Source: Burkholderiaceae bacterium (lineage in GTDB: Bacteria > Pseudomonadota > Gammaproteobacteria > Burkholderiales > Burkholderiaceae_B). From it: a stretch of DNA of 64,000 nucleotides. This document shows, in pieces, positions 1 to 64,000 of the stretch (positions are counted from its first letter, which is position 1; every line of letters starts with the position of its first letter). The translations under genes and the position numbers were made by a program. The DNA lies in the NCBI GenBank assembly GCA_017983955.1, contig JAGOAJ010000012.1, positions 46,010 to 110,009 on the forward strand, written 5' to 3'. Under the pieces are notes generated by a model, which saw only the letters and a list, made by a program, of their open reading frames with translations, ran no database searches and was not told where the DNA came from.

Positions 1-698
1 ACCAAACTGTGATCGGATGACTGTATGGTTTCTATGCCAGCATCAGTGAACTGAGCTTGCAGTTCCTGGATATCGACACGCTGTGTATTGACCCGTAAGG
101 TCATCGGCGCAGGGCGATTGGACGTTGTCAGTATCTCTTGCCATTGCTCTGGCCAGGCGCGGCGCACATGGGCTATCCACCATTTAGGGAAATTCCAGAC
201 GGCCTCGGGGTTTTTACGGGCCTCTTGCAATACCGCCTCGCGTTCGCGCAAAAAGGTGCGCAGCACGCCATTTAACAAGCCTTTAAAAGACTGCATCTTG
301 CGGTCAGAAGCCACAGCCGTGACGGCCTGATCCACCAACGTGTGCGGTGCATACAAGGGCAAATCACCGCGTCGCGCCTGTACCCCGATATCATCGGCAT
401 GTTCTATTGCTGTATCCAGCAAAGCCAGACTGACCAACAGCAAGGCGTCAAATAAGGGGTTGACGGGGGCCCTGGCCACTAGCAAGTTTTTGACTTCACG
501 CGCTAGCCCTAGACGGCGCATTACGTGGAAACTGATGGCCTGGGTAGCCGCGCGCAACGGGGCAGGCGTGGCAGCCAGACTGACAGATAAAGATTGGCCT
601 GCCAGCACGGCTTGCACATTGCGGGCGCTGGCCAGCAATGTATCGCTTAAGGCAACACGAGCGGGCGATGAAGATAGAGTATTAGTAATTTCAGACAT
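1..698 (-). CDS. rsmB: 16S rRNA m5C967 methyltransferase RsmB, N-terminal part (cut by window edge)
   Basis: The minus-strand reading frame starts at an ATG at 698 and runs off the left edge. The visible 230 or so residues form the all-alpha NusB-like RNA-binding domain that precedes the methyltransferase domain in RsmB (Sun/Fmu): an Ala/Leu-rich helical start, then a segment with VDQAVTAV and FKGLLNGVLR, then a region (PKWWIAHVRRAWPEQW) typical of the linker before the SAM-binding fold, and finally MTLRVNT. The SAM site and the catalytic cysteines lie outside the window. The family methylates C967 of 16S rRNA in the cytoplasm. It is divergent from rimO across an 85-bp gap. The family call is firm; only the missing C-terminus limits it. 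Confidence 0.88.
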   Translation of the reverse strand, partial: MSEITNTLSSSPARVALSDTLLASARNVQAVLAGQSLSVSLAATPAPLRAATQAISFHVMRRLGLAREVKNLLVARAPVNPLFDALLLVSLALLDTAIEHADDIGVQARRGDLPLYAPHTLVDQAVTAVASDRKMQSFKGLLNGVLRTFLREREAVLQEARKNPEAVWNFPKWWIAHVRRAWPEQWQEILTTSNRPAPMTLRVNTQRVDIQELQAQFTDAGIETIQSSDHSL

Positions 699-783
699 CC
701 GAAAAAATAGTTTCGGGCATTATCACCCACATACGCGGTAAAATCTCTTTCTTTTCCGTGCCATAAGGCATTACGAGGTCCCC

Positions 784-2109
784 ATGAGTTCCCCAAAAGT
801 CGGCTTCGTCAGCCTGGGCTGTCCCAAAGCGCTGGTTGATTCCGAACGCATACTGACGCAACTGCGTACCGAAGGCTACCTGATTTCGCCCGATTATGAA
901 GGCGCGGACGTGGTGGTTGTAAACACCTGCGGGTTTATTGACAGCGCCAAAGCTGAGTCGCTGGACGCCATAGGCGAAGCCATCGCTGAAAACGGCAAAG
1001 TCATAGTCACCGGCTGCATGGGTGTCGACGAGGCTCTGATCCGCGACGTACATCCTTCGGTGCTGGCCGTAACCGGTCCCCAGCAATACGAACAAGTCGT
1101 GCGCGCGGTCCACGAAGCTGCCCCGCCCAATATCCATCACGACCCATATATTGATTTGGTGCCACCACAAGGCATCAAGCTGACACCGCGTCACTATGCC
1201 TACCTGAAAATTTCCGAAGGCTGTAACCACAGCTGCAGCTTCTGTATTATCCCGTCCATGCGCGGCAAGCTGGTCAGCCGTCCTATAGGCGATGTCATGG
1301 GCGAGGCCGAACGCCTGGTCAAGGCTGGCGTCAAGGAATTGCTGGTCATCTCTCAAGACACCAGCGCCTACGGCGTGGACGTCAAGTTCCGCAGTGGTTT
1401 CTGGAATGGTCGCCCCATCAAAACCCACCTGACGCAATTGTCGCAGGCCTTGGGTGAATTTGGCGCCTGGGTCAGGCTGCACTATGTGTACCCCTACCCC
1501 CACGTCGACGAAGTCATCCCCCTGATGGCCGATGGCAAAATACTGCCCTATCTGGATATTCCCTTCCAGCACGCCAGCCCACGCATACTTAAAGCAATGA
1601 AGCGTCCGGCATTTGAAGACCGCACCCTGGCACGCATTAAGAACTGGCGTGAAACCTGTCCTGACCTGACATTGCGCTCTACCTTTATCGTGGGCTTCCC
1701 CGGCGAAACCGAAGACGACTTCCAATACCTGCTGGACTGGATGTCCGAAGCTCAGTTGGACCGCGTTGGCTGCTTTCAGTACTCCCCGGTCACGGGCGCA
1801 CGCGCCAACGAACTGGCCGACCACGTCCCCGACGAGGTCAAGCAGGAACGCTGGGATCGCTTCATGGCACACCAACAGGCTATTTCCACACAACGCCTGG
1901 CTGCCAAGATAGGCCGCGAAATTGACGTACTGATCGACGAAGTGGACGAAGACGGCCCCATAGGACGCTCTAGCGCCGATGCGCCTGAAATCGATGGCAG
2001 TGTGTTTGTTAATAGCGAACGCACACTGGCGCCAGGTGATATGGTGAAGGTCAGAGTCACTGATTCGGATGAATATGACTTATACGGGGATGTTATAGAA
2101 ACACCGTAG
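784..2109 (+). CDS. rimO: Ribosomal protein S12 methylthiotransferase RimO
   Basis: The 441-residue protein has the family's normal length and three-part architecture. The N-terminal UPF0004 domain carries cysteines C13, C49 and C78, which bind one 4Fe-4S cluster. A radical-SAM domain follows with the CxxxCxxC motif at C147, C151 and C154 (CNHSCSFC), and a C-terminal TRAM domain ends near [10 protein letters not shown]. The enzyme adds a methylthio group to Asp88 of ribosomal protein S12 in the cytoplasm. A Shine-Dalgarno-like GAGG lies just before the ATG. kynB begins 37 bp downstream on the same strand, so co-transcription is possible although the functions are unrelated. All four Ile-Gly pairs sampled in this gene use ATA for isoleucine. 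Confidence 0.97.
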
Positions 2110-2146
2110 TGCTCCGTCCGATTGGTTCGTTAGGGAAGGGTCAGCC

Positions 2147-2773
2147 ATGCAACAACAGCTTTGGGACATATCGCCGCCGGTATCGGCAGCCAGCCCGGTC
2201 TTCCCTGGCGATGTAGCCTATTCCCAAGAATGGACCTGGAGCCTGGGACCTGGCTGCCCTGTCAACGTCAGTGCGATCCGCATGTCGCCCCACATAGGGG
2301 CACATGCAGATGCGCCCCTGCACTACGCAGCAGGAGCGCCATCCATAGGTCAAGTTCCCCTAGAGCCATTTCTAGGGCCTTGCCGGGTCATCCATGCCTT
2401 TAACTGCGGCCCCCTGATTCTGCCCGAACACCTGCAGCACGCCGTAGACAACTTACCCGCCCGTGTCCTGGTGCGTACCTCAGAGCACGCACCCGATCCG
2501 TGGTGGACCAACGATTTCACCGCCTACGCACCACAGACCATAGAGTGGCTAGCCACCCTGGGCGTGACCCTGATCGGGCTGGATACACCCAGCATAGATC
2601 CGGCCACCAGCAAAACACTGGATAGCCATCACGCCATCTTGCGCCTGGATATACGCGTACTGGAGAATTTGCGCCTGGATCATGTGCCCCAGGACGATTA
2701 TGAACTGATCGCCCTGCCCCTGAACCTGATAGACGCAGACGCCAGTCCGGTACGAGCCATATTGCGCAAGTAA
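2147..2773 (+). CDS. kynB: Kynurenine formamidase KynB
   Basis: This is a 208-residue metal-dependent cyclase/formamidase. The family signature is visible at H49, H53, D55 and H59 (SPHIGAHADAPLH), the divalent metal and catalytic site, and a second conserved stretch is GLDTPSIDP. The enzyme hydrolyses N-formylkynurenine to kynurenine and formate, the second step of tryptophan breakdown. kynA, the enzyme of the preceding step, follows after 46 bp on the same strand, which makes the assignment secure. The kynureninase gene kynU, usually found with these two in Burkholderiales, is not in the window, so either it lies elsewhere or kynurenine goes to another fate. Confidence 0.95.
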   Translation: MQQQLWDISPPVSAASPVFPGDVAYSQEWTWSLGPGCPVNVSAIRMSPHIGAHADAPLHYAAGAPSIGQVPLEPFLGPCRVIHAFNCGPLILPEHLQHAVDNLPARVLVRTSEHAPDPWWTNDFTAYAPQTIEWLATLGVTLIGLDTPSIDPATSKTLDSHHAILRLDIRVLENLRLDHVPQDDYELIALPLNLIDADASPVRAILRK

Positions 2774-2819
2774 TTCCTTTCTAGTTCAAGCGTGAACTAA
2801 CTTACTTTATGGTCAGAAT

Positions 2820-3668
2820 ATGCAAAACATACATAAGCCTGAAGACATCGTGCACGCCGAAGGCGCGCAGCTGGACTTCTCTAAAGACATGACTTACGGT
2901 GAATATCTGCACCTGGATGACATCCTGCATGCACAACACCCACTGTCGCCCGACCACAACGAGATGCTGTTCATTATTCAGCACCAGACCAGCGAATTGT
3001 GGATGAAGCTGATGCTGCACGAAATGACAGCAGCCATACGCAATGTCGCCAATGACGACCTGCAGCCAGCCTTCAAAATGCTGGCCAGAGTCGGTCGGAT
3101 CATGGAGCAATTGGTACAAGCCTGGAGCGTGCTGGCCACCATGACGCCACCAGAATATTCTGCAGTACGCCCGTATCTGGCGCGTTCCAGCGGCTTCCAA
3201 AGCTACCAATACCGTGAAATTGAGTTTCGGCTAGGTAACAAGAATGCCGCCATGCTCAAGCCCCACAGCCATAGGGCCGATTTACTGGCTCAGGTACAGA
3301 CAGCCTTTGAAGCGCCTTCGCTATACGACGAGGCCTTGCGCTTAATGGCCCGCCAGGGCCTACCCGTACCGCAAGAATATGTAGAACGCGACTGGCGATT
3401 GCCCTACGAAGTCAGCGACGGCGTCGAAGCCGCCTGGCTGATCGTGTACCGCGATCCCAAAACCTATTGGGACCTGTACCAGTTAGGTGAAAAGCTGACG
3501 GACTTGGAAGATGCCTTTCGCCTATGGCGGTTCCGTCATGTCACCACGGTGGAACGCATCATAGGCTTCAAGCGCGGCACAGGCGGCACATCCGGCGTGG
3601 CTTATTTGCGAAAAATGCTGGATGTGGTTCTGTTTCCCGAACTATGGCGGCTACGCACCGACCTGTAA
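2820..3668 (+). CDS. kynA: Tryptophan 2,3-dioxygenase KynA
   Basis: The 282-residue protein is a haem-dependent dioxygenase of the TDO family that opens the indole ring of tryptophan to give N-formylkynurenine. Family landmarks visible in sequence are HQTSELWMK near the N-terminus, [16 protein letters not shown], the haem-ligand region [22 protein letters not shown], and the C-terminal [12 protein letters not shown]. It is cytoplasmic and usually a homotetramer. It is the last gene of the rimO-kynB-kynA strand run. fmt converges on it 32 bp away, with no strong terminator hairpin in the gap. The start codon has only a weak ribosome binding site. Confidence 0.96.
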
Positions 3669-3700
3669 ACCAGGCTGAAGACAGCAGGACTATGGGACTA

Positions 3701-4657
3701 TCAGTTAGCTGGCACCGGCTGATGGGCCCAGCCCTGTACAAAGGCTGCCACGGGCTGGCGCTTACCGCCAGCTTTTTGCAGCTCAAGCAGGCGTAAAGTG
3801 CCCTGTGACGTGGCGATATCTATACCGGTGGCATTGCTATTGATCACAGTGCCCACAGCCTGGTCCGACTGTGTTTCCAAAGCCTGGGCACGCCACACCT
3901 TGACCGGCTGATCCAAACCGGGCAAAACCATGGTAGAGCCCGGCACCGGATCAAACGCCCTAATCCTGCGCGCCAATTCGACCGCAGGCAGGTTGAAATC
4001 CAACGGCGCTTCAGCTTTATCCAGCTTTTCAGCGTAAGTCACGCCAACATCAGGCTGGGGCTGAGCCATCAGCACACCCCGCTTCAGGTCGGCAATGGCC
4101 TGAACTATGGCTTGTGCGCCCAAACTGGCCAGATCGTCATGCAAGCTGGCCGCGGTATGTTCCGATCTAATCGGCAGGACATGCGTGGACAGCATGGCGC
4201 CAGTGTCCAGGCCCTGATCCATCAGCATAATGGTGACGCCAGTGTCGGCATCGCCGGCCTGTATGGCGCGCTGTATAGGGGCCGCGCCGCGCCAACGGGG
4301 TAGCAAACTGGCATGAATATTAAAGCAGCCGTAACTAGGCAACGACAAAACCCATTCAGGCAGTATCAGGCCATAAGCTGCTACCACCATCAAATCAGGG
4401 GCTGCGGCTTCCAGGGCCTGTTTGGCAGCCTGGGCATCGTCGGGGTATTTACCATCTAGGCGCAAGCTGCGCGGCTGGGCTACTGGTATCCCTGCATCCA
4501 AGGCAGCCTGCTTAACCGGACTAGGAGTCAGTTTCAGGCCACGCCCTGAGGGCCGGTCAGGCTGGGTCAGCACCAAAGGCACATCGTGCCCGGCGTCCAG
4601 CAAGGCCTGCAAAGCCAATCGGGCGAATTCGGGGGTTCCAGCAAAAACAATACGCAT
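3701..4657 (-). CDS. fmt: Methionyl-tRNA formyltransferase
   Basis: The 318-residue protein has the normal Fmt length. The N-terminal formyltransferase domain begins [12 protein letters not shown] and contains the folate-site and active-site stretch [20 protein letters not shown], with the catalytic Asn and His in NIHAS. A C-terminal tRNA-binding domain follows (VWRAQALE onward). It formylates Met-tRNAfMet for translation initiation. The deformylase gene def lies upstream on the same strand, separated by 65 bp, the classical def-fmt pair, so both are probably transcribed together from near 5250. Confidence 0.97.
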
Positions 4658-4722
4658 AGCATAGCCAATTCAAAAGAAACAGCAGGCCATGATACCAAGT
4701 AAGGTTTTGCCGACGTCCCCTA

Positions 4723-5235
4723 TCAGGCTTTCAAGGCCTCGCGTTCCTGTTTTTTAATACGGGATTTCAGGCGGCTTTGCTTGAGTTTTGACAGATATTC
4801 GACAAAGACCTTACCTTGCAGATGGTCCAGTTCGTGCTGTATGCACACAGCCAGTAGTTCATCGGCTTCAAGCTCGAAGCGTTCGCCATGTTCATTCAAT
4901 GCAGTCACCCGTACCTGTGCGGCGCGTTCGACTTCATCATAAACACCAGGCACAGACAGACAACCTTCTTCGAAAATAAGGGAATCGTCGCTTTTCCAAG
5001 TGATTTCTGGATTGATCAACACCAGCAGATCATTGCCGTCTTCGGACACGTCAATAACAACCACGCGTTCGTGGACGTCTACCTGAGTTGCTGCCAAGCC
5101 CACCCCAGGCGCGTCATACATGGTTTCAGCCATGTCGCGCACCAATTGACGGATACGATCATCAACCTGAGCCACGGGTGCAGCGACCTTATGCAAGCGC
5201 GGATCGGGGTATTTAAGAATAGGAAGTAAAGCCAT
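4723..5235 (-). CDS. def: Peptide deformylase
   Basis: The protein starts [11 protein letters not shown] and has 170 residues, the usual size. A longer upstream in-frame reading to 5364 exists, but it would add an N-terminus unlike any deformylase, so the ATG at 5235 is chosen. All three signature motifs are present: GVGLAATQ (44-51), EGCLSVPG (90-97) and QHELDH (133-138). The metal ligands are C92, H134 and H138 and the catalytic base is E135. It removes the formyl group from nascent proteins. It is followed by fmt and is divergent from dprA across about 140 bp. Confidence 0.97.
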
Positions 5236-5376
5236 AAAAAAATACTTGCGGGAAAACCCTGTACTGTAAAGCTCTATGATAATGCAAATAGGACATTTCC
5301 CATACCCTTTTGCTGTACAAGGCCTTGTTTTAACAATGACAATTACAGCCCGTCCACCCCACATTCCGTTGGCACT

Positions 5377-6576
5377 ATGTCACACTTAGGTATGAGCACC
5401 CGATTATCAACCGAAGAAGTCACCGCCTGGATACGGCTGTCGCTGGAACCCGACCTGGGGCCGGCACAAGCCCGTAATTTGTTGGCTGCGGTGGGCCTGC
5501 CTCAGGACATCTATGCGTTGTCCAGCAGCGCCTTACAGAAATACCTGCCTGCGGATATGGCCCGCCAGCTCAAGGCAGCAGCGCCTGCCGACGTGCAGGA
5601 CACCATAGCCAAAACGCTGGATTGGCTGCAAGACCCACGCCATCATCTGCTGACTTTGGCTGACCCTGCCTATCCGCCGGTATTGCTGGACATCCACGAC
5701 CCGCCCCTGGTGTTGTACGCTAACGGCAACCTGGATGCCCTGCAACGCCCAGCACTGGCCATCGTCGGCGCACGTAGCGCTACGCCTGCCGGGACAGACA
5801 ATGCGCTGGCCTTTGCCAAACACCTGGCGGCTCAGGGCTGGTGCATTATCAGCGGTCTGGCTCTAGGCATAGACACCGCCGCCCATGAAGGCGCGCTACT
5901 AGCGGGTGGCGCGGGGGCCACCATTGCCGTTATGGGCACCGGCATGGACATAGTCTACCCAGCGCGCAACCGCTTGCTGGCGCATCAGATCGCCGAACAC
6001 GGCCTGCTGCTATCTGAGTTTCCGCTGGGTACCCGTGCCCTGCCCTGGCAGTTTCCCAAACGCAATCGCATTGTCGCTGGCCTGTCCAAGGGCGTATTAG
6101 TGGTCGAAGCCGCCCGTCAAAGCGGCTCGCTGATCACCGCCCGCATGGCGTCCGACATGGGACGCGAAGTTTTTGCCATACCCGGGTCCATCCATTCGCC
6201 CCTGTCGCGCGGCTGCCACGCGCTGATAAGACAAGGGGCCAAACTGGTAGAGTCCGCCCAAGACATCAGCGACGAACTAGGCCTGCCCATTGGGGTGGTA
6301 AAAACACCGCTGCTAGCCCCACAGTCAGCGACACCGCCGCTATCAGCCCCATCACTGAAACAGCCCCAGACCAGTGCGCCGATCAGTGATGCTCCGGGCT
6401 ATGCCACCTTAATGACAGCACTGGGCCATGACCCCGTAGACGCCGACACCCTGCGACAGCGCACTAACTTGGACACTGGTGCCCTGCAGGCCTTGCTATT
6501 GCAACTGGAACTAGCCAATCACATTACACAACTGCCTGATGGCCGTTACCAACGACGGCTACCTCAATTAATATAG
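5377..6576 (+). CDS. dprA: DNA-processing protein DprA
   Basis: The 399-residue protein has the DprA/Smf layout: an N-terminal helical SAM-like region (about 1-75), a Rossmann-type domain starting [10 protein letters not shown] with the landmarks [18 protein letters not shown] and [13 protein letters not shown], and a C-terminal winged-helix domain (about 335-399). A low-complexity Pro/Ala/Ser linker joins the last two domains. DprA binds incoming single-stranded DNA during natural transformation and loads RecA. A second in-frame ATG lies five codons downstream (5392), so the exact start is uncertain. It is divergent from def. Confidence 0.95.
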
Positions 6577-6665
6577 GACCTGAATCACCAAGTGCTTTAT
6601 GATTCAAGTAACCTACACTTATATATAGGCACATGTTGCAGGACATTTTCACAAGGAAGCATGCC

Positions 6666-7574
6666 ATGGCACTGCCAGAACAGGTAAAAATCGTTGAGGT
6701 CTCGCCACGTGATGGGCTACAAAACGAAAAAGAATTCGTCCCTACCGCGGTCAAAATAGAGCTGGTCAACCGTCTTAGCGACGCAGGCTTCCCCAATGTC
6801 GAAGCGGTTTCCTTTGTGTCCCCAAAATGGGTTCCACAGATGGCGGACGGCGCTGACGTCATGGCGGGCATCAACCGCAAGCCTGGCACCTTATATTCTG
6901 CGCTAACCCCGAACCTGCGCGGCTTTGAGGCCGCCCTGGCAGCGGGTGTGGACGAAGTCGTTATCTTTGGCGCCGCCAGCGAAGCATTTTCCCAGAAAAA
7001 CATCAACTGCTCGATTGCCGAATCCATAGACCGTTTCCAGCCTGTGGCACAGGCCGCGAAAGCCGCCGGATTGCGTCTGCGCGCCAGCATCAGTTGCGCA
7101 TTAGGCTGCCCTTACCAGGGTGAAGTCCCCATCGCCGCCGTGATCGACGTCGTGCAGCGCATGCAGGCCCTAGGCGTAGACGAATTCGACATCGCTGACA
7201 CCATAGGCGTAGGCACGCCACTAAAAGTAGGCAAGGTCATGCGCGCCGTCACCGACATCATCCCGGCCAACCGCGTGGCCGGTCACTTCCATGACACCTA
7301 CGGTCAGGCGCTGGCCAACATCGTCGCCGCCATGGACGCCGGCGTGGCCATTTTCCATACCTCGGTCGCTGGCCTGGGCGGCTGCCCTTACGCCAAGGGC
7401 GCCACCGGCAACGTCGCCACCGAAGACGTGCTGTACATGCTGCATGGCATGGGCATACATACCGGCATCAACCTGGACGCCGTTGTCGACATAGGACAAT
7501 GGATATCCGCCCATCTGGGACGCAAAGCCAACAGCCGGGCAGGCAACGCCCTGGCCGCCAAAAAAGCCGGCTAA
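6666..7574 (+). CDS. Hydroxymethylglutaryl-CoA lyase
   Basis: The start at ATG 6666 (MALPEQVK) is chosen because AAGGA lies 8 bp upstream. An earlier in-frame ATG at 6633 has no such site. The 302-residue TIM-barrel protein belongs to the HMGL-like family. It has the divalent-cation site at VSPRDGLQNE, the metal-binding HFHDTYG motif, and the catalytic-cysteine loop GLGGCPYAKGATGN that marks true HMG-CoA lyases. These cleave 3-hydroxy-3-methylglutaryl-CoA to acetoacetate and acetyl-CoA in leucine catabolism. No other leucine-pathway genes are next to it. A related substrate cannot be excluded by sequence alone. Confidence 0.93.
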   Translation: MALPEQVKIVEVSPRDGLQNEKEFVPTAVKIELVNRLSDAGFPNVEAVSFVSPKWVPQMADGADVMAGINRKPGTLYSALTPNLRGFEAALAAGVDEVVIFGAASEAFSQKNINCSIAESIDRFQPVAQAAKAAGLRLRASISCALGCPYQGEVPIAAVIDVVQRMQALGVDEFDIADTIGVGTPLKVGKVMRAVTDIIPANRVAGHFHDTYGQALANIVAAMDAGVAIFHTSVAGLGGCPYAKGATGNVATEDVLYMLHGMGIHTGINLDAVVDIGQWISAHLGRKANSRAGNALAAKKAG

Positions 7575-7639
7575 GCGACTCAGCACATACACCGCGTGCT
7601 GCCGTGGCAGCCCCACGGCAGCGCACACAAAGGACCATC

Positions 7640-8110
7640 TTGGCAAGGCATACACAACCCAGCGAAGAAGAACAGTCGCAATTACTGGAAGACATAGGCC
7701 CCTTGCCCCTGCAAGGCCTGGCTTGGCCACGACGCATCAAAATCCTGGCCTGGATAGTGCTGGCAGTGATAGGCGCCCAACTTATCGTCACAGCGTCGGG
7801 CCCTAATGGGCAAAACATCAGTCCCCTGATTGCAGGCAGTGTTTTGCTGTGCTATCTGGGGCTGCTGGTGCTGGCTTGGTATATGCAAGTCTCGGTCACC
7901 ACCATCACCCACGTAGGCATACACCAAACTTGGATATCCCAACGCGAAGTCGCCTGGTCCGACATACAGTTCGCCAAGTTCATACCGTTATTCGCCTCTA
8001 AGCGGCTAATGTGCTTTACCGGGCGCGGCCGCCCTATCATTTTCCAGGCAGGCACCCGGGACCTGGAAATCGCGTTTGCGCGGATATCGTTGGTGTATAG
8101 ACGGCGGTAG
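7640..8110 (+). CDS. Small membrane protein of unknown function, possible PH-like cytoplasmic domain
   Basis: No named family is recognised with confidence. A TTG start at 7640 is preferred because AAGGA lies 5 bp upstream and outside the HMG-CoA lyase gene. The frame stays open further upstream but would then overlap that gene. The 156-residue product has a charged N-terminus, two closely spaced transmembrane segments (about IKILAWIVLAVIGAQLIV and AGSVLLCYLGLLVLAWYM), and a C-terminal part that reads like beta-strands, with THVGIHQTWISQREVAWSDI followed by RPIIFQAGTRDLEIAF. That pattern resembles bacterial PH-like membrane proteins, which is an inference. It may be translated from the mRNA of the upstream lyase. 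Confidence 0.6.
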   Translation: MARHTQPSEEEQSQLLEDIGPLPLQGLAWPRRIKILAWIVLAVIGAQLIVTASGPNGQNISPLIAGSVLLCYLGLLVLAWYMQVSVTTITHVGIHQTWISQREVAWSDIQFAKFIPLFASKRLMCFTGRGRPIIFQAGTRDLEIAFARISLVYRRR

Positions 8111-8198
8111 GCTACCATTTACTGCAGTTCCAAACCCCTATTCATCATTTCATCGCGATGCCCTCGTGGCATGCAACAACCATAAGAAAGGTACACCC

Positions 8199-8975
8199 AT
8201 GAGACACATATTCCGCATTTGTTTAGGTTTAGCCGCTGCATTGACGCTGGCCGCAACGGCCCAGGCGGGTCCCCGTTTAGATCGCATCATGGAAAGCAAA
8301 ACCATACGTGTCGGTACGCCAGGTGACTATCGTCCCTTTGCCATCAAAACAGACCAAGGCGGCTTCGAAGGCCACGACATTGATGTCATCGAAGCCATGG
8401 CGACACAACTGGGCGTCAAGGTGGAATATGTACAAAGCTCCTGGCCCACCCTGCTGGCCGACTTGTCAGCCGATAAGTTCGACGTCGCCGTAGGCGGTAT
8501 TACGCGTACAGCGGCACGCATAAGTAAAGTAGAAATGCTGCCTGGCTACGCCCCCTTTGGCAAAGTCGCCCTGGTACGCAAGGACGAAGCGTCCAAATAC
8601 AACTCCGTCAACGATTTGAACCAAGCGTCAGTGCGTGTCATTAAGAATCCCGGTGGCACCAATGAAATGTTTGTCCTTGAAAACTTGAAGCAGGCACAAG
8701 TCAGTACCCATGACAAAAATGCTGAAATCCCGGCACTGATCGCCGAAGGCAAAGGCGATGTCATGATTACCGAAACCTACGAAGCGCTGCACTACAGCAA
8801 AGCAGATCCTAGGCTTGCCGCCCGCTTCATTGACAAGCCACTGACACCCAAAAGCTATCTGGGCTTTATGTTGCCCGTGGACGATGCCGATTATGTGCGC
8901 GTAATGAAATTTTCCTGGGATCTGGCCGACGAACGTGATGTGCTTGACGCAGCGGAAGAGCGCTGGCTGGATTAA
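8199..8975 (+). CDS. Periplasmic solute-binding-fold protein, cyclohexadienyl dehydratase (PheC)-like
   Basis: The start at ATG 8199 gives a clean Sec signal peptide (cleavage after AQA, residue 23). Mature sequence begins GPRLDRIMESKTIRVGTPGDYRPF, which is very close in pattern to Pseudomonas PheC. The family-3 binding-protein fold is complete at 258 residues. PheC-type landmarks are PGGTNE (151-156) and TETYEA (191-196), whose E195 lines up with the catalytic proton-donor Glu of PheC as I remember that alignment. PheC converts prephenate to phenylpyruvate and arogenate to phenylalanine in the periplasm. No ABC permease or ATPase gene is adjacent, which favours an enzyme over an amino-acid transporter subunit. 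The exact substrate is unproven. Confidence 0.75.
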   Translation: MRHIFRICLGLAAALTLAATAQAGPRLDRIMESKTIRVGTPGDYRPFAIKTDQGGFEGHDIDVIEAMATQLGVKVEYVQSSWPTLLADLSADKFDVAVGGITRTAARISKVEMLPGYAPFGKVALVRKDEASKYNSVNDLNQASVRVIKNPGGTNEMFVLENLKQAQVSTHDKNAEIPALIAEGKGDVMITETYEALHYSKADPRLAARFIDKPLTPKSYLGFMLPVDDADYVRVMKFSWDLADERDVLDAAEERWLD

Positions 8976-9004
8976 GTCACAGATACAGTCCCGAATTAGT
9001 TAGA

Positions 9005-9050
9005 AACGCATTCACCGTAGCGCGACAAAAAACGCTGGCATGAATGCGTT
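9005..9050. terminator. Inverted repeat downstream of the PheC-like gene
   Basis: A perfect 10-bp inverted repeat (9005-9014 with 9041-9050, AACGCATTCA and its complement) encloses a shorter 4-bp repeat (AGCG at 9019-9022, CGCT at 9032-9035) around an A-rich loop. It lies 30 bp after the stop of the PheC-like gene and in the tail between two converging genes. Confidence 0.45.
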
Positions 9051-9055
9051 AAAAG

Positions 9056-9090
9056 TATAGGGCGCGCAGTAGCAAACTGCGCGCCCTATA
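9056..9090. terminator. Bidirectional terminator hairpin between converging genes
   Basis: A perfect 15-bp stem (9056-9070 with 9076-9090) with a 5-nt AGCAA loop and a GC-rich core lies between the converging PheC-like gene and the last gene of the catabolic operon. No long T-run follows on either strand, but position and stability make termination the best reading. Confidence 0.65.
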
Positions 9091-9108
9091 TACACATTGC
9101 GATAACAA

Positions 9109-9894
9109 TTACTGACCGTTGAATTCAGGCGTGCGCTTATTCAAAAACGCATCCACTCCTTCTTTGTAGTCAGCAGTGGCACCCATTTCATTTTGACTCT
9201 GTGCCTCTGCTTCAAGCTGCTCCTGTAAAGAATAGCGATAACTATGATCCAACAACACCTTCGCGCTTGCCAATGCTCGTGTCGGTCTTGCTGCTAGGTT
9301 CTCTACTAGGGCTTGCGCTTCTGCCTCAAGCTGATTGTCATCGACAGCCTGCCAAATCATGCCCCATTGCTCGGCCTGCTCCGCCGTGATCGGCAGCCCC
9401 AGCATGATCAAGCCCCGGGCTCGAGCATCCCCAACAAGACGTGGCAAATACCATGATCCACCGGTATCTGGTGTAAGCCCAATATTAGAGAATGCCTGGA
9501 TAAACTTGGCTGACCTTGCAGCAATCACGATATCGCACGAGAGAGCAAGATTAGCCCCAGCGCCAGCAGCGACACCATTGACGGCACAAACAACGGGCTT
9601 GTTCATGGCACGGATAGCCAGTGCTAAAGGATTATAAAACTCCTCAAGTGTCTGACGAAACGACTGTACGGGCTTGCCTTCCGTCTTGGCGCGCTCAGCC
9701 AAATCTTGACCTGCACAAAAGCCCCTGCCCGCGCCTGTTATTAAAAGCGCACGACACTGCGGGTCTTCTGCTGCCTGGGCTAAAGCGGCTAACAGTTCCT
9801 GCTTAAGCTCGGCGTTAAATGAATTCAAGCGATCAGGTCGATTCAGGGTAATCTTGCGCGACCGTTCAAAGACGTTAACTGTGATTGCATTCAT
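9109..9894 (-). CDS. Enoyl-CoA hydratase/isomerase family protein (PaaG-like crotonase)
   Basis: The 261-residue crotonase-fold protein has the oxyanion-hole segments RGFCAGQDLAER (57-68) and NGVAAGAGANLALSCD (106-121). At the two positions where hydratases carry catalytic glutamates, it appears to have N137 (in FSNIGL) and D143 (in TPDTGG). That pattern matches PaaG-type ring-epoxide and double-bond isomerases better than true crotonases, although no other paa genes are present. It is the last gene of the minus-strand operon and overlaps the citryl-CoA-lyase-like gene by 4 bp, so the two are translationally coupled. Its job is probably to hydrate or rearrange the CoA thioester handled by its neighbours. 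Confidence 0.85.
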   Translation of the reverse strand: MNAITVNVFERSRKITLNRPDRLNSFNAELKQELLAALAQAAEDPQCRALLITGAGRGFCAGQDLAERAKTEGKPVQSFRQTLEEFYNPLALAIRAMNKPVVCAVNGVAAGAGANLALSCDIVIAARSAKFIQAFSNIGLTPDTGGSWYLPRLVGDARARGLIMLGLPITAEQAEQWGMIWQAVDDNQLEAEAQALVENLAARPTRALASAKVLLDHSYRYSLQEQLEAEAQSQNEMGATADYKEGVDAFLNKRTPEFNGQ

Positions 9895-10661
9895 TTCGCA
9901 GCAGGCCCGTCGTAATTGATTTCAGACAGGGGGATCTGGCGCCAACCAGGTTCACGTACCATTTCTTCGTGGGCGTGGGCGAAAAGACCTGCTGTACGAG
10001 GCACTACAATGCAAGCGCGAGACACCCTCCAGTCCAGGCCCAGATCAGCTGAAATCGCACCGACCGCCGCATCAATATTTGCACCAATTTTGCGCCCTCT
10101 TTTCTTTTCGATTGCCCGCTCAATTGCCTGAGTCATGGCAATATGAGCACCCGCAACGCCTTCCTTTTCGGCAAGCTCAAACAGCACAACAGTACGTGGA
10201 TCGCCCGAGGGGTGCTGAGGATGGCCATATCCGGAAATACGCTTACGCGACGCCACATATTCCTGGGCTACCGTATCAAAGTCGCGTCCGCTTTCTTGAG
10301 CTTCAGATACAAGATCCATGATGTCGCGCGAGAACTCCTCGCCAGCTCCGCCGTGGATATCACCAAACATCATCACGCCAGCGGCGACAGAGCACTGAAT
10401 GGGTACACCTGCGGCCTGAATAAAGCGCGTTACCGTGGTCGAGGGAGATATCCCATGTTCTGCGCAGCAGATAAACAATGCATTAATTACTTTGACCTGA
10501 CCTTTTGTGGGTAATTTACCGGTCAGTAACAAATAGAACATTTCCACAAAGTCGACTTTGCCCACCAGGTCGGTAAGCATATCGTAGCCTCGAACGGTCA
10601 GCCCAGTATCGGTTGCTTCGGCAATCGCCGTTTTCCATGCATATTGTTTTCCATCACTCAT
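9891..10661 (-). CDS. Citrate-synthase-fold protein, citryl-CoA lyase-like
   Basis: At 256 residues this is much shorter than citrate synthase (about 430) but fits the short citryl-CoA lyase branch of that superfamily. The catalytic triad is present: H103 in GDIHGGAGE, H147 in SGYGHPQHPSGDPR, and D197 in GANIDAAVGA. Members of this branch cleave a 3-hydroxy-3-carboxy acyl-CoA such as citryl-CoA to acetyl-CoA and a 2-oxoacid. Lacking the N-terminal part of citrate synthase, it is unlikely to be a TCA-cycle enzyme. It lies in an operon with a CoA-transferase, an acyl-CoA dehydrogenase and a TRAP transporter, which points to a catabolic retro-Claisen role. A 64-bp gap separates it from the CoA-transferase gene upstream. 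Confidence 0.82.
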   Translation of the reverse strand: MSDGKQYAWKTAIAEATDTGLTVRGYDMLTDLVGKVDFVEMFYLLLTGKLPTKGQVKVINALFICCAEHGISPSTTVTRFIQAAGVPIQCSVAAGVMMFGDIHGGAGEEFSRDIMDLVSEAQESGRDFDTVAQEYVASRKRISGYGHPQHPSGDPRTVVLFELAEKEGVAGAHIAMTQAIERAIEKKRGRKIGANIDAAVGAISADLGLDWRVSRACIVVPRTAGLFAHAHEEMVREPGWRQIPLSEINYDGPAAK

Positions 10662-10725
10662 TTTTTATCTCCTAATGATTAATAAAGAAAAATTACTTTT
10701 TTGATTTAACTTAGAGCAGAAACAC

Positions 10726-11916
10726 TTAACTCAATAAAATATTCCGACGACGTAGATCATCTATTTCCTCTTGTGCATATCCAATCTCGGCTAGGATTTC
10801 TGCGCTGTGCTGGCCAAGTGCCGGTAAGTTGAGTTGGCGCCGTTGCTGGCCATCAATCCTTAGGGGCATGCTCACGCTTTTAAGGCACCCTTGCTCGACT
10901 GCAATTTCTTGCAGGGACTCGTTGTGTTGCACTTGTGGGTGTCCGGCCACCTGTGCATAGCTCAGGACATCGCCATAGATAATGCGCGTCGCTTGAAACA
11001 ATGCCTTCCATTCTTCGGAGGTTTTTTGTAGGAACTTCCCTTGCAACAAGTCGTGCAGAACGGCCCGATTTTCGATCCGCACTTCATTGCTGATAAAGTC
11101 CGGGTGCTCAACCAGCTCCTTTAAATCAAGGATGCGACAAAGCTCTGACCATTGGTTGGGAAAGTAAGCGGATACGATAAGTGTTCCATCTTGCGTTTTG
11201 AACACTTCAGCGGGCGCACCCAGCGGTGCTTTGTTACCTGTTCGGCCAGGCTCTACGCCGCTCATAAGGTATTCAGTTAGCGGGACAGCCTGCATGTAAA
11301 GCGCCACGTCCATTAAAGACATGCGCATACGGCATCCTTTACCTGTTCGTAGCTTACCGACCAAGCCTGCCAGAATGGATTTTGAAACGGCGAAGCCTGC
11401 TGCAGCATCAACTGCCGTAAAACCAATCTTCAGTGGTTGACCGCTCTCCTCTCCGGTTATGGACATAATCCCGCTTTCCCCCTGCACAAGCAGGTCTACA
11501 CCTGGACGTGTTGCCATGGGCCCATCTTCACCAAAGCCAGAAAAGGAAAGGTAAATAATGTCTGGTTTTATTTCGCACACCTGCTCGTAACTTAGCCCCA
11601 AGCGCTCTATGACCCCAGGTCGGAACGCCTCGACAATCACATCACAGCTAGCAATAAGCCGTTGAGCAGCCTGCAAACCCTCCGGGGATTGAAGGTCAAT
11701 TGCAATAGACCGCTTGCCTTTGTTGTAAGCGGCAAACGTGGCTGAAAACCCGTACTTTCGTGATTGCCCCATCCTGCGACTAGTATCTCCATTCGGGGTT
11801 TCCAGCTTGATCACGTCCGCGCCCAATTCAGCCAACATGGATGTGGCGGATGGCCCAGCGATAAGCTGGGACAAATCCAAAACGCGTATCCCTTCAAGTA
11901 CATATGTAGATAGCAT
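10726..11916 (-). CDS. CaiB/BaiF (class III) CoA-transferase
   Basis: The 396-residue protein is a typical family III CoA-transferase. It opens with LEGIRVLDLSQLIAGPSATSMLAELGADVIKLE, carries the GKRSIAIDL motif (67-75), and has the catalytic aspartate at D170 in GFTAVDAAAGF. These enzymes move CoA from a donor such as succinyl-CoA onto a free carboxylate through an aspartyl-CoA thioester. In this operon it is the likely activation step for the acid brought in by the TRAP transporter. The dctM gene lies 8 bp upstream in transcript order. The acceptor acid cannot be read from sequence. Confidence 0.93.
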   Translation of the reverse strand: MLSTYVLEGIRVLDLSQLIAGPSATSMLAELGADVIKLETPNGDTSRRMGQSRKYGFSATFAAYNKGKRSIAIDLQSPEGLQAAQRLIASCDVIVEAFRPGVIERLGLSYEQVCEIKPDIIYLSFSGFGEDGPMATRPGVDLLVQGESGIMSITGEESGQPLKIGFTAVDAAAGFAVSKSILAGLVGKLRTGKGCRMRMSLMDVALYMQAVPLTEYLMSGVEPGRTGNKAPLGAPAEVFKTQDGTLIVSAYFPNQWSELCRILDLKELVEHPDFISNEVRIENRAVLHDLLQGKFLQKTSEEWKALFQATRIIYGDVLSYAQVAGHPQVQHNESLQEIAVEQGCLKSVSMPLRIDGQQRRQLNLPALGQHSAEILAEIGYAQEEIDDLRRRNILLS

Positions 11917-11924
11917 GATGTTCC

Positions 11925-13268
11925 TTAGGAGGCGATATTAGGAAGAAAAGTGATTATTTTTGGGAAGGCAATAAACAGCCCGATAATGAACATTTCCGTG
12001 ACAATAAATGGGGCAGCACCACGGAAACCGTCAGCAGGAGTGACGGCACCACGTGAAGAACCTGCTACTACGTAAACGTTCATCCCTACAGGCGGACTTA
12101 CCAAGCCGATTTCTACCGTCTTGACCACAATGATTCCAAACCAGACCGGGTCATAGCCTAGCTGCATGATTACAGGAAACAGCAGAGGCATCGTCAAAAC
12201 CAGAATTTCCAGCTGGCTCAGAAACATGCCAAGGATTAGCAGCAGTGCTACTGTGGCGATCAAGATCACCCACGGCTCGACATCCAGCGCAATGATGGAT
12301 TCGGCCACAACACGTGTTACGCCCGTGGCAGTCAGAAAATACGAAAAGAAGTAAGCACCGATCAGAAGACTGACGATCATGCCGGTCGTCTTCAAGGTCT
12401 GCAAAACTGACGAACTAAGATTTTCCCGGTCAAAGGAATTGAAGTCGCTCTTCCAGATTATTGACCCCGCAAACCACACCAGTAGCGTAGCGATCGCCCC
12501 TAACGCACCAGCTTCTGTTGTCGTGACTATGCCCGCGTAAAGTCCGACAAAAACCGTCGCTACAACCAGGACAAAAGGCCAGGCAGCACGAGACTCGCGC
12601 CAACGTGTGGACCACGTGGCTGCTGGTCGACGCTGAGGTGCTGCCTCCGGGTCGACTCGTAGCCATATCATCACGGTAATAACATAAGCAATCGCCGTAA
12701 TTACCCCTGGAATGATCCCGGCAAGCAAGAGCTTTCGAATTGATGTCTCGGTAATAATCCCATAGATGATAAGAATAAGACTTGGGGGAATCAGCACCGA
12801 AAGCGTGCCCGCAATAGAAATCACACCGGCCGCCAGCGTACTGCGATAACCTGTTTCTTTCATTTGCGGGGCAGCAATACCGGCCATGGTTGCTGCGGCA
12901 GCCACACTTGATCCGGAGATAGCTCCAAAGGCAGCGCTTGCATAGACAGTTGCAATCGCAAGGCCACCCCGCATATGTCCGACAAAACTGTCGGCTGCGG
13001 CGAACAGCCTTTTTGTAATTCCGCTATGCGTAGCAAGTTCCGCCATGAATACAAAGGTGGCGATGGTGGTGAGCGTGTAGCTTGCTGTTGTTCGAAACGG
13101 CAGTGTTTCCAACATCCCTAAGGTGGGCCCAAGACCGAAGGTCATTAAAAGCCCGACAACTCCTCCTATGCCCAACGAAAAAGCCACGGGCAGGCCCGCA
13201 AACATCAATACGAAGAACAGGGCAATAGGTGCAAACAAGGAAAATTGATCAATCATTTCTAGTCTCAA
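11925..13268 (-). CDS. TRAP transporter large permease subunit (DctM type)
   Basis: The 447-residue, very hydrophobic protein has the DctM/TRAP-M pattern of about 12 membrane spans. Recognisable landmarks are LFFVLMFAGLPVAFSLGIGGVVG near the start, SGSSVAAAATMAG (the first hairpin region) and SPPVGMNVYVVAG near the end. It carries out sodium-driven import of an organic acid delivered by the P subunit. Its ATG overlaps the TGA of the Q subunit by 4 bp, so the two are translationally coupled. It sits between dctQ and the CoA-transferase gene. Confidence 0.95.
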   Translation of the reverse strand: MRLEMIDQFSLFAPIALFFVLMFAGLPVAFSLGIGGVVGLLMTFGLGPTLGMLETLPFRTTASYTLTTIATFVFMAELATHSGITKRLFAAADSFVGHMRGGLAIATVYASAAFGAISGSSVAAAATMAGIAAPQMKETGYRSTLAAGVISIAGTLSVLIPPSLILIIYGIITETSIRKLLLAGIIPGVITAIAYVITVMIWLRVDPEAAPQRRPAATWSTRWRESRAAWPFVLVVATVFVGLYAGIVTTTEAGALGAIATLLVWFAGSIIWKSDFNSFDRENLSSSVLQTLKTTGMIVSLLIGAYFFSYFLTATGVTRVVAESIIALDVEPWVILIATVALLLILGMFLSQLEILVLTMPLLFPVIMQLGYDPVWFGIIVVKTVEIGLVSPPVGMNVYVVAGSSRGAVTPADGFRGAAPFIVTEMFIIGLFIAFPKIITFLPNIAS

Positions 13269-13762
13269 TGTTCAGTGTAGGAAGATTTCTTGAACATCCA
13301 GGCTAGATGCGTAATAGCCGCTACCCCTGATCCAAGTGCAACAACGCCATAGGACAAAGCCGCCGGTATGCCAAAAGCGCCAATTGGACGCTGGTTTAGA
13401 ACATATGCCTCATAAGCTCTTGCGCCAGCTTGCCAAGCAATTGCCCCCAAGAACAAGGCAATAAGTACTGCAAATAGAATGGCTACAGGCTTTTCGACTG
13501 GCGCAAGCCACTTATCCGCAAAGTCCACGCGAATATGGCCTGCGATGCTGGCCAAATAAGGTAGTGAGAAAAAAACGCAAGCAGGAAAAAGCAGCTCACT
13601 AACAATGTTCGAGCTCCCTTCTATGGGGCTGTCAAATAAGGTACGACCGATGATGTCCCCACCCGACACAATCAGCATGCCCACAAGGGCCGCGCCCGCA
13701 ATGAAAGTCATTACCTTTATAACTGGACTTAAAATTCTTGTAACTGTCGTTCTGCAGCCCAC
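13265..13762 (-). CDS. TRAP transporter small permease subunit (DctQ type)
   Basis: The 165-residue protein has four predicted membrane segments and the DctQ landmarks DIIGRTLFDSPIEGSSNIVSELLF and GHIRVDFADKW. It forms the inner-membrane complex with the M subunit, whose gene it overlaps by 4 bp. The P-subunit gene lies 90 bp upstream on the same strand. Separate Q and M genes, instead of a fused QM protein, are the usual DctPQM arrangement. Confidence 0.93.
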   Translation of the reverse strand: MGCRTTVTRILSPVIKVMTFIAGAALVGMLIVSGGDIIGRTLFDSPIEGSSNIVSELLFPACVFFSLPYLASIAGHIRVDFADKWLAPVEKPVAILFAVLIALFLGAIAWQAGARAYEAYVLNQRPIGAFGIPAALSYGVVALGSGVAAITHLAWMFKKSSYTEH

Positions 13763-13852
13763 AAGTTTCTCCTAGGTACACATTCGTTTCCTGCCTGCCC
13801 GCAAGTGCTCAGCGGGCAGGTTTGAAAGACTAGCGTCTCTGGACTCTAGTTT

Positions 13853-14902
13853 TTAATTGATGACGGGAAACGCTTCATTACCACTCTCATAGTCTTTGCG
13901 GAAGCCGTTGAATTGCTCAAAGAGTGCCTCAGCGTCAATATTTGCTGCCTTTGCCTTTTTGGTCCATTCTTCGCTAACACCATCAAGCGCTTTAACCAAC
14001 TTGGCCTTGTCTTCATCTGACCATTCGTAGACCTGCAAACCTGCGGCCTTGTAGCGCTGCAGTGCTTCTGCATTCAGATTCGCAGCGGTTTCCGTGCCGA
14101 TCTGTGAATACTTACGACCTAGGTCCTTAAGGACGCCACGTTGTTCTTCATTCAAACTTTTTAGAAAGCGCGGAGTGGTGACTACGGCCAGGCCCGTCGT
14201 CACCACGTTATTGCCTATCGTCGTGTGCTTGAGTAGCTCGTTCATTTTGAACGACTCCCAAGAAGAGAACGAGAAGATGGTCGAGTCGACTAAACCACGC
14301 TGCATTGCCTCGTATTGATCGGGAGTAGCTACTTCATATGGGGTGGCTCCCATACGCTTGATCGTTTCTACGTAGGTAGCACCAGGCGAACGAAGTTTTA
14401 ATCCTTTTAAGGAGTCAAACCCTGTCAATGGCTTATCTGTGGAATGAATTTCATAGGCCGGATTCGCAAAGACCATCAGCGGCACTATTCCCAGCCTATC
14501 CCACTCGTCTTTAATAATGCCCGGCGTCTGGATCGCACGCCAAAGGATCGCGGCTGCCGTTGTACCGTCTAATCCCAACGGCAGGTTTGCAATTTGTGTT
14601 GCGGGCATTTCCTGAGCGTGATAAGTGAAGGTGACCCAGCCGATGTCTGCAATCCCAGATTGCAAAGTACGAATGGAGTCAGCCGCCTTGCCTAGTTGTT
14701 CAGATGGATAAGTTTGGATAACCAGCTCGCCGTTGGTACGCTCCTTGACCTCTTTGACAAAAGGCTCGATCGCACTTTTTGCATACACGTGTTGCGGGTT
14801 CAGATAGTAAGACAGGCGCGCGGCCCGCTCTGCATGGGCCGCAGCGCTTACGCACAACAGCCCCACACCGGCTAATACAATAGCTTTCAACATTGGCTTC
14901 AT
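13853..14902 (-). CDS. TRAP transporter substrate-binding protein (DctP type)
   Basis: The 349-residue periplasmic protein has a clear Sec signal peptide (cleavage about residue 24, AAAHA-ER). The DctP fold shows the conserved regions VYAKSAIEPFVKEVKERTNGEL, LPLGLDG and LKGLKLRSPGATY. The arginine in KLRSPG aligns with the arginine that ion-pairs with the ligand carboxylate in DctP proteins. The ligand is therefore probably an organic acid, but its identity cannot be read. The acyl-CoA dehydrogenase gene lies 34 bp upstream. As the second gene of the operon it is close to the promoter, which suits a protein needed in excess. Confidence 0.94.
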   Translation of the reverse strand: MKPMLKAIVLAGVGLLCVSAAAHAERAARLSYYLNPQHVYAKSAIEPFVKEVKERTNGELVIQTYPSEQLGKAADSIRTLQSGIADIGWVTFTYHAQEMPATQIANLPLGLDGTTAAAILWRAIQTPGIIKDEWDRLGIVPLMVFANPAYEIHSTDKPLTGFDSLKGLKLRSPGATYVETIKRMGATPYEVATPDQYEAMQRGLVDSTIFSFSSWESFKMNELLKHTTIGNNVVTTGLAVVTTPRFLKSLNEEQRGVLKDLGRKYSQIGTETAANLNAEALQRYKAAGLQVYEWSDEDKAKLVKALDGVSEEWTKKAKAANIDAEALFEQFNGFRKDYESGNEAFPVIN

Positions 14903-14936
14903 TGGAAGTCCTCCTCGATTGTGTAGTTTTGATTGT

Positions 14937-16088
14937 TTAATGGGAAGAGAGTCCCATTTCTCTGGCTACGACCATCGCCATTACCTCGTTAGCACCTCCT
15001 CCGATGCTTACAAGACGGCTATCCCTCATTAAGCGGCCCACTATGTTGTCCGCCATGTAACCCATCCCCCCCCAGAATTGCAAACAACCCTCAGGGATAG
15101 AACGAGCAAGTTTTCCTGTTTTTAGTTTCACCGCTGCAGTCAGCAAACGGGCCTGATCGCCTGCGAGAACCTCAACAACAGCTCGGTAAGTCATGGACTT
15201 GAGCGCCTCGATCTCCATTTGATACTCGGCCAGCGTGAATTGAATCCACTGATTATCTAAAATTGGCTTGCCAAAGACTTGACGCTGGCGTGTGTAATCC
15301 ACGGTCAGATCAACACACTGCTGCAGTTGCGAAACGGTTCGGGCAGCGACGACCAAGCGCTCATCAGTGAACTGCCCCATTTGATAGATGAAGCCGCGCC
15401 CTTCCTCTCCGATTCTGTTTGTTATTGGTACTCGTACATCATCAAAAAACAGTTGTGCCGTGTCAGAACTGTGCATTCCCATTTTTTTTAGAGGCGCTGA
15501 TCGCGAAACGCCTTTTACATTTAGGGGCACCACAATAAGAGACTTGTTCTTATGCGGTCCGTTTTCAGCAGAGGTATTGCACAGCAGGCAAACCCAGTCA
15601 GCCTGCGCGCCGTTGGTAATCCACATTTTGCTGCCATTGATCACGTAATCGCCGCCATCACGACGAGCAGTGGTCTTGATGTTGGCCACATCTGATCCGC
15701 CACCAGTCTCACTTACCCCCAGGCAGGCAACCAGGTCCCCCGCAATAGTCGGAGCCAAATACTCTTGTCTAAGCGCATCCGAACCATAGGCAGCTAAAGC
15801 TGGCGTGGCCATTTGACTGGTAATTGAAAGTCCGGTGGCAACACCACCTGCTGGGATACGGCCAATTTCTTCGGCCCAAACCATCGCATATGAGAGGTCC
15901 AAGCCCATGCCGCCGTACTCTTCAGGACGGTTGATACCAAGGAATCCAGCATTGCCGGCTTTTTTGCAGATTTCGTGAGCAGGCCAAGGACCGTTTTCCT
16001 CCCACTCATTCACAAAAGGAATAATCTCGCGGTCGACAAAACGACGAATAGCGTCGCGTATTTCTTCGTGAACGGGTCCGTAAATCAT
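14937..16088 (-). CDS. Acyl-CoA dehydrogenase
   Basis: The start at ATG 16088 (MIYGPVHEEIRDAIRRFV) is chosen because AGGAG lies 5 bp upstream. The longer in-frame reading to 16202 would run through the promoter and operators. The 383-residue flavoprotein has the FAD motifs CLGVSETGGGSD (122-133) and WITNGAQADW, and the C-terminal GGMGYM and SIGGGANEV. The position of the usual catalytic Glu (YEGT in MCAD) is Gly here. E243 in DERLVVAA corresponds to the helix-G catalytic Glu of isovaleryl-CoA-type dehydrogenases. That suggests a branched or bulky acyl-CoA substrate, which is an inference. It is the first gene of the seven-gene operon. Confidence 0.92.
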   Translation of the reverse strand: MIYGPVHEEIRDAIRRFVDREIIPFVNEWEENGPWPAHEICKKAGNAGFLGINRPEEYGGMGLDLSYAMVWAEEIGRIPAGGVATGLSITSQMATPALAAYGSDALRQEYLAPTIAGDLVACLGVSETGGGSDVANIKTTARRDGGDYVINGSKMWITNGAQADWVCLLCNTSAENGPHKNKSLIVVPLNVKGVSRSAPLKKMGMHSSDTAQLFFDDVRVPITNRIGEEGRGFIYQMGQFTDERLVVAARTVSQLQQCVDLTVDYTRQRQVFGKPILDNQWIQFTLAEYQMEIEALKSMTYRAVVEVLAGDQARLLTAAVKLKTGKLARSIPEGCLQFWGGMGYMADNIVGRLMRDSRLVSIGGGANEVMAMVVAREMGLSSH

Positions 16089-16157
16089 GAGGTCTCCTAG
16101 TTTTAGCGTCTGTTTTCCGAGAGCACCAATTAAATTCTCGGACTCTGTTGTTTTAGG

Positions 16158-16186
16158 AGAATACGGATGCTGACATAAAGTGTCAA
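16158..16186 (-). promoter_or_regulatory. Sigma-70-type promoter of the catabolic operon
   Basis: On the minus strand a consensus -35 box TTGACA (16181-16186) is followed by a 17-bp spacer and a -10 box TATTCT (16158-16163). This gives an expected start near 16150 and a leader of about 60 nt before the acyl-CoA dehydrogenase ATG. The -35 box lies inside the first operator copy (16179-16190), so a bound repressor would block it. Confidence 0.75.
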
Positions 16187-16203
16187 CACTTAGTGTTAAC
16201 ATT
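16179..16203. promoter_or_regulatory. Operator pair 1 (two 12-bp sites, 13-bp spacing)
   Basis: AGTGTCAACACT (16179-16190) and AGTGTTAACATT (16192-16203) are two near-palindromic copies of one motif spaced exactly 13 bp apart. The first covers the -35 box of the catabolic operon. They are probably binding sites of the divergent GntR regulator; FadR-subfamily repressors commonly use short GT...AC palindromes. Confidence 0.65.
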
Positions 16204-16268
16204 AGGGTTAATCAGTAGTCGTCGTTTCCAACACGTAAGACCTCATGGAAATACGCGAGGCGCATGAC

Positions 16269-16293
16269 AGTGTTAAAAGTAAGTGCTAACGTT
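16269..16293. promoter_or_regulatory. Operator pair 2 (two 12-bp sites, 13-bp spacing)
   Basis: AGTGTTAAAAGT (16269-16280) and AGTGCTAACGTT (16282-16293) repeat the motif and the 13-bp spacing of the first pair, 90 bp away. They precede the GntR gene by about 100 bp and suggest autoregulation, possibly with a DNA loop between the two pairs. A weak -10-like TAAAAT (16293-16298) adjoins the second site. Confidence 0.6.
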
Positions 16294-16389
16294 AAAATGC
16301 TTGAAAAGAGCATTGGCGACCACCCAAAATACTCAAGCCAAAATAAAGGCTGGAATTCTAAACGCCTAATAAGAAAGGATGAATGGCCA

Positions 16390-17073
16390 ATGTTGAGAAC
16401 AGTAGGAATCAGCGGACTGAGAGAACAAGACGGCCAAGAACTTACAGTAGAAGATCTCGCCGTGTTGATCCGAGACCAGCTCGTTACCTGGCCCTTAAGG
16501 GGTGGCGAGCGAATTTTTGAAGCTCAAATTGCTCGTGATATGGAGGTCAGCAGACCCCTTGTTCGCGAAGCGTGCCGCGTCCTGGAAAGTGAGGGGTTAC
16601 TTGTATATACCCAGAATAAGGGTTTTGCTCTTAAGCGACTGACGCGCGAAGAAGTACTCCACCTTGTAGAATTTCGTATTATTCTTGAAGAGGCGGCTTT
16701 TGTCGCTGCCGCCAGTCTGGAGGACCGTACCGAGGTCGTCGACCAGATGCGTAAGGCCTATCAAGGCATCGAAATGGCCTGTATTACCGAAGATCCGGCA
16801 CGGCAGATTTCTGCTGATGTGGCCTTTCACAGAGTCGTGATAGAGCATACGGGCAATCCATGGATACTTCATTCGTTCGACCGAATGAGCACACAGTTTC
16901 GCTATGCAATCCGACTCATGAGTCGATCTTTAAACGACTTTAAGGTTTATGCTCCATCGCATATAGTGCTGATAGACTATGTAGAGCAAGGTAACGCACA
17001 GCTAGCTCGAGAAGAAATCAATCGACACATCAGGATGTTCCTTCCCAACCTACTGAAGCGGATCAAGGAATGA
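16390..17073 (+). CDS. GntR-family transcriptional regulator (FadR/FCD subfamily)
   Basis: The start at ATG 16390 (MLRTVGISGL) is chosen because AGGA lies about 10 bp upstream. An open frame to 16264 would overlap the operator repeats. The 227-residue protein has an N-terminal GntR winged helix (about 16-85, with RIFEAQIARDMEVSRPLVREACRVLESEGLL). The C-terminal FCD ligand domain shows the metal-binding set D143, H147, H191 and H213. Regulators of this class usually repress a neighbouring catabolic operon until an organic acid or CoA ester binds. It is divergent from the seven-gene operon and almost certainly controls it through the repeated 12-bp sites between them. Confidence 0.93.
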   Translation: MLRTVGISGLREQDGQELTVEDLAVLIRDQLVTWPLRGGERIFEAQIARDMEVSRPLVREACRVLESEGLLVYTQNKGFALKRLTREEVLHLVEFRIILEEAAFVAAASLEDRTEVVDQMRKAYQGIEMACITEDPARQISADVAFHRVVIEHTGNPWILHSFDRMSTQFRYAIRLMSRSLNDFKVYAPSHIVLIDYVEQGNAQLAREEINRHIRMFLPNLLKRIKE

Positions 17074-17094
17074 AAACTTTGGTTTGAGCCTGCA

Positions 17095-18492
17095 TCATTC
17101 CCCCGACAAGACCACCTGTTCCGGTCCAAAGTATGTCTTGTCGATAGCATCAATAGCGGCGGCGTCCAGACTATCGGCCGCCGCATACAGGGTCAAGCGC
17201 GCCAGCACGTATTCCAGGCGAGCCTGGGTAAGGTCTAGCTTGGCCCGAAACAATTGATCCTCGGCGTCCAGAATATCCACGATGGTGCGTGTTCCCGCCT
17301 GGTATCCCATTTCGATGGCGCCCAATGCTGCTGCAGTGGATTCAACGGCTGTCACCAGGGCGTCGATACGTCGTGCACCACTAACTACGGCCTGGTATTG
17401 TCGCGTCACTTCCACTGCTACGCCTTCCTGCACTGCAGCAAGTTCCAAAGCAGCACGATCCTTGTTATGGCGTGCCTGGGTAACTTGTGCACTGGTTAAT
17501 CCACCTGAAAAAATAGGTACAGCGATCTGAACCCCGAACGAGCTCACTGTACTATTCTGCAAACGGGTAGAAATTGTTTCACCCACGACCTTACGCCGTG
17601 CCGCAACCAGATCAACTGTGGGTAAATGTCCGCCAAATGCACGGTCGATTTCGTAGTCGGAAATCTGCACGCTAAGCTGAGCTGAGCGTATTTCGGCGTT
17701 ATCTGCGCGGGCTTTCGTTTGCCAGATATTCTGGTTGGGTGAGCTGACCGGCTGGGGCTGGAAATCGCGTTTGAGTGTAGTGAGCCGTTGCGGGGAACTG
17801 CCCAACATTTCCTGAAGCTCGCGCCGCGCCACGATAAGGATGTCTTCGGCGTTGATCACGTCGGCCCGCGACAAGTCTCGCCTGGATTTGGATTCTCGCA
17901 CATCAATGATCGTGCCCTCACCACCTTCGTAGCGGCGCTGCGCCACGATAATCTGCTTTTCGTTGGCTTTCAGCCGGCTCTTGGCAAGCACTACATTCTC
18001 ATAGGACAACAGGGTCTGAAAATAGCGGTTGATTAGCCGGATAGATGTATCGGCTGCCTTGATATCAAAAACGGCCAGACTGTAGTCGGCTCGGGCATGT
18101 CCCTGTCGATATTCAGCAATGCGACTCCAATTGAACAGTACCTGGCTTAACTTGATTTCGTCGACACGGCTGGTGTAATCCAGATCGTTACAGTGGGGAC
18201 CGCATGGCCCCGGCAGTTCCAGCGTGCCACGAACTTTGCTTCTGCCCAAAGAAGCATTTATCTGCGGCAACAAGCCCGACCTGCCTATTGCCCGATTCGT
18301 TTCACCCGCCTTACGTTCGCTGATCGCCGCATGATAAGTAGCATCATTTTGCAAGGCCAGTCGCCAGGCTTGCGCCAAGGTCAAAGCTGGCTGCTGCGCG
18401 CTTGCAGACAACGGTTGTGCCGATAACGGCGCTGCTGCAAAGGCTGCACACAACAGGCACAGTGCGCTTACAAAAATCAGGACTGGCCTCAT
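17095..18492 (-). CDS. TolC-family outer membrane protein of the type I secretion system (copy 2)
   Basis: The 465-residue protein has a signal peptide (cleavage about AQP, residue 26) and two outer-membrane efflux repeats. Typical landmarks are LTLAQAWRLALQNDATYHAA, GLLPQINASLG, VSQVLFNWSRIAEYRQG-like text and YQAGTRTIVDILDAEDQLF. It forms the trimeric channel that crosses the periplasm and outer membrane. It starts 1 bp after the hlyD-type gene and is the last gene of the cluster; the GntR gene converges on it 21 bp away. It is clearly related to the other TolC-like protein at 21583-23031, so the cluster carries two outer-membrane partners instead of one. Confidence 0.92.
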   Translation of the reverse strand: MRPVLIFVSALCLLCAAFAAAPLSAQPLSASAQQPALTLAQAWRLALQNDATYHAAISERKAGETNRAIGRSGLLPQINASLGRSKVRGTLELPGPCGPHCNDLDYTSRVDEIKLSQVLFNWSRIAEYRQGHARADYSLAVFDIKAADTSIRLINRYFQTLLSYENVVLAKSRLKANEKQIIVAQRRYEGGEGTIIDVRESKSRRDLSRADVINAEDILIVARRELQEMLGSSPQRLTTLKRDFQPQPVSSPNQNIWQTKARADNAEIRSAQLSVQISDYEIDRAFGGHLPTVDLVAARRKVVGETISTRLQNSTVSSFGVQIAVPIFSGGLTSAQVTQARHNKDRAALELAAVQEGVAVEVTRQYQAVVSGARRIDALVTAVESTAAALGAIEMGYQAGTRTIVDILDAEDQLFRAKLDLTQARLEYVLARLTLYAAADSLDAAAIDAIDKTYFGPEQVVLSGE

Positions 18493-18493
18493 G

Positions 18494-19834
18494 CTATTGC
18501 TCCTTGAAAGACTTATCTAGCCTTTCAAGAAATGGCTTCAAAAAGTAGCTGAGCATGGTGCGTTCGCCGGTTCGAATCAACACCGAAGCGGGCATTCCTG
18601 GCCGAATCACATTCTTCCCCAACATCGGTACGCCTTCTGGGGTGATCTGGACCTGGGCCAGGTAATAAGGCATTCTGGAATCGGGGTCGGTCAGTCGGTC
18701 CGCCGACACGGTCAGCACTTTGCCTGGGATGTTCGGGGTGCTTGCATGATTGAAGGCCGGGAACGTGATCTCGACATCCAGGCCCGGAGCCATCTTGTCG
18801 ATCGCCTGCACTGGGATCTGCGCATGCACGACAAAATCAGTATTATTAGGAACCAGCTCCATCAAGACGGTATCGGGACCAATAACTCCGCCCACGGTAT
18901 GCACCTTTAGATTTTGTACATACCCATCAATAGGCGCACGAATTTCTGTTTCACGGACGGTGTAATCCAGGGCAGCCAGACGATCCGACAATGCTGATGC
19001 CTCTTTGCTCACGTCCGACAACTGGGACTGCACCTCTTTTTGGAAGTCTTGTGTACGTTGCAAGATGCGCAATTTCAATTCTGCGATTTGATTACGGGCA
19101 CGCCCCGTCTCGACCAGATCACTGGACAGCGCTGCCCTTAAATGTGAGGCGTCACGCTCTAGTGCCAACACGCGATTGCGGGGCAAATAGCCTTCTTTGG
19201 CCAGTTCGCGCACACCGGTAAGTTCGCGGTGTATAAAGCCAAGCTGGGCTTTACGGTTAGCGTGCACTTGAGTCAGGCCATTTAGCCCGATTTCCGCTCC
19301 ACTTTGGTTTTCACGCAAAATTTCAATTTCACCACTCAAGGCGTCGCGTCGGGTCTGGAACAGACGCGCCTGAGCGCGCGTGGCGTCAATAAAACGCCTA
19401 TCATCTTTGAATCGAGACGTTAGCTCAGGGTCATTTTCTATAACCCCCAGGTCGTCACGCTCGGCCAGCAAGCGAGCCTCGATGGCCTTGGCTGTAATGT
19501 ATTGGGAGCTGATTACGCCCTGTTCAGCAAGGGCGCGAGTACGGTTCAGGCGGACCAACACCTGGTTCGCCGTGACCCGATCGCCTTCGTGCACCAGGAT
19601 CTGCTCGATGGTGCCCCCTTCTAGGTGTTGTATGCTCTTGCGCTTGCCAGCCACATGCACCGTCGCGTCAGCTGGAATCCCCGCATCCAAAGGTGCAAAT
19701 GCGGCCCAATAAACAAAGCCGCCAAAACCAAGCACCAGTACCGCCAGCCCCCAGCGCAAAGGCGAAAGGGAATTTGTATCGACATTCACAGAGGATGCGT
19801 TTAACTCGCTGCCCGTTTGATTGATCTTATTCAT
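18494..19834 (-). CDS. HlyD-family membrane-fusion (adaptor) protein of type I secretion
   Basis: The start at ATG 19834 (MNKINQTGSELN) is chosen; the open frame continues upstream but into the ABC gene. The 446-residue protein has one N-terminal membrane span (LRWGLAVLVLGFGGFVYWAAF), a lipoyl-like half-motif (HVAGKRKSIQHLEGGTIEQI), a long coiled coil (about 120-300), and the C-terminal barrel with VHTVGGVI and VPNNTDFVVHAQI. It is of the PrtE/HlyD type that links the inner-membrane ABC protein to TolC. It starts 7 bp after the ABC gene stop, so it is part of the same transcript. Confidence 0.94.
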   Translation of the reverse strand: MNKINQTGSELNASSVNVDTNSLSPLRWGLAVLVLGFGGFVYWAAFAPLDAGIPADATVHVAGKRKSIQHLEGGTIEQILVHEGDRVTANQVLVRLNRTRALAEQGVISSQYITAKAIEARLLAERDDLGVIENDPELTSRFKDDRRFIDATRAQARLFQTRRDALSGEIEILRENQSGAEIGLNGLTQVHANRKAQLGFIHRELTGVRELAKEGYLPRNRVLALERDASHLRAALSSDLVETGRARNQIAELKLRILQRTQDFQKEVQSQLSDVSKEASALSDRLAALDYTVRETEIRAPIDGYVQNLKVHTVGGVIGPDTVLMELVPNNTDFVVHAQIPVQAIDKMAPGLDVEITFPAFNHASTPNIPGKVLTVSADRLTDPDSRMPYYLAQVQITPEGVPMLGKNVIRPGMPASVLIRTGERTMLSYFLKPFLERLDKSFKEQ

Positions 19835-19841
19835 GGTTGAC

Positions 19842-21578
19842 CTACGCGCTTGCAACAACGTGGAGAGGGCCGGAGGCTGCCGCGGCGCTCGCTGCTTGCT
19901 GCTGATGCTCGCGTAGCGCTTTAAGCACTTCTTCGCGCGGACCGTACCCAGCCATCGCGCCTTCACGCATTACCAAAAGCTTGTCGACTGCGCGAAGAAT
20001 ATTCATGCGGTGCGTGACGACGACGACCGTAGCTCCGCGGCGCTTAAGATCCATCATGGTCTGAACCAAAGCCGCCTCGCCCGCATCGTCCAGATTAGAG
20101 TTGGGTTCATCCAGCACAACCAGCGCCGGATCACCATATATAGCCCTAGCCAGACCCACACGTTGCTTTTGGCCACCCGACAATAAAGCCCCATCGACGC
20201 CTAAGCGCGTGTCATAGCCATGAGGCAAGCGCAAAATCATGTCATGCACGCCAGCACGACGCGCCGCCAAGACAATTTTCTCGTCATCACGTGTACCGAA
20301 GCGACCGATGTTATCCGCAACCGTGCCCTCAAAGAGCTCAATGTCTTGAGGCAAATAACCAAGGTAAGGGCCAAGTTCCTCTTTGTTCCACTGGAATATA
20401 TCTGCCCCATCCAAACGCACTACGCCTCTGCTGGCCTGCCACACGCCGACCAGCAGCCTGGACAGCGTTGACTTTCCTGATGCAGAAGGGCCGACAATCC
20501 CCACACACTCACCGGCGTTGACACTAAAGTCCAGGCCCTTCAGGATCATATCGTCGCTGCCTGGCGCCGCCATGTATACCTGCTCGAGCGTCAATTTCCC
20601 TGTAGGCGGCGGCAGGCTCATCGTTTCATCACGTGCCGGTGCCGCTTTCAATAACTCATCCAAACGACCATAGGCCACGCGGGTCGACAGCATTTGTCTC
20701 CAGGAGCCGATAACAAGCTCGACGGGTGCCAGGGCCCTGCCCATTAGGATGGAACAAGCGATCATCATCCCCGCACTGATGACGTCGTCGATCACCAGCA
20801 AGGCGCCGGCCCCCAAACTAAGCGATTGCAAGGAAATTCGTACAAACCGGGTCACCATGCTGATGCGCGTATTGCGATCAGATGCCAGCGTTTGAAGCGC
20901 CAACCCACGGGTATGGTGGCCGGACCAGCGGGCGCGCAAACCGGGCAGCATGCCCATGGACTCGATGACCTCGGCATTACGTAGGTGGTTGTTGGCGAAT
21001 GTCCCCGCAGCAATGGCAGCCCGATTGGCTTCAGCCAGCGGCTTCTGGGTTGACACATTAGTGATGTATGCCAGTACAAATAGAATAACGCAGCCGCCTA
21101 GGGTCAAATAACCCAGCATAGGATGCACCAGATAGGTGACCAAGATATAAATAGGCGTCCAAGGCGCATCAAAAAAACCGAACAAGGCATTACCCGCAAG
21201 AAATTTACGAATATTGCCCAGATCATGCATTGCCTGTGCCGGATTTCCGCTAGCGCCGATCAGGTTACGTTCGAACGCCGCGCTGAAGACGCGGTCGTTG
21301 AGCATCATGTCAAAGCGGTTGCCAACCCGGATAAGCACAGAAGAACGCGCAAATTCCAGCAGGCCCGACAATAGATACAGGCCCAAGACCAACAGCGTCA
21401 GCATCAGCAGCGTAAGCTCGCTACCACTGGCCAGCACTCGGTCATACACTTGCAGCATATAAAGCGCTGGTGTCAGGGCCAGAAAATTAATGACGCAGCT
21501 GAAGGCCGCCAGACTGTAAAACGTCTTGCGGAAACTGTGTAAGGCTTCACCCAATTCGGTGCGTCGTGAGGACTTCAT
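19842..21578 (-). CDS. Type I secretion ABC transporter, permease plus ATPase (PrtD type)
   Basis: The 578-residue protein starts at ATG 21578 with AGGTG upstream. It has an N-terminal membrane domain with about six spans (20-300) and a C-terminal ATPase with Walker A GPSASGKS (363-370), signature LSGGQ (466-470) and Walker B ALVVLDEP (485-492). There is no N-terminal C39-like domain, so it belongs to the PrtD group that exports RTX proteases and similar proteins with a C-terminal signal. The giant RTX peroxidase encoded upstream is its obvious cargo. It lies 4 bp after the first TolC-like gene. Confidence 0.95.
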   Translation of the reverse strand: MKSSRRTELGEALHSFRKTFYSLAAFSCVINFLALTPALYMLQVYDRVLASGSELTLLMLTLLVLGLYLLSGLLEFARSSVLIRVGNRFDMMLNDRVFSAAFERNLIGASGNPAQAMHDLGNIRKFLAGNALFGFFDAPWTPIYILVTYLVHPMLGYLTLGGCVILFVLAYITNVSTQKPLAEANRAAIAAGTFANNHLRNAEVIESMGMLPGLRARWSGHHTRGLALQTLASDRNTRISMVTRFVRISLQSLSLGAGALLVIDDVISAGMMIACSILMGRALAPVELVIGSWRQMLSTRVAYGRLDELLKAAPARDETMSLPPPTGKLTLEQVYMAAPGSDDMILKGLDFSVNAGECVGIVGPSASGKSTLSRLLVGVWQASRGVVRLDGADIFQWNKEELGPYLGYLPQDIELFEGTVADNIGRFGTRDDEKIVLAARRAGVHDMILRLPHGYDTRLGVDGALLSGGQKQRVGLARAIYGDPALVVLDEPNSNLDDAGEAALVQTMMDLKRRGATVVVVTHRMNILRAVDKLLVMREGAMAGYGPREEVLKALREHQQQAASAAAASGPLHVVASA

Positions 21579-21582
21579 GGTT

Positions 21583-23031
21583 TCACCTATCGTTGCCTGC
21601 CACTGCAATAACCCGCCCCAAGTAGGCGTCGTTGATCGTATCGAAGTGGCTGCTGTTTAGGGTGCCCACAGCAGCTGCCAGCTTCAAACGCGCCAATAGA
21701 TACTCCAGCCGCGCCTTGAGCAATTCGTACTGGGCTTGATACAGCGTGTCGTGCACCTTTAACACCTCTAGATTGCCGACCTCGCCCAACACAAAACCCA
21801 GATTTACGGCCTCCAGGCTGGCCGATGCCGATACCGCTGCTGTTTCCAAGGCTTCTATACGCTCAGCCCCTCCCGACACCTGGGTGTACTGACGCGTCAC
21901 CTCTGCCTGGTTTTGTTCCAGCGCAGCGTTCAATTGGTACTGCAGACGGGTTCTATCCAACCGCGCACGCGCCACATTCGCCCGGGTATAGCCCCCAGCG
22001 AATAAAGGAATACTGACCTGAATCCCGACAACAAAGCTGTTGGAGCGTTGACTTAATGCGGACAGGTTTTCGCTATCCGACTTGCTGTAGGTCGCCACCA
22101 GATCCATGTAAGGAAGATAATCACTGGCTGCACTATCCACCTCGGTGTTCGCCACAATCAACGCCTGCCGGGACGACAACACCTGAGTGCTGCCTACCCG
22201 GGCACGGTCTAACCATTCCCCCAGGCTGGTAGGCGTTAGCGGCAACAAGGGAAAATCATCTTTCAGTGCGGCCATTCGCGTTGGCGTAATGCCTAGCAAA
22301 GCGCGCAGCTCACGCTGCGCCACGATTAGATCGTCCGTGACCTGGATCACATCGGCGCGGGCGATAGCCAGCCTGGCTTTGGTTTCCTGTGCCTCGGTGC
22401 GTGTGCCTTCCTGTCGCAGATAATGCGCTTCGAAGGCAGCGGCCCGCTCTTGCAGCGAGCCAGCAAGCGCCCGTTTCAACTCAAGATGATCGTAAGCAAG
22501 CAAAACATTGAAGTAAGCAGTTGCCAGTCGTATGCCGGCTTCCTGTTGCTTGACGGCAAACACGGCATTACCTTGCTCTGAACGCGCCACGCCACGTCGA
22601 TAGTTGGCATAGCGCCCATAATTGATCAGCGGCTGTTGCAACTGCACATAGGCATTCGACGAATCGTAGTCCAGCTCGAAACCCGCCATCTGCCCCAAAA
22701 TATCAGGCTCCCGTGCGTTACCGGATACTTTACTGCGCACATAACCCGCCTGAATGTCGGGCAACAGCCCGGCACGCCCCTGGGCGCGCTCGGTCTGTGC
22801 TGCCGCACGTTCACTTATAGCAGCCTGATAGCGGTAGTCATGTTCAAGGGCACGACGCCAAGCCGCGGAAAGGTCAATTACCTGGCTTTGACCAAAGACC
22901 TTAATCGGTTGTAAGACAGCCGGGCCAACCGTGGTGTCTTGGGCCCAGGCCATGCTACACACCAAGCTAAGCGAAACCACGCTGGCTCGACAACTGAGCC
23001 GCATCGCCCTGGATACGCTACTTTTCAGCAT
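21583..23031 (-). CDS. TolC-family outer membrane protein of the type I secretion system (copy 1)
   Basis: The start at ATG 23031 follows a strong AGGAGG 4 bp upstream. An in-frame ATG at 23058 lacks such a site. The 482-residue protein has a signal peptide (cleavage after AWA, about residue 30), an N-terminal extension of about 20 residues (TTVGPAVLQPIKVFGQ), and two TolC repeats with landmarks AWRRALEHDYRYQAAISERAA and LGEVGNLEVLKVHDTLYQAQYELLKAR. It is the first transport gene after the RTX peroxidase, separated from it by a hairpin. The N-terminus of each of the two TolC proteins shares the AWR.AL...Y.AAISER pattern, suggesting old duplication. Confidence 0.92.
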   Translation of the reverse strand: MLKSSVSRAMRLSCRASVVSLSLVCSMAWAQDTTVGPAVLQPIKVFGQSQVIDLSAAWRRALEHDYRYQAAISERAAAQTERAQGRAGLLPDIQAGYVRSKVSGNAREPDILGQMAGFELDYDSSNAYVQLQQPLINYGRYANYRRGVARSEQGNAVFAVKQQEAGIRLATAYFNVLLAYDHLELKRALAGSLQERAAAFEAHYLRQEGTRTEAQETKARLAIARADVIQVTDDLIVAQRELRALLGITPTRMAALKDDFPLLPLTPTSLGEWLDRARVGSTQVLSSRQALIVANTEVDSAASDYLPYMDLVATYSKSDSENLSALSQRSNSFVVGIQVSIPLFAGGYTRANVARARLDRTRLQYQLNAALEQNQAEVTRQYTQVSGGAERIEALETAAVSASASLEAVNLGFVLGEVGNLEVLKVHDTLYQAQYELLKARLEYLLARLKLAAAVGTLNSSHFDTINDAYLGRVIAVAGNDR

Positions 23032-23115
23032 AGGCCCTCCTGGGTATCCGCACGCCATGACGGCAAGCGATACCTTGTAGTCTTGTAATGCAAGAACACA
23101 GCGAGATAAGCAGCA

Positions 23116-23141
23116 AGCGGGCCGGATCGCTCCGGCCCGCT
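23116..23141 (-). terminator. Strong hairpin between the RTX peroxidase and its secretion genes
   Basis: A perfect 11-bp GC-rich stem (23116-23126 with 23131-23141) has a 4-nt loop and begins 8 bp after the stop of the giant gene. The following minus-strand bases are only moderately T-rich. It probably acts as a partial terminator that lets the cargo be made in excess of the transporter, or as a 3' stabiliser. Confidence 0.65.
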
Positions 23142-23148
23142 CAAGGCC

Positions 23149-26100
23149 TTAGATCAGAAAATACTCATCCATATAAGATGCGTCTGATCCTGCTCCCACC
23201 GCTTCGCCATTTGCGTCCATATCAGCAAGCATGAAGGAGTTGATCCCCATAGCGTCGGAGTCCACATCGGCAACACGCATGCTTTTTCCACTGATCATCA
23301 GCAATATGTCCTGACCCGATGCAGACATGGTCACCATAGAACTGAAATTACCCGCCGTTACGCCAAGATCACGTAAGTCGATCTTGTCTTCACCGTATGA
23401 GAAGTCGGTGATAAGGTCGCCACCACCAAAGATAAAGATATCGTCACCTGAGCCGCCGGTAAGGATATCCGCGCCCGATCCGCCGAACAACACGTCGTCG
23501 CCTGAACCACCGTTAAGGACATCATCGCCGGATCCGCCGTGTAGCGCATCGTCGCCCGAGCCGCCGAACAACTTGTCATCACCGGTTCCACCAAAAAGGA
23601 TGTCGTCGCCAGACCCGCCTTCCAACCTGTCATCTCCAGTCCCACCATCCAGAACGTCATCACCCGAGCCGCCGCGTAGAATGTCGTCACCTGAACCACC
23701 GGTAAGGGTGTCGTCGTTGGAGCCACCGTTTATGGTGTCGTCACCGGTTTTGCCCACCAAGGTATCTTGGCCTGCACCACCATTAAGGGTCAAGCCGTCG
23801 GCATTGGCATTGGCATTACTAGCATCCCCCGGACAACCGCCGGCGCCTTCTGTAACCGGATTCGGCGTGGTGACACCAGACTCGTCATCGTCAGTATCGG
23901 TAACGGTTCCAGTATCATCAACGGTCTCCTCGTCATTGGTGTCACCCCCATCGCCGACCACCTGATCCTCGTTGCCAGCACCATCGCCGCCATCGCCAGT
24001 TGGTTGACCATCGTTATCGACAACATCAGTGCCAGCGTCGACATCGCTGACAACAAGGCTTTCGCCGCTGGCTAACTGTATCGTCGGCATGCCAGCACTG
24101 GTGAAAGCTACGGCATGGCCTGCACTTCGGATCGTGGTCAATCCATTATTGCGAGTGACTGTGCTTCCGTCTTGGGTCATTCCGTCGGGAAGAATGATGG
24201 TGTCCTGGGCTCGTAGGGTACCGACAATCGTGTCATTACCGCCGTTGCTGTGGAACACAATTCGGTGAGCCGATAACAAGCTACTGATATCGACCGTGTC
24301 GTCCCCCTCGCTGCCATCAATGGTGATCGTGCTGAAGTTCAGGCTAGTGCCGGTGAAATCGCCCACCACCTGAATAAAATCACCACCACTACTGCCGCCC
24401 CCAGAACCTCCGGGGGATGTCACGTTCATCGTGTTGACGATGATCTCTTCGATGTTGTCCAGTTCAGCGATCACCTGGTTATTACGGGCGATTACGATTT
24501 CGGTGTTTGCGTTAAGAACTAGCCCCGCAAATGCCGACACCGCTGCCGCACGACTGTATATAGTGAAGAGCTCCGGATCCGCTGAGCCATTGAGCCGATA
24601 GGTATCCGTGCCATTTCCACCGTCAACAAAATCGCGACCACCGGAGCTACCGGTTTGCGTGACCGTGTCGTTGCCATCCCCTGCGTAAATAATATCGTCA
24701 CCGGCACCGCCGTTGATGGTATCGTTGCCACCCATACCGAAGATGATTTGCGATCCACTCTGGCCGTTAGTCCCATTCAGGTTCGAATTATTTCCAGAGG
24801 TGCCAGCGACGACGTTGTAGTTGACTCCAGCGAATTGAATAGTTTCAATTTCAGTCAGTGTATCCACGCCTTCAGCACCGCTATTGTCGGTAACCGTGAT
24901 GGTTGTGCCAACGCGGTCTAGCGTGAAGTTGTGCGCCCCGCTGCCATAGACCGCAGTATCGCTGCCTGACCCGCCTATCAGTGTGTCATTGCCTGCACCA
25001 CCGTTAAGCGTGTCATTGCCAGCCCCGCCATTCAGCCTGTCGTTCCCAGCTCCGCCAATAATGGAATCGGCACCATCACCGCCATTGAGTTGGTCATCGC
25101 CGCCTTGGCCCATTAAAAGATCATTGCCATTGGCTCCGTTGGCGATATCATCACCTTCAGTGCCGATAAAGAAGTCGGCACCCGATGTTCCCGTCCAAAG
25201 ATCGCCCACGACTCCGGTAGCAGAGGAAGCCAGCGTTTCGACGCCGCCTTTATCGTCGGTGAAGGTCACAGACACACGCAGGGTACCGCCAACCTGACCG
25301 CTAACCCCCCTAACGCCGTCTGTCGGTGTAAACGACCGGTTAGTGGCGCCAACAATATCGGTCCAGGTCGTTCCATTGTCGTGAGACACCTGCCATTGAT
25401 ACCCAAAGACGCCATTCACTAGGCCATCTGGGTCGGCGATCCCCGTAGTGCTGGCGGTCAATGCTTGCCCTTCGGTTGGCGTCAGGTCGTTGATGGTGGG
25501 CGCACCTGTTGCCGGCTGGTTGAAGAGCTCGTCCACTAAGTAGTCCACGAAACCACCGGGATTTTCACTGTCGCCGTCCCAAAACCGTAACTGCTCGATG
25601 TTGAACAGTCGGTCCGTACCGTCGTAGGTGACGCCACCGATGATCTCTTCAACCTCTTCGCCATCGTCGGCATCGGGATTGGTGTTATCCACAAACCCCG
25701 TATGGGCCACCGTGATGCTGCCATCGTCATTGCGCGTGAAGGTGTAGTTTTCCACCACATCGGTATAGACAGCGGTATCGATATCGCCTGCGACATTTCC
25801 GTTAAGGATCTCGCGCACAATGTACAAATCGCCGGGGTTAATGACGCGGCTGAATACCAAGGCATCCAACGTTTGGCCGCCGAACATCGTGTTGCCCTGG
25901 GCGTCGTACACCCGTTGATTCATGCCGTCCGCCGAACCGATTTCAACGCCTCCGCTTTTAATACCGATGCGCACATTAAGCCAACGATCGCCGTCAATGA
26001 TGTCGTCGCCCGCCAGGCCTTTAATAATGTCGCTGCCGCCACCACCCAGCAAAATATCTGATGCGTCGGCCGTATTCATCACAATGGTTTCCGTGACGCC

Positions 26101-29100
26101 CGCAACGGTCACTGTGGTGCGTTCTTTGTGCGCCACTAGTTCTGCAAGACCAGAAATCAGCTTCAGATTCTTTTCAAGCAAATCATTTGAATAGGAATCG
26201 AGTATGCTGCCTTCGCCTGGAATCGCGGCGGTATTATCTAGCTCTATACGAGCATTGGTAGATCGCATGCGGCCTGTTAGCGTATCGTCATGTATCCATC
26301 CTGACAGACCTTCTACCAGGTCGAAACGATCGCGCAAAATGAAGGCTTCTTGCGAAGCAAACGCGGGTATACCCAGGTCCGAATTGGCGGCGTTATTATC
26401 GCCTTTGTGTATGGCCCAGTCGAAACCGGCCATGCCGTTGCTGCGCTGTATGCCTTCGTTCTGGAACATGATGTCGTCACCGGACTCGGCATCGTAGTCG
26501 GTGTCGTTGCCATTGCCATTCAGCACGTCGTGACCGATTATGGACGAATTGAAAAAGAGCTCGGAGTTGTCGCCGGCCAGCGTGTCGAACCGCCCGCCGC
26601 CTTCTATCCAGTCGTCACCCTCGTTGCCCATCAGGAAGTCGACGCCATCGCCGCCCAGGATGAAGTCATTGTCACGGCCGCCCATCACTGTTTTGCCGTC
26701 GGGCCCGGCAATCAGGAAGTCCTGACCTTCGTTACCGAAAATCAAGGCCATGCCGCTGCCGCCGTGTATGGCGTCATTGCCCGCCCCGCCGCGCAGGAAG
26801 TCGGCCTCGCCGATATCGGTGCCCTTGTTGGTGATGATATCGTCGCCGTCGCCGCCGAATACGTGATCCACACCATAGCCGGCCTCTATGGTGTCGTCGC
26901 CGCCCCAACCCCAGATCGTGTCGTCGCCGTCTCCGCCGGTGAGAAAGTCGTTTCCTTCGGTGCCGCCAATCACGACGTGATCTGAGCCATTGTAGATAAG
27001 CACGCCACCGTGGCCATCGGCACCCGGGGCATGACGCACCACCATGTCGCCCATCCCATTCAAGAAAGGATCGTCGGACGTAGGATCGGCACCAATTTGT
27101 CGCGAAATGTCCAATTCCAGCGTGTAATCGGGCGTGGAAAAAATATCACCTGGCAGCGCGGTGGCATTTAGGTCACCAAGATCCGTGTTGCGCATCATCA
27201 TGGCGCCAAACGAATTGTTTTCCAGTTCGTTCAGAAGATTTAAACCCTGAACACGCGACAAATAGTAGAACCTATCCCCATCCTGCAGATTTTCCATCTG
27301 CATTTCAAAAACGAAGCTGAAAGTGGACCCCAGCATGCCGCCGAAATCCATGTGCTTTTCAGCAAGACCGCCCACCCAAAGATCAACATTATTCAAACCA
27401 CTTTCTGCATTGCGCCATGCACCGGTGGAATGCAGAAAGTCCAGACGGTCGCCTGGGGCATTTTGACCGCCCAGCACCAGATCCAACGCCGCCGCACGTT
27501 TATCAGCCATCGTCAATGCATTGGTGATACTGGAGTGTTCGCCATAGGCTGCAATGAAGTTGACGATGGAGGCCGAGTTCTTAAGATTAAGCGCAAAGTC
27601 GGCCCAGCTTTCATAGGGTTTTAGCTGAGTGTCCTGCCCGGCCATCTGGTAGAACTGGGCGCGGGCCTCGTTAAGCGAGGGCAACCCTGTGTCGCGGCCG
27701 CGGGCAATATTGATAGCGGCCAAGTCCAGGGGTATGCCTAGCAACTGGTTACGTAGTGCATTAGTGACGAATTCGTCGATTTCGTTGCCGGCTTGCCGTG
27801 ACATACCGCGTATCAGCGCACCCACTGCCTCGTGGTGATCGACGATGACGTTACCGTCCGCGTCCACCTCGCCCAGTCCAAGTGGATTAAGAAAGGCATC
27901 GAACAACTTAAGGTGGTCAGGTGTACCATCCGCTTTGTAGCGGTCTAACGTTTCGTTCAACATCGAGTGGCCGAAGCGATACACCGCATGGGCGAACTCT
28001 GCAAAGATCCCCGCATTGATGTCGGCGGATGGCTCGAAAACGAACGCGTCAATATCCGGCTGCATTTTGCGCCCGAACTCTTCAAAGACCAAGTGCTGGT
28101 ATTCCATTTCATTGGTGAAGCGGGCCGTCTGGAATAAGCGTTCCCCGTTCCAAACCAGGGCATCGGGGTTGGTAGGCCACTCGGTGACTTCGACCAGCAA
28201 CCACTGATTCAGGAAAGCCAAATCGTTGGACTCGAGGACGACGTCCTTAGTATGCTCAACCAGACGACTATGCTCGGAATGGAAAACGTGGTGTATGGCG
28301 GTAAGCCCCATGTTTTCGTTGCCACGCCCGTCGCCAGTAATGTAGTGGGCATCCAGCAATTCGTTATCGTACGAAGTCTGCTGCCCCCTGTCGTTGACGC
28401 CACCGGAGTAGCCAGCCACACTATCATCGTCAGGCTGAAGCACCCCATTGACAATAACAGGCACCGCCGCATGACCGATATCGTCCAGGAAAGCGTTGGC
28501 GGTACGGACTGCTGTCGCAGTGCTGGCGGGAGCATCAGGGGTGCCGGAAATAACCATGTCATCGGCAGTATTAGGGATGCCGTCAGCCCCCAGCCCCACT
28601 ACGAGCTGCGCGTAGCCAGTGACCGGATCAGGAATGAAGTTTCCGTAAGGATCAACCCGTACCAGCGGAACCATGCCCACATCGGCGTCGGTAAGCTCGA
28701 TGCCCAGCATGTTCAACGCCTGCGCCTTGATGTCCGCCCATGTCGCCAGACCGCGATCGCCACTAAGCAAGTCGCCGGTGGCGATTGGGCGGCCTTCATG
28801 CATGACGTATTCGCGCAGAAATACTTGATGCGATGCATTGGACGTGTAGGTCTGGTTCTGATCAACCCAGGGCGTGGTGACATTGACCGGATCAAGCGTC
28901 GCCCTAGTCATTGCCATAAAGTTCTGTCCCCCAGCAACGAACAGCGGATCGTCAGAGAGCAGCGGAATAAATACTGTACCGTTACCGGCTTTGGGAACCA
29001 AGTCCAGACCGTGGTCGAAAAACTGACCAAACGCTGTGAACAGTCCGTTAAACGGCGCCGAGGTACCGACGTCGGGCGACACATTACCGAAATGGTAAAT

Positions 29101-29607
29101 GACCACCGGAATGCCCGCACCATCCAGCACAGCGGCGCCATTAGCATCCAATAACGGCGTTTCAGTGACCTCGTGGCCAGCGGCGCGCCACCGCTCGGCG
29201 ACCACGACGGCGGCCGGATTATTGCTGGTCTGATCCACGATCAGGTTAGAGATCAGGCGCGGATCGACATCGACAACGTTTCCAGCAGCACCATAATCAT
29301 TATTGTTGGTTATAGGACTGAAACTATCATCGCCTTCATTGAGATACTGCGGCGTAGTCAGCGGAATAAAGGGCTGGCCAGCCGCGCCCCAGGCTTCACG
29401 CCCCTCGATTAGATTATTGTAGGTACCATCGACAGTGCGCAGCCCATAGGGCAACAAATGCGCTTGTCCAGTCGCCGTTCCTTGTGCGCCAACTGCGCTC
29501 CCTGCTTCGGCGACCAACTTTGCTAGGTCGCCTCCGGCAGAGTGAGCTTCGGAAATTTTGATTTGCTTAAGAATGAACTCAAGATCGTGTTTAACCAGCG
29601 TCACCAT
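23149..29607 (-). CDS. Giant secreted haem peroxidase-RTX protein (MopA-like)
   Basis: The 2152-residue protein starts at ATG 29607 after AAGGAGAG. Residues of about 50-860 form an animal-type haem peroxidase: distal Q195, D198 and H199 in GQFFDHGLD, catalytic R428 and E431 in GDGRGNE, proximal H547 in YRFGHSM, and RGRDTGLP (636-643). Next come RTX repeats (about 880-1010 and 1186-1206), an Ig-like module (about 1368-1465), more RTX repeats (1473-1555 and 1620-1650), an acidic linker, and 13 tandem nonapeptides (1943-2059). There is no N-terminal signal. The tail EYFLI fits the acidic-plus-hydrophobic C-terminal type I secretion signal. Only one Cys (1925) was found. The architecture matches MopA-type Mn(II)-oxidising peroxidases; the actual substrate is unknown. 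Confidence 0.93.
23431..23781 (-). repeat. Tandem 27-bp coding repeats (13 RTX nonapeptides)
   Basis: Thirteen consecutive copies of a nonapeptide of the form GGxGxDxxx (for example [27 protein letters not shown]) encode a parallel beta-roll that binds calcium. The copies are nearly identical, so this is a likely place for slippage and copy-number change, and for assembly error. Confidence 0.93.
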
Positions 29608-29651
29608 GATCCTCTCCTTGAGAGTATGTACACCTATAGATTATTTTTCAA

Positions 29652-29687
29652 TTGCTACTGTGAGTTGCTACTGTGAGCTGCTACGAG
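29652..29687. repeat. 13-bp tandem repeats in the leader of the RTX peroxidase gene
   Basis: TTGCTACTGTGAG occurs twice back to back (29652-29664, 29665-29677) and continues as degenerate copies (CTGCTACGAG, TTGCTATTTG) to about 29697. The repeats lie between the predicted promoters and the ribosome binding site of the giant gene, so on the minus strand they are in its untranslated leader. They may be regulator sites or a slippage-prone tract. Confidence 0.7.
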
Positions 29688-29734
29688 TTGCTATTTGTTT
29701 CTACTAGGTTACTAAGCGGCAGGCTTTGTTGATT

Positions 29735-29797
29735 TTTATAATAGGTATGTCTTAAAGCTGCAACTGAAGATTAGCGTGGCGGTTCATTCAGTGTCAA
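29735..29797 (-). promoter_or_regulatory. Two candidate sigma-70 promoters of the RTX peroxidase gene
   Basis: On the minus strand, TTGACA (29792-29797) is followed after 18 bp by TAATCT (29768-29773). Downstream, TTGCAG (29758-29763) is followed after 17 bp by TATAAA (29735-29740). Both lie in the 228-bp gap after the PAS regulator gene and would give leaders of about 120-155 nt. Confidence 0.5.
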
Positions 29798-29821
29798 GAA
29801 ATTACAACTAGGGGTTATGTC

Positions 29822-29847
29822 GAAGGGGGAATACCCTAAACCCCTTC
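29822..29847 (-). terminator. Hairpin at the end of the PAS-winged-helix gene
   Basis: A 7-bp GC-rich stem (29822-29828 with 29841-29847) with a 12-nt loop spans the stop codon of the regulator gene. It may limit read-through into the RTX peroxidase gene, which has its own promoter candidates just downstream. Confidence 0.35.
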
Positions 29848-30522
29848 CGAGGTTACGATCGGATCGTAAAACCTATACCCCACCCCCCGCAGCGTCACCA
29901 CCGGCAGCCGTAGCGAGCACGCCTGCTCTACCTTGCGGCGCAGGCGACGCATTTGCGTATCGAGCCGACGCTGATCGTATTCCAAATAATCCTTACCCAG
30001 AGCCTGGACTATTTCCTTACGGCTGACGCCCTTGTCATTCGCTGCGAGCGTGGCAAGAACGATGTAGTCCTGGTGCGACAGAGGGATGGGAGGCGCACCA
30101 GGCGGAACAAGACACGGCGGCGAACTGCAAAGTTGCCATGAAGGCGCCACGGGCGGGGAGCCTTCATGGTGCTGGATTTTTCGCAGAGTGACATCTCGGG
30201 CAACTGCAACTCGTACTTTTTTGTCTGGATACCAGCGTGCAGACCACATAATCCGAACCACCCGGTCATCCTTGCGCACGTAGCGATTCTCGAAATCGTA
30301 CTGCAGCGAGCCCTTCATGAGCCGGCCGACGGCTAGTAGTGTTGCTGTCCGGTCAGGCTCGTAGACAAAGTCCATCATCTGTCGCCCGACGAGCTCTTCG
30401 GGGGCATACCCAAAAATCTGTTCACACGCTCCAGTGACAGCAAGAAAAATACCCGACTCGTTCACGACGCAGACAGCATCCAATACCAACGCCATCAAGT
30501 CGGGATAGTGCGGGTCAGGCAT
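29836..30522 (-). CDS. PAS domain-winged helix transcriptional regulator
   Basis: The 228-residue protein joins an N-terminal PAS domain (about 8-112: VNESGIFLAVTGACEQIFGYAPEELVGRQMMDFVYEPDR, then RYVRKDDRVVRIMWSARW) to a C-terminal OmpR/PhoB-type winged helix (about 135-222: LSHQDYIVLATLAAN, then RLDTQMRRLRRKVE and VVTLRGVGYRF). It lacks a receiver domain with a phosphorylatable Asp, so it looks like a one-component sensor whose PAS domain binds a ligand or haem/flavin cofactor. The linker is Pro-rich. It lies directly upstream of the RTX peroxidase on the same strand and is divergent from the HAF autotransporter, so it is the likely controller of both. Confidence 0.85.
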   Translation of the reverse strand: MPDPHYPDLMALVLDAVCVVNESGIFLAVTGACEQIFGYAPEELVGRQMMDFVYEPDRTATLLAVGRLMKGSLQYDFENRYVRKDDRVVRIMWSARWYPDKKVRVAVARDVTLRKIQHHEGSPPVAPSWQLCSSPPCLVPPGAPPIPLSHQDYIVLATLAANDKGVSRKEIVQALGKDYLEYDQRRLDTQMRRLRRKVEQACSLRLPVVTLRGVGYRFYDPIVTSEGV

Positions 30523-30692
30523 GTGGATTTCCTGTAGGGGGTAAGGGAAGTCGAAGACCGGATAAACGGTGCTCAGGTTTGCTCAGTTTCAATTGTAAAC
30601 AAGCTTTTATACTCGTCAGCACTTCAGATCGGGCGGTCGTTACCTTATATCAGCCTTCCGACCCTAGCATCAGCCGAAACAGCAGGAAAAAA

Positions 30693-32729
30693 ATGAAAAC
30701 CAGCCCCTCCTTACGCATCACCTTAACACTGCTGTGCACTTTGCCGTGGTCGCTATGCACATTGCCCGCCCAGGCAAACGAACTCCTGGATATTGGGCTA
30801 CTCAGTGGGGACACCGTGTCACAAGCTCTAGGCATCAACGCACTAGGCGATGTCATCGTAGGAATGTCTAGCTCGTTCACTTCACAAACCGCATTTCGCT
30901 GGACACCAGCGACCGGCATGGTGAGCCTGGGCATGCTAAACGGTGGTAGTTACTCAAGCGCCAATGATGTCAACGCGCTCGGCGATGTCGTAGTAGGAGA
31001 AGCGACAGATGGGATGGACTCCATGCACCTGCGTGCCTTCCGTTGGACCGCAACCACTGGCAAGATGGAAAGCCTTGGTACTTTGAATCTTGGCCTGATA
31101 TCAATGGCCTCCGGAGTGAACGCAGCCGGCGATGTGGTGGTGGGACAATCCACTGACAGCGTTGATGGACACAAGTACCGCGCCTTTCGTTGGACCCAAA
31201 CCAGCGGTATGAAAAGCCTAGGCACACTTATTGGCTTTGATACCTCACAAGCCAGTGACGTGAATGCAACTGGCGATGTCGTCGTGGGGACCGTATCGGA
31301 TACTGTAGCGCACACCTCCCGTGCTTTTCGTTGGACCGAAAGCACCGACAAGATGGAAAACCTAGGCGGACTGGTTGGCTTTGATCTGACATCCGCCGCT
31401 AGCGTCAATGCCGCTGGCGATGTCGTAGTAGGAACTGCCCATGACCTCATTCCAATCAACGCACGCGCCTTTCGTTGGACCCAGGCCACCGGCATGGAAA
31501 ACCTAGGCACACTGAATGACGGCCCTTTCTCGTCTGCTGCTGACGTGAATGCAGCTGGTGATGTCGTGGTGGGAGTTGCGGCTGACGGCGCGGCGGGCAA
31601 CGCAATCCTCGGCTTTCGCTGGACGCCGGAGACCGGTATGCAGTCAGTGGAAGAGTGGCTGGCCGCCAATGGCGTCACAGTCACTGGCGCCAAGACGGCT
31701 CTGGCAACTGGTGTCAACGCCGAAGGGAACGTAGTAATCGGCAGGCTGGACAACAATCACGCCTATATCGCGCGTATCGATTCTGCTGGTTCCGGCCTGA
31801 TCGACGTGGCCGCATTCAACGACAGCCTGATGCGTGTCGCCAACGCGCCAACCCTGGCACAAAACAATGCAGACATGGCCATGAACGGACTGCACGGAAA
31901 TCCGATGCGCGGCCTACTGCCCAGGGGACGCTACAGCGTATGGGTCGGTGGGGATGTTGGCCGCCAAAACAGCAACCAGTACGACGCTAACCAGGGCATC
32001 GCCGAATTCGGTTTTGCCAAAAGCCTGACTGCGAATCTGCAGTTTAGTATTGCACTCGGACACAACTATCGTCGCGAACATAGCGGGATGGGCGATACAA
32101 CAACCTTGCGCAGTACTTACGTATTACCAGAGCTAACGTACAAACTGCCGGACACGTCGCTGTATGCGACCATCAGTGGCTATTACTCAGATGGCGACAT
32201 GGAAATCAAGCGCAGCTATGTGAATGCCGGTACGTCCACTCAATCGCAGGGCAAACCGAATGTCTCTACAGCCGGGGCCCGACTGCGCATGGACTGGCTC
32301 AATGCGGCCAACTGGGGTCGTACCGCCTTCACACCGTACGCGAGCCTGACCTATATGCAAACCAAGCTGGATGGCTACACCGAAAAAGGCGGCGGCTTCC
32401 CTGTGCAATGGGACAGTCGCCGCGAACATGCGACAACAGCGCGTGTTGGCGTAGACGCGGTTTATCCGATCAATGATAAGTTAAATGTGCTGGGACGCCT
32501 GGAAGCCGCACACCGTTTCGAGGGCGAAGGTGCCCAGGCACAAGGCCAGGTGATAGGCCTGTACGGCTTTGCGCTGGATGGCCAACGGGACAAGCGCAAC
32601 TGGCTGCGCGCCGGATTAGGCCTTGAAAGCAAGCTACTGGGCGGCGTAGGGGCCGTAATGGTCAATGCCACCACCCAAGGCAGCGAGTCTTCATATTGGA
32701 TCAATGCCAGTTACCGCTGGGTATTCTGA
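30693..32729 (+). CDS. Autotransporter with HAF-type repeats
   Basis: The start at ATG 30693, with AGGA about 6 bp upstream, gives a Sec signal peptide (cleavage after PAQA, about residue 28). The open frame extends upstream but without a good start. The 678-residue protein has six copies of a 45-55-residue repeat (about 33-345), each with the core GDVVVG and FRWT...TG...LG.L, as in extracellular HAF-repeat proteins predicted to form a beta-propeller-like passenger. A C-terminal autotransporter barrel follows (about 410-678; ends INASYRWVF, with a terminal Phe). It should be inserted in the outer membrane with the repeats outside. A -10-like TATACT lies at 30608-30613. Role unknown; adhesion is a guess. 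Confidence 0.9.
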   Translation: MKTSPSLRITLTLLCTLPWSLCTLPAQANELLDIGLLSGDTVSQALGINALGDVIVGMSSSFTSQTAFRWTPATGMVSLGMLNGGSYSSANDVNALGDVVVGEATDGMDSMHLRAFRWTATTGKMESLGTLNLGLISMASGVNAAGDVVVGQSTDSVDGHKYRAFRWTQTSGMKSLGTLIGFDTSQASDVNATGDVVVGTVSDTVAHTSRAFRWTESTDKMENLGGLVGFDLTSAASVNAAGDVVVGTAHDLIPINARAFRWTQATGMENLGTLNDGPFSSAADVNAAGDVVVGVAADGAAGNAILGFRWTPETGMQSVEEWLAANGVTVTGAKTALATGVNAEGNVVIGRLDNNHAYIARIDSAGSGLIDVAAFNDSLMRVANAPTLAQNNADMAMNGLHGNPMRGLLPRGRYSVWVGGDVGRQNSNQYDANQGIAEFGFAKSLTANLQFSIALGHNYRREHSGMGDTTTLRSTYVLPELTYKLPDTSLYATISGYYSDGDMEIKRSYVNAGTSTQSQGKPNVSTAGARLRMDWLNAANWGRTAFTPYASLTYMQTKLDGYTEKGGGFPVQWDSRREHATTARVGVDAVYPINDKLNVLGRLEAAHRFEGEGAQAQGQVIGLYGFALDGQRDKRNWLRAGLGLESKLLGGVGAVMVNATTQGSESSYWINASYRWVF

Positions 32730-32908
32730 GAAAGCCTCGTAGATCAAAAAACAACAACAGCCAAACTTGATTTTTCTTGTAAAAACACACAAACAAGGAG
32801 TACTTTCTAATTTACTGCATTGCAACAATTCATACGACGGCCTGAATATTGCTTCCCTTCCAGGCGTCCATTTGTCGCAGTGGCGTCTATCGAATCGGAA
32901 GGTCTCTA

Positions 32909-35900
32909 ATGCACAACCAGCCTGCTGCCCTGGCATCCGCCGCCACCCATGGCCTTTATAGACCGGACCTTGAGCACGACGCCTGTGGCGTAGGCTTCGC
33001 AGCGCATATCAAGGGAAGCAAAAGCCATGCAATCATTCAGCAGGGCCTGGAAATACTTGAAAATCTGAATCATAGGGGAGCCGTGGGTGCCGATGAGCTT
33101 ATGGGTGACGGCGCTGGCATACTGATCCAGATACCCGACGCCCTGTATCGCGCAGACATGGCGATTCAGGGCATTGAGCTTCCGCCTACTGGTGAGTACG
33201 GCGTGGCCATGGTCTTCCTGCCCCAAGAAACCGCATCCCGCCTGGCCTGTCAACAAGAGCTGGAGCGTGCCGCACGCAACGAAGGCCAGGTCGTGCTGGG
33301 CTGGCGCGATGTCCCCGTGGATCGCGACATGCCCATGTCGCCCACCGTTAGGGCCTGCGAACCCGTGATCCGGCAGTTGTTCATAGGCCGCGGCAACGAC
33401 ATCATGGTGCCCGATGCGCTAGAGCGCAAACTATACGTCATACGCAAAACGGCCAGCCACGCCATCCAACATATGAAACTGGCGCACGGGCGCGAATATT
33501 TCGTGCCATCGATCTCGGTACGCACGGTGGTGTACAAAGGTTTGCTACTGGCCGGTCAGGTGGGTCGATACTACCGCGACTTGGCCGACACGCGCGCGGT
33601 GTCGGCGCTGGCCATGGTGCACCAGCGTTTTTCGACCAATACGTTTCCGGCCTGGCCGCTGGCGCACCCATACCGCATGATTGCGCACAACGGAGAAATC
33701 AACACCATCAAGGGTAATTTCAACTGGTTGCGGGCCCGCGAAGGCGCCATGCAATCGGCAGTGCTGGGCAACGATCTGCCCAAGCTTTATCCGATAGTCT
33801 ACGAAGGCCAGTCCGATACGGCCACGTTCGACAACTGCCTTGAGCTACTGGTGATGTCTGGCTATTCGCTTGCGCACGCCATGACGATGATGATTCCGGA
33901 AGCCTGGGAGCAGCACACAGAAATGGATGCCAACCGCCGCGCCTTCTACGAATACCATGCGGCCCTGATGGAGCCTTGGGATGGCCCCGCCGCCATGGTC
34001 TTTACGGACGGCTGCCAGATTGGCGCCATGCTGGACCGCAACGGATTGCGCCCCGCCCGCTACCTGATCACCGACGACGATATCGTCATCCTGGCTTCCG
34101 AAGCGGGCACATTACCTATCCCCGAACACCGGATCATCAAGAAATGGCGCCTTCAACCAGGGAAAATGTTCCTGGTCGATTTGCAGCAAGGCCGCATTAT
34201 CGACGATGCGGTAATCAAGTCGCAATTGGCCAGTATCCGCCCCTACCGTCAATGGATAGAACGCCTGCGCCTAAGACTAGAGTCGCTGCCCGCTCAAGAA
34301 CAGGATGAAGCTCCCGCCACAGCGGCGTCGCTACTTGACCGGCAACAAGCGTTCGGCTGGACCCAAGAAGACTACAAGTTTATTTTGCGGCCCATGGCCG
34401 TCACCGGCGAAGAGGCCATAGGCTCCATGGGAAATGACGCGCCACTGGCCGTTCTGTCGAACCGACCCAAGCCCTTCTACAATTATTTCCGGCAATTGTT
34501 TGCACAGGTCACCAATCCGCCCATAGATTCGATACGCGAACAGATGGTCATGTCGCTAGTATCGTTCATAGGCCCCAGGCCTAATCTGCTGGACATCAAT
34601 AATGTCAATCCGCCGATGCGCCTGGAAGCGGCTCAGCCAGTGCTGGACATGCCCGCCATGGCGCAAATCCGCAACATAGAAAAAATCACCTCACGCAAAT
34701 TTCGCAGCATAGAACTGGACATCACCTATCCCGTCACCTGGGGCGCGCAAGGTATTGAAGCCTGCCTTGCCTCGCTATGCTCAACGGCCTCCGATGCCGT
34801 GTTGAACGGCTACAACATACTGCTGCTTAGCGACCGACATATCAACAGCGAGCGCGTTGCCATCCCCGCGTTGCTGGCCACGTCGGCCATACACCTGCAT
34901 TTGATCCGCGCCGGCTTGCGCACCAAAACCGGCCTAGTGGTCGAAACGGGTTCAGCCCGCGAGGTCCATCATTTTGCGTTACTGGGCGGGTACGGCGCCG
35001 AGGCCATCCACCCCTACCTGGCGCTGGAAACCCTGGCCACTATGGATCAGCCCCAGACGGCTACCAAGAACTACATCAAGGCGATCGGCAAGGGGCTGAA
35101 CAAAGTCATGTCAAAAATGGGCATTTCAACCTACATGTCTTACACCGGCGCGCAAATATTCGAAGCCGTGGGGCTGCACTCCACGCTGGTCAACAGTTAC
35201 TTTACCGGAACGGCCAGCAGTATCGAAGGCATAGGCATTTTTGAGGTCGCGGCAGAAGCGCTGCGGATGCACCAAGCCGCCTTCGGCAGCGATCCCCTAC
35301 TAAGCGATGCATTGGATGCAGGCGGCGATTACGCCTGGCGAGTTCGGGGCGAAGAACATATGTGGACGCCAGACTCTATCGCCAAACTGCAGCACGCAAC
35401 GCGCGCTAACAATTACAGTACATACAAAGAGTATGCACAACTGGTCAACGACCAGGCGCGCCGCCACATGACGCTGCGCGGACTGTTCGAATTCAAGTGC
35501 GATCCCGCACGCGCCATCCCCTTGAGCGAGGTTGAGCCCGCCACAGAGATTGTCAAGCGTTTTGCTACTGGAGCCATGTCGCTGGGCTCGATCTCGACCG
35601 AGGCGCATACCGTGTTGGCCGTTGCCATGAACCGGATTGGCGGTAAATCCAATACGGGCGAAGGCGGGGAAGACGAACTACGCTACCGTGCCGAAATGCG
35701 TGCTGGCAAAAGCACCGTCCAAGAAGGCGATACCTTGGCGTCCCTGCTAAGCACAGAACGTATCGCATCCCATGTGCCGCTAATCGCCGGCGACTCATTG
35801 CGTTCACGCATCAAACAGGTGGCCTCGGGCCGGTTTGGCGTATCGGCAGAGTACTTGTCCAGCGCTGACCAAATACAGATCAAGATGGCACAAGGCGCCA

Positions 35901-37531
35901 AGCCAGGCGAAGGTGGTCAGTTACCCGGACACAAGGTAACCGAGTACATCGCCCAGCTGCGTTATTCCGTGCCGGGAGTGGGGCTGATTTCGCCGCCACC
36001 GCATCACGACATTTACTCCATCGAAGACTTGGCACAGCTTATCCACGATCTAAAAAGTGTGAATCCCGGGGCATCAATTTCCGTCAAGCTGGTATCGGAA
36101 GTAGGCGTGGGAACCGTTGCCGCTGGCGTCGCCAAGGCCAAGGCCGATCATGTAGTCATTGCCGGACACGACGGCGGGACGGGTGCTTCCCCGGTGTCAT
36201 CCATCATGCATGCCGGCACCCCCTGGGAGCTGGGCCTGGCCGAAACCCAGCAAACGCTGCTGCTGAATAAACTGCGCAACCGGATACGGGTACAGGCCGA
36301 CGGCCAAATGAAAACAGGCCGCGACGTAGCCATAGGGGCCTTGCTAGGCGCCGACGAGTTCGGCTTTGCAACCGCTCCGCTAGTGGTAGAGGGCTGCATC
36401 ATGATGCGCAAGTGTCACCTTAATACCTGTCCGGTGGGGGTCGCCACGCAAGACCCGGTATTGCGCAAGAGATTCCAGGGCCAACCTGAACACCTGGTGA
36501 ACTACTTCTTTTTTGTGGCCGAGGAGGTGCGCGAGATCATGGCGCAACTGGGCATCCGCGCGTTCAACGACCTAATAGGACGCGTTGAATTACTGGATAT
36601 GCGTCCGGGCATAGCGCACTGGAAAGCGCGCGGACTGGATTTCAGCCGTATTTTTCATGCCGTTCCCACTGACTCTGCGTTGCATCAGACCCAGGAGCAG
36701 GACCACGCGTTAAAGGATGCGCTGGACCACCAATTGATAGCACGCAGCAAGGCCGCCATCGAGCACGGTGAAAAAGTCTCGTTCATGACGCCGGTACGTA
36801 ATCGCGATCGCACTGTCGGCGCAATGCTGTCAGGGGTGGTGGCAAAACGCTATGGCCATCAGGGCCTGCCTGATGACACCATACACATACAATGCAACGG
36901 CTCGGCCGGTCAAAGCTTTGGCTCTTTTCTGGCCCACGGAATCACGCTGGACCTGGTCGGTGAAGCCAACGACTACGTGGGCAAGAGCTTATCGGGCGGC
37001 CGCATCATCGTGCGTGCCCCGGACGATTTTCGTGGTTTCGGGCCCGACCACATCATCGCGGGCAACACGCTGCTGTATGGCGCCTTGTCCGGCGAAGCCT
37101 ATTTCAACGGCGTGGTGGGCGAGCGTTTCGCCGTGCGCAACTCGGGGGCGGTTGCCGTGGTGGAAGGCACGGGTGACCATGGCTGCGAATACATGACGGG
37201 GGGTACGGTCGTGGTGCTGGGCGCCACAGGGCGCAACTTTGCCGCCGGGATGTCGGGCGGGGTGGCCTATGTATGGGATCCTGACGAAACCTTCCACCGT
37301 CGCTGCAACGTCGCAATGGTGGATCTAGAGCGCATGCCCGAAACAGACGAAACCATACTGCGCCGGCTTATCGAAAATCACTACCGCTATACCGGCAGCT
37401 TACGCTCGCACGCGGTGCTTAATGACTGGGAACAAGCCCGCCTGTGCTTCATCAAGGTCATGCCTATTGAGTACCGACGCGCCTTGGGCGAACTATGGCG
37501 CACAAGCCATCCTGAACAAATTTCTGCCTGA
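32909..37531 (+). CDS. gltB: Glutamate synthase (NADPH) large subunit
   Basis: The start at ATG 32909 (MHNQPAAL) follows GGAAGG about 6 bp upstream; the frame opens 20 codons earlier without a comparable site. At 1540 residues it has normal GltB length. C26 (EHDACGVGF) becomes the N-terminal nucleophile of the glutaminase domain after removal of a 25-residue propeptide. The synthase domain holds the FMN site and the 3Fe-4S ligands in [17 protein letters not shown]-terminal beta-helix domain with repeated Gly-rich turns follows. It makes glutamate from glutamine and 2-oxoglutarate. gltD follows after 9 bp. Confidence 0.98.
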
Positions 37532-37540
37532 CAACGACAC

Positions 37541-39004
37541 ATGGACAAAACCACTGGCTTTCTTGACCTTCAGCGCGTCAACGAAACGTATGAGGCACCA
37601 CTTAAACGCCTGAAACACTGGCGGGAATTCATACATACGCTAAGCGACGACCTAGCCAAGCAGCAAAGCGCGCGATGCATGGACTGCGGCATTCCATTTT
37701 GCAGCAGCAGGTGCCCCGTTCACAACATCATCCCCGATTGGAACGACCTGGTCTACCAACAGGACTGGCGCGGTGCCTTGACTAGCCTACACTCCACCAA
37801 CAACTTTCCAGAATTCACCGGCCGCGTGTGCCCCGCCCCCTGCGAGGCCGCCTGTACACTTAATATCAACGACGATGCCGTGGGTATCAAGTCCATCGAG
37901 CACGCCATTATCGACAAGGGCTGGCAGGAAGGCTGGGTGCTACCGCAGCGGCCCACCCACAAAACAGGCAAGCACGTTGCGATCGTAGGCTCCGGGCCGG
38001 CTGGCTTGGCGTGCGCCCAGCAATTGGCGCGTGCCGGCCACACCGTTACCGTATTCGAGAAAAGCAATCGCATCGGCGGCCTGCTGCGCTACGGAATTCC
38101 TGATTTCAAGCTAGAGAAATCCCATATTGATCGCCGTATGGCTCAAATGCAGGCCGAGGGCGTGGAGTTTCGTCCATCCACCTATATAGGCCTACCCGAA
38201 CATGCCACGGCCGGCCTGAACACGCGAACCCCGGAATCACTGACGGCACAATTCGATGCCATCGTTATGGCAGGTGGCGCCGAACATCCGCGCGCCCTGC
38301 CCGTTCCAGGCAGCGAACTACGTGGTATTCACTATGCCATGGACTTTCTGCGCCAACAGAACCAAGCCTGCAGCGGCGACCGCATAAACCAACAGATTAG
38401 CGCCGCGGGCAAGCATGTCATTGTGATAGGCGGGGGCGACACCGGCTCTGATTGCGTGGGGACCAGCAACCGCCAGGGCGCGGCATCAGTCACACAGTTC
38501 GAACTCATGCCCAGGCCGCCCGAATCGGAAGACAAAGCCCTGACCTGGCCCTATTGGCCGCTCAAGCTGCGTTCCTCTTCGTCACACCAGGAGGGCTGCG
38601 AACGCGACTGGGCCGTAGCAACCACATCATTCGATGGCAAGGACGGCCAGGTGGAAAAACTGATTGCTGTTCGCGTGGAGTGGCTCCGGGACCCAGCCAC
38701 TGGCCAGATGAAGATGCAAGAAATAGCAAATTCGCGGTTCGAACTGCCCGCCGACCTAGTGCTGCTGGCCATGGGCTTCGCCTCGCCGGTACGCCAGGTA
38801 CTGGATGCGTTCAACGTGGACCTGGATGCTCGCGGCAATGTATGCGCCACTACCGACGACTATAGAACCAATGTCGCCAAGGTGTTTGCTGCCGGCGATA
38901 TGCGCCGCGGCCAGTCCCTGGTGGTATGGGCAATACGGGAAGGCCGCCAATGCGCTCGTTCGGTCGATGAGTTCCTGCTGGGCAGCAGTGTGCTGCCGCG
39001 ATGA
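37541..39004 (+). CDS. gltD: Glutamate synthase (NADPH) small subunit
   Basis: The 487-residue protein is the electron-input subunit of glutamate synthase. The N-terminal 4Fe-4S segments are CMDCGIPFC...CPVHN and CPAPCEAAC. The FAD-binding motif [18 protein letters not shown] and the NADPH-binding motif GGGDTGSDC follow, then a C-terminal FAD contact region ([21 protein letters not shown]). It passes electrons from NADPH to the FMN and iron-sulphur centres of GltB. It lies 9 bp after gltB and converges on ispB after 8 bp. Confidence 0.97.
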
Positions 39005-39012
39005 ATCACCGC

Positions 39013-39978
39013 CTAACGATCACGCTCGACCGCAAACGAACAAAATCCCAATAGCGATTCCAAGTGTTCGGAAGCAGGGAAACTGACCAGCGCTGCACGC
39101 GCAATTTCTGCTTCGGCGACTGCGGCTTGATGGGTATAACCCAGCGCGTCGGTATCCTTGATAGCCTGCGCCACGGCTTCAAAATCGGCCTCGCCGGTTT
39201 TGATGGCGTTCTGAATTAATTCCCGTTGTGCGGGCGTGCCGACTTCCATCACCCGTATCAATGGCATGGTGGGCTTACCCTCGCGCAGGTCGTCACCTAC
39301 GTCTTTGCCCAGGGCTTCGGCGTCGCCACTGTAGTCAAGCACATCGTCAATTAGCTGAAATGCCGTGCCTATATGACGCCCATACGCAGCGGCGGCCGTT
39401 TCCTGTTCGGGCGTAGCACCAGCAATGATGGCGCCCACCTGGGCGGCGGCCTCGAAAAGCTTGGCGGTTTTGTAGCGCACCACCTGCATATAACGTTCTA
39501 GCGACACGTCAGGGTCGTGAACGTTAAGCAGTTGCAAGACTTCGCCTTCGGCAATGACGGTAGTGGCGCCAGACAGCACGGACATCACCGGCATGGAGCC
39601 TGCTTCCACCATCATTTCAAAGGACCGGGAATATAGGTAATCGCCCACCAGCACGCTGGCGGCGTTGCCGAATACGGCGTTGGCGGTACTGCGCCCGCGT
39701 CGCATGTCGGATTCGTCGACCACGTCGTCGTGCAACAAGGTTGACGTGTGGATGAATTCAACCACAGCGGCCAACAGATGGTGATGATGCCCCTGATACC
39801 CCAAGGCCTTCGCCACCATCAGCACCATGGCTGGACGCATGCGTTTGCCGCCCGCGCCAACAATATAATCGCCTATGGTGCGTATCAGAACAACATCAGA
39901 ATCCAGACGTTCGCGAATAACGGCATCGACCGCCTTCATATCGTCTGCAACAGGGGCTATCAACTCAAGGAGATTCAA
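39013..39978 (-). CDS. ispB: Octaprenyl diphosphate synthase (long-chain polyprenyl synthase)
   Basis: The 321-residue all-helical protein carries both aspartate-rich motifs of polyprenyl synthases: HDDVVDESDMRRG and LIDDVLDYSGD. It extends farnesyl diphosphate with isopentenyl units to make the ubiquinone side chain. The reading frame begins with TTG at 39978 (MNLLELIAPVADDMKAVDAV), which matches the usual IspB N-terminus, so TTG is taken as the start; the ribosome binding site is weak. It is divergent from the DUF815 gene, not from rplU as in many relatives. Confidence 0.95.
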   Translation of the reverse strand: MNLLELIAPVADDMKAVDAVIRERLDSDVVLIRTIGDYIVGAGGKRMRPAMVLMVAKALGYQGHHHHLLAAVVEFIHTSTLLHDDVVDESDMRRGRSTANAVFGNAASVLVGDYLYSRSFEMMVEAGSMPVMSVLSGATTVIAEGEVLQLLNVHDPDVSLERYMQVVRYKTAKLFEAAAQVGAIIAGATPEQETAAAAYGRHIGTAFQLIDDVLDYSGDAEALGKDVGDDLREGKPTMPLIRVMEVGTPAQRELIQNAIKTGEADFEAVAQAIKDTDALGYTHQAAVAEAEIARAALVSFPASEHLESLLGFCSFAVERDR

Positions 39979-40108
39979 AGCAAGGTCCGAGCTTAAAAGT
40001 AAGTGACATCAAGTCTGGCATGGCTAGCGAATGATTATACGTGACACGGGGTTAGTACAATTTGCGATAATGCCGCTTTATATCAAAGTTGTTACCTGGA
40101 GGCTGTTT

Positions 40109-40975
40109 GTGACTGTACCCGACCTAAGTACGCTGATTGCTCGCGCCGAGCGCGTCCTGACGCAACTGGAGGCCTGGCTGCCCCCGGCTCCGCCCCAGAT
40201 CGACTGGACAGCGCACGCTTTTCAGTGGCGACGCAGTGGCGGGCAAGGCTGGTTGGCAGCAGTAAAACACATATCTACGATTAACTTGGATGATTTGCAG
40301 CACATTAGTCGTCAAAAAGAAATAATTGACCGCAACACCCAACATTTTCTACACGGCAAACCCGCCAACAATGTGTTGATGACGGGTGCGCGCGGCACGG
40401 GAAAAAGTTCGCTGGTGAAAGCCATGCTGGCCACGTATGGCGAGCATGGCTTGCGCCTGATTGAAGTGGATAAAAGCGACATGGGTGATCTAGGCACCAT
40501 AGTCGATCTGGTCAGTACTCGTCCTGAACGTTACATCATCTTCTGTGACGACCTGTCCTTTGAAGAAGGCGAGGCTGGCTACAAGATGCTGAAGTCGGTG
40601 CTGGATGGGTCCATCAGTGCATCGGGTGAGAACGTACTTATCTACGCGACGTCCAATCGTCGCCATCTGATGCCCGAATACATGAGCGAAAACCTTAGCG
40701 CCAAGCATCAAACTGACGGGGAAATCCATCCCGGTGAAACGGTGGAAGAAAAGATCTCGCTGTCCGAGCGCTTTGGCCTATGGCTGTCCTTCTATCCATT
40801 CAAACAGGATGACTATCTGGATATTGTCTATCACTGGCTTGCGGTACATGGCTGCCCGGCCGAATCCATTACCGAGTCACGTACTGAAGCCTTGCAATGG
40901 GCTTTAGAGCGCGGCTCGCGTTCTGGCCGTGTGGCCCGCCAATTCGCACGCGACTGGGCGGCCAGACTAGCATGA
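40109..40975 (+). CDS. DUF815-family AAA-type ATP-binding protein
   Basis: A GTG start at 40109 (MTVPDLSTLI) is preferred because GGAGG lies 6 bp upstream; the frame is open further upstream. The 288-residue protein has Walker A GARGTGKS (93-100), a Walker B-like FCDDLSFEE, and the sensor-like YATSNRRHLMPE, all features of DUF815 ATPases. The molecular role of this widespread family is not established. Its stop overlaps the start of the Nudix/ThiE gene (ATGA), so the two are translationally coupled, a pairing common in betaproteobacteria. Confidence 0.9.
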   Translation: MTVPDLSTLIARAERVLTQLEAWLPPAPPQIDWTAHAFQWRRSGGQGWLAAVKHISTINLDDLQHISRQKEIIDRNTQHFLHGKPANNVLMTGARGTGKSSLVKAMLATYGEHGLRLIEVDKSDMGDLGTIVDLVSTRPERYIIFCDDLSFEEGEAGYKMLKSVLDGSISASGENVLIYATSNRRHLMPEYMSENLSAKHQTDGEIHPGETVEEKISLSERFGLWLSFYPFKQDDYLDIVYHWLAVHGCPAESITESRTEALQWALERGSRSGRVARQFARDWAARLA

Positions 40976-41949
40976 GCTTACCCATGAAGAAACCCTTTAT
41001 TGACGTTGCCGCCGGCCTGATCATACGGCCCGATGGCTCTCTGCTGTTGGCTCAACGCCCCCCGGACAAGCCATGGGCAGGCTGGTGGGAACTGCCAGGC
41101 GGCAAAATAGAAACGGGTGAAACCGTCTTGCAGGCCTTATCGCGAGAACTGAAAGAAGAGCTGGATATCGACGTCACCCATGCTACGCCCTGGGTCACCT
41201 ATACCCACGAGTACGAAGTTAACATCGTCAGGCTGGCATTTTGTCGCGTCACAGGCTGGACTGGCGAGCCCACCGGCATAGAAGGTCAGGAGCTGGCCTG
41301 GGTAGACCCGCACGGCCCGCTGAACGTAAGCCCCCTGCTGCCCGCCACCGAGCCGCCCTTGCGCTGGTTACGGCTGCCTGATCGCTATTTGCTGACCTCT
41401 GTAAGCAACGCCCAGGGTCTGTCCGCCTTTATGCTAAGACTGGATCAGGCACTGGCTAGCGGGGTCAAACTGGTACAGTTTCGTGAACCCGGCTGGCAAG
41501 ACAACCCAGCCCAGCTTGAACACGCCTTTCAACAGGTATTGCAACGTTGCCATGCCAGTGGTGCCTTATGCTTAGTCAACAGTTGCCATCCCGCCGCCTG
41601 GCAAGCTCAAGCCGACGGCCTGCATTTACGCGCAGGCGATATGACCGCCTACCAGGCGACCGAACAGCCCAGCAAACCAGCAGGTAAGTTATTGGGCGTG
41701 TCAGTCCACAACGCAGCCGATCTGGCTGTGGCACGCGCGCTAAACGCAGACTTTGCGGTGCTAGGACACGTACTGGATACGCCCTCGCATCCAGATCAGC
41801 CGGGTATGGGTTGGGATACCTTTGCCGACATCGCCCAACACGCAGGCATGCCGGTGTTTGCCATAGGTGGGCAGTCTATGGACAGCCTGCCTATCGCCCA
41901 ACAGCACGGGGCGCATGGCATTGCAGGCATTCGGCAGATAGTGGCTTAA
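40972..41949 (+). CDS. Nudix hydrolase fused to a thiamine phosphate synthase-like domain (MutT-like)
   Basis: The 325-residue protein starts at the ATGA overlap with the DUF815 gene. Residues of about 8-130 form a MutT-type Nudix domain with the box GGKIETGE...RELKEEL (43-64). Residues of about 135-325 form a TIM-barrel resembling ThiE (LRWLRLPDRYLLTS, LVQFREPGW, GVSVHNAADL, FAIGGQSMDSL). The known two-domain family removes oxidised nucleotides such as 8-oxo-dGTP; whether the ThiE-like half is active is unclear. The 3' end overlaps the convergent AraC gene by 4 bp. Confidence 0.92.
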   Translation: MSLPMKKPFIDVAAGLIIRPDGSLLLAQRPPDKPWAGWWELPGGKIETGETVLQALSRELKEELDIDVTHATPWVTYTHEYEVNIVRLAFCRVTGWTGEPTGIEGQELAWVDPHGPLNVSPLLPATEPPLRWLRLPDRYLLTSVSNAQGLSAFMLRLDQALASGVKLVQFREPGWQDNPAQLEHAFQQVLQRCHASGALCLVNSCHPAAWQAQADGLHLRAGDMTAYQATEQPSKPAGKLLGVSVHNAADLAVARALNADFAVLGHVLDTPSHPDQPGMGWDTFADIAQHAGMPVFAIGGQSMDSLPIAQQHGAHGIAGIRQIVA

Positions 41950-42737
41950 CGGGCCAGGACCATGCTTTTGATGAAATCGCTGGGTGTAATCCCCAGGCTG
42001 CGCCGGAACATGACCGTAAACGCGCTTTGGGTCTGGTAACCCAGATCCAAAGCCACGCTAAGAATTTTCCGCCCTTCGGCCAGCCACTCCAACGCTGCCA
42101 GCAGCTTCGCCTGCTGGCGCCACTGAACAAATGACATGCCGACTTCTTTGATAAACAGCCGGTGTAAGGTGCGGCTGTGCAGTCCCAGCTCCACCGACCA
42201 ATCTTGCAGGCTTTTATTGTCATCCAGGTTTTCCTGAATATACGAACAAATACGCCCCACCCGCGGTTCGCGGGGGGTAGGCAAAGACAAAGGCAGCGAG
42301 CACGGGCGGCTCATTTCCTCGAGTAGCAATTCAGTTAATAGCTGATTACGGTGATTGCTGGGATCACGGCAGGGGGAGTCATCCAGCACATTTAATAATT
42401 CACGCAATAAAGGCGTGACATTCAACACGCAACTGCGCTGGGGTAGATTGGGTGCAGCCACAGGGTGCAATGTAATCGTTCGTGTACGTACCCGACCCAA
42501 AGTACGCACCCTATGCCTGACATTAGGCGCCAGCCATAAGGCGCGTGTGGGTGGAACAACCCAGTGCCCATCGGGGCTGCTAACCACCATGACGCCATTA
42601 AGGGCAAAGGTCAGCTGCCCCATTTCGTGAACGCGATCCAATAAAGCACCTGATGCGGGCATGGGTGCAGTCCGTACGCTGTCAGGGACAGAAGCGTAGA
42701 TTGGCATGGCGATGTCCGTGCCGAGTTGCAACTTCAT
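41946..42737 (-). CDS. AraC-family transcriptional regulator
   Basis: The 263-residue protein has an N-terminal cupin-like sensing domain (about 30-110: MGQLTFALNGVMVVSSPDGHWVVPP, then ALWLAPNVRHRV) and a C-terminal double helix-turn-helix (about 160-258) with LGLHSRTLHRLFIKEVGMSFVQWRQQAKLLAAL and VALDLGYQTQSAFTVMFRRSLGITPSDF. It acts as a DNA-binding regulator of an unknown target. It lies downstream of acs on the same strand, separated by 80 bp and a strong hairpin, so it is probably transcribed separately. Confidence 0.92.
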   Translation of the reverse strand: MKLQLGTDIAMPIYASVPDSVRTAPMPASGALLDRVHEMGQLTFALNGVMVVSSPDGHWVVPPTRALWLAPNVRHRVRTLGRVRTRTITLHPVAAPNLPQRSCVLNVTPLLRELLNVLDDSPCRDPSNHRNQLLTELLLEEMSRPCSLPLSLPTPREPRVGRICSYIQENLDDNKSLQDWSVELGLHSRTLHRLFIKEVGMSFVQWRQQAKLLAALEWLAEGRKILSVALDLGYQTQSAFTVMFRRSLGITPSDFIKSMVLAR

Positions 42738-42761
42738 GTGATGCCCCCTGTGTCAGGTAAT

Positions 42762-42798
42762 TGAATACGGTTGGTAAAGACAGCACCAACCGTATTCA
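42762..42798 (-). terminator. Terminator-like hairpin after acs
   Basis: A perfect 14-bp stem (42762-42775 with 42785-42798) with a 9-nt loop lies 20 bp after the acs stop and just before the AraC gene. No T-run follows, so termination may be incomplete. It could also be an operator-like palindrome for the AraC gene. Confidence 0.6.
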
Positions 42799-42817
42799 TG
42801 GCTTTAGCTCTTAAACA

Positions 42818-44797
42818 TTAGTATGCCTGGGTGAACTGTTTAAGAACATCGGGGTTTTCTAGCGTTGAAACGTCCTGAGTAATTTCCTTGCCCTCGGCCA
42901 CAACCCGCAACAGACGCCGCATGATTTTGCCCGAGCGAGTTTTTGGCAAGTTATTACCAAAACGAATTTCACGCGGTTTGGCGATAGGACCGACTTCCTT
43001 GCCCACCCAGTCGCGTAACTGCTTGGCCAGCGCCACAGCGTCGTCGCCATGGGGCAGCGCCCCCTTAAGCATGACGAATGCCACTATGGCCTCGCCTGTT
43101 GTGGCATCGGGACGGCCCACAATCGCGGCTTCAGCCACCAGTTCGTGCGCCACCATGGCGGATTCGATTTCCATGGTGCCCAGGCGGTGTCCAGAAACAC
43201 TAAGCACATCATCAATGCGCCCCATGATCCAGTAATAGCCATCAGCGTCGCGTTGTGCGCCGTCACCCGCCAGATAAGCACCCTTCATTTCCGGTGGGTA
43301 GTAGCCGCTGCGGTAACGTTCTTCGTTGCCCCATACGTTGCGTATCATGGCTGGCCAAGGTCGCTTAATAACCAGGAATCCACCACGCCCATCGGCCACT
43401 TCGTTGCCGGCTTCGTCGACGATACCTACCGAAATACCCGGTAAAGGCAAGGTGCAAGAACCCGGCTTCAAGGGTGTAGCGCCCGGCAAAGGGGTCAAGA
43501 TATGGCCGCCAGTTTCCGTTTGCCACCACGTGTCTATAACGGGGCAATGCGAGTTACCCACATTCTGGTAGTACCAGATCCAGGCCTCGGGGTTGATAGG
43601 TTCACCTACCGAGCCCAATATGCGCAGCGACGACAGGTCGTATTTTTTCGGATGCACTTCCGGGTTGACGTCAGCGGCCTTGATCAGCGAACGTATGGCA
43701 GTTGGCGCCGTGTAAAAGATGCTGACCTTATGGCGCTGTATCATTTCCCAGAAACGACCGGCGTCGGGATAGGTAGGTATGCCCTCGAAGACAATCTGGG
43801 TTACCCCTGCTGCTAGGGCACCATACGTAATATACGTATGGCCGGTGACCCAACCTACGTCCGCGGTGCACCAAAATACGTCTTCAGGACGTGTGTCGAA
43901 TACCCATTTCGTGGTTAACGAGGCCCACAATAAATAGCCGCCGGAAGCATGTTGCACGCCTTTGGGACTACCCGTAGAGCCCGAGGTATACAAAATGAAC
44001 AAGGGGTGTTCGGCCTCGACACTAACCGGCTCGCACTGGTCGGACTGATCTTTTTCCAGGTCATGTAACCATAGGTCGCGCTGGTCGTTCCAGGCAACAT
44101 CAGAACCTACGCGGCGATACACCACCACCTTGGTGACGATATCGGCGCCTTCGCCTTCCAGGGCTTCGTCCACAGCCGCCTTCAGGGGGATGGCGCGGCC
44201 GCCACGCATCTGGGCATCGGCGGTAATGACCAAAGTAGCGCCCACGTCAACAATACGCTGATGCAAGCTTTTGGCCGAAAAACCACCGAACACTACCGAG
44301 TGAATCACCCCCAAACGGGCGCAAGCCTGCATGGTGGCAATGGCCTCGATAGACATGGGCATGTAGATGACCGCTCGGTCGCCTTTTTTGTAGCCTAGCG
44401 CCTTGATACCGTTAGCAATACGCGATACCCGCGCCAGCAACTGGCGATAAGTGACCTTATCCACGGTGCCGTCATCAGCCTCGAAGATCAGGGCGACTTT
44501 GTCACCATTGCCGTTGTCGACGTGCACGTCCAGGCAGTTTTCCGAGACGTTCAACTCACCATCATCGAACCAGGTGTAGAACGGCGCTTTGGACTCATCC
44601 AGCACTTTGGTGAAGGGCTTGCGCCAGCGTACGTGCTCGTTCGCCAGGCGCGTCCAAAATCCGTCAAAATCCTGTTCAGCTTCATTACAAAGCGCCTGAT
44701 AAGCTTCCATGCCAGAAACGCGAGCGGTCGCGATCTGCTCGGGTGTCGGGGGGAATACCCGATTTTCAACGAGTATGGAATCAATAGTAGACGACAT
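42818..44797 (-). CDS. acs: Acetyl-CoA synthetase
   Basis: The 659-residue AMP-forming ligase has the normal Acs length. It shows the ATP-loop [11 protein letters not shown] (271-281), the acyl-pocket segment WWQTETGGH, the hinge region ([20 protein letters not shown]) and the C-terminal lysine in [11 protein letters not shown], which is the residue usually regulated by acetylation. It converts acetate, ATP and CoA to acetyl-CoA. It lies 35 bp after livF on the same strand, so it is probably the last gene of the ABC importer operon, which hints that the imported compound yields acetate or another short acid. Confidence 0.97.
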
Positions 44798-44832
44798 AAA
44801 AAAATCTCCGAGTAGAAAGAAAATACCGAGCG

Positions 44833-45537
44833 TTAAGCAGCAGCCCCAAGATAACGATTCATTATTTCGGGCTGAGCTTGGAGTTCTTCGGTAGTTCCTC
44901 CGAAAACAATATGGCCGGTATTGAGCATATAACAGCGGCTAGCCATAGAAAGCGCTGCCTTGACGTTTTGCTCGACCACAACAATAGTACGGCCTTGGGC
45001 CGCTAATTCCTTACACACGTTCATGATATCGCGCACGATCAGGGGAGCGAGCCCTTCGAACGGTTCGTCCAGCAGAATCAGGGGCGCATTCCGTATCATG
45101 GCGCGAGCGATGGCCACCATTTGCTGCTCACCACCCGACAGCGCCCGCCCCTTGTTGTTGCGGCGCTCGTCCAGACGGGGAAACGTTTTGTAGATTTCCT
45201 CGTAGCTTAAGGGGTCTTGGCATGCCATGGCCGCCAATTGCAGGTTTTCATGGACGGTGATGCCGCCTATGACCCGACGTTCCTCGGGCACCAATTGCAG
45301 ACCCAGACGAGCAATTTGATGCGCGGGCATGCTTTGTATGGGTGTGCCGTTAAAGGTGATGGAGCCCGATTTTGCGGTCAAGGCCCCCGCCAACGTTTTC
45401 AGCAAAGTGGACTTGCCTGCGCCATTACGCCCAAGCAAAGCCACGACTTCGTTTTTCTTGATGTGCAAGGACACATCAAACAAAATATGCGAGTCGCCAT
45501 AAAACGTGTTGATATCTTTCGCTTCAAGCAAGTTCAT
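44833..45537 (-). CDS. Liv-type ABC transporter ATP-binding protein (LivF type)
   Basis: The 234-residue protein has Walker [10 protein letters not shown], signature LSGGEQQM and Walker B LILLDEP in the right order, and the LivF-type length and start ([24 protein letters not shown]). It powers import of a branched-chain amino acid-like or related amide/acid substrate. Its ATG overlaps the stop of the fused permease-ATPase gene by one base (TAATG). The acs gene follows. Confidence 0.95.
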
Positions 45538-47453
45538 TATTCGTCCATCCCACCCAGATATGCATCCTGAACCGCTTTGCTGTTGCGGATTTCGTCGGGC
45601 GTGCCTTCTGCAAGGAAATTCCCGTCGTACAGAACAGTGATTTTGTCAGCGAGCTCGAACATGGCGTCCATATCGTGCTCTACGATAAGCACAGTACGAC
45701 CTACCCGTATGTTTTTCAGCAAAGCAACGGTATGTACCCTTTCTTCGGGGCTCATGCCAGCCAGCGGTTCGTCCAGCAGCAAGACGTTGGCGCCAGTGGC
45801 CAGTGCCAGGCCGATTTCCACCCGACGTTTTTGCCCATAAGACAGTTCGTGAACAGGCGTATCAGCGTAGTCCAGCAGTTCGACCAGCTCCATCGCGGCT
45901 TCAACTTGCTCCATGTAGGACTTGTCGCTTTCCAGGCTGACCAGCGCATCAAAACGGAAACCACCACGTTTCTGACCCAGTACCGACATCAGAATGTTCT
46001 GACGCACGGTTAGCGCATCAAACAGTTCATTGACCTGGTAGCTTTTGCTCATGCCCATCTGGCAAACCTGAGTCACGCCTATCCCGGTGATGTTCTCACC
46101 CCGCATAAACACTTCGCCATGGGTGGGTTCGATTTCGCCAGCCAGCATTTTGAAGAATGTGGATTTCCCAGCGCCGTTAGGACCAATCAAACCACGCAGT
46201 TCACCTTCTTCTATGGTGACAGAAACGCCTTTGACCGCCTTAAGACCACCATAGTACTTGGCAATATTATTGGCTTGCAGCACCGGTGTTCCTGGTCGCA
46301 CATTCGCCGCCTTGCGCATGATCAGGGGCGCATTCGAGGTCCGCTTGGCCTGACCTTGGCCGACAACGCCGCCGCCAATAGCACGGGTAATACGACGTGT
46401 CATGCGTTGATTGCGCCAGGCAATGTATTCACCACAAATACCACGACGAAATACCGTGACCAGCACCACAAAAACCACGCCTAGAATCAGGCGCCAGTAG
46501 GGGCCCACGGCGTCAACAAACTGCAGCACTTCATACAGATACAGCCAGATCAAGGCGCCCAGCAAAGGCCCGAACAACGTGCCCGTACCGCCCATCACAG
46601 TCTGGATAACCACTTCTGCCGAGGTCTGCAGGTTAAAGGCGTCCGGTGGCATATAGCCTTGGAACAAACCCAGCAAACCACCCGCCAAACCGCCATACGC
46701 TGCAGCCACCACAAAGACCGCCAGTTTGTAATGGCGTATTTTGTGACCGACAGCCATGGCGCGTGTGGGATTGCCACGTATGGCAGTCAATATCACGCCA
46801 AACGGCGATAGGGAAATACGGCGCGCGACAATAAAGCCCAGGAAGAACATCACGGCCAGGAAGGTGTACATAGGCCACCCCGACTGTATGGTGATGCTAT
46901 AGAAGCCAAAGTCCACCACGGGTTCCGGGATACCCGGAATGCCGTTTTCGCCGCCCGTCCAGTCACGTAGCGGCCCGAACTCCAGGAAGTAAATCATTTC
47001 CCCAAAGGCCAGGGTGCTCATGGCGAAATAGATGCCGCTGCGACGCAGTGTCAGGTAGCCTATCATCAGCCCCAACACCGACGCGACCAGCATGGCCACC
47101 ATCAAGGCAACCAGCATATTGGGGATGATGCCAGTGGTTAACAGGTAGGCAGTAATAAAACTGCCTGTGCCATAGAAGGCCGCCTGACCAAAAGACAGCA
47201 GGCCGGTATACCCAAATAGCAGGTCAAAGCCCAGGCCAAACAAGCCCCAGATCAGTACCCGTCCTAAAAGGTCGGGACCGGCCCCCAGGAACGGCGCAAT
47301 AAATGGCGCCATAATCAATACCAGGCCAAGGTAAAATTCGACCTTGTACCTGCGGCGCAAGCGGCCGCCAGTGGGCGCGTGTTCGACTGTATCCCCACCA
47401 AGCTGCGTTGCGCCAGCCTCCATAGAGGCCACCGAAGTCGTTGACCTTGTCAT
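45537..47453 (-). CDS. Fused Liv-type ABC permease and ATP-binding protein (LivM-LivG)
   Basis: The 638-residue protein joins two normally separate subunits. Residues of about 40-345 are a LivM-type permease (GRVLIWGLFGLGFDLLFGYTGLLSFGQAAFYGTG; GGENGIPGIP). A linker of about 45 residues follows, then a LivG-type ATPase (about 392-638) with Walker A GPNGAGKS (424-431), signature LSYGQKRRVEIGLA and LLLDEPLAGM. The frame is continuous, so this looks like a real fusion and not a sequencing artefact. Its start overlaps the livH stop (ATGA). With LivF it gives two unlike ATPases, as in the usual HMGF system. Confidence 0.94.
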   Translation of the reverse strand: MTRSTTSVASMEAGATQLGGDTVEHAPTGGRLRRRYKVEFYLGLVLIMAPFIAPFLGAGPDLLGRVLIWGLFGLGFDLLFGYTGLLSFGQAAFYGTGSFITAYLLTTGIIPNMLVALMVAMLVASVLGLMIGYLTLRRSGIYFAMSTLAFGEMIYFLEFGPLRDWTGGENGIPGIPEPVVDFGFYSITIQSGWPMYTFLAVMFFLGFIVARRISLSPFGVILTAIRGNPTRAMAVGHKIRHYKLAVFVVAAAYGGLAGGLLGLFQGYMPPDAFNLQTSAEVVIQTVMGGTGTLFGPLLGALIWLYLYEVLQFVDAVGPYWRLILGVVFVVLVTVFRRGICGEYIAWRNQRMTRRITRAIGGGVVGQGQAKRTSNAPLIMRKAANVRPGTPVLQANNIAKYYGGLKAVKGVSVTIEEGELRGLIGPNGAGKSTFFKMLAGEIEPTHGEVFMRGENITGIGVTQVCQMGMSKSYQVNELFDALTVRQNILMSVLGQKRGGFRFDALVSLESDKSYMEQVEAAMELVELLDYADTPVHELSYGQKRRVEIGLALATGANVLLLDEPLAGMSPEERVHTVALLKNIRVGRTVLIVEHDMDAMFELADKITVLYDGNFLAEGTPDEIRNSKAVQDAYLGGMDE

Positions 47454-48325
47454 GCCCTACCCTCCACACCCAACAGACCCTGGGGTCGCAAAATAAGAAT
47501 TAGCGCCATCGCTGCAAACAACATGACATCCGAATAGACCGGATTCACCAGCGACGTCAGGCTTAGGATTTGACCGGCAATCAGGCCACCCAGAATAGCG
47601 CCGGGGAAAGACCCTACGCCGCCCAGAACCACCACAACAAATGACTGTATTAGTACCCGGAAGCCCATATCGGGCACGATGGAAACGATGGGACCGTAGA
47701 TCATGCCTGCAAAACCGGCCGCCGCAGCGCCCAGGGCAAACACCACCAAAAAGGCGCGCTGTATGTTGATGCCCAGTAAACGCACCATCAAGGCATCTTC
47801 GATGCCAGAGCGTATGATCAAACCCAGTCGCGTGCGATACAGCAGGACCCAGAACAGGCCCAGCACGACAGCGGCAATACCTAGAATTTCAATACGATAT
47901 AAGGGATAGACGACAAACCCCAGGTCCACCGTGCCAGCACCCCACGTCGGCACAGGCACACGCTGCCCCACGCCACCATAGATACCACGGATGATCTCGA
48001 CGATAACAATACTGATACCGAAGGTGACCAGGATTTGGTCTTCATGGGGTCGGTTATAAAACCGCTTGATCAGGCCTCGTTCCAGAGCCAGACCTACCAG
48101 TAGGGCAGCCAAAGCGGCGCCAGCTAAACCCAGCACAAAGGAACCTGTGTAAGTAAATACCGTATAACCAGCATAAGCACCCAGCACAAACAACGCGCCG
48201 TGCGCGAAGTTGATCAGGCCGAGTGTCCCGTAAATAATGGTCAACCCGACAGCAATAAGGGACAGCAACACCCCCACTGCCAGGCCGTTAAACACTTGTG
48301 ACATGAATAGGCCTAAGCTAGGCAT
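47450..48325 (-). CDS. Liv-type ABC transporter permease (LivH type)
   Basis: The 291-residue membrane protein has about eight spans and the LivH landmarks LISLIAVGLTIIYGTLGLINFAHGALFVLGAY and GGVGSFPGAILGGLIAG near the C-terminus. It forms the translocation pore with the permease half of the fused protein, whose gene it overlaps by 4 bp. A hairpin in the 70-bp gap upstream separates it from the binding-protein gene. Confidence 0.95.
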   Translation of the reverse strand: MPSLGLFMSQVFNGLAVGVLLSLIAVGLTIIYGTLGLINFAHGALFVLGAYAGYTVFTYTGSFVLGLAGAALAALLVGLALERGLIKRFYNRPHEDQILVTFGISIVIVEIIRGIYGGVGQRVPVPTWGAGTVDLGFVVYPLYRIEILGIAAVVLGLFWVLLYRTRLGLIIRSGIEDALMVRLLGINIQRAFLVVFALGAAAAGFAGMIYGPIVSIVPDMGFRVLIQSFVVVVLGGVGSFPGAILGGLIAGQILSLTSLVNPVYSDVMLFAAMALILILRPQGLLGVEGRA

Positions 48326-48359
48326 ACAAGTCCCCCGTTAAAGTTAGATCAATGTAAGT

Positions 48360-48384
48360 ACTGCAGCGGATTAACCGCTGCAGT
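48360..48384 (-). terminator. Intercistronic hairpin between binding protein and permease genes
   Basis: A perfect 10-bp stem (48360-48369 with 48375-48384) with a 5-nt loop lies 11 bp after the stop of the binding-protein gene. Such hairpins often protect the upstream mRNA or cause partial termination, giving more binding protein than permease. Confidence 0.6.
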
Positions 48385-48395
48385 GGGCACGACAC

Positions 48396-49769
48396 TTAGG
48401 CGGCAGGCGCCATCTTGCAACCGGCGTAGCCTATGGGCGGCAGTGTATCTACCCCATTAGCAACGGCGATAACGTCGACCAGATCATCCTTATTTTTGAT
48501 TTCGGAAGGTTTTTTGCCACGGACGACAGCGAAGTTCGCCGCGCCATCGTGATCTTCGGCACGGAAATACACTTCGCCACCCATGGTGTGGGGTCGCTTG
48601 TGGTTAACGCTGTCTTCCAGTGCCTCGACCACGGCTGCGGGGTAGAAAGTGCCTGCGCGTTCTATGGCATCAGCCCACAACAGCATAGTCATATACGCGT
48701 TGTGCTCGGGGTCACGGGGCTTGGCGCCGAATTTGGCCTCGTAGGCGTCGACAAAGTCTTTTGCAACTTCGTTCTTTTCGCTTTCCGTCCACCAGAACAC
48801 CATGGTTCCGTATACGCCTTCCATGATTTCAGGACCGACTTCTTCCAGCATGTAGGCAGGCAGATAAGGCACGCACATTTTCATGTTTTTCAGCACGCCG
48901 AATTCATGAGCCTGTTTGGCCGAGTTCACCGCGTCAGCGCCGTAGTCCAGATTAATCAGGATATCGGCGCCGCTGTTGGCGATATTAAGCATGTAGGCGC
49001 TATAGTCCGTGGCGCCCAGTGGGTGAATCTGAGGCGAGTCTATGGTGGTCCAACCTTGGGCTTCGGTAAATTCACGCATGTGGTCGTGAATTGAGTGGCC
49101 GTAGTTATAGTCGGGCACCAAATAGATGGCCTTCATATTTTTGCCATAGTCGGCAGCCAATACAGGCGCGATGGCTTTGGCAGCCGTATAGGCGTGGTGA
49201 CACAGACGGAAGCCATAACGGCGGCAGTCTTTTCCTGTGGTGTCGCTGGAGCCACTGATGACGCTGAAATACAGCGTTTTTGCGCGTTCACATGTGTTTT
49301 GCAATGCGATGGCAACTGAGCTGCTGACGCTACCTGCAATCATCATGGCTTTATCTTGACGAATAAAGCGGGTTGCCGCCTGCACGGCGCTATTGGGTTT
49401 GGTTTCAGCGTCACCAACCATTAGCACCAGCTTTTTACCCAATATGCCTTGCTTGGTTAAAGGAGAGACCTTCTTGACGCGTGGATCTCCATTGTTGATC
49501 ATTTCAGCGGCCAGCTCGAAGCCGCGACGCTGTCCTGCGCCTTCGGCCGAATAAGGGCCGGTCAGGTCCAGGGTAAGGCCAGCGACTACGGTGTCGCCTT
49601 TAACGCCTTCGGGATAGTTGCCCAAGGCCGGATAGTCTTTACTTTGTGCCAAGGCTGGCGCAGCCACCCCGGACACCATAAGGCCGCCGGATACTGCTGC
49701 GCCTGTTTTCAGAAAGCTACGGCGATTAGTGGAAGCGGCTTCGTTATTGAGTATGCTTGATTCTTTCAC
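48396..49769 (-). CDS. Liv-type ABC transporter substrate-binding protein, Tat-exported
   Basis: The start is GTG at 49769 with AAGGAG 7 bp upstream. The 457-residue protein has a twin-arginine signal (TNRRSFLK, residues 14-21) followed by a hydrophobic stretch and an AxA-type site (APALAQS). The mature part is a periplasmic type I binding fold (LTLDLTGPYSAEGAGQRRGFELA; GSVSSSVAIALQ). Use of the Tat path suggests the protein folds before export. The ligand is unknown: members near this branch bind amino acids, amides, urea or short acids. It heads the operon that ends with acs. Confidence 0.92.
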   Translation of the reverse strand: MKESSILNNEAASTNRRSFLKTGAAVSGGLMVSGVAAPALAQSKDYPALGNYPEGVKGDTVVAGLTLDLTGPYSAEGAGQRRGFELAAEMINNGDPRVKKVSPLTKQGILGKKLVLMVGDAETKPNSAVQAATRFIRQDKAMMIAGSVSSSVAIALQNTCERAKTLYFSVISGSSDTTGKDCRRYGFRLCHHAYTAAKAIAPVLAADYGKNMKAIYLVPDYNYGHSIHDHMREFTEAQGWTTIDSPQIHPLGATDYSAYMLNIANSGADILINLDYGADAVNSAKQAHEFGVLKNMKMCVPYLPAYMLEEVGPEIMEGVYGTMVFWWTESEKNEVAKDFVDAYEAKFGAKPRDPEHNAYMTMLLWADAIERAGTFYPAAVVEALEDSVNHKRPHTMGGEVYFRAEDHDGAANFAVVRGKKPSEIKNKDDLVDVIAVANGVDTLPPIGYAGCKMAPAA

Positions 49770-49945
49770 TACTTATCTCCTTTGTGGGTACAACTAAAGT
49801 GTGCAAACGTTGTCTCTTACTGCCAGGCAGCACCATTCGTTTGCAGAACGATGCTGCCCTACTTGCTAAGCCCGATTGTTATCTTTTTTATGTGCTGACA
49901 TACACCACATGCGGTTTCTAGTTATTGATTAATAATGGTCTAGCC

Positions 49946-49974
49946 ATAATGTAACCACTTGTGATATGTGTAAA
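49946..49974 (-). promoter_or_regulatory. Candidate promoter of the ABC importer-acs operon
   Basis: On the minus strand, TTTACA (49969-49974) is followed after 17 bp by CATTAT (49946-49951), which would give a leader of about 170 nt before the binding-protein GTG. Both boxes differ from consensus at one or two positions. Confidence 0.45.
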
Positions 49975-50106
49975 CAACTATTTTCAACTGAGTCCCAGAT
50001 TAGCAAAACACCATTCAAGCCACTCCATAGATAAGGACATGGCCTGTCTTGCTTCGGACATTTCGTAATGAATCAGAGGGTAAACGTGAACATTTTTTAT
50101 GGGTAA

Positions 50107-50127
50107 ATCACGGCCTTGCACCGTGAT
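50107..50127 (-). terminator. Candidate terminator of the RND efflux operon
   Basis: A 7-bp stem (ATCACGG at 50107-50113 with CCGTGAT at 50121-50127) with a 7-nt loop lies about 30 bp after the stop of the outer-membrane lipoprotein gene, followed on the minus strand by TTTACCC. Confidence 0.4.
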
Positions 50128-50155
50128 AAAGCAATCACTTCAAGTCAGATGTGAC

Positions 50156-51658
50156 TTATTCGGAAACAGACTCTGAATGCCAACCCCCACCCAGCGCAGC
50201 AATCAGTTGCACGCTGGCAATCAGGCGATCAGTAAGTAGTGAAAGCGCCGCGCGTTCGGTGCTCAAGGCCGTCGTTTCGACTTGGACCACACTAAGGTAA
50301 TCAATCAAACCCGCCTCGTATTGATTGCGGGTTAATTCCAAGGACAGTCGCGCTGCAGCTAAAGCACGGGTCTGAGCGTCTTGCTCCTGATCCAGCACAT
50401 GGCGCTGTATCAGGTAGTCCTCGACCTCACGCAGGGCCGTCAGCACCGTTTGCCGATAGGTCGCCGCCTGGGCGTCGTAAGCGGCCCGCATGGAAGCGAC
50501 GTTGGCCTCGCGGGCTCCGCCATCAAAAATGGCCAATGCCAGAGCAGGACCCAAGGACCAGAAGCTGGCCGGAGAGCTTAGCCACTGCGCCCATTGACCG
50601 CTACGAAAGCCGCCCTGCGCACTTAAGGTCAGGTCGGGAAACCAGGCCGCCTGGGCAACACCTATGCTGGCGTTTGCCTGAGCCGTACGACGCTCCGCGG
50701 CTGCCACATCGGGGCGACGCTGCAGCAATTGAGCAGGTAAGCCTATCGGTATCACAGGCACCTGGGCCAATTGCATATCGTAGGCTACCGATTCTGCAGC
50801 TGCCAGGCTAAACGCGGCAGGTGCTTGTCCGGTTAACACCGCCAGCGCATGCTCCAGCTGTGCACGCTGCCAATTCAAGGCCAGCGCTTGTACCCTGGTA
50901 TTTTCCAATTGAGCCTGGCTAACCGCCACCTCGGCCTGGGCCGCCACGCCGGCCTGATAACGATTCTGCGTCATCGTCAAAGAACGTTCATAGGCTTGTA
51001 ATGTTTGCGCCAGCAGACGTTTTTCATTGTCCATGATACGCAGGCGAAAATAGGTTTGCGCCAAGGTAGATTGCATGCTTAATCGGGTGGTAGCCACGTC
51101 AGCCAAGCTGGCTTGCACCCCGGCTTGGCTGGACTCTACGCTGCGCCTGATCTTGCCCCACAGGTCCACTTCCCAACTGACATTACCCGTCAGGGAAAAC
51201 AGATTGGATGGCCCACCAATGCCGGCGCCACCACCTGCGCTTGCGTCGCCACTACCGCTGCCACTGCCTGAACGGGTAACGCCAGCGCCGGTGCCCAGGG
51301 TCGGAAAAAACCCTGAGCGACTACTTTGCAACAGTGCCTGGGCCTGACGATACTGGGCTTCGACCCGAGCAATATCGAAATTATCGGCGTTGCTGGCGTG
51401 CATCAAGGTATCAAGCACGGGGTCGTGAAACACCGTCCACCAATCGCCACGTAAGACCTCATCGGCTGGCTGGGCGACAACCCAGCCCTGGGTCGTCGCA
51501 TTACCGCCATCAACCGCCGTTAAACCCGCTTCTTTGTAATGGGTGCCCACATCCAGGGCTGGCCGCTGATAATCGGGACCGACGGCACAGGCGGAAATCA
51601 GCACCAACAGCGTGGCACCCGACAGCGCCTTGCCTAGGCGAAATAAAATAGAGGTCAT
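50156..51658 (-). CDS. Efflux outer-membrane lipoprotein (OprM/NodT family)
   Basis: The start at ATG 51658 overlaps the RND gene stop (ATGA). The 500-residue protein begins with a lipoprotein signal (lipobox ISAC, Cys24) followed by AVGPDYQRP, the hallmark of the OprM/NodT branch. Two outer-membrane-factor repeats follow, with a Gly/Ser-rich insertion (about residues 122-142). It is the trimeric exit duct of the tripartite pump encoded upstream on the same strand, corresponding to OpmB in MuxABC-OpmB. Confidence 0.94.
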   Translation of the reverse strand: MTSILFRLGKALSGATLLVLISACAVGPDYQRPALDVGTHYKEAGLTAVDGGNATTQGWVVAQPADEVLRGDWWTVFHDPVLDTLMHASNADNFDIARVEAQYRQAQALLQSSRSGFFPTLGTGAGVTRSGSGSGSGDASAGGGAGIGGPSNLFSLTGNVSWEVDLWGKIRRSVESSQAGVQASLADVATTRLSMQSTLAQTYFRLRIMDNEKRLLAQTLQAYERSLTMTQNRYQAGVAAQAEVAVSQAQLENTRVQALALNWQRAQLEHALAVLTGQAPAAFSLAAAESVAYDMQLAQVPVIPIGLPAQLLQRRPDVAAAERRTAQANASIGVAQAAWFPDLTLSAQGGFRSGQWAQWLSSPASFWSLGPALALAIFDGGAREANVASMRAAYDAQAATYRQTVLTALREVEDYLIQRHVLDQEQDAQTRALAAARLSLELTRNQYEAGLIDYLSVVQVETTALSTERAALSLLTDRLIASVQLIAALGGGWHSESVSE

Positions 51659-54600
51659 GCAGGCGTTCTCCGTGCCCATAGGCGCAAGCGGTCCAGGTAT
51701 AAATAAACCACTGGCGTTGTGTATAAAGTCAGTACTTGGCTAAGTATCAGGCCGCCTGCTATCGTCAGACCCAGCGGGCGGCGCATTTCTACGCCCGCAC
51801 CGGATGCCAGTACCAGCGGCAAGGCGCCAAACAGCGCCGACACTGTGGTCATCATGATAGGGCGAAAGCGCACCAGACAGGCCTGATAGATGGCTTCCTG
51901 TGATGACAGGCCATCGCGCCGCTCGGCCATCAGGGCAAAGTCCACCATCATGATGGCGTTCTTCTTGACTATGCCTATCAGCAAGAACACCCCAATCAAG
52001 GCAATAAACGTAAATTCTGCCCCCACGATCAATAAAGCCAGCAAGGCGCCTATCCCGGCCGATGGCAAGGTAGACAAGATGGTAATCGGGTGTATATAGC
52101 TTTCGTACAGTATGCCCAACACAATGTACATGGTCACCAAAGCAGCCACAATCAACCAGGCCATCTGCGACATGGACTCTTGCAAGGCCTGGGCCGTGCC
52201 CTGAAAGCCCGCCTGTATCTGGTCACTGGGCAGCCCTATGCGTGCCACCGCGCTTTCTATGGACTGAATAGCCTGTTCCAGTACCACCCCCGGCGCCAAG
52301 TTAAAGGAGACGGATTCCGCCGCGAACAAGCCTTGATGGCTGATGCTAAGCGGCGAACTGCTGACCGTAAACCGTGTAAATGCGGATAAAGGCACCCGCT
52401 GCCCGGTGCGCGTCACCACTTCTACCCGCTTTAACGACTCGGCATCCTGTGCGTACTGATCGTCCACCCCCATGACCACATGGTATTGATTCAAGGTGCC
52501 ATAAATGACCGACACCTGGCGCTGACTGAAGGAATTATTCAGGGTGGATGCAATTAACGCCATATCCACGCCCAGCCGCGTGGCGGCATCGCGGTCTATC
52601 TGCAGTTGCACGCGCTGCCCCTTGTCCTCGACATCGGTGTCTACATCCACCAGCTCGGGCAAGTCGGACATGGCCTGGCGCACCTGGGGCAACCAGGTTT
52701 TCAGCAGATCAATCTCGCTACCCAGCAGGCTGTAGTCGTAGGACCCGCCGCTGCTTTGTCGCCCCCCAACGAAAATGTCCTGCTGGGGCACCAAGGTCAA
52801 CCGCGCGCCTGGTTCATTCACGAACTGGCTACGCAAGCGGTTGACGATGTCCATTGCACTGGCTTTGCGCTGGTCCAATGGCTTGAGCTGTATCATCATG
52901 AAGCTGGAATTACTGCCGCCGCGACCGCCAACAAAGCCGGTCACGCTATCGATTCCAGGGTCCTTCAGCAGTCGCTCGGTGAATTTTTCCAATTTCGGCA
53001 GCATGGCATGAAACGAGGTGCCCTGATCGACGCGAAAAAACCCCATCAACTGGCCGGTATCCTGCTGCGGAAAGAAACCTTTGGGTATCGCAGTAAACAA
53101 ATAAACATTCAAGGCGATGGTGCCAAACAGTATCAGCATCATGATGCGACCATGGCGCAAGGCCCAATCCAGCGAGCGTTGATAGCCACGCCAGAAAAAA
53201 TGCCCCATTGCCATAAAGCTGCGTCGGACTACGCCAGCCTGACGTTCGTTGCGCTGAACGGGCTTCAACAAATAGGCGCACATCATGGGCGTTAACGTCA
53301 CCGAAATCAGCAAAGACAACAGTATGGATACTGACAGCGTGACGGCAAACTCGCGAAAGAAGCGACCCGGCAAGCCCCCCATAAACAGCATGGGAATAAA
53401 CACCGCGACCAACGACAAGGTCATGGCCAGCACCGTAAAGCCAACTTCGCGAGCCCCGCGTATGGCCGCCCTGACCGGCGGGACGCCTTTTTCCAGGTAG
53501 CGCATAATGTTTTCCAGCACGACGATGGCGTCATCCACCACAAAGCCGGTCGCCACAATAAGCGCCATCAAGGAAATCGTATTCAAGGTGTAATCAAACC
53601 ACCACATGAAGGCAAAGGTCGTAATCAAGGAAGCTGGCACGGCCACTGCCGGTATCAGCGCTGCGCGCCAATTACGCAAGAACAGCAAAACCACCAGTAC
53701 CACCAGCACGACAGCCACCATCAAAGTGAACTGGGCCTCGTGTAAAGAGGCCCGGATACTGGGTGTGCGGTCCTGTGCCACGGTCAGGCTGACACTGGCC
53801 GGCAACATGGCCTGAAAGCTAGGCAACTGCTGGTGTATCTGGTCCACCGTCTGGATAATATTGGCGTCGGCCTGGCGGCGCACGATCAGCAACACCGCTT
53901 GCTGATCATTCAGAAAGCCCATGTTGAATACGTCTTCGACGGAATCCTCGACCCTGGCGACGTCCTCTAGACGCACTGGCGAACCGTCGCGCCAGGCGAC
54001 GATCAATGGTCGGTACTGAGCGGCCTTGGTCAACTGCCCGCCCGAACCTATCTGCCAGTGATACTGGTCATTTTCCACCATACCATTGGGCCGCATGGTA
54101 TTGGCGCCAGACAACGCCGCCCTGACATCGTCCAGGGCCACGCCAGCGCTATTCAAGGCCAGGGGATTAAGGCTGACGCGTATCGCCGGCAAGGAACTGC
54201 CGCCCACATCGACCTCGCCCACCCCAGACACCTGCGACAGCTTTTGCCCTATAACCGTAGAGGCCAGGTCATACAGCTGGCCCTGGGTCATGGTCTTGGA
54301 CGTTAGCGCCAGCACCATGATGGGCGCCGAGGCCGGATTCACTTTGCGATAGGTGGGCACACTGCGCATGCTGGATGGCAACAGACTACGCGCCGCATTA
54401 ATGGCCGCCTGCACATCACGTGCTGCGCCATTAATGTCTCTGTCCATATCGAACATCAAGCTGATGCGGGTGGACCCTTCCGAACTACGCGAGCTCATGT
54501 CGCTTAAGCCCGCAATGGCCCCCAGCGACTGCTCTAGCGGTGTCGCCACACTGGACGCCATGGTTTCAGGACTGGCTCCAGACAGCTGGGCCGTGACCGA

Positions 54601-54735
54601 GATCATAGGGAAATCCACCTGGGGCAAAGGCGCCACAGGCAATAGATACCAGGCCAGCCCGCCCGACAGCACCGCCGCCAGACACAGCAGGGTCGTGGTG
54701 ACCGGCCGCAGTATGAATAAGGAAAAAAACCTCAT
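51655..54735 (-). CDS. RND efflux pump permease, MdtC/MuxC type
   Basis: The 1026-residue protein has the RND layout: 12 membrane helices and two large periplasmic loops. Landmarks include [39 protein letters not shown] at the start, the proton-relay aspartates in [14 protein letters not shown], and [15 protein letters not shown] in the second half. It forms a heteromer with the MdtB-type permease, whose gene it overlaps by 4 bp. Such two-permease pumps export novobiocin, bile salts and related compounds in known cases. Confidence 0.95.
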
Positions 54736-57700
54736 GGCCTGTCAGCCGCTGCCGCTGGTCCGCGACGGGGGCGCACACGCTGAGCCAACCTATCAAACAT
54801 CAGATAAATGACAGGTGTCGTAAACAAGGTCAACAATTGACTGCACAACAAGCCGCCCACCATAACCAGCCCCAAGGGTTGGCGCAGCTCGGCACCCGAG
54901 CCGCTGGCAAACATCAGTGGTAAGGCACTAAACAAGGCGGCCAACGTCGTCATTAAAATGGGACGAAAACGCAATAACGCAGCTTCGTGAATGGCTTCGC
55001 GGGCAGACAAACCGCGATGACGTTCCGCGTCCAGCGCAAAATCTATCATCATGATGGCATTTTTCTTCACTATGCCTATCAGCAAGATGATGCCTATGAT
55101 GCCTATCATGTCCAGCTCGGTACCACTTAGCAGCAAGGCCAGCAACGCCCCTATGGCGGCTGACGGCAAGGTGGACAATATGGTCACTGGGTGTATATAA
55201 CTTTCATACAGTATCCCCAACACTATGTACATGGTGGCTACAGCCGCCAACATCAGCCACAGGGTGCTGGTCAGCGACGCCTGAAACGCCCTGGCCGCGC
55301 CCTGGAAACGTAAGTCCAAAGACGCCGGCATGGCCAGTTCAGCCTGGACATCACGTATGGCGACGACGGCGTCTGACAGCGCCACGCCCGGCGTCAAGTT
55401 AAACGAAATCGCAACGGCCGGGAACTGCCCCAGGCGCTCTATGGACAACAAAGAATTAGTTTCCGTGATGCTGCCCAGGCTGCTGATGGGGACAGGTGCG
55501 CCTAAAGCCGTGGTCACGTAAATTTGGTCCAGCGCCATGGGATTTTTTCGCCAAGGCTCGCCCACTTCAAGGACCACACGGTATTGCGCAGACTGCGTAA
55601 AAATGGTGGAAATCAGCCGTTGACCAAAGGCGTCGTATAGCGCGTCATCGATGGCCGCTTGGCTAACACCCAAACGTGCCGCCACATCGCGGTCCACGAC
55701 CAAGGTAGTTTCCAAACCGCCGCTTTGCAAGTCGTCAGTAACGCCCTGTAATTCGGGCAGTTTTTTAAGGGCTTCGACCAGTTGCGGGGTCCAGTGCAAC
55801 AGCAGCTCTTGGTTCGGATCGGACAAGGTCATTTGATACTGACTGCGGCTGATCTGGTCGTCCACCGTCAAGTCCTGCACTGGCTGCATAAAGACTTCTA
55901 TTTCCGTCAGATCGGCCAAGCTGTGCGACAAGCGGGCAATAATTTCCTGGGCATTATCGCTGCGTTCGTCAGCAGGCGTTAAGGCGATCTGCATACGCCC
56001 GGTATTCAAGGTGGCATTCGTGCCGTCTATGCCGATAAATGAAGACACCGCCGCCACATCAGGATCTTGCAAAATACGCTGAACCGCCATTTGCTGACGC
56101 TGTGCCATGGACGTAAACGACACCGTTTGCGGTCCCTGGCTAATGGCTTGAATCAGACCCGTATCTTGCTGCGGAAAAAAACCTTTGGGAACGGCCACAT
56201 ACAGCAAGCCCGTCATGACCAGCGTGCCCAGTGCCACCCACAAGGTTAAGCGCTGATGCGCCAACACCCACTGCAGACCCCTGTCGTAGGCTGCAATCAG
56301 GCTATCCATTGCCGCGGCGGCACGCACTTGAAAGCGCGAGTGTTTTTGTTCGGATTCGGGCTTCAGCAAACGCGCGCACATCATGGGCGTCAAGGTCAGC
56401 GAGATCAGCAAGGACAGCAATATGGCCACGGCCAGGGTAATAGCGAATTCCCGGAATAAACGGCCTATGACATCGCTCATGAATAGCAGCGGTATCAAGA
56501 CAGCGATCAGCGACAAGGTCAGTGAAACCAGGGTAAAGCCAATTTGCGACGCCCCCTTTAGGGACGCCTGCAGGGCGGATTCGCCACGCTCTATATACCT
56601 GGCGATGTTCTCTATCATGACGATGGCGTCATCGACCACAAAACCAGTGGCGACGGTCAAGGCCATCAGGGTCAGGTTGTTGATGCTAAAACCCGCCAGG
56701 TACATGATGCCAAAAGTGCCCACCAAGGACAGCGGCACCACCACACTGGGTATCAAGGTGGCAGTCCAGGTGCGTAAAAACACAAAGGTCACCAGCACGA
56801 CCAAGCCTATGGCCAGCAACATTTCGCGCTGCACATGGGAGATCGCCTCGCGTATGGTTTGCGTGCGATCCGTGGCGACAGCTACATCTACCCCAGCGGG
56901 CAAGGAAGCGCGTAATTCCGGCAACAATTGCTGCACCCTGTCCACGACCTCGATCACATTCGCCCCAGGCTGGCGCTGTATATTCAGCAGCACAGCAGGC
57001 GTATCGCCCATCCATGCCGCCTGCCGGGTATTTTCAGCATCACGCTCTATGTGCGCCACATCGCGCAAACGCAAGGGGGCGCCGTTTTCGTAGGCCACAA
57101 TTAACTGCTCGTAGTCCTCTATGGTCTTGAGCTGATCATTGGCATTAATGGTGGTGGAACGTTCTGGCCCATCCAGATTACCCTTGGGCTGGTTCACGTT
57201 GGCGCCCACAACAGCGCTGCGCAAGCTGGCCAACGTCAACTGATGGGACGCCAGGGCCTGGGGATTAGCCTGTATGCGCACAGCGGGGCGCTGCCCACCC
57301 GCGATACTGACCAAACCCACCCCAGAAATTTGCGATAGCTTCTGGGCCACCCGTATGTCGATCAGGTCACGAACCTGATGCAGCGGCAAAGTGGGCGACG
57401 TCACCGCCAGGCTGATGACAGGCGTGTCGGCCGGATTCACCTTGTTATATATAGGCGGCGCGGGCAAATCATTGGGTAATAGATTGGTGGCGGCATTAAT
57501 GGCTGCCTGTACTTCCTGTTCAGCCACGTCCAGCGGCAAGTCCAGGTCAAACATCAACGTCACCAACGACGATCCACCTGAACTGGACGAGGTCATTTGC
57601 GTCAGACCGGGCATCTGGCCGAACTGCCGCTCTAGGGGCGACGTGACCAAAGCGGTCATGACTTCGGGACTGGCCCCTGGATATAAGGTGCTGACCTGTA

Positions 57701-57833
57701 TGGTGGGGTAATCCACCTGCGGCAGGGCCGCCACTGGCAATAGCCGGTATGCCATCAGCCCAGAAATCAACAAAGCCACCATGGCAAGCGTGGTGGCCAC
57801 TGGCCTAAGTATGAAAAGTCGCGACAAATTCAT
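54732..57833 (-). CDS. RND efflux pump permease, MdtB/MuxB type
   Basis: The 1033-residue protein is the first of two tandem RND permeases. It shows [41 protein letters not shown] at the start, the relay aspartates in [14 protein letters not shown] and [15 protein letters not shown], and a Pro/Arg-rich C-terminal tail. Order in the operon (adaptor, MdtB-type, MdtC-type, outer-membrane factor) equals that of mdtABC and muxABC-opmB. It lies 9 bp after the adaptor gene. Confidence 0.95.
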
Positions 57834-57842
57834 ACTGCTGTC

Positions 57843-59090
57843 TTAATGAGCACGCTGTCCGCCAGCCTGCGATGGGCCAGGCGTAGCGGCTGGTGGCGAT
57901 ACATCCGTGGCGGTGGCGGCATCAATAATCTGCACAGCAGCCCCTTCTCGCAATCTATCCGTTCCCTCGATGACTACGCGCTGTCCTAGCTCCAAGCCGG
58001 ACACGATAGCCACTTTACCGTCGTCGGTGCGACCGGTAATCACCCGCTGTATATGGACGGTATTGTCTTGATCTACCCTATAGACAAAGGCCCCGGCCGA
58101 CCCTTGCTGAATCGCAATGGTCGGCACGAACAGCGAATCCGTGGCGCCCACCTGTAAACGCACGCTGGCAAATTGGTTGGGGAACAGGGCTTCATCATCA
58201 TTCGCGAACTGGGCTTTAAGCTTGACTGTGCCGGTAGCAACATCAATTTGGTTATCGACAGAAACCAATTCGCCGCTGGCGATCTTGCTTGCATCGCTAC
58301 TGTCGTACAGTTCGGTGACCAGGGTCTTGCCCGCACGCATTGCACGCAACACGTCGGGAAGCTCGGCTTGAGGCAAGGTGAAGACCACCGAAATCGGCTG
58401 CACCTGGGTAATTGTCACCAGGCCATCGGCGTTGGATGCATTAATCATATTGCCTTGATCCAGGCGGCCCAAACCCAGACGCCCAGAAATAGGCGCCGTG
58501 ATCTTCGTAAAGCTAAGCTGTAGCTTGGCGCTGTCTACAGCAGCCTGATCGCTTTTGCTGGACCCCTGATATTGCTGCACCAAAGCGGCCTGTGCATCCA
58601 GTTGCTGCTTGGCAATCGAGTTTTGCTTATACAACTGCTGATAACGTTGTAAATCACGCTGGGCATTCTGCAACTGGGCAGCGTTCTGCTGTTGCTGTCC
58701 TACCGCCTGATCCAACTGCACCTGAAAGCTGCGCGGGTCGATTTCAGCCAGCAAATCCCCTTGAGCGACCTTTTGGCCATCCTCAAAGACAATTTTCTGT
58801 AGTTCGCCATCAACCCGACTGCGCACGATCACGGTATTAAATGCAGTGACTGTGCCTATGGCCTTAATCATATGATTAACAGGCCCGGCTTCTGCAGTCG
58901 CTATCCGCACTGGGGTCGCCATGCCCATCATGCCCGCGCCCCGCCCAGCAGACCGGGTTTGCGGGCCTGACTGACCCGTTTGCGATTTGCCGCTAAAAAA
59001 CCAATACCCGCCCACCAAGGCAAGCACAACAATCAAAATCCACAACCAGCGAAATCGCTGACGATACGATGCGGAGGGTGTATCCGACAT
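57843..59090 (-). CDS. RND efflux periplasmic adaptor, MdtA/MuxA type
   Basis: The 415-residue membrane-fusion protein has an N-terminal membrane anchor (FRWLWILIVVLALVGGYWFF), a lipoyl domain split by a helical hairpin rich in Gln (VAQGDLLAEIDPRSFQVQLDQAVGQQQQNAAQLQNAQ), then beta-barrel and membrane-proximal domains (TKITAPISGRLGLGRLDQGNM; GELVSVDNQIDVATGTVKLKA). It couples the two RND permeases to the outer-membrane duct. It is the first gene of the efflux operon. No adjacent two-component or TetR regulator was found. Confidence 0.95.
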   Translation of the reverse strand: MSDTPSASYRQRFRWLWILIVVLALVGGYWFFSGKSQTGQSGPQTRSAGRGAGMMGMATPVRIATAEAGPVNHMIKAIGTVTAFNTVIVRSRVDGELQKIVFEDGQKVAQGDLLAEIDPRSFQVQLDQAVGQQQQNAAQLQNAQRDLQRYQQLYKQNSIAKQQLDAQAALVQQYQGSSKSDQAAVDSAKLQLSFTKITAPISGRLGLGRLDQGNMINASNADGLVTITQVQPISVVFTLPQAELPDVLRAMRAGKTLVTELYDSSDASKIASGELVSVDNQIDVATGTVKLKAQFANDDEALFPNQFASVRLQVGATDSLFVPTIAIQQGSAGAFVYRVDQDNTVHIQRVITGRTDDGKVAIVSGLELGQRVVIEGTDRLREGAAVQIIDAATATDVSPPAATPGPSQAGGQRAH

Positions 59091-59147
59091 GCAAGGTTCT
59101 CCGGAGTTAACAGTAACAGGCGGTGCTCACGGCTAAACGTCCAGCCC

Positions 59148-59900
59148 TTAGACGTTGCAGCGTGCCAGCTTGAAGGCTATATCCCCGGTAGCGGCTTGTG
59201 GCTTGAGTTCGTTGTCCTGGGTAGAAAAACGCACCCAGATAACGTATTTGTTCGCGCTCATTTCAGGAAACACGTGCAGTGTTTGATCCACCCAAACGCG
59301 TAGCAACTGGTATACCTTGCCGCCCACCATTTCCTGATAGGCCCCCGCGCGGGCGACCAAATCAACCACATCACCAGCATCGCGCAACATGCGTAATACT
59401 AAGGCAATGCCGTTGTATAGGGGCAGGAATGGCTGTACCCATTGACTAATATCATGTTGACGGACGTCAAGGGGCTTTAGCTGCCATGAAAAATACGAAG
59501 GCATATCAACCTGGGATGAACCGCCGGGCACGGACAAGCGACCGCGCAAACTGACCAACCATTCGCTGTCGCGCAGCCCCTGGCCTATGCGACCCAAAGC
59601 GCCCAAGGCCGCCGAAGCCGCCTGGAGTTCAGCCAACATAGCATCCAGGGTATCGCCATCAACCCCAGGGTGACGGCGCAAGGCGTTCAGTGCCAAGCGT
59701 TGCCGTTCAAGGTCTTGCAAGACGGCGCCGCGCATATCCGTGCGATCACAGATATCCAACAGGTCGAACAGGGTGCTTATACAAATTTGGTGATGGTAGG
59801 TGTCTGATCCGCGTGCGAAGTAAAACAGCCGGTCGAACAGAAATTCGACCCTAAGCAGGGACCTGACTCGTTCGTTGCATGGATATTCATAAAGAATCAC
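59148..59900 (-). CDS. zapD: Cell division protein ZapD
   Basis: A GTG start at 59900 is chosen because it gives 250 residues, close to the 247 of E. coli ZapD, and begins with the family's ILYEYPCNERVRSLLRVEFLFDRLFYF. The open frame continues upstream into coaE. It is a mostly helical N-terminal half with a beta-strand C-terminal half; it binds the FtsZ tail and cross-links FtsZ filaments at the division ring. It is 16 bp after coaE in the order prepilin peptidase-coaE-zapD, the usual betaproteobacterial arrangement. Confidence 0.95.
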   Translation of the reverse strand: MILYEYPCNERVRSLLRVEFLFDRLFYFARGSDTYHHQICISTLFDLLDICDRTDMRGAVLQDLERQRLALNALRRHPGVDGDTLDAMLAELQAASAALGALGRIGQGLRDSEWLVSLRGRLSVPGGSSQVDMPSYFSWQLKPLDVRQHDISQWVQPFLPLYNGIALVLRMLRDAGDVVDLVARAGAYQEMVGGKVYQLLRVWVDQTLHVFPEMSANKYVIWVRFSTQDNELKPQAATGDIAFKLARCNV

Positions 59901-59916
59901 GCGACAAAAAACCTTT

Positions 59917-60558
59917 TCAGTGACTAGAGGCGATGAATGCAGTCGGTTGGGACTGCTGCCTAGTAAGACCGCACCAACTGTGATGCAGTTCCAGGGCACG
60001 CTGTTTAAGTTGGCTGAAAGTGACACTAGCGCCGTTATCAACGACGTCATCAGCGACGGCCAGCCTGGCCGCGCGCGTAGCCTGTGCCGACATGATACGC
60101 CCAATCACTTCAGTCGTCAGCCCGCTGCGGCTTTTAACCCTGGCTATCTGGGTCTCAGGCTCGCAATCAACCACGCAAATACGATCGACTTTGTCACGCC
60201 AGCGGCCGGACTCTACCAATAGGGGGACGACAAACACCTGATAACAGCCCACGGCACTGGCCGCTTGTCGTTCAGTCTCGGAGGCGATCAATGGATGGAT
60301 GATGGCTTCTAGCTTGGCCCGCTGCGCCGGATCGGCAAATACCAATTCGCGCATGGCCGCCCGATTCAGGGCACCATCGGGGCTAATGACGTCTGGCCCA
60401 AACGCCTGACGTATAGGAAGCATGGCCGCACCACCCGCCTGGGTTAATTCGTGTGCAATCTGGTCGGTGTCGATGACGGCGGCGCCCCATTCGGCAAAAA
60501 AATCGGCCACCAGGCTTTTGCCTGAGCCTATGCCTCCGGTAAGACCAATTTTGACCAT
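59917..60558 (-). CDS. coaE: Dephospho-CoA kinase
   Basis: The start at ATG 60558 (MVKIGLTGGIGSGKS) places the P-loop (residues 8-15) at the N-terminus as in the family; the frame is open a further 15 codons upstream. The 213-residue protein has the other family landmarks: DTDQIAHELTQAGG and FVVPLLVESG. It phosphorylates dephospho-CoA to coenzyme A, the last CoA synthesis step. It lies between the prepilin peptidase gene (13 bp) and zapD. Confidence 0.95.
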   Translation of the reverse strand: MVKIGLTGGIGSGKSLVADFFAEWGAAVIDTDQIAHELTQAGGAAMLPIRQAFGPDVISPDGALNRAAMRELVFADPAQRAKLEAIIHPLIASETERQAASAVGCYQVFVVPLLVESGRWRDKVDRICVVDCEPETQIARVKSRSGLTTEVIGRIMSAQATRAARLAVADDVVDNGASVTFSQLKQRALELHHSWCGLTRQQSQPTAFIASSH

Positions 60559-60571
60559 GACGACATCCCAA

Positions 60572-61339
60572 CTATATAAACCATGAATGTACCCCAGACC
60601 CACCTACAAAAACACCCGCTGCCGATACAATCAGAAATGGTCCAAAGGGGCAAGCCCCTACTGGCCTCCAGGATTTTTGACGCCATATCGCCAAAGTCAC
60701 TAAGCCCACCGACGCCATCAGCAGCACAGGCGCAACCGCCTGCCAGCCTAGCCAGGCACCCAGACCAGCCAGCAGCTTGAAATCGCCGTGGCCCATGCCA
60801 TCGCATCGCCGGGCACATTTATATACAAAAAACAATGCCCAGGGAAAGCCATAACCCAGCATCACGCCAGCAAAGGCATCAGACAAGGCAGGTCCATAGC
60901 CCAACCAGGATAAAGCCAGTCCACCCCATAACAAGGGCAAGGTCAATGCGTCTGGCAACAAGCTACAGGCCGCGTCTATCAAGGCCAGCGTCAATAGCAC
61001 TACCGCCGCCGCCAGCAAGGCCACAAAATATACGGATAAGCCACTGCGCCAGCACAGCAGCGGCACTACACCCGCCATTAAGATGATACCGCGCCATTCG
61101 GCCTGACCATAAGCGTGCTGGTCGGCTTCCTGGTGGCTGCTGCCTAGCGGCCAGGTGGCGCGGCGCAAGGCTAGACAGAAAGTGGTCTGGTCAGGGTAGG
61201 CACCGCCCGCCAGCAAATTGACATAAGCCCGCGCCAACCTGGCGCTAAATAGGCCACTTAGTCCGCCAAATACGCCTAACAAGCCTATGAAGCAGCACAT
61301 CACCCACGCTTGCCATTGCCCAACGCCCAGACTTAGCAT
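60572..61339 (-). CDS. pilD: A24-family prepilin peptidase lacking the N-terminal zinc motif
   Basis: ATG 61339 (MLSLGVGQWQ) is taken as start, giving 255 residues; a TTG at 61351 is an alternative. The two catalytic aspartates are clear: D122 in LIDAACSLLPD and D186 in GMGHGDFKLL. About seven membrane segments follow the family pattern. The cytoplasmic loop that normally carries two CxxC zinc pairs and the methylase region (for example CPxC) is short and lacks them. It should still cut type IV prepilin or pseudopilin leaders, but N-methylation is uncertain. No pilB or pilC gene is nearby. It starts the run prepilin peptidase-coaE-zapD. Confidence 0.88.
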   Translation of the reverse strand: MLSLGVGQWQAWVMCCFIGLLGVFGGLSGLFSARLARAYVNLLAGGAYPDQTTFCLALRRATWPLGSSHQEADQHAYGQAEWRGIILMAGVVPLLCWRSGLSVYFVALLAAAVVLLTLALIDAACSLLPDALTLPLLWGGLALSWLGYGPALSDAFAGVMLGYGFPWALFFVYKCARRCDGMGHGDFKLLAGLGAWLGWQAVAPVLLMASVGLVTLAIWRQKSWRPVGACPFGPFLIVSAAGVFVGGSGVHSWFI

Positions 61340-61405
61340 ACGCTTACCCAAAAGCCAGTAGAAATGCGTAGAATGCCTGTTGCCTCTAATTGATGGAAAA
61401 AAACC

Positions 61406-62074
61406 ATGTCATCCCTTGCTTTGCTTACCTCGACCCCTGCCAAACTGATAGGCGCCGCGATGCTGGCCATACTGGTGTCAGGCTGCGCTCAGCAACAGAC
61501 CGCCGGCTATTACACTGTGCCTCACGACACCACCGAAACGGATGCCCTTAACCACGCCCAGGGTGGCCAAGGTGCGCGCGCTCCATCACAAATACAGCTA
61601 GGCTTTGGCAACACGGCCCAAAAACAACCCGCAACACCCGCCGAAGTCGCCCATACCAACGCTATCGTCCAGGCCAGGCCACTAACGGAAGCCAAAACAT
61701 TTCTGGGTACTGTCCCCTGTCTGGCGCAAGACGCGGCCTGCCAGGCCAGCCGACTGACCCTGACACTGGCACCCGACCATCAATGGCGCGCACGTACTGT
61801 TTTGCTGGGCACGTCTGGAGCAGACCGGACAATAGTGCAGCAAGGCTGCTGGAATGTCGTGGGTACACAGCCTTTGCGTATCGTGCTGCAAATGGCAGGC
61901 GACGCCACGAAAGCCAACCTAAGCTTCATTAACGACAACGTCCTGCGCGTCAATCTTCTAAATGAGATAGCGCCCACACTGGATTACCATTTGACACGCC
62001 AGGCGGATATTGACCCCATAGACGATGTATCGGGACTACACAATCTAGATTGCAAGCGACCCACACAAGACTAA
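61406..62074 (+). CDS. Lipoprotein with NlpE-like domain, function unknown
   Basis: The 222-residue protein has a signal peptide ending in lipobox VSGC (Cys27). After a variable, Gln/Ala-rich stretch (28-95), residues of about 96-190 (FLGTVPCLAQDAACQASRLTLTLAPDHQWRARTVL) resemble the NlpE N-terminal beta-barrel domain, which begins GTLPCADCPGI in that family. Here the second CxxC is not intact, so metal binding is doubtful. It lies alone, divergent from the prepilin peptidase gene, and its 3' end is shared with a hairpin that faces the LuxR-type gene. Function is not known. Confidence 0.75.
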   Translation: MSSLALLTSTPAKLIGAAMLAILVSGCAQQQTAGYYTVPHDTTETDALNHAQGGQGARAPSQIQLGFGNTAQKQPATPAEVAHTNAIVQARPLTEAKTFLGTVPCLAQDAACQASRLTLTLAPDHQWRARTVLLGTSGADRTIVQQGCWNVVGTQPLRIVLQMAGDATKANLSFINDNVLRVNLLNEIAPTLDYHLTRQADIDPIDDVSGLHNLDCKRPTQD

Positions 62075-62083
62075 TACTGGATA

Positions 62084-62104
62084 CTGCTGGCCTTAGGCCA
62101 GCAG
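62084..62104. terminator. Bidirectional hairpin overlapping the end of the LuxR-type gene
   Basis: A perfect 9-bp stem (62084-62092 with 62096-62104) with a 3-nt TTA loop lies between two converging genes. The loop is the complement of the LuxR gene's TAA stop and one arm encodes its last residues (GLLA). Confidence 0.65.
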
Positions 62105-62320
62105 CCCGAGTGACAGCGCCCAGTGCGCTAGTTCCACCGCATTCTTAACCTGCATTTTCTGAAAAACCTTGGCCCGATGGGCCTCTATGGTGCGTTGCGA
62201 CAATCCTAATTCAGCGGCTATCGTTTTATTAGGCTTGCCCCAGGCGATATGCCTCATGACGATGCGTTCTTTTGGGGTTAGCTTCAAGAAACCCAGCTTA
62301 ATGCGATGGGAAGACTTCAT
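62093..62320 (-). CDS. Stand-alone LuxR-type helix-turn-helix protein
   Basis: The 75-residue protein is little more than a GerE/LuxR DNA-binding domain: LTPKERIVMRHIAWGKPNKTIAAELGLSQRTIEAHRAKVFQKMQVKNAVELAHWAL, with the invariant Glu of LTPxE and the recognition helix SQRTIEAH. No receiver or autoinducer domain precedes it; the upstream frame closes. Small proteins of this kind can bind DNA as regulators or pair with a partner. It lies between the NlpE-like lipoprotein and ung, and no target can be named. Confidence 0.85.
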   Translation of the reverse strand: MKSSHRIKLGFLKLTPKERIVMRHIAWGKPNKTIAAELGLSQRTIEAHRAKVFQKMQVKNAVELAHWALSLGLLA

Positions 62321-62441
62321 GACAGCGATCCTTAATGTCGTTACATAGTGAAACTATTTTGCCAGCAAAGAAAAAACATGTCTGCTTTCAGGGATAACAA
62401 AGTCACGACGCTGCGTATCAAAAAAGTCCGGTCTTGCAGCC

Positions 62442-63203
62442 ATGTCTAAGGCCCAAAACACCTTGCTTGAACCGCTACAAGCCCATATTTCACGCCTGCC
62501 AGCTGCCTGGGAAAATGCGCTGCATAACCCCAGCACGCAAAGCGCCATCACACGTCTTGGCCAGTTTTTGGATGCACAGCTAAAGCACAATGTTGAAATG
62601 TACCCACGCCATCCGTTTCGGGCCCTGGACTACATGGCCCCTGACGCGGTACGCGTGGTGATACTGGGACAAGATCCTTATCACGGCCCCGACCAAGCCC
62701 AAGGCCTGGCGTTTTCCGTACCCAATGCCTGCCCCTGCCCGCCCAGCCTACGTAATATTTTCAAAGAGCTTGCCCTGGAGTATCCAGACGTATTGCGCCC
62801 TAGCGGGCATGATCTTAGCTACCTGGCCAGACAAGGCGTGCTGTTGTTGAACAGCGTGCTTACCGTCACCAGTAGGCAGCCCGCGTCCCACGCCAAACAA
62901 GGGTGGGAAGAAATCACCGATGCCCTGTTAATGCACGTTGCTATGACGGCTCAACCCAAGGTGTATCTATTGTGGGGCGCGCATGCCCAGCGCAAGCAAG
63001 AATTATTGACCACTCATAGCGGCGGACCCTACAAAATACTGACTGCCAACCATCCCTCGCCGCTGTCTGCACTACGCCCCCCCATCCCTTTTATAGGCTG
63101 TGGTCATTTCACGGCGGCCAACGACTGGTTGCAGGCCCAGGGCAGCGCGACCATCAACTGGTTATCTGAAGCCGACGCAAAAAAACGCAATTTAAACGAC
63201 TAA
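62442..63203 (+). CDS. ung: Uracil-DNA glycosylase
   Basis: The 253-residue family 1 enzyme has the water-activating loop GQDPYHG (76-82, catalytic D78) and the minor-groove loop HPSPLS (204-209, catalytic H204). It removes uracil from DNA. The N-terminus is somewhat long, and a C-terminal extension (EADAKKRNLND) follows the last strand. It is divergent from the LuxR-type gene across 121 bp. Confidence 0.96.
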   Translation: MSKAQNTLLEPLQAHISRLPAAWENALHNPSTQSAITRLGQFLDAQLKHNVEMYPRHPFRALDYMAPDAVRVVILGQDPYHGPDQAQGLAFSVPNACPCPPSLRNIFKELALEYPDVLRPSGHDLSYLARQGVLLLNSVLTVTSRQPASHAKQGWEEITDALLMHVAMTAQPKVYLLWGAHAQRKQELLTTHSGGPYKILTANHPSPLSALRPPIPFIGCGHFTAANDWLQAQGSATINWLSEADAKKRNLND

Positions 63204-63530
63204 ACGGCACGATTAAGACCCGTTCTGTTGCATCGCAACAACAATGGGGGTTTACCCCGAGACAACTTTGCGCTTATACTTCGGGCACTGCATTTTTAAC
63301 GCGTCGACATTTTCATACAACGCTTGTTGTGTCATAGCAGTTGACTGATTTTTCAGCACCCATGTCGAACGCCATCGCTCCCTGACCTCCGCGCCTTTTC
63401 GTCGCGTCTTACAGACGCTGCACTCCAGGTTGATTCGGTCGGCACGATGCTCCTCCAATCAACCAGCGCCAAGGCTTGCTTATCTTGCCCGCGCTAAGTG
63501 TATGCCGTTTACCCGGCAAAAGGATCACGC
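63204..63530 (+). promoter_or_regulatory. Long leader and promoter of the DEAD-box helicase gene (no gene seen)
   Basis: The 327-bp gap has no credible gene. A weak promoter, TTTACC (63251-63256), 18-bp spacer, TATACT (63275-63280), would give a leader of about 245 nt before the helicase ATG. Two small stem-loops lie at its left end (TGTTGC/GCAACA at 63226-63240; GGGG/CCCC at 63247-63258). Long leaders are known for cold-induced DEAD-box genes; regulation here is inferred. Confidence 0.4.
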
Positions 63531-64000
63531 ATGTCATTCGATACTTTAGGTCTCGCTCCTACCCTGCTGTCTGCTGTTTTGAAAGCTGGCTTTACCGAGC
63601 CAACTTCCGTGCAGGCTTCCGCCATTCCCAAGGCGCTGGCAGGACACGACCTGATGGTTTCATCGCAAACCGGTAGCGGTAAAACCGCCGCCTTTATGTT
63701 GCCCGCCCTGAACCGCATTCTGAATATGCCACCTACCAAGAGTAATGGCGTTCAGGTTCTGGTGCTTACCCCTACCCGTGAACTGGCCATGCAAGTGGCT
63801 GATGCCACCAAGCTGTACAGCGCTCACAACAAAGACCTGCGCATCGCCACTGTAGTTGGCGGCATGCCTTACGGCGCCCAGCTCAAAGCCCTGTCCCGTC
63901 GTGTTGATGTACTGGTTGCCACCCCCGGCCGCCTGATAGATCACCTGCAAGCCCGTCGTGTCGACCTATCTGCCGTTCACACCCTGGTGCTGGACGAAGC
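63531..64000 (+). CDS. rhlE: DEAD-box RNA helicase, RhlE type (N-terminal part, cut by window edge)
   Basis: The frame starts at ATG 63531 with AAGGA 7 bp upstream and runs off the right edge. The first 156 residues show the DEAD-box motif order: aromatic/Q motif region (MSFDTLGL...GFTEPTSVQASAIP), motif I SSQTGSGKTAAF, motif Ia PTRELAMQV, the GG motif (VGGMPYG), motif Ib TPGRLIDHL, and the first residues of motif II (VLDEA). This is the first RecA-like domain. RhlE-type helicases remodel RNA in ribosome assembly and decay. The RhlE name is a best fit; another DEAD-box paralogue is possible without the C-terminus. Confidence 0.85.
   Translation, partial: MSFDTLGLAPTLLSAVLKAGFTEPTSVQASAIPKALAGHDLMVSSQTGSGKTAAFMLPALNRILNMPPTKSNGVQVLVLTPTRELAMQVADATKLYSAHNKDLRIATVVGGMPYGAQLKALSRRVDVLVATPGRLIDHLQARRVDLSAVHTLVLDE

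Follow-up and report, generated by a model that had tools for sequence, protein, structure and literature searches.

A candidate operon for CoA-dependent cleavage of a 2-substituted succinate on a probably acquired island

Which acid is taken up by an operon that joins a TRAP importer to a CoA-transferase, an acyl-CoA dehydrogenase, a crotonase, and a short protein with the fold of citrate synthase, and into what is that acid cut? Open reading frame coordinates place these seven co-directional genes on the minus strand at 9109-16088 of the window, by which we mean the whole 64,000-nucleotide stretch of Burkholderiaceae DNA that was analyzed. All seven products score over their Pfam cut-offs, as ACAD (three domains), DctP, DctQ, DctM, CoA_transf_3, Citrate_synt, and ECH_1, and coordinates and Pfam together confirm the gene content described in an earlier note on this DNA. 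We give an even chance to the view that the operon, on a laterally acquired island, cuts a 2-substituted succinate, R-CH(COOH)-CH2-COOH, to acetyl-CoA and a 2-oxoacid.

The operon and its island

Acyl-CoA dehydrogenase, CoA-transferase, citrate-synthase-fold lyase, and crotonase are abbreviated ACAD, CAT, CCL, and ECH. Features are listed with coordinates, strand, and the evidence behind each.

8110..17110, no strand: low-GC island (absence in sibling species G399, GC contrast)
8199..8975, plus: family-3 binding-protein-fold protein, cyclohexadienyl-dehydratase-like (Pfam, nearest solved relatives)
9109..9894, minus: crotonase (ECH), PaaG-like, with an active site that looks isomerase-type (Pfam, NCBIfam, active-site columns)
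9891..10661, minus: short citrate-synthase-fold protein, predicted C-C lyase of the citryl-CoA-lyase family, H103/H147/D197 intact (Pfam, NCBIfam, alignment, tree)
10726..11916, minus: class III CoA-transferase, D170 (Pfam, NCBIfam, alignment to 9br7)
11925..13268, minus: DctM, large TRAP permease; TTG start, alternative ATG at 13256 (Pfam, NCBIfam)
13265..13762, minus: DctQ, small TRAP permease (Pfam)
13853..14902, minus: DctP, TRAP solute-binding protein (Pfam, homology searches)
14937..16088, minus: acyl-CoA dehydrogenase of the branched-acyl type, with E243 as helix-G base; reading frame open to 16202 (Pfam, alignment)
16158..16186, minus: candidate promoter TTGACA-17-TATTCT on the operon's upstream side (pattern match; such matches are regionally at chance level)
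16181..16201, no strand: palindrome TGTTAACACTAAGTGTTGACA, which overlaps the candidate -35 box and may serve the divergent GntR as operator (10-nt arms, 90% complementary)
16271..16290, no strand: second, weaker version of the palindrome, TGTTAAAAGTAAGTGCTAAC (80% complementary to the TGTTAACACTAAGTGTTGACA stretch as an inverted repeat)
16390..17073, plus: GntR/FCD regulator, divergent; start chosen at 16390, reading frame open from 16264 (Pfam)

Gaps between the operon's genes are short or negative, with 4-bp overlaps at CCL/ECH and DctQ/DctM and spacings of 8 bp (CAT-DctM), 34 bp (DctP-ACAD), 64 bp (CCL-CAT), and 90 bp (DctQ-DctP). The divergent GntR protein, whose Pfam match starts at residue 63 of the frame open from 16264, may act at the palindrome that covers the candidate -35 box. 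The region contains 7 promoter-like matches, against 8.0 expected by chance.

The operon, the regulator, and the cyclohexadienyl-dehydratase-like gene together make up a 9.0-kb stretch that is absent at the exact site in sibling species G399 and has a GC content of 0.504, whereas the remainder of the window has 0.560. This island was probably acquired laterally. Because the sibling also lacks window positions 29781-39011 (GC 0.575), presence or absence by itself points only weakly to insertion. No direct repeats of 10-20 bp were found within 150 bp of the island borders, and no tRNA genes were found in the window. These borders, the gene at 8199-8975, the palindrome, and a methylsuccinate-type gene cluster elsewhere in the genome are observations beyond those of the earlier note.

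The nearest solved relatives of the 8199-8975 protein are cyclohexadienyl dehydratases. Apart from this genome, the 300 genomes searched in the order yielded five relatives of its gene (38-70% identity) among the other 299, and one plasmid relative was found. Four of the five have no gene of the reference families next to them, and the fifth adjoins a locus with a degenerate lyase (L098), the only dehydratase-like match in 74 lyase loci (window excluded). The gene shares the island with the putative pathway and is at most a candidate member of it.

A triad-bearing lyase and its relatives

On the NCBIfam family 'citryl-CoA lyase' NF004866 (PRK06224.1-3), where the cut-off is 245, the lyase reaches 288.9 bits, and its profile match to the nearest solved relative, citryl-CoA lyase 6hxp, reaches 271 bits with positions 7-258 of 259 aligned. 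Sequence and alignment agree with the earlier claim of an intact H103/H147/D197 triad. This triad is kept in 17 of 74 aligned 'citryl-CoA lyase' relatives, and the other 57 lack H103 and D197, both of which the window lyase has. In a 75-row tree a single branch (99/95) separates the 18 triad-bearing rows from the others, and among the 18 the window protein groups with proteins from Ramlibacter and Burkholderia sp. L27 (100/98). Viral contigs gave no match to the lyase.

With citryl-CoA lyase as nearest solved relative, the operon might serve a CoA-dependent tricarballylate (or aconitate) route, from tricarballyl-CoA through aconityl-CoA and citryl-CoA to acetyl-CoA and oxaloacetate (R = CH2COO-), a reading that we consider rather unlikely. 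Residues H69, R156, R222, and R241 are possible counterparts of those that hold oxaloacetate in citrate synthase, which would fit. However, H69 (73 of 74 aligned relatives), R156 (74 of 74), and R222 (73 of 74) are also found in the degenerate relatives, and these residues thus do not single out citryl-CoA; R241 is invariant among four aligned sequences, and its correspondence to citrate synthase is uncertain. The two possible double-bond positions of aconityl-CoA would give an isomerase a job, but the operon carries no hydratase, and from sequence only, no gained charged residue that could receive a third carboxylate was identified in the dehydrogenase. A match to TcuB (TIGR02484) is absent from the organism's own genome, which speaks for this route, but the absence is not firm, since 1 of 14 controls matched, weakly and none over the cut-off, and the genome is 94.5% complete.

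Neighborhoods were compared for 75 lyases, comprising the window, its two nearest relatives (L040 and L041), 60 of 66 genome places (E up to 8.6e-26), and 12 plasmid loci, of which 11 came from 133 lyase-matching records and one (L046) was reached via DctP. Locus L065 was dropped because its reading frame was not extractable, leaving 74, and neighbors were labeled by tblastn to reference proteins, a procedure that misses families outside the reference set. Of the 17 triad-bearing lyases, 13 have a class III CoA-transferase no more than 500 bp away. With ACAD present within 7 kb in 4 of 17, and CAT, ACAD, and ECH together within 7 kb in the window only (1 of 17), the view of the operon as a conserved module finds no support; the three-gene set also surrounds degenerate lyases of Roseomonas (L054) and Natrinema (L057).

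These neighborhoods bear on whether an imported 2-hydroxy acid of the citrate or citramalate type might be used directly by the transferase and lyase, leaving ACAD and crotonase to another acid. Most triad-bearing lyases have CAT (13 of 17) and TctC (11 of 17) within 3 kb and few have ACAD, and direct use would need no hydratase. Here, however, ACAD is the operon's first gene and the crotonase and lyase genes overlap by 4 bp, and we regard the reading as improbable. The lyases at L040 and L041 are 65-67% identical to that of the window and have different neighbors: MmgE/PrpD, TauD-type dioxygenases, a CoA-transferase, an NDP-forming CoA ligase, and TctC at the former, and aconitase-family and PEP-mutase/ICL-family proteins, ACAD domains, an NDP-forming CoA ligase, and TctC at the latter. 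These neighbor enzymes could service substituted succinates or malates.

Importer, transferase, dehydrogenase, and crotonase

By Pfam, DctP, DctQ, and DctM are all present, as a TRAP transporter requires; membership in this family does not fix the ligand. A search of 300 genomes of the order at E <= 1e-50 gave no match to DctP in the 299 besides its own; four plasmid records match at E <= 1e-30 with about 30% identity, and the solved relatives of DctP are distant (best 110.9 bits). One of its plasmid relatives lies in L046, alongside DctQ, DctM, CoA-transferases, ACADs, a GntR protein, and a degenerate lyase. The transferase scores 380.2 bits against a cut-off of 23.3 for PF02515 and falls under the cut-off of each NCBIfam equivalog that it matched; 36 plasmid records match at E <= 1e-70, the best at 42.1% identity. 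Residue D170, which the earlier note had given for the class III transferase, was correctly counted and aligns with an Asp of succinate-HMG CoA-transferase 9br7, the nearest solved relative, that we take to be the catalytic one.

A start at 16088 for ACAD is preceded by AGGAGA and is shared with the four closest homologues compared. Counted from there, E281 of the long reading frame becomes E243, the helix-G glutamate that the earlier note had named correctly according to the alignment, and the J-K-loop position is a Gly (SIGGGANEV). A helix-G Glu with no J-K-loop Glu, which we take to be the mark of the branched-acyl (isovaleryl-type) class, places this enzyme in that class by its residues. 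Its nearest plasmid relatives (50-55% identical) are in operons resembling those for branched or terpenoid acid use.

Those relatives suggest that R could instead be hydrophobic or aromatic, as in succinates of the phenyl- or benzylsuccinate type, giving acetyl-CoA and an aromatic or long-chain 2-oxoacid. A family III transferase, IaaL, acts on phenylsuccinate according to PMC11659651, the crotonase shares 52% identity with the genome's own PaaG, and a cyclohexadienyl-dehydratase-like gene shares the island. Against this, DctP is only distantly like its solved relatives, and the dehydratase-like relatives outside this genome lie beside no reference family in four of five cases and next to a degenerate-lyase locus in the fifth. 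We find this substrate class unlikely, if worth keeping in view.

In the crotonase, the active site is built on Asp143 of the motif TPDTGG, with Phe135 and Gly161 at the two hydratase Glu columns, which we take to be those of rat Glu144 and Glu164. Both columns are filled by Glu in a crotonase (L124) of the same genome. Replacement of both catalytic glutamates rules out a canonical enoyl-CoA hydratase and bears out the doubt already voiced over the resemblance to PaaG and missing hydratase residues. With both glutamates absent, the crotonase looks like an isomerase-type enzyme, and hydration is left without a gene in the operon.

For the cleavage of a 2-substituted succinate as proposed above, the substrate would be R-CH(COO-)-CH2-COO- or an unsaturated analogue. 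The acid would be imported by DctPQM, a TRAP system by family, and the class III transferase would load the carboxylate on the CH2 side with CoA taken from succinyl-CoA or a similar donor. ACAD, of the helix-G-base type, would then desaturate the CoA ester between its alpha carbon and the branched beta carbon, and the active site of the PaaG-like crotonase suggests that it would shift a beta,gamma double bond so that it becomes conjugated. Hydration to a 3-hydroxy-3-carboxyacyl-CoA would fall to a hydratase outside the operon or to a putative activity of the crotonase, after which the lyase, by family and triad, may release acetyl-CoA and R-CO-COO-. Import, CoA transfer, dehydrogenation, and lyase cleavage, in the order that the earlier note gave, are the parts best supported by families and residues; the hydration step that it allowed for is weaker, given the isomerase-type active site of the crotonase. 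The CoA-transferases beside most triad-bearing lyases, the neighbors at L040 and L041, and the published methylsuccinate chemistry also speak for this reading. What counts against cleavage of a 2-substituted succinate, as far as residues and gene neighbors indicate, is that the operon has no hydratase gene and a crotonase with neither hydratase glutamate, that among triad-bearing lyases the CAT, ACAD, and ECH set accompanies that of the window only, and that the closest plasmid ACAD relatives look like members of operons for branched or terpenoid acid use.

Comparison with known systems

Cupriavidus necator and Pseudomonas aeruginosa use methylsuccinate and itaconate via Ict-Mcd-Ich-Ccl, as described in PMC12290011, and that pathway and the window have in common CoA transfer, dehydrogenation of a C4 CoA ester, an isomerase or hydratase step, and cleavage to acetyl-CoA and a 2-oxoacid. 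The logic of what the earlier note called a possible new route has already been shown for methylsuccinate in the same source, with late enzymes that differ from those here. The organism's own genome carries a five-gene set of this type (ict, mcd, ich, mmgE, ccl) at G000:C26. Its transferase is of class III, as in the window, whereas its lyase is of the CitE/HpcH type rather than of citrate-synthase fold, the protein presumed to be its hydratase contains a FAS1/MaoC-type dehydratase region where the window has a PaaG-like crotonase, and it includes an MmgE/PrpD protein; reading frames and Pfam show no ich-type hydratase, CitE-type lyase, or MmgE/PrpD isomerase in the window operon.

Were the operon a further pathway for methylsuccinate/itaconate, with another lyase and another isomerase, it would keep the order of chemistry in PMC12290011; like the window's transferase, the own Ict-like protein is of class III, and like the window's ACAD, the own Mcd-like protein has a helix-G Glu. 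Identity to these is only 31% and 30%, though, and the five-gene set is already in place, so that this pathway seems decidedly improbable. Since a matching cluster exists, the methylsuccinate-like substrate of the earlier note was downgraded to unlikely, as were itaconate and R = methyl. If cleavage of another 2-substituted succinate is correct, the CitE-type lyase and the hydratase of the methylsuccinate route have here given way to a lyase of citrate-synthase fold and an isomerase derived from PaaG, and this one genome contains two versions of a single chemical logic, each made of different parts.

The TcuABC system, the known tricarballylate route, may have a substrate in common with the window operon; unlike TcuABC, the window chemistry would run on CoA esters, in a genome with no TcuB match. 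A mobile CoA-dependent tricarballylate/aconitate pathway, ending in a stand-alone citryl-CoA lyase of citrate-synthase fold and with the PaaG-derived crotonase as aconityl-CoA isomerase (perhaps hydratase), is quite unlikely in our estimate; it would be a second way besides TcuABC from a tricarboxylate into the TCA cycle. The open PMC literature yielded no combination of citryl-CoA lyase, CoA-transferase, acyl-CoA dehydrogenase, and TRAP transporter, nor of tricarballylate, TRAP transporter, and catabolism. In that literature tricarballylate and citryl-CoA occur together in one glacier metagenome paper, and the accessible part of PMC9875883 makes no mention of TRAP, citryl, or tricarballylate.

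The nearest crotonase family is PaaG (1,2-epoxyphenylacetyl-CoA/Delta3-Delta2-dehydroadipyl-CoA isomerase). Asp, Phe, and Gly are identical at the active-site columns of the window crotonase and the genome's own PaaG, but unlike the latter, which lies in a paa operon and scores 419 bits on TIGR02280, the window protein falls just below the equivalog cut-off (340 against 345.15 bits). Citryl-CoA lyase 6hxp, whose role is presumably in the reverse TCA cycle, has the same family, length class, and triad as the window lyase, which differs in sitting in a catabolic-looking operon with an importer and transferase. The proposed pathway, if true, gives one member of the 'citryl-CoA lyase' family a testable catabolic role, and the comparison draws attention to the many relatives without two of three catalytic residues. 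Those degenerate proteins, beside CoA-transferases or CoA ligases, resemble the window lyase in family and style of neighborhood, but the window lyase keeps both the His and the Asp that they have lost.

The operon, its regulator and the island around them

Seven minus-strand genes at 9109-16088 are transcribed in the order dehydrogenase, DctP, DctQ, DctM, transferase, lyase and crotonase. The earlier note had proposed this operon, and all seven genes are present; the residues it named were likewise found where it placed them, namely, the lyase triad H103/H147/D197, D170 of the transferase, and E243 of the dehydrogenase, numbered from the 16088 start.

Genes and sites of the operon region, in window coordinates
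14937-16088, minus strand: acyl-CoA dehydrogenase, first gene transcribed
13853-14902, minus strand: DctP, second gene
13265-13762, minus strand: DctQ, third gene
11925-13268, minus strand: DctM, fourth gene
10726-11916, minus strand: class III CoA-transferase, fifth gene
9891-10661, minus strand: citrate-synthase-fold protein (lyase), 256 aa, sixth gene
9109-9894, minus strand: crotonase, seventh gene
ORF from 16264, likely start 16390, divergent from the operon: GntR/FCD regulator
16181-16201, between the dehydrogenase and GntR genes: palindrome TGTTAACACTAAGTGTTGACA, 10-nt arms, 90% complementary
16271-16290, same space: weaker version of the palindrome

The palindrome at 16181-16201 is a candidate operator. 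It ends with the TTGACA hexamer of a promoter-like site, and such sites occur in the region at chance level (7 found versus 8.0 expected). No second copy of the pattern was found in the window with up to 3 mismatches allowed.

In G399, a congeneric species, the counterparts of window 4866-8109 and 17111-29780 (79.2% and 74.7% DNA identity, respectively) are adjacent, with 23 bases between them, and window 8110-17110 (9.0 kb) is missing at that site. This island holds the operon, the GntR gene, and one further gene (8199-8975), and its GC content is 0.504, compared with 0.560 in the remaining window. Comparison with a single sibling cannot distinguish insertion from loss, and insertion is favored because of the low GC content and the rarity of the island. 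DctP had no match at an E value of ≤1e-50 in the other 299 of 300 genomes sampled from the order, presumably Burkholderiales, or at ≤1e-45 in the other 234 of 235 sampled from the phylum, two samples that overlap each other; the transferase had none at ≤1e-110 in the other 299 of 300 order genomes. Four plasmid relatives of DctP share about 30% identity with it. G399 is also without window 29781-39011 (about 9.2 kb, with about 0.36 kb there instead), where GC content is an ordinary 0.575. Adjoining the island and common to both species are TolC-like, HlyD-like, and ABC-exporter ORFs of the type I secretion kind (17095-21608), named from reading the sequence with no family search behind the names.

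Catalytic residues across the lyase family

The window lyase clears the NCBI citryl-CoA lyase cutoff (288.9 versus 245 bits), and its profile aligns with the solved citryl-CoA lyase 6hxp over positions 7-258 of 259 (271 bits). A survey of 75 neighborhoods of lyase relatives yielded 74 alignable proteins, only 17 of which keep the His/His/Asp triad. The remaining 57 keep the second His, but the first is replaced by Phe, Ile, Val, Tyr, or a gap and the Asp by Thr, Ser, Ala, or Val. These degenerate lyases, which include 10 of the 10 plasmid loci among L046-L118 (loci of surveyed relatives) whose lyase is annotated "citryl-CoA lyase," can hardly perform ordinary citrate-synthase chemistry. In a tree of 75 rows, including one added triad-bearing row from another family and midpoint rooted for drawing only, the 18 triad-bearing rows form one side of a single branch (support, 99/95), and the window lyase groups with its two nearest relatives (100/98). 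That most of the relatives surveyed have lost catalytic residues may be the more surprising outcome, although it is a by-product of the analysis.

Of the 17 triad-bearing lyases, 13 have a class III CoA-transferase no more than 500 bp away, versus 16 of the 57 others, a proximity given no P value because the rows are related; for AMP-forming ligases, the counts are 0 of 17 versus 16 of 57. First-look counts in 21 genomes gave transferase candidate densities of up to about 15 per Mb (40 in 2.6 Mb), a density at which the chance of one falling in a 3-kb space is about 5% at most. Within 7 kb, 48 of the 57 degenerate lyases have a CoA-transferase or CoA ligase.

The closest lyases found, from Ramlibacter aurantiacus (65%) and Burkholderia sp. 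L27(2015) (67%), have other neighbors than the window lyase. One neighborhood (L040) carries an NDP-forming CoA ligase, two TauD-type dioxygenases, a class III transferase, an MmgE/PrpD protein, TctC, and hydantoinase A/B; the other (L041) carries a PEP-mutase/ICL-family protein, acyl-CoA dehydrogenase domains, an NDP-forming CoA ligase, TctC, and an aconitase-family protein. Judged by gene content, one lyase type could receive the same type of 2-substituted malyl-CoA in three ways: through dehydrogenation, by hydrating an unsaturated acid, or by hydroxylating directly.

Degenerate lyases have neighbors of other kinds. A Burkholderia glumae plasmid locus (L052:7012-15633) combines one with an intradiol ring-cleavage dioxygenase, a CoA-transferase, an FAD hydroxylase, and LeuCD, and the dioxygenase and CoA-transferase also adjoin the degenerate lyase at L051, L066, L102, and L104; all five loci look like an aromatic pathway passing through a CoA-dependent step. 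LigB-type extradiol dioxygenases lie near a degenerate lyase and CoA-transferase at L047, L056, and L102, and L047 also has an amidohydrolase, with a TcuB annotation further away.

The further island gene, at 8199-8975, encodes a protein with a family-3 binding-protein fold; among solved structures, cyclohexadienyl dehydratases are closest to it (5jos; E value, 1.5e-67), and the island has no ABC permease gene. The genomes sampled from the order contain five relatives (38 to 70% identity): four adjoin none of the reference families, and the fifth (39%; L098:8861-9475) adjoins a degenerate lyase, the sole such case among 74 loci scanned.

Dehydrogenase, crotonase and candidate substrates

We give roughly even odds to the operon cleaving a 2-substituted succinate, R-CH(COOH)-CH2-COOH, to acetyl-CoA and a 2-oxoacid. 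The dehydrogenase has the helix-G Glu and is missing the J-K Glu, a combination that we take to mark isovaleryl-type acyl-CoA dehydrogenases, and the Mcd-like enzyme of the same genome has Glu at the same helix-G column. These residues fit a beta-branched substrate such as CoAS-CO-CH2-CH(R)-COOH. Counted against such a substrate are the operons of plasmid relatives (the nearest at 50 to 55% identity), which suggest hydrophobic branched acids: those in Achromobacter and Acinetobacter include carboxylases and AtuA-type proteins, and that in Tistrella includes an AMP-binding ligase and an enoyl-CoA hydratase-like protein alongside a TRAP transporter, with GntR divergent. R may be hydrophobic or aromatic. 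The dehydrogenase falls under the cutoff of every NCBIfam model matched, and compared with four relatives, it has gained Arg at 58, 234, 269, and 352 (long-ORF numbering), none placeable in the active site from sequence alone.

With R as CH2COO-, the substrate would be tricarballylate or aconitate, a possible reading to which we give a low probability. No TcuB match was found in the genome, in a search that had no strong positive control, and the window lyase keeps possible counterparts of citrate-synthase residues that hold oxaloacetate; however, most of these are also kept by degenerate lyases.

At two columns where hydratases carry Glu, the crotonase has Phe135 and Gly161, bearing out the earlier note's suspicion of a PaaG-like enzyme missing hydratase residues; another crotonase of the genome (L124) has Glu at both. 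Asp143, Phe135, and Gly161 are common to the window enzyme and PaaG of the genome's paa operon (52% identity), and the PaaG cutoff is narrowly missed (340 versus 345.15 bits). Passages of PMC4498308 and PMC9493321 describe PaaG as an isomerase that also shifts the 3,4-dehydroadipyl-CoA double bond to the 2,3 position, the former with a single catalytic glutamate and the latter with Asp136 as proton relay. The window crotonase would most likely shift a double bond so that it is conjugated with the thioester. The outline of the proposed pathway was right, but its hydration step is weak, as no gene for it was found among the island genes and the crotonase is without the hydratase Glu. Hydration could be supplied in trans by an Ich-like enzyme encoded in a separate cluster (G000:C26).

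Relation to the itaconate/methylsuccinate route

Passages of PMC12290011 describe an itaconate/methylsuccinate cluster encoding a CoA-transferase, a methylsuccinyl-C4-CoA dehydrogenase, a hydratase, and a citramalyl-CoA lyase, the hydratase having itaconyl-CoA isomerase and mesaconyl-C4-CoA hydratase activities. G000:C26 (L141:252-6714), in the same genome as the window, matches that five-gene cluster in gene set, with a FAS1/MaoC-type dehydratase-region protein, an acyl-CoA dehydrogenase, a class III transferase, MmgE/PrpD, a CitE-type lyase, and a LysR regulator. Ich, Mcd, Ict, Msi, and Ccl are names given there by gene content, without a curated match; against RipC_Ccl, the NCBIfam model that it matches best, the lyase reaches 157.2 bits versus a cutoff of 375.

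The interpretation in the earlier note is partly supported: it had put forward its order of chemistry as possibly new, but that order is already known from the published cluster, and the window operon is a second version of it. Because G000:C26 is a separate cluster in the same genome, methylsuccinate (R = methyl) is an unlikely substrate for the window operon, which probably serves a different acid. The two systems share 30% identity in the dehydrogenase and 31% in the transferase, and the window operon differs from G000:C26 in its lyase and in its crotonase-type enzyme.
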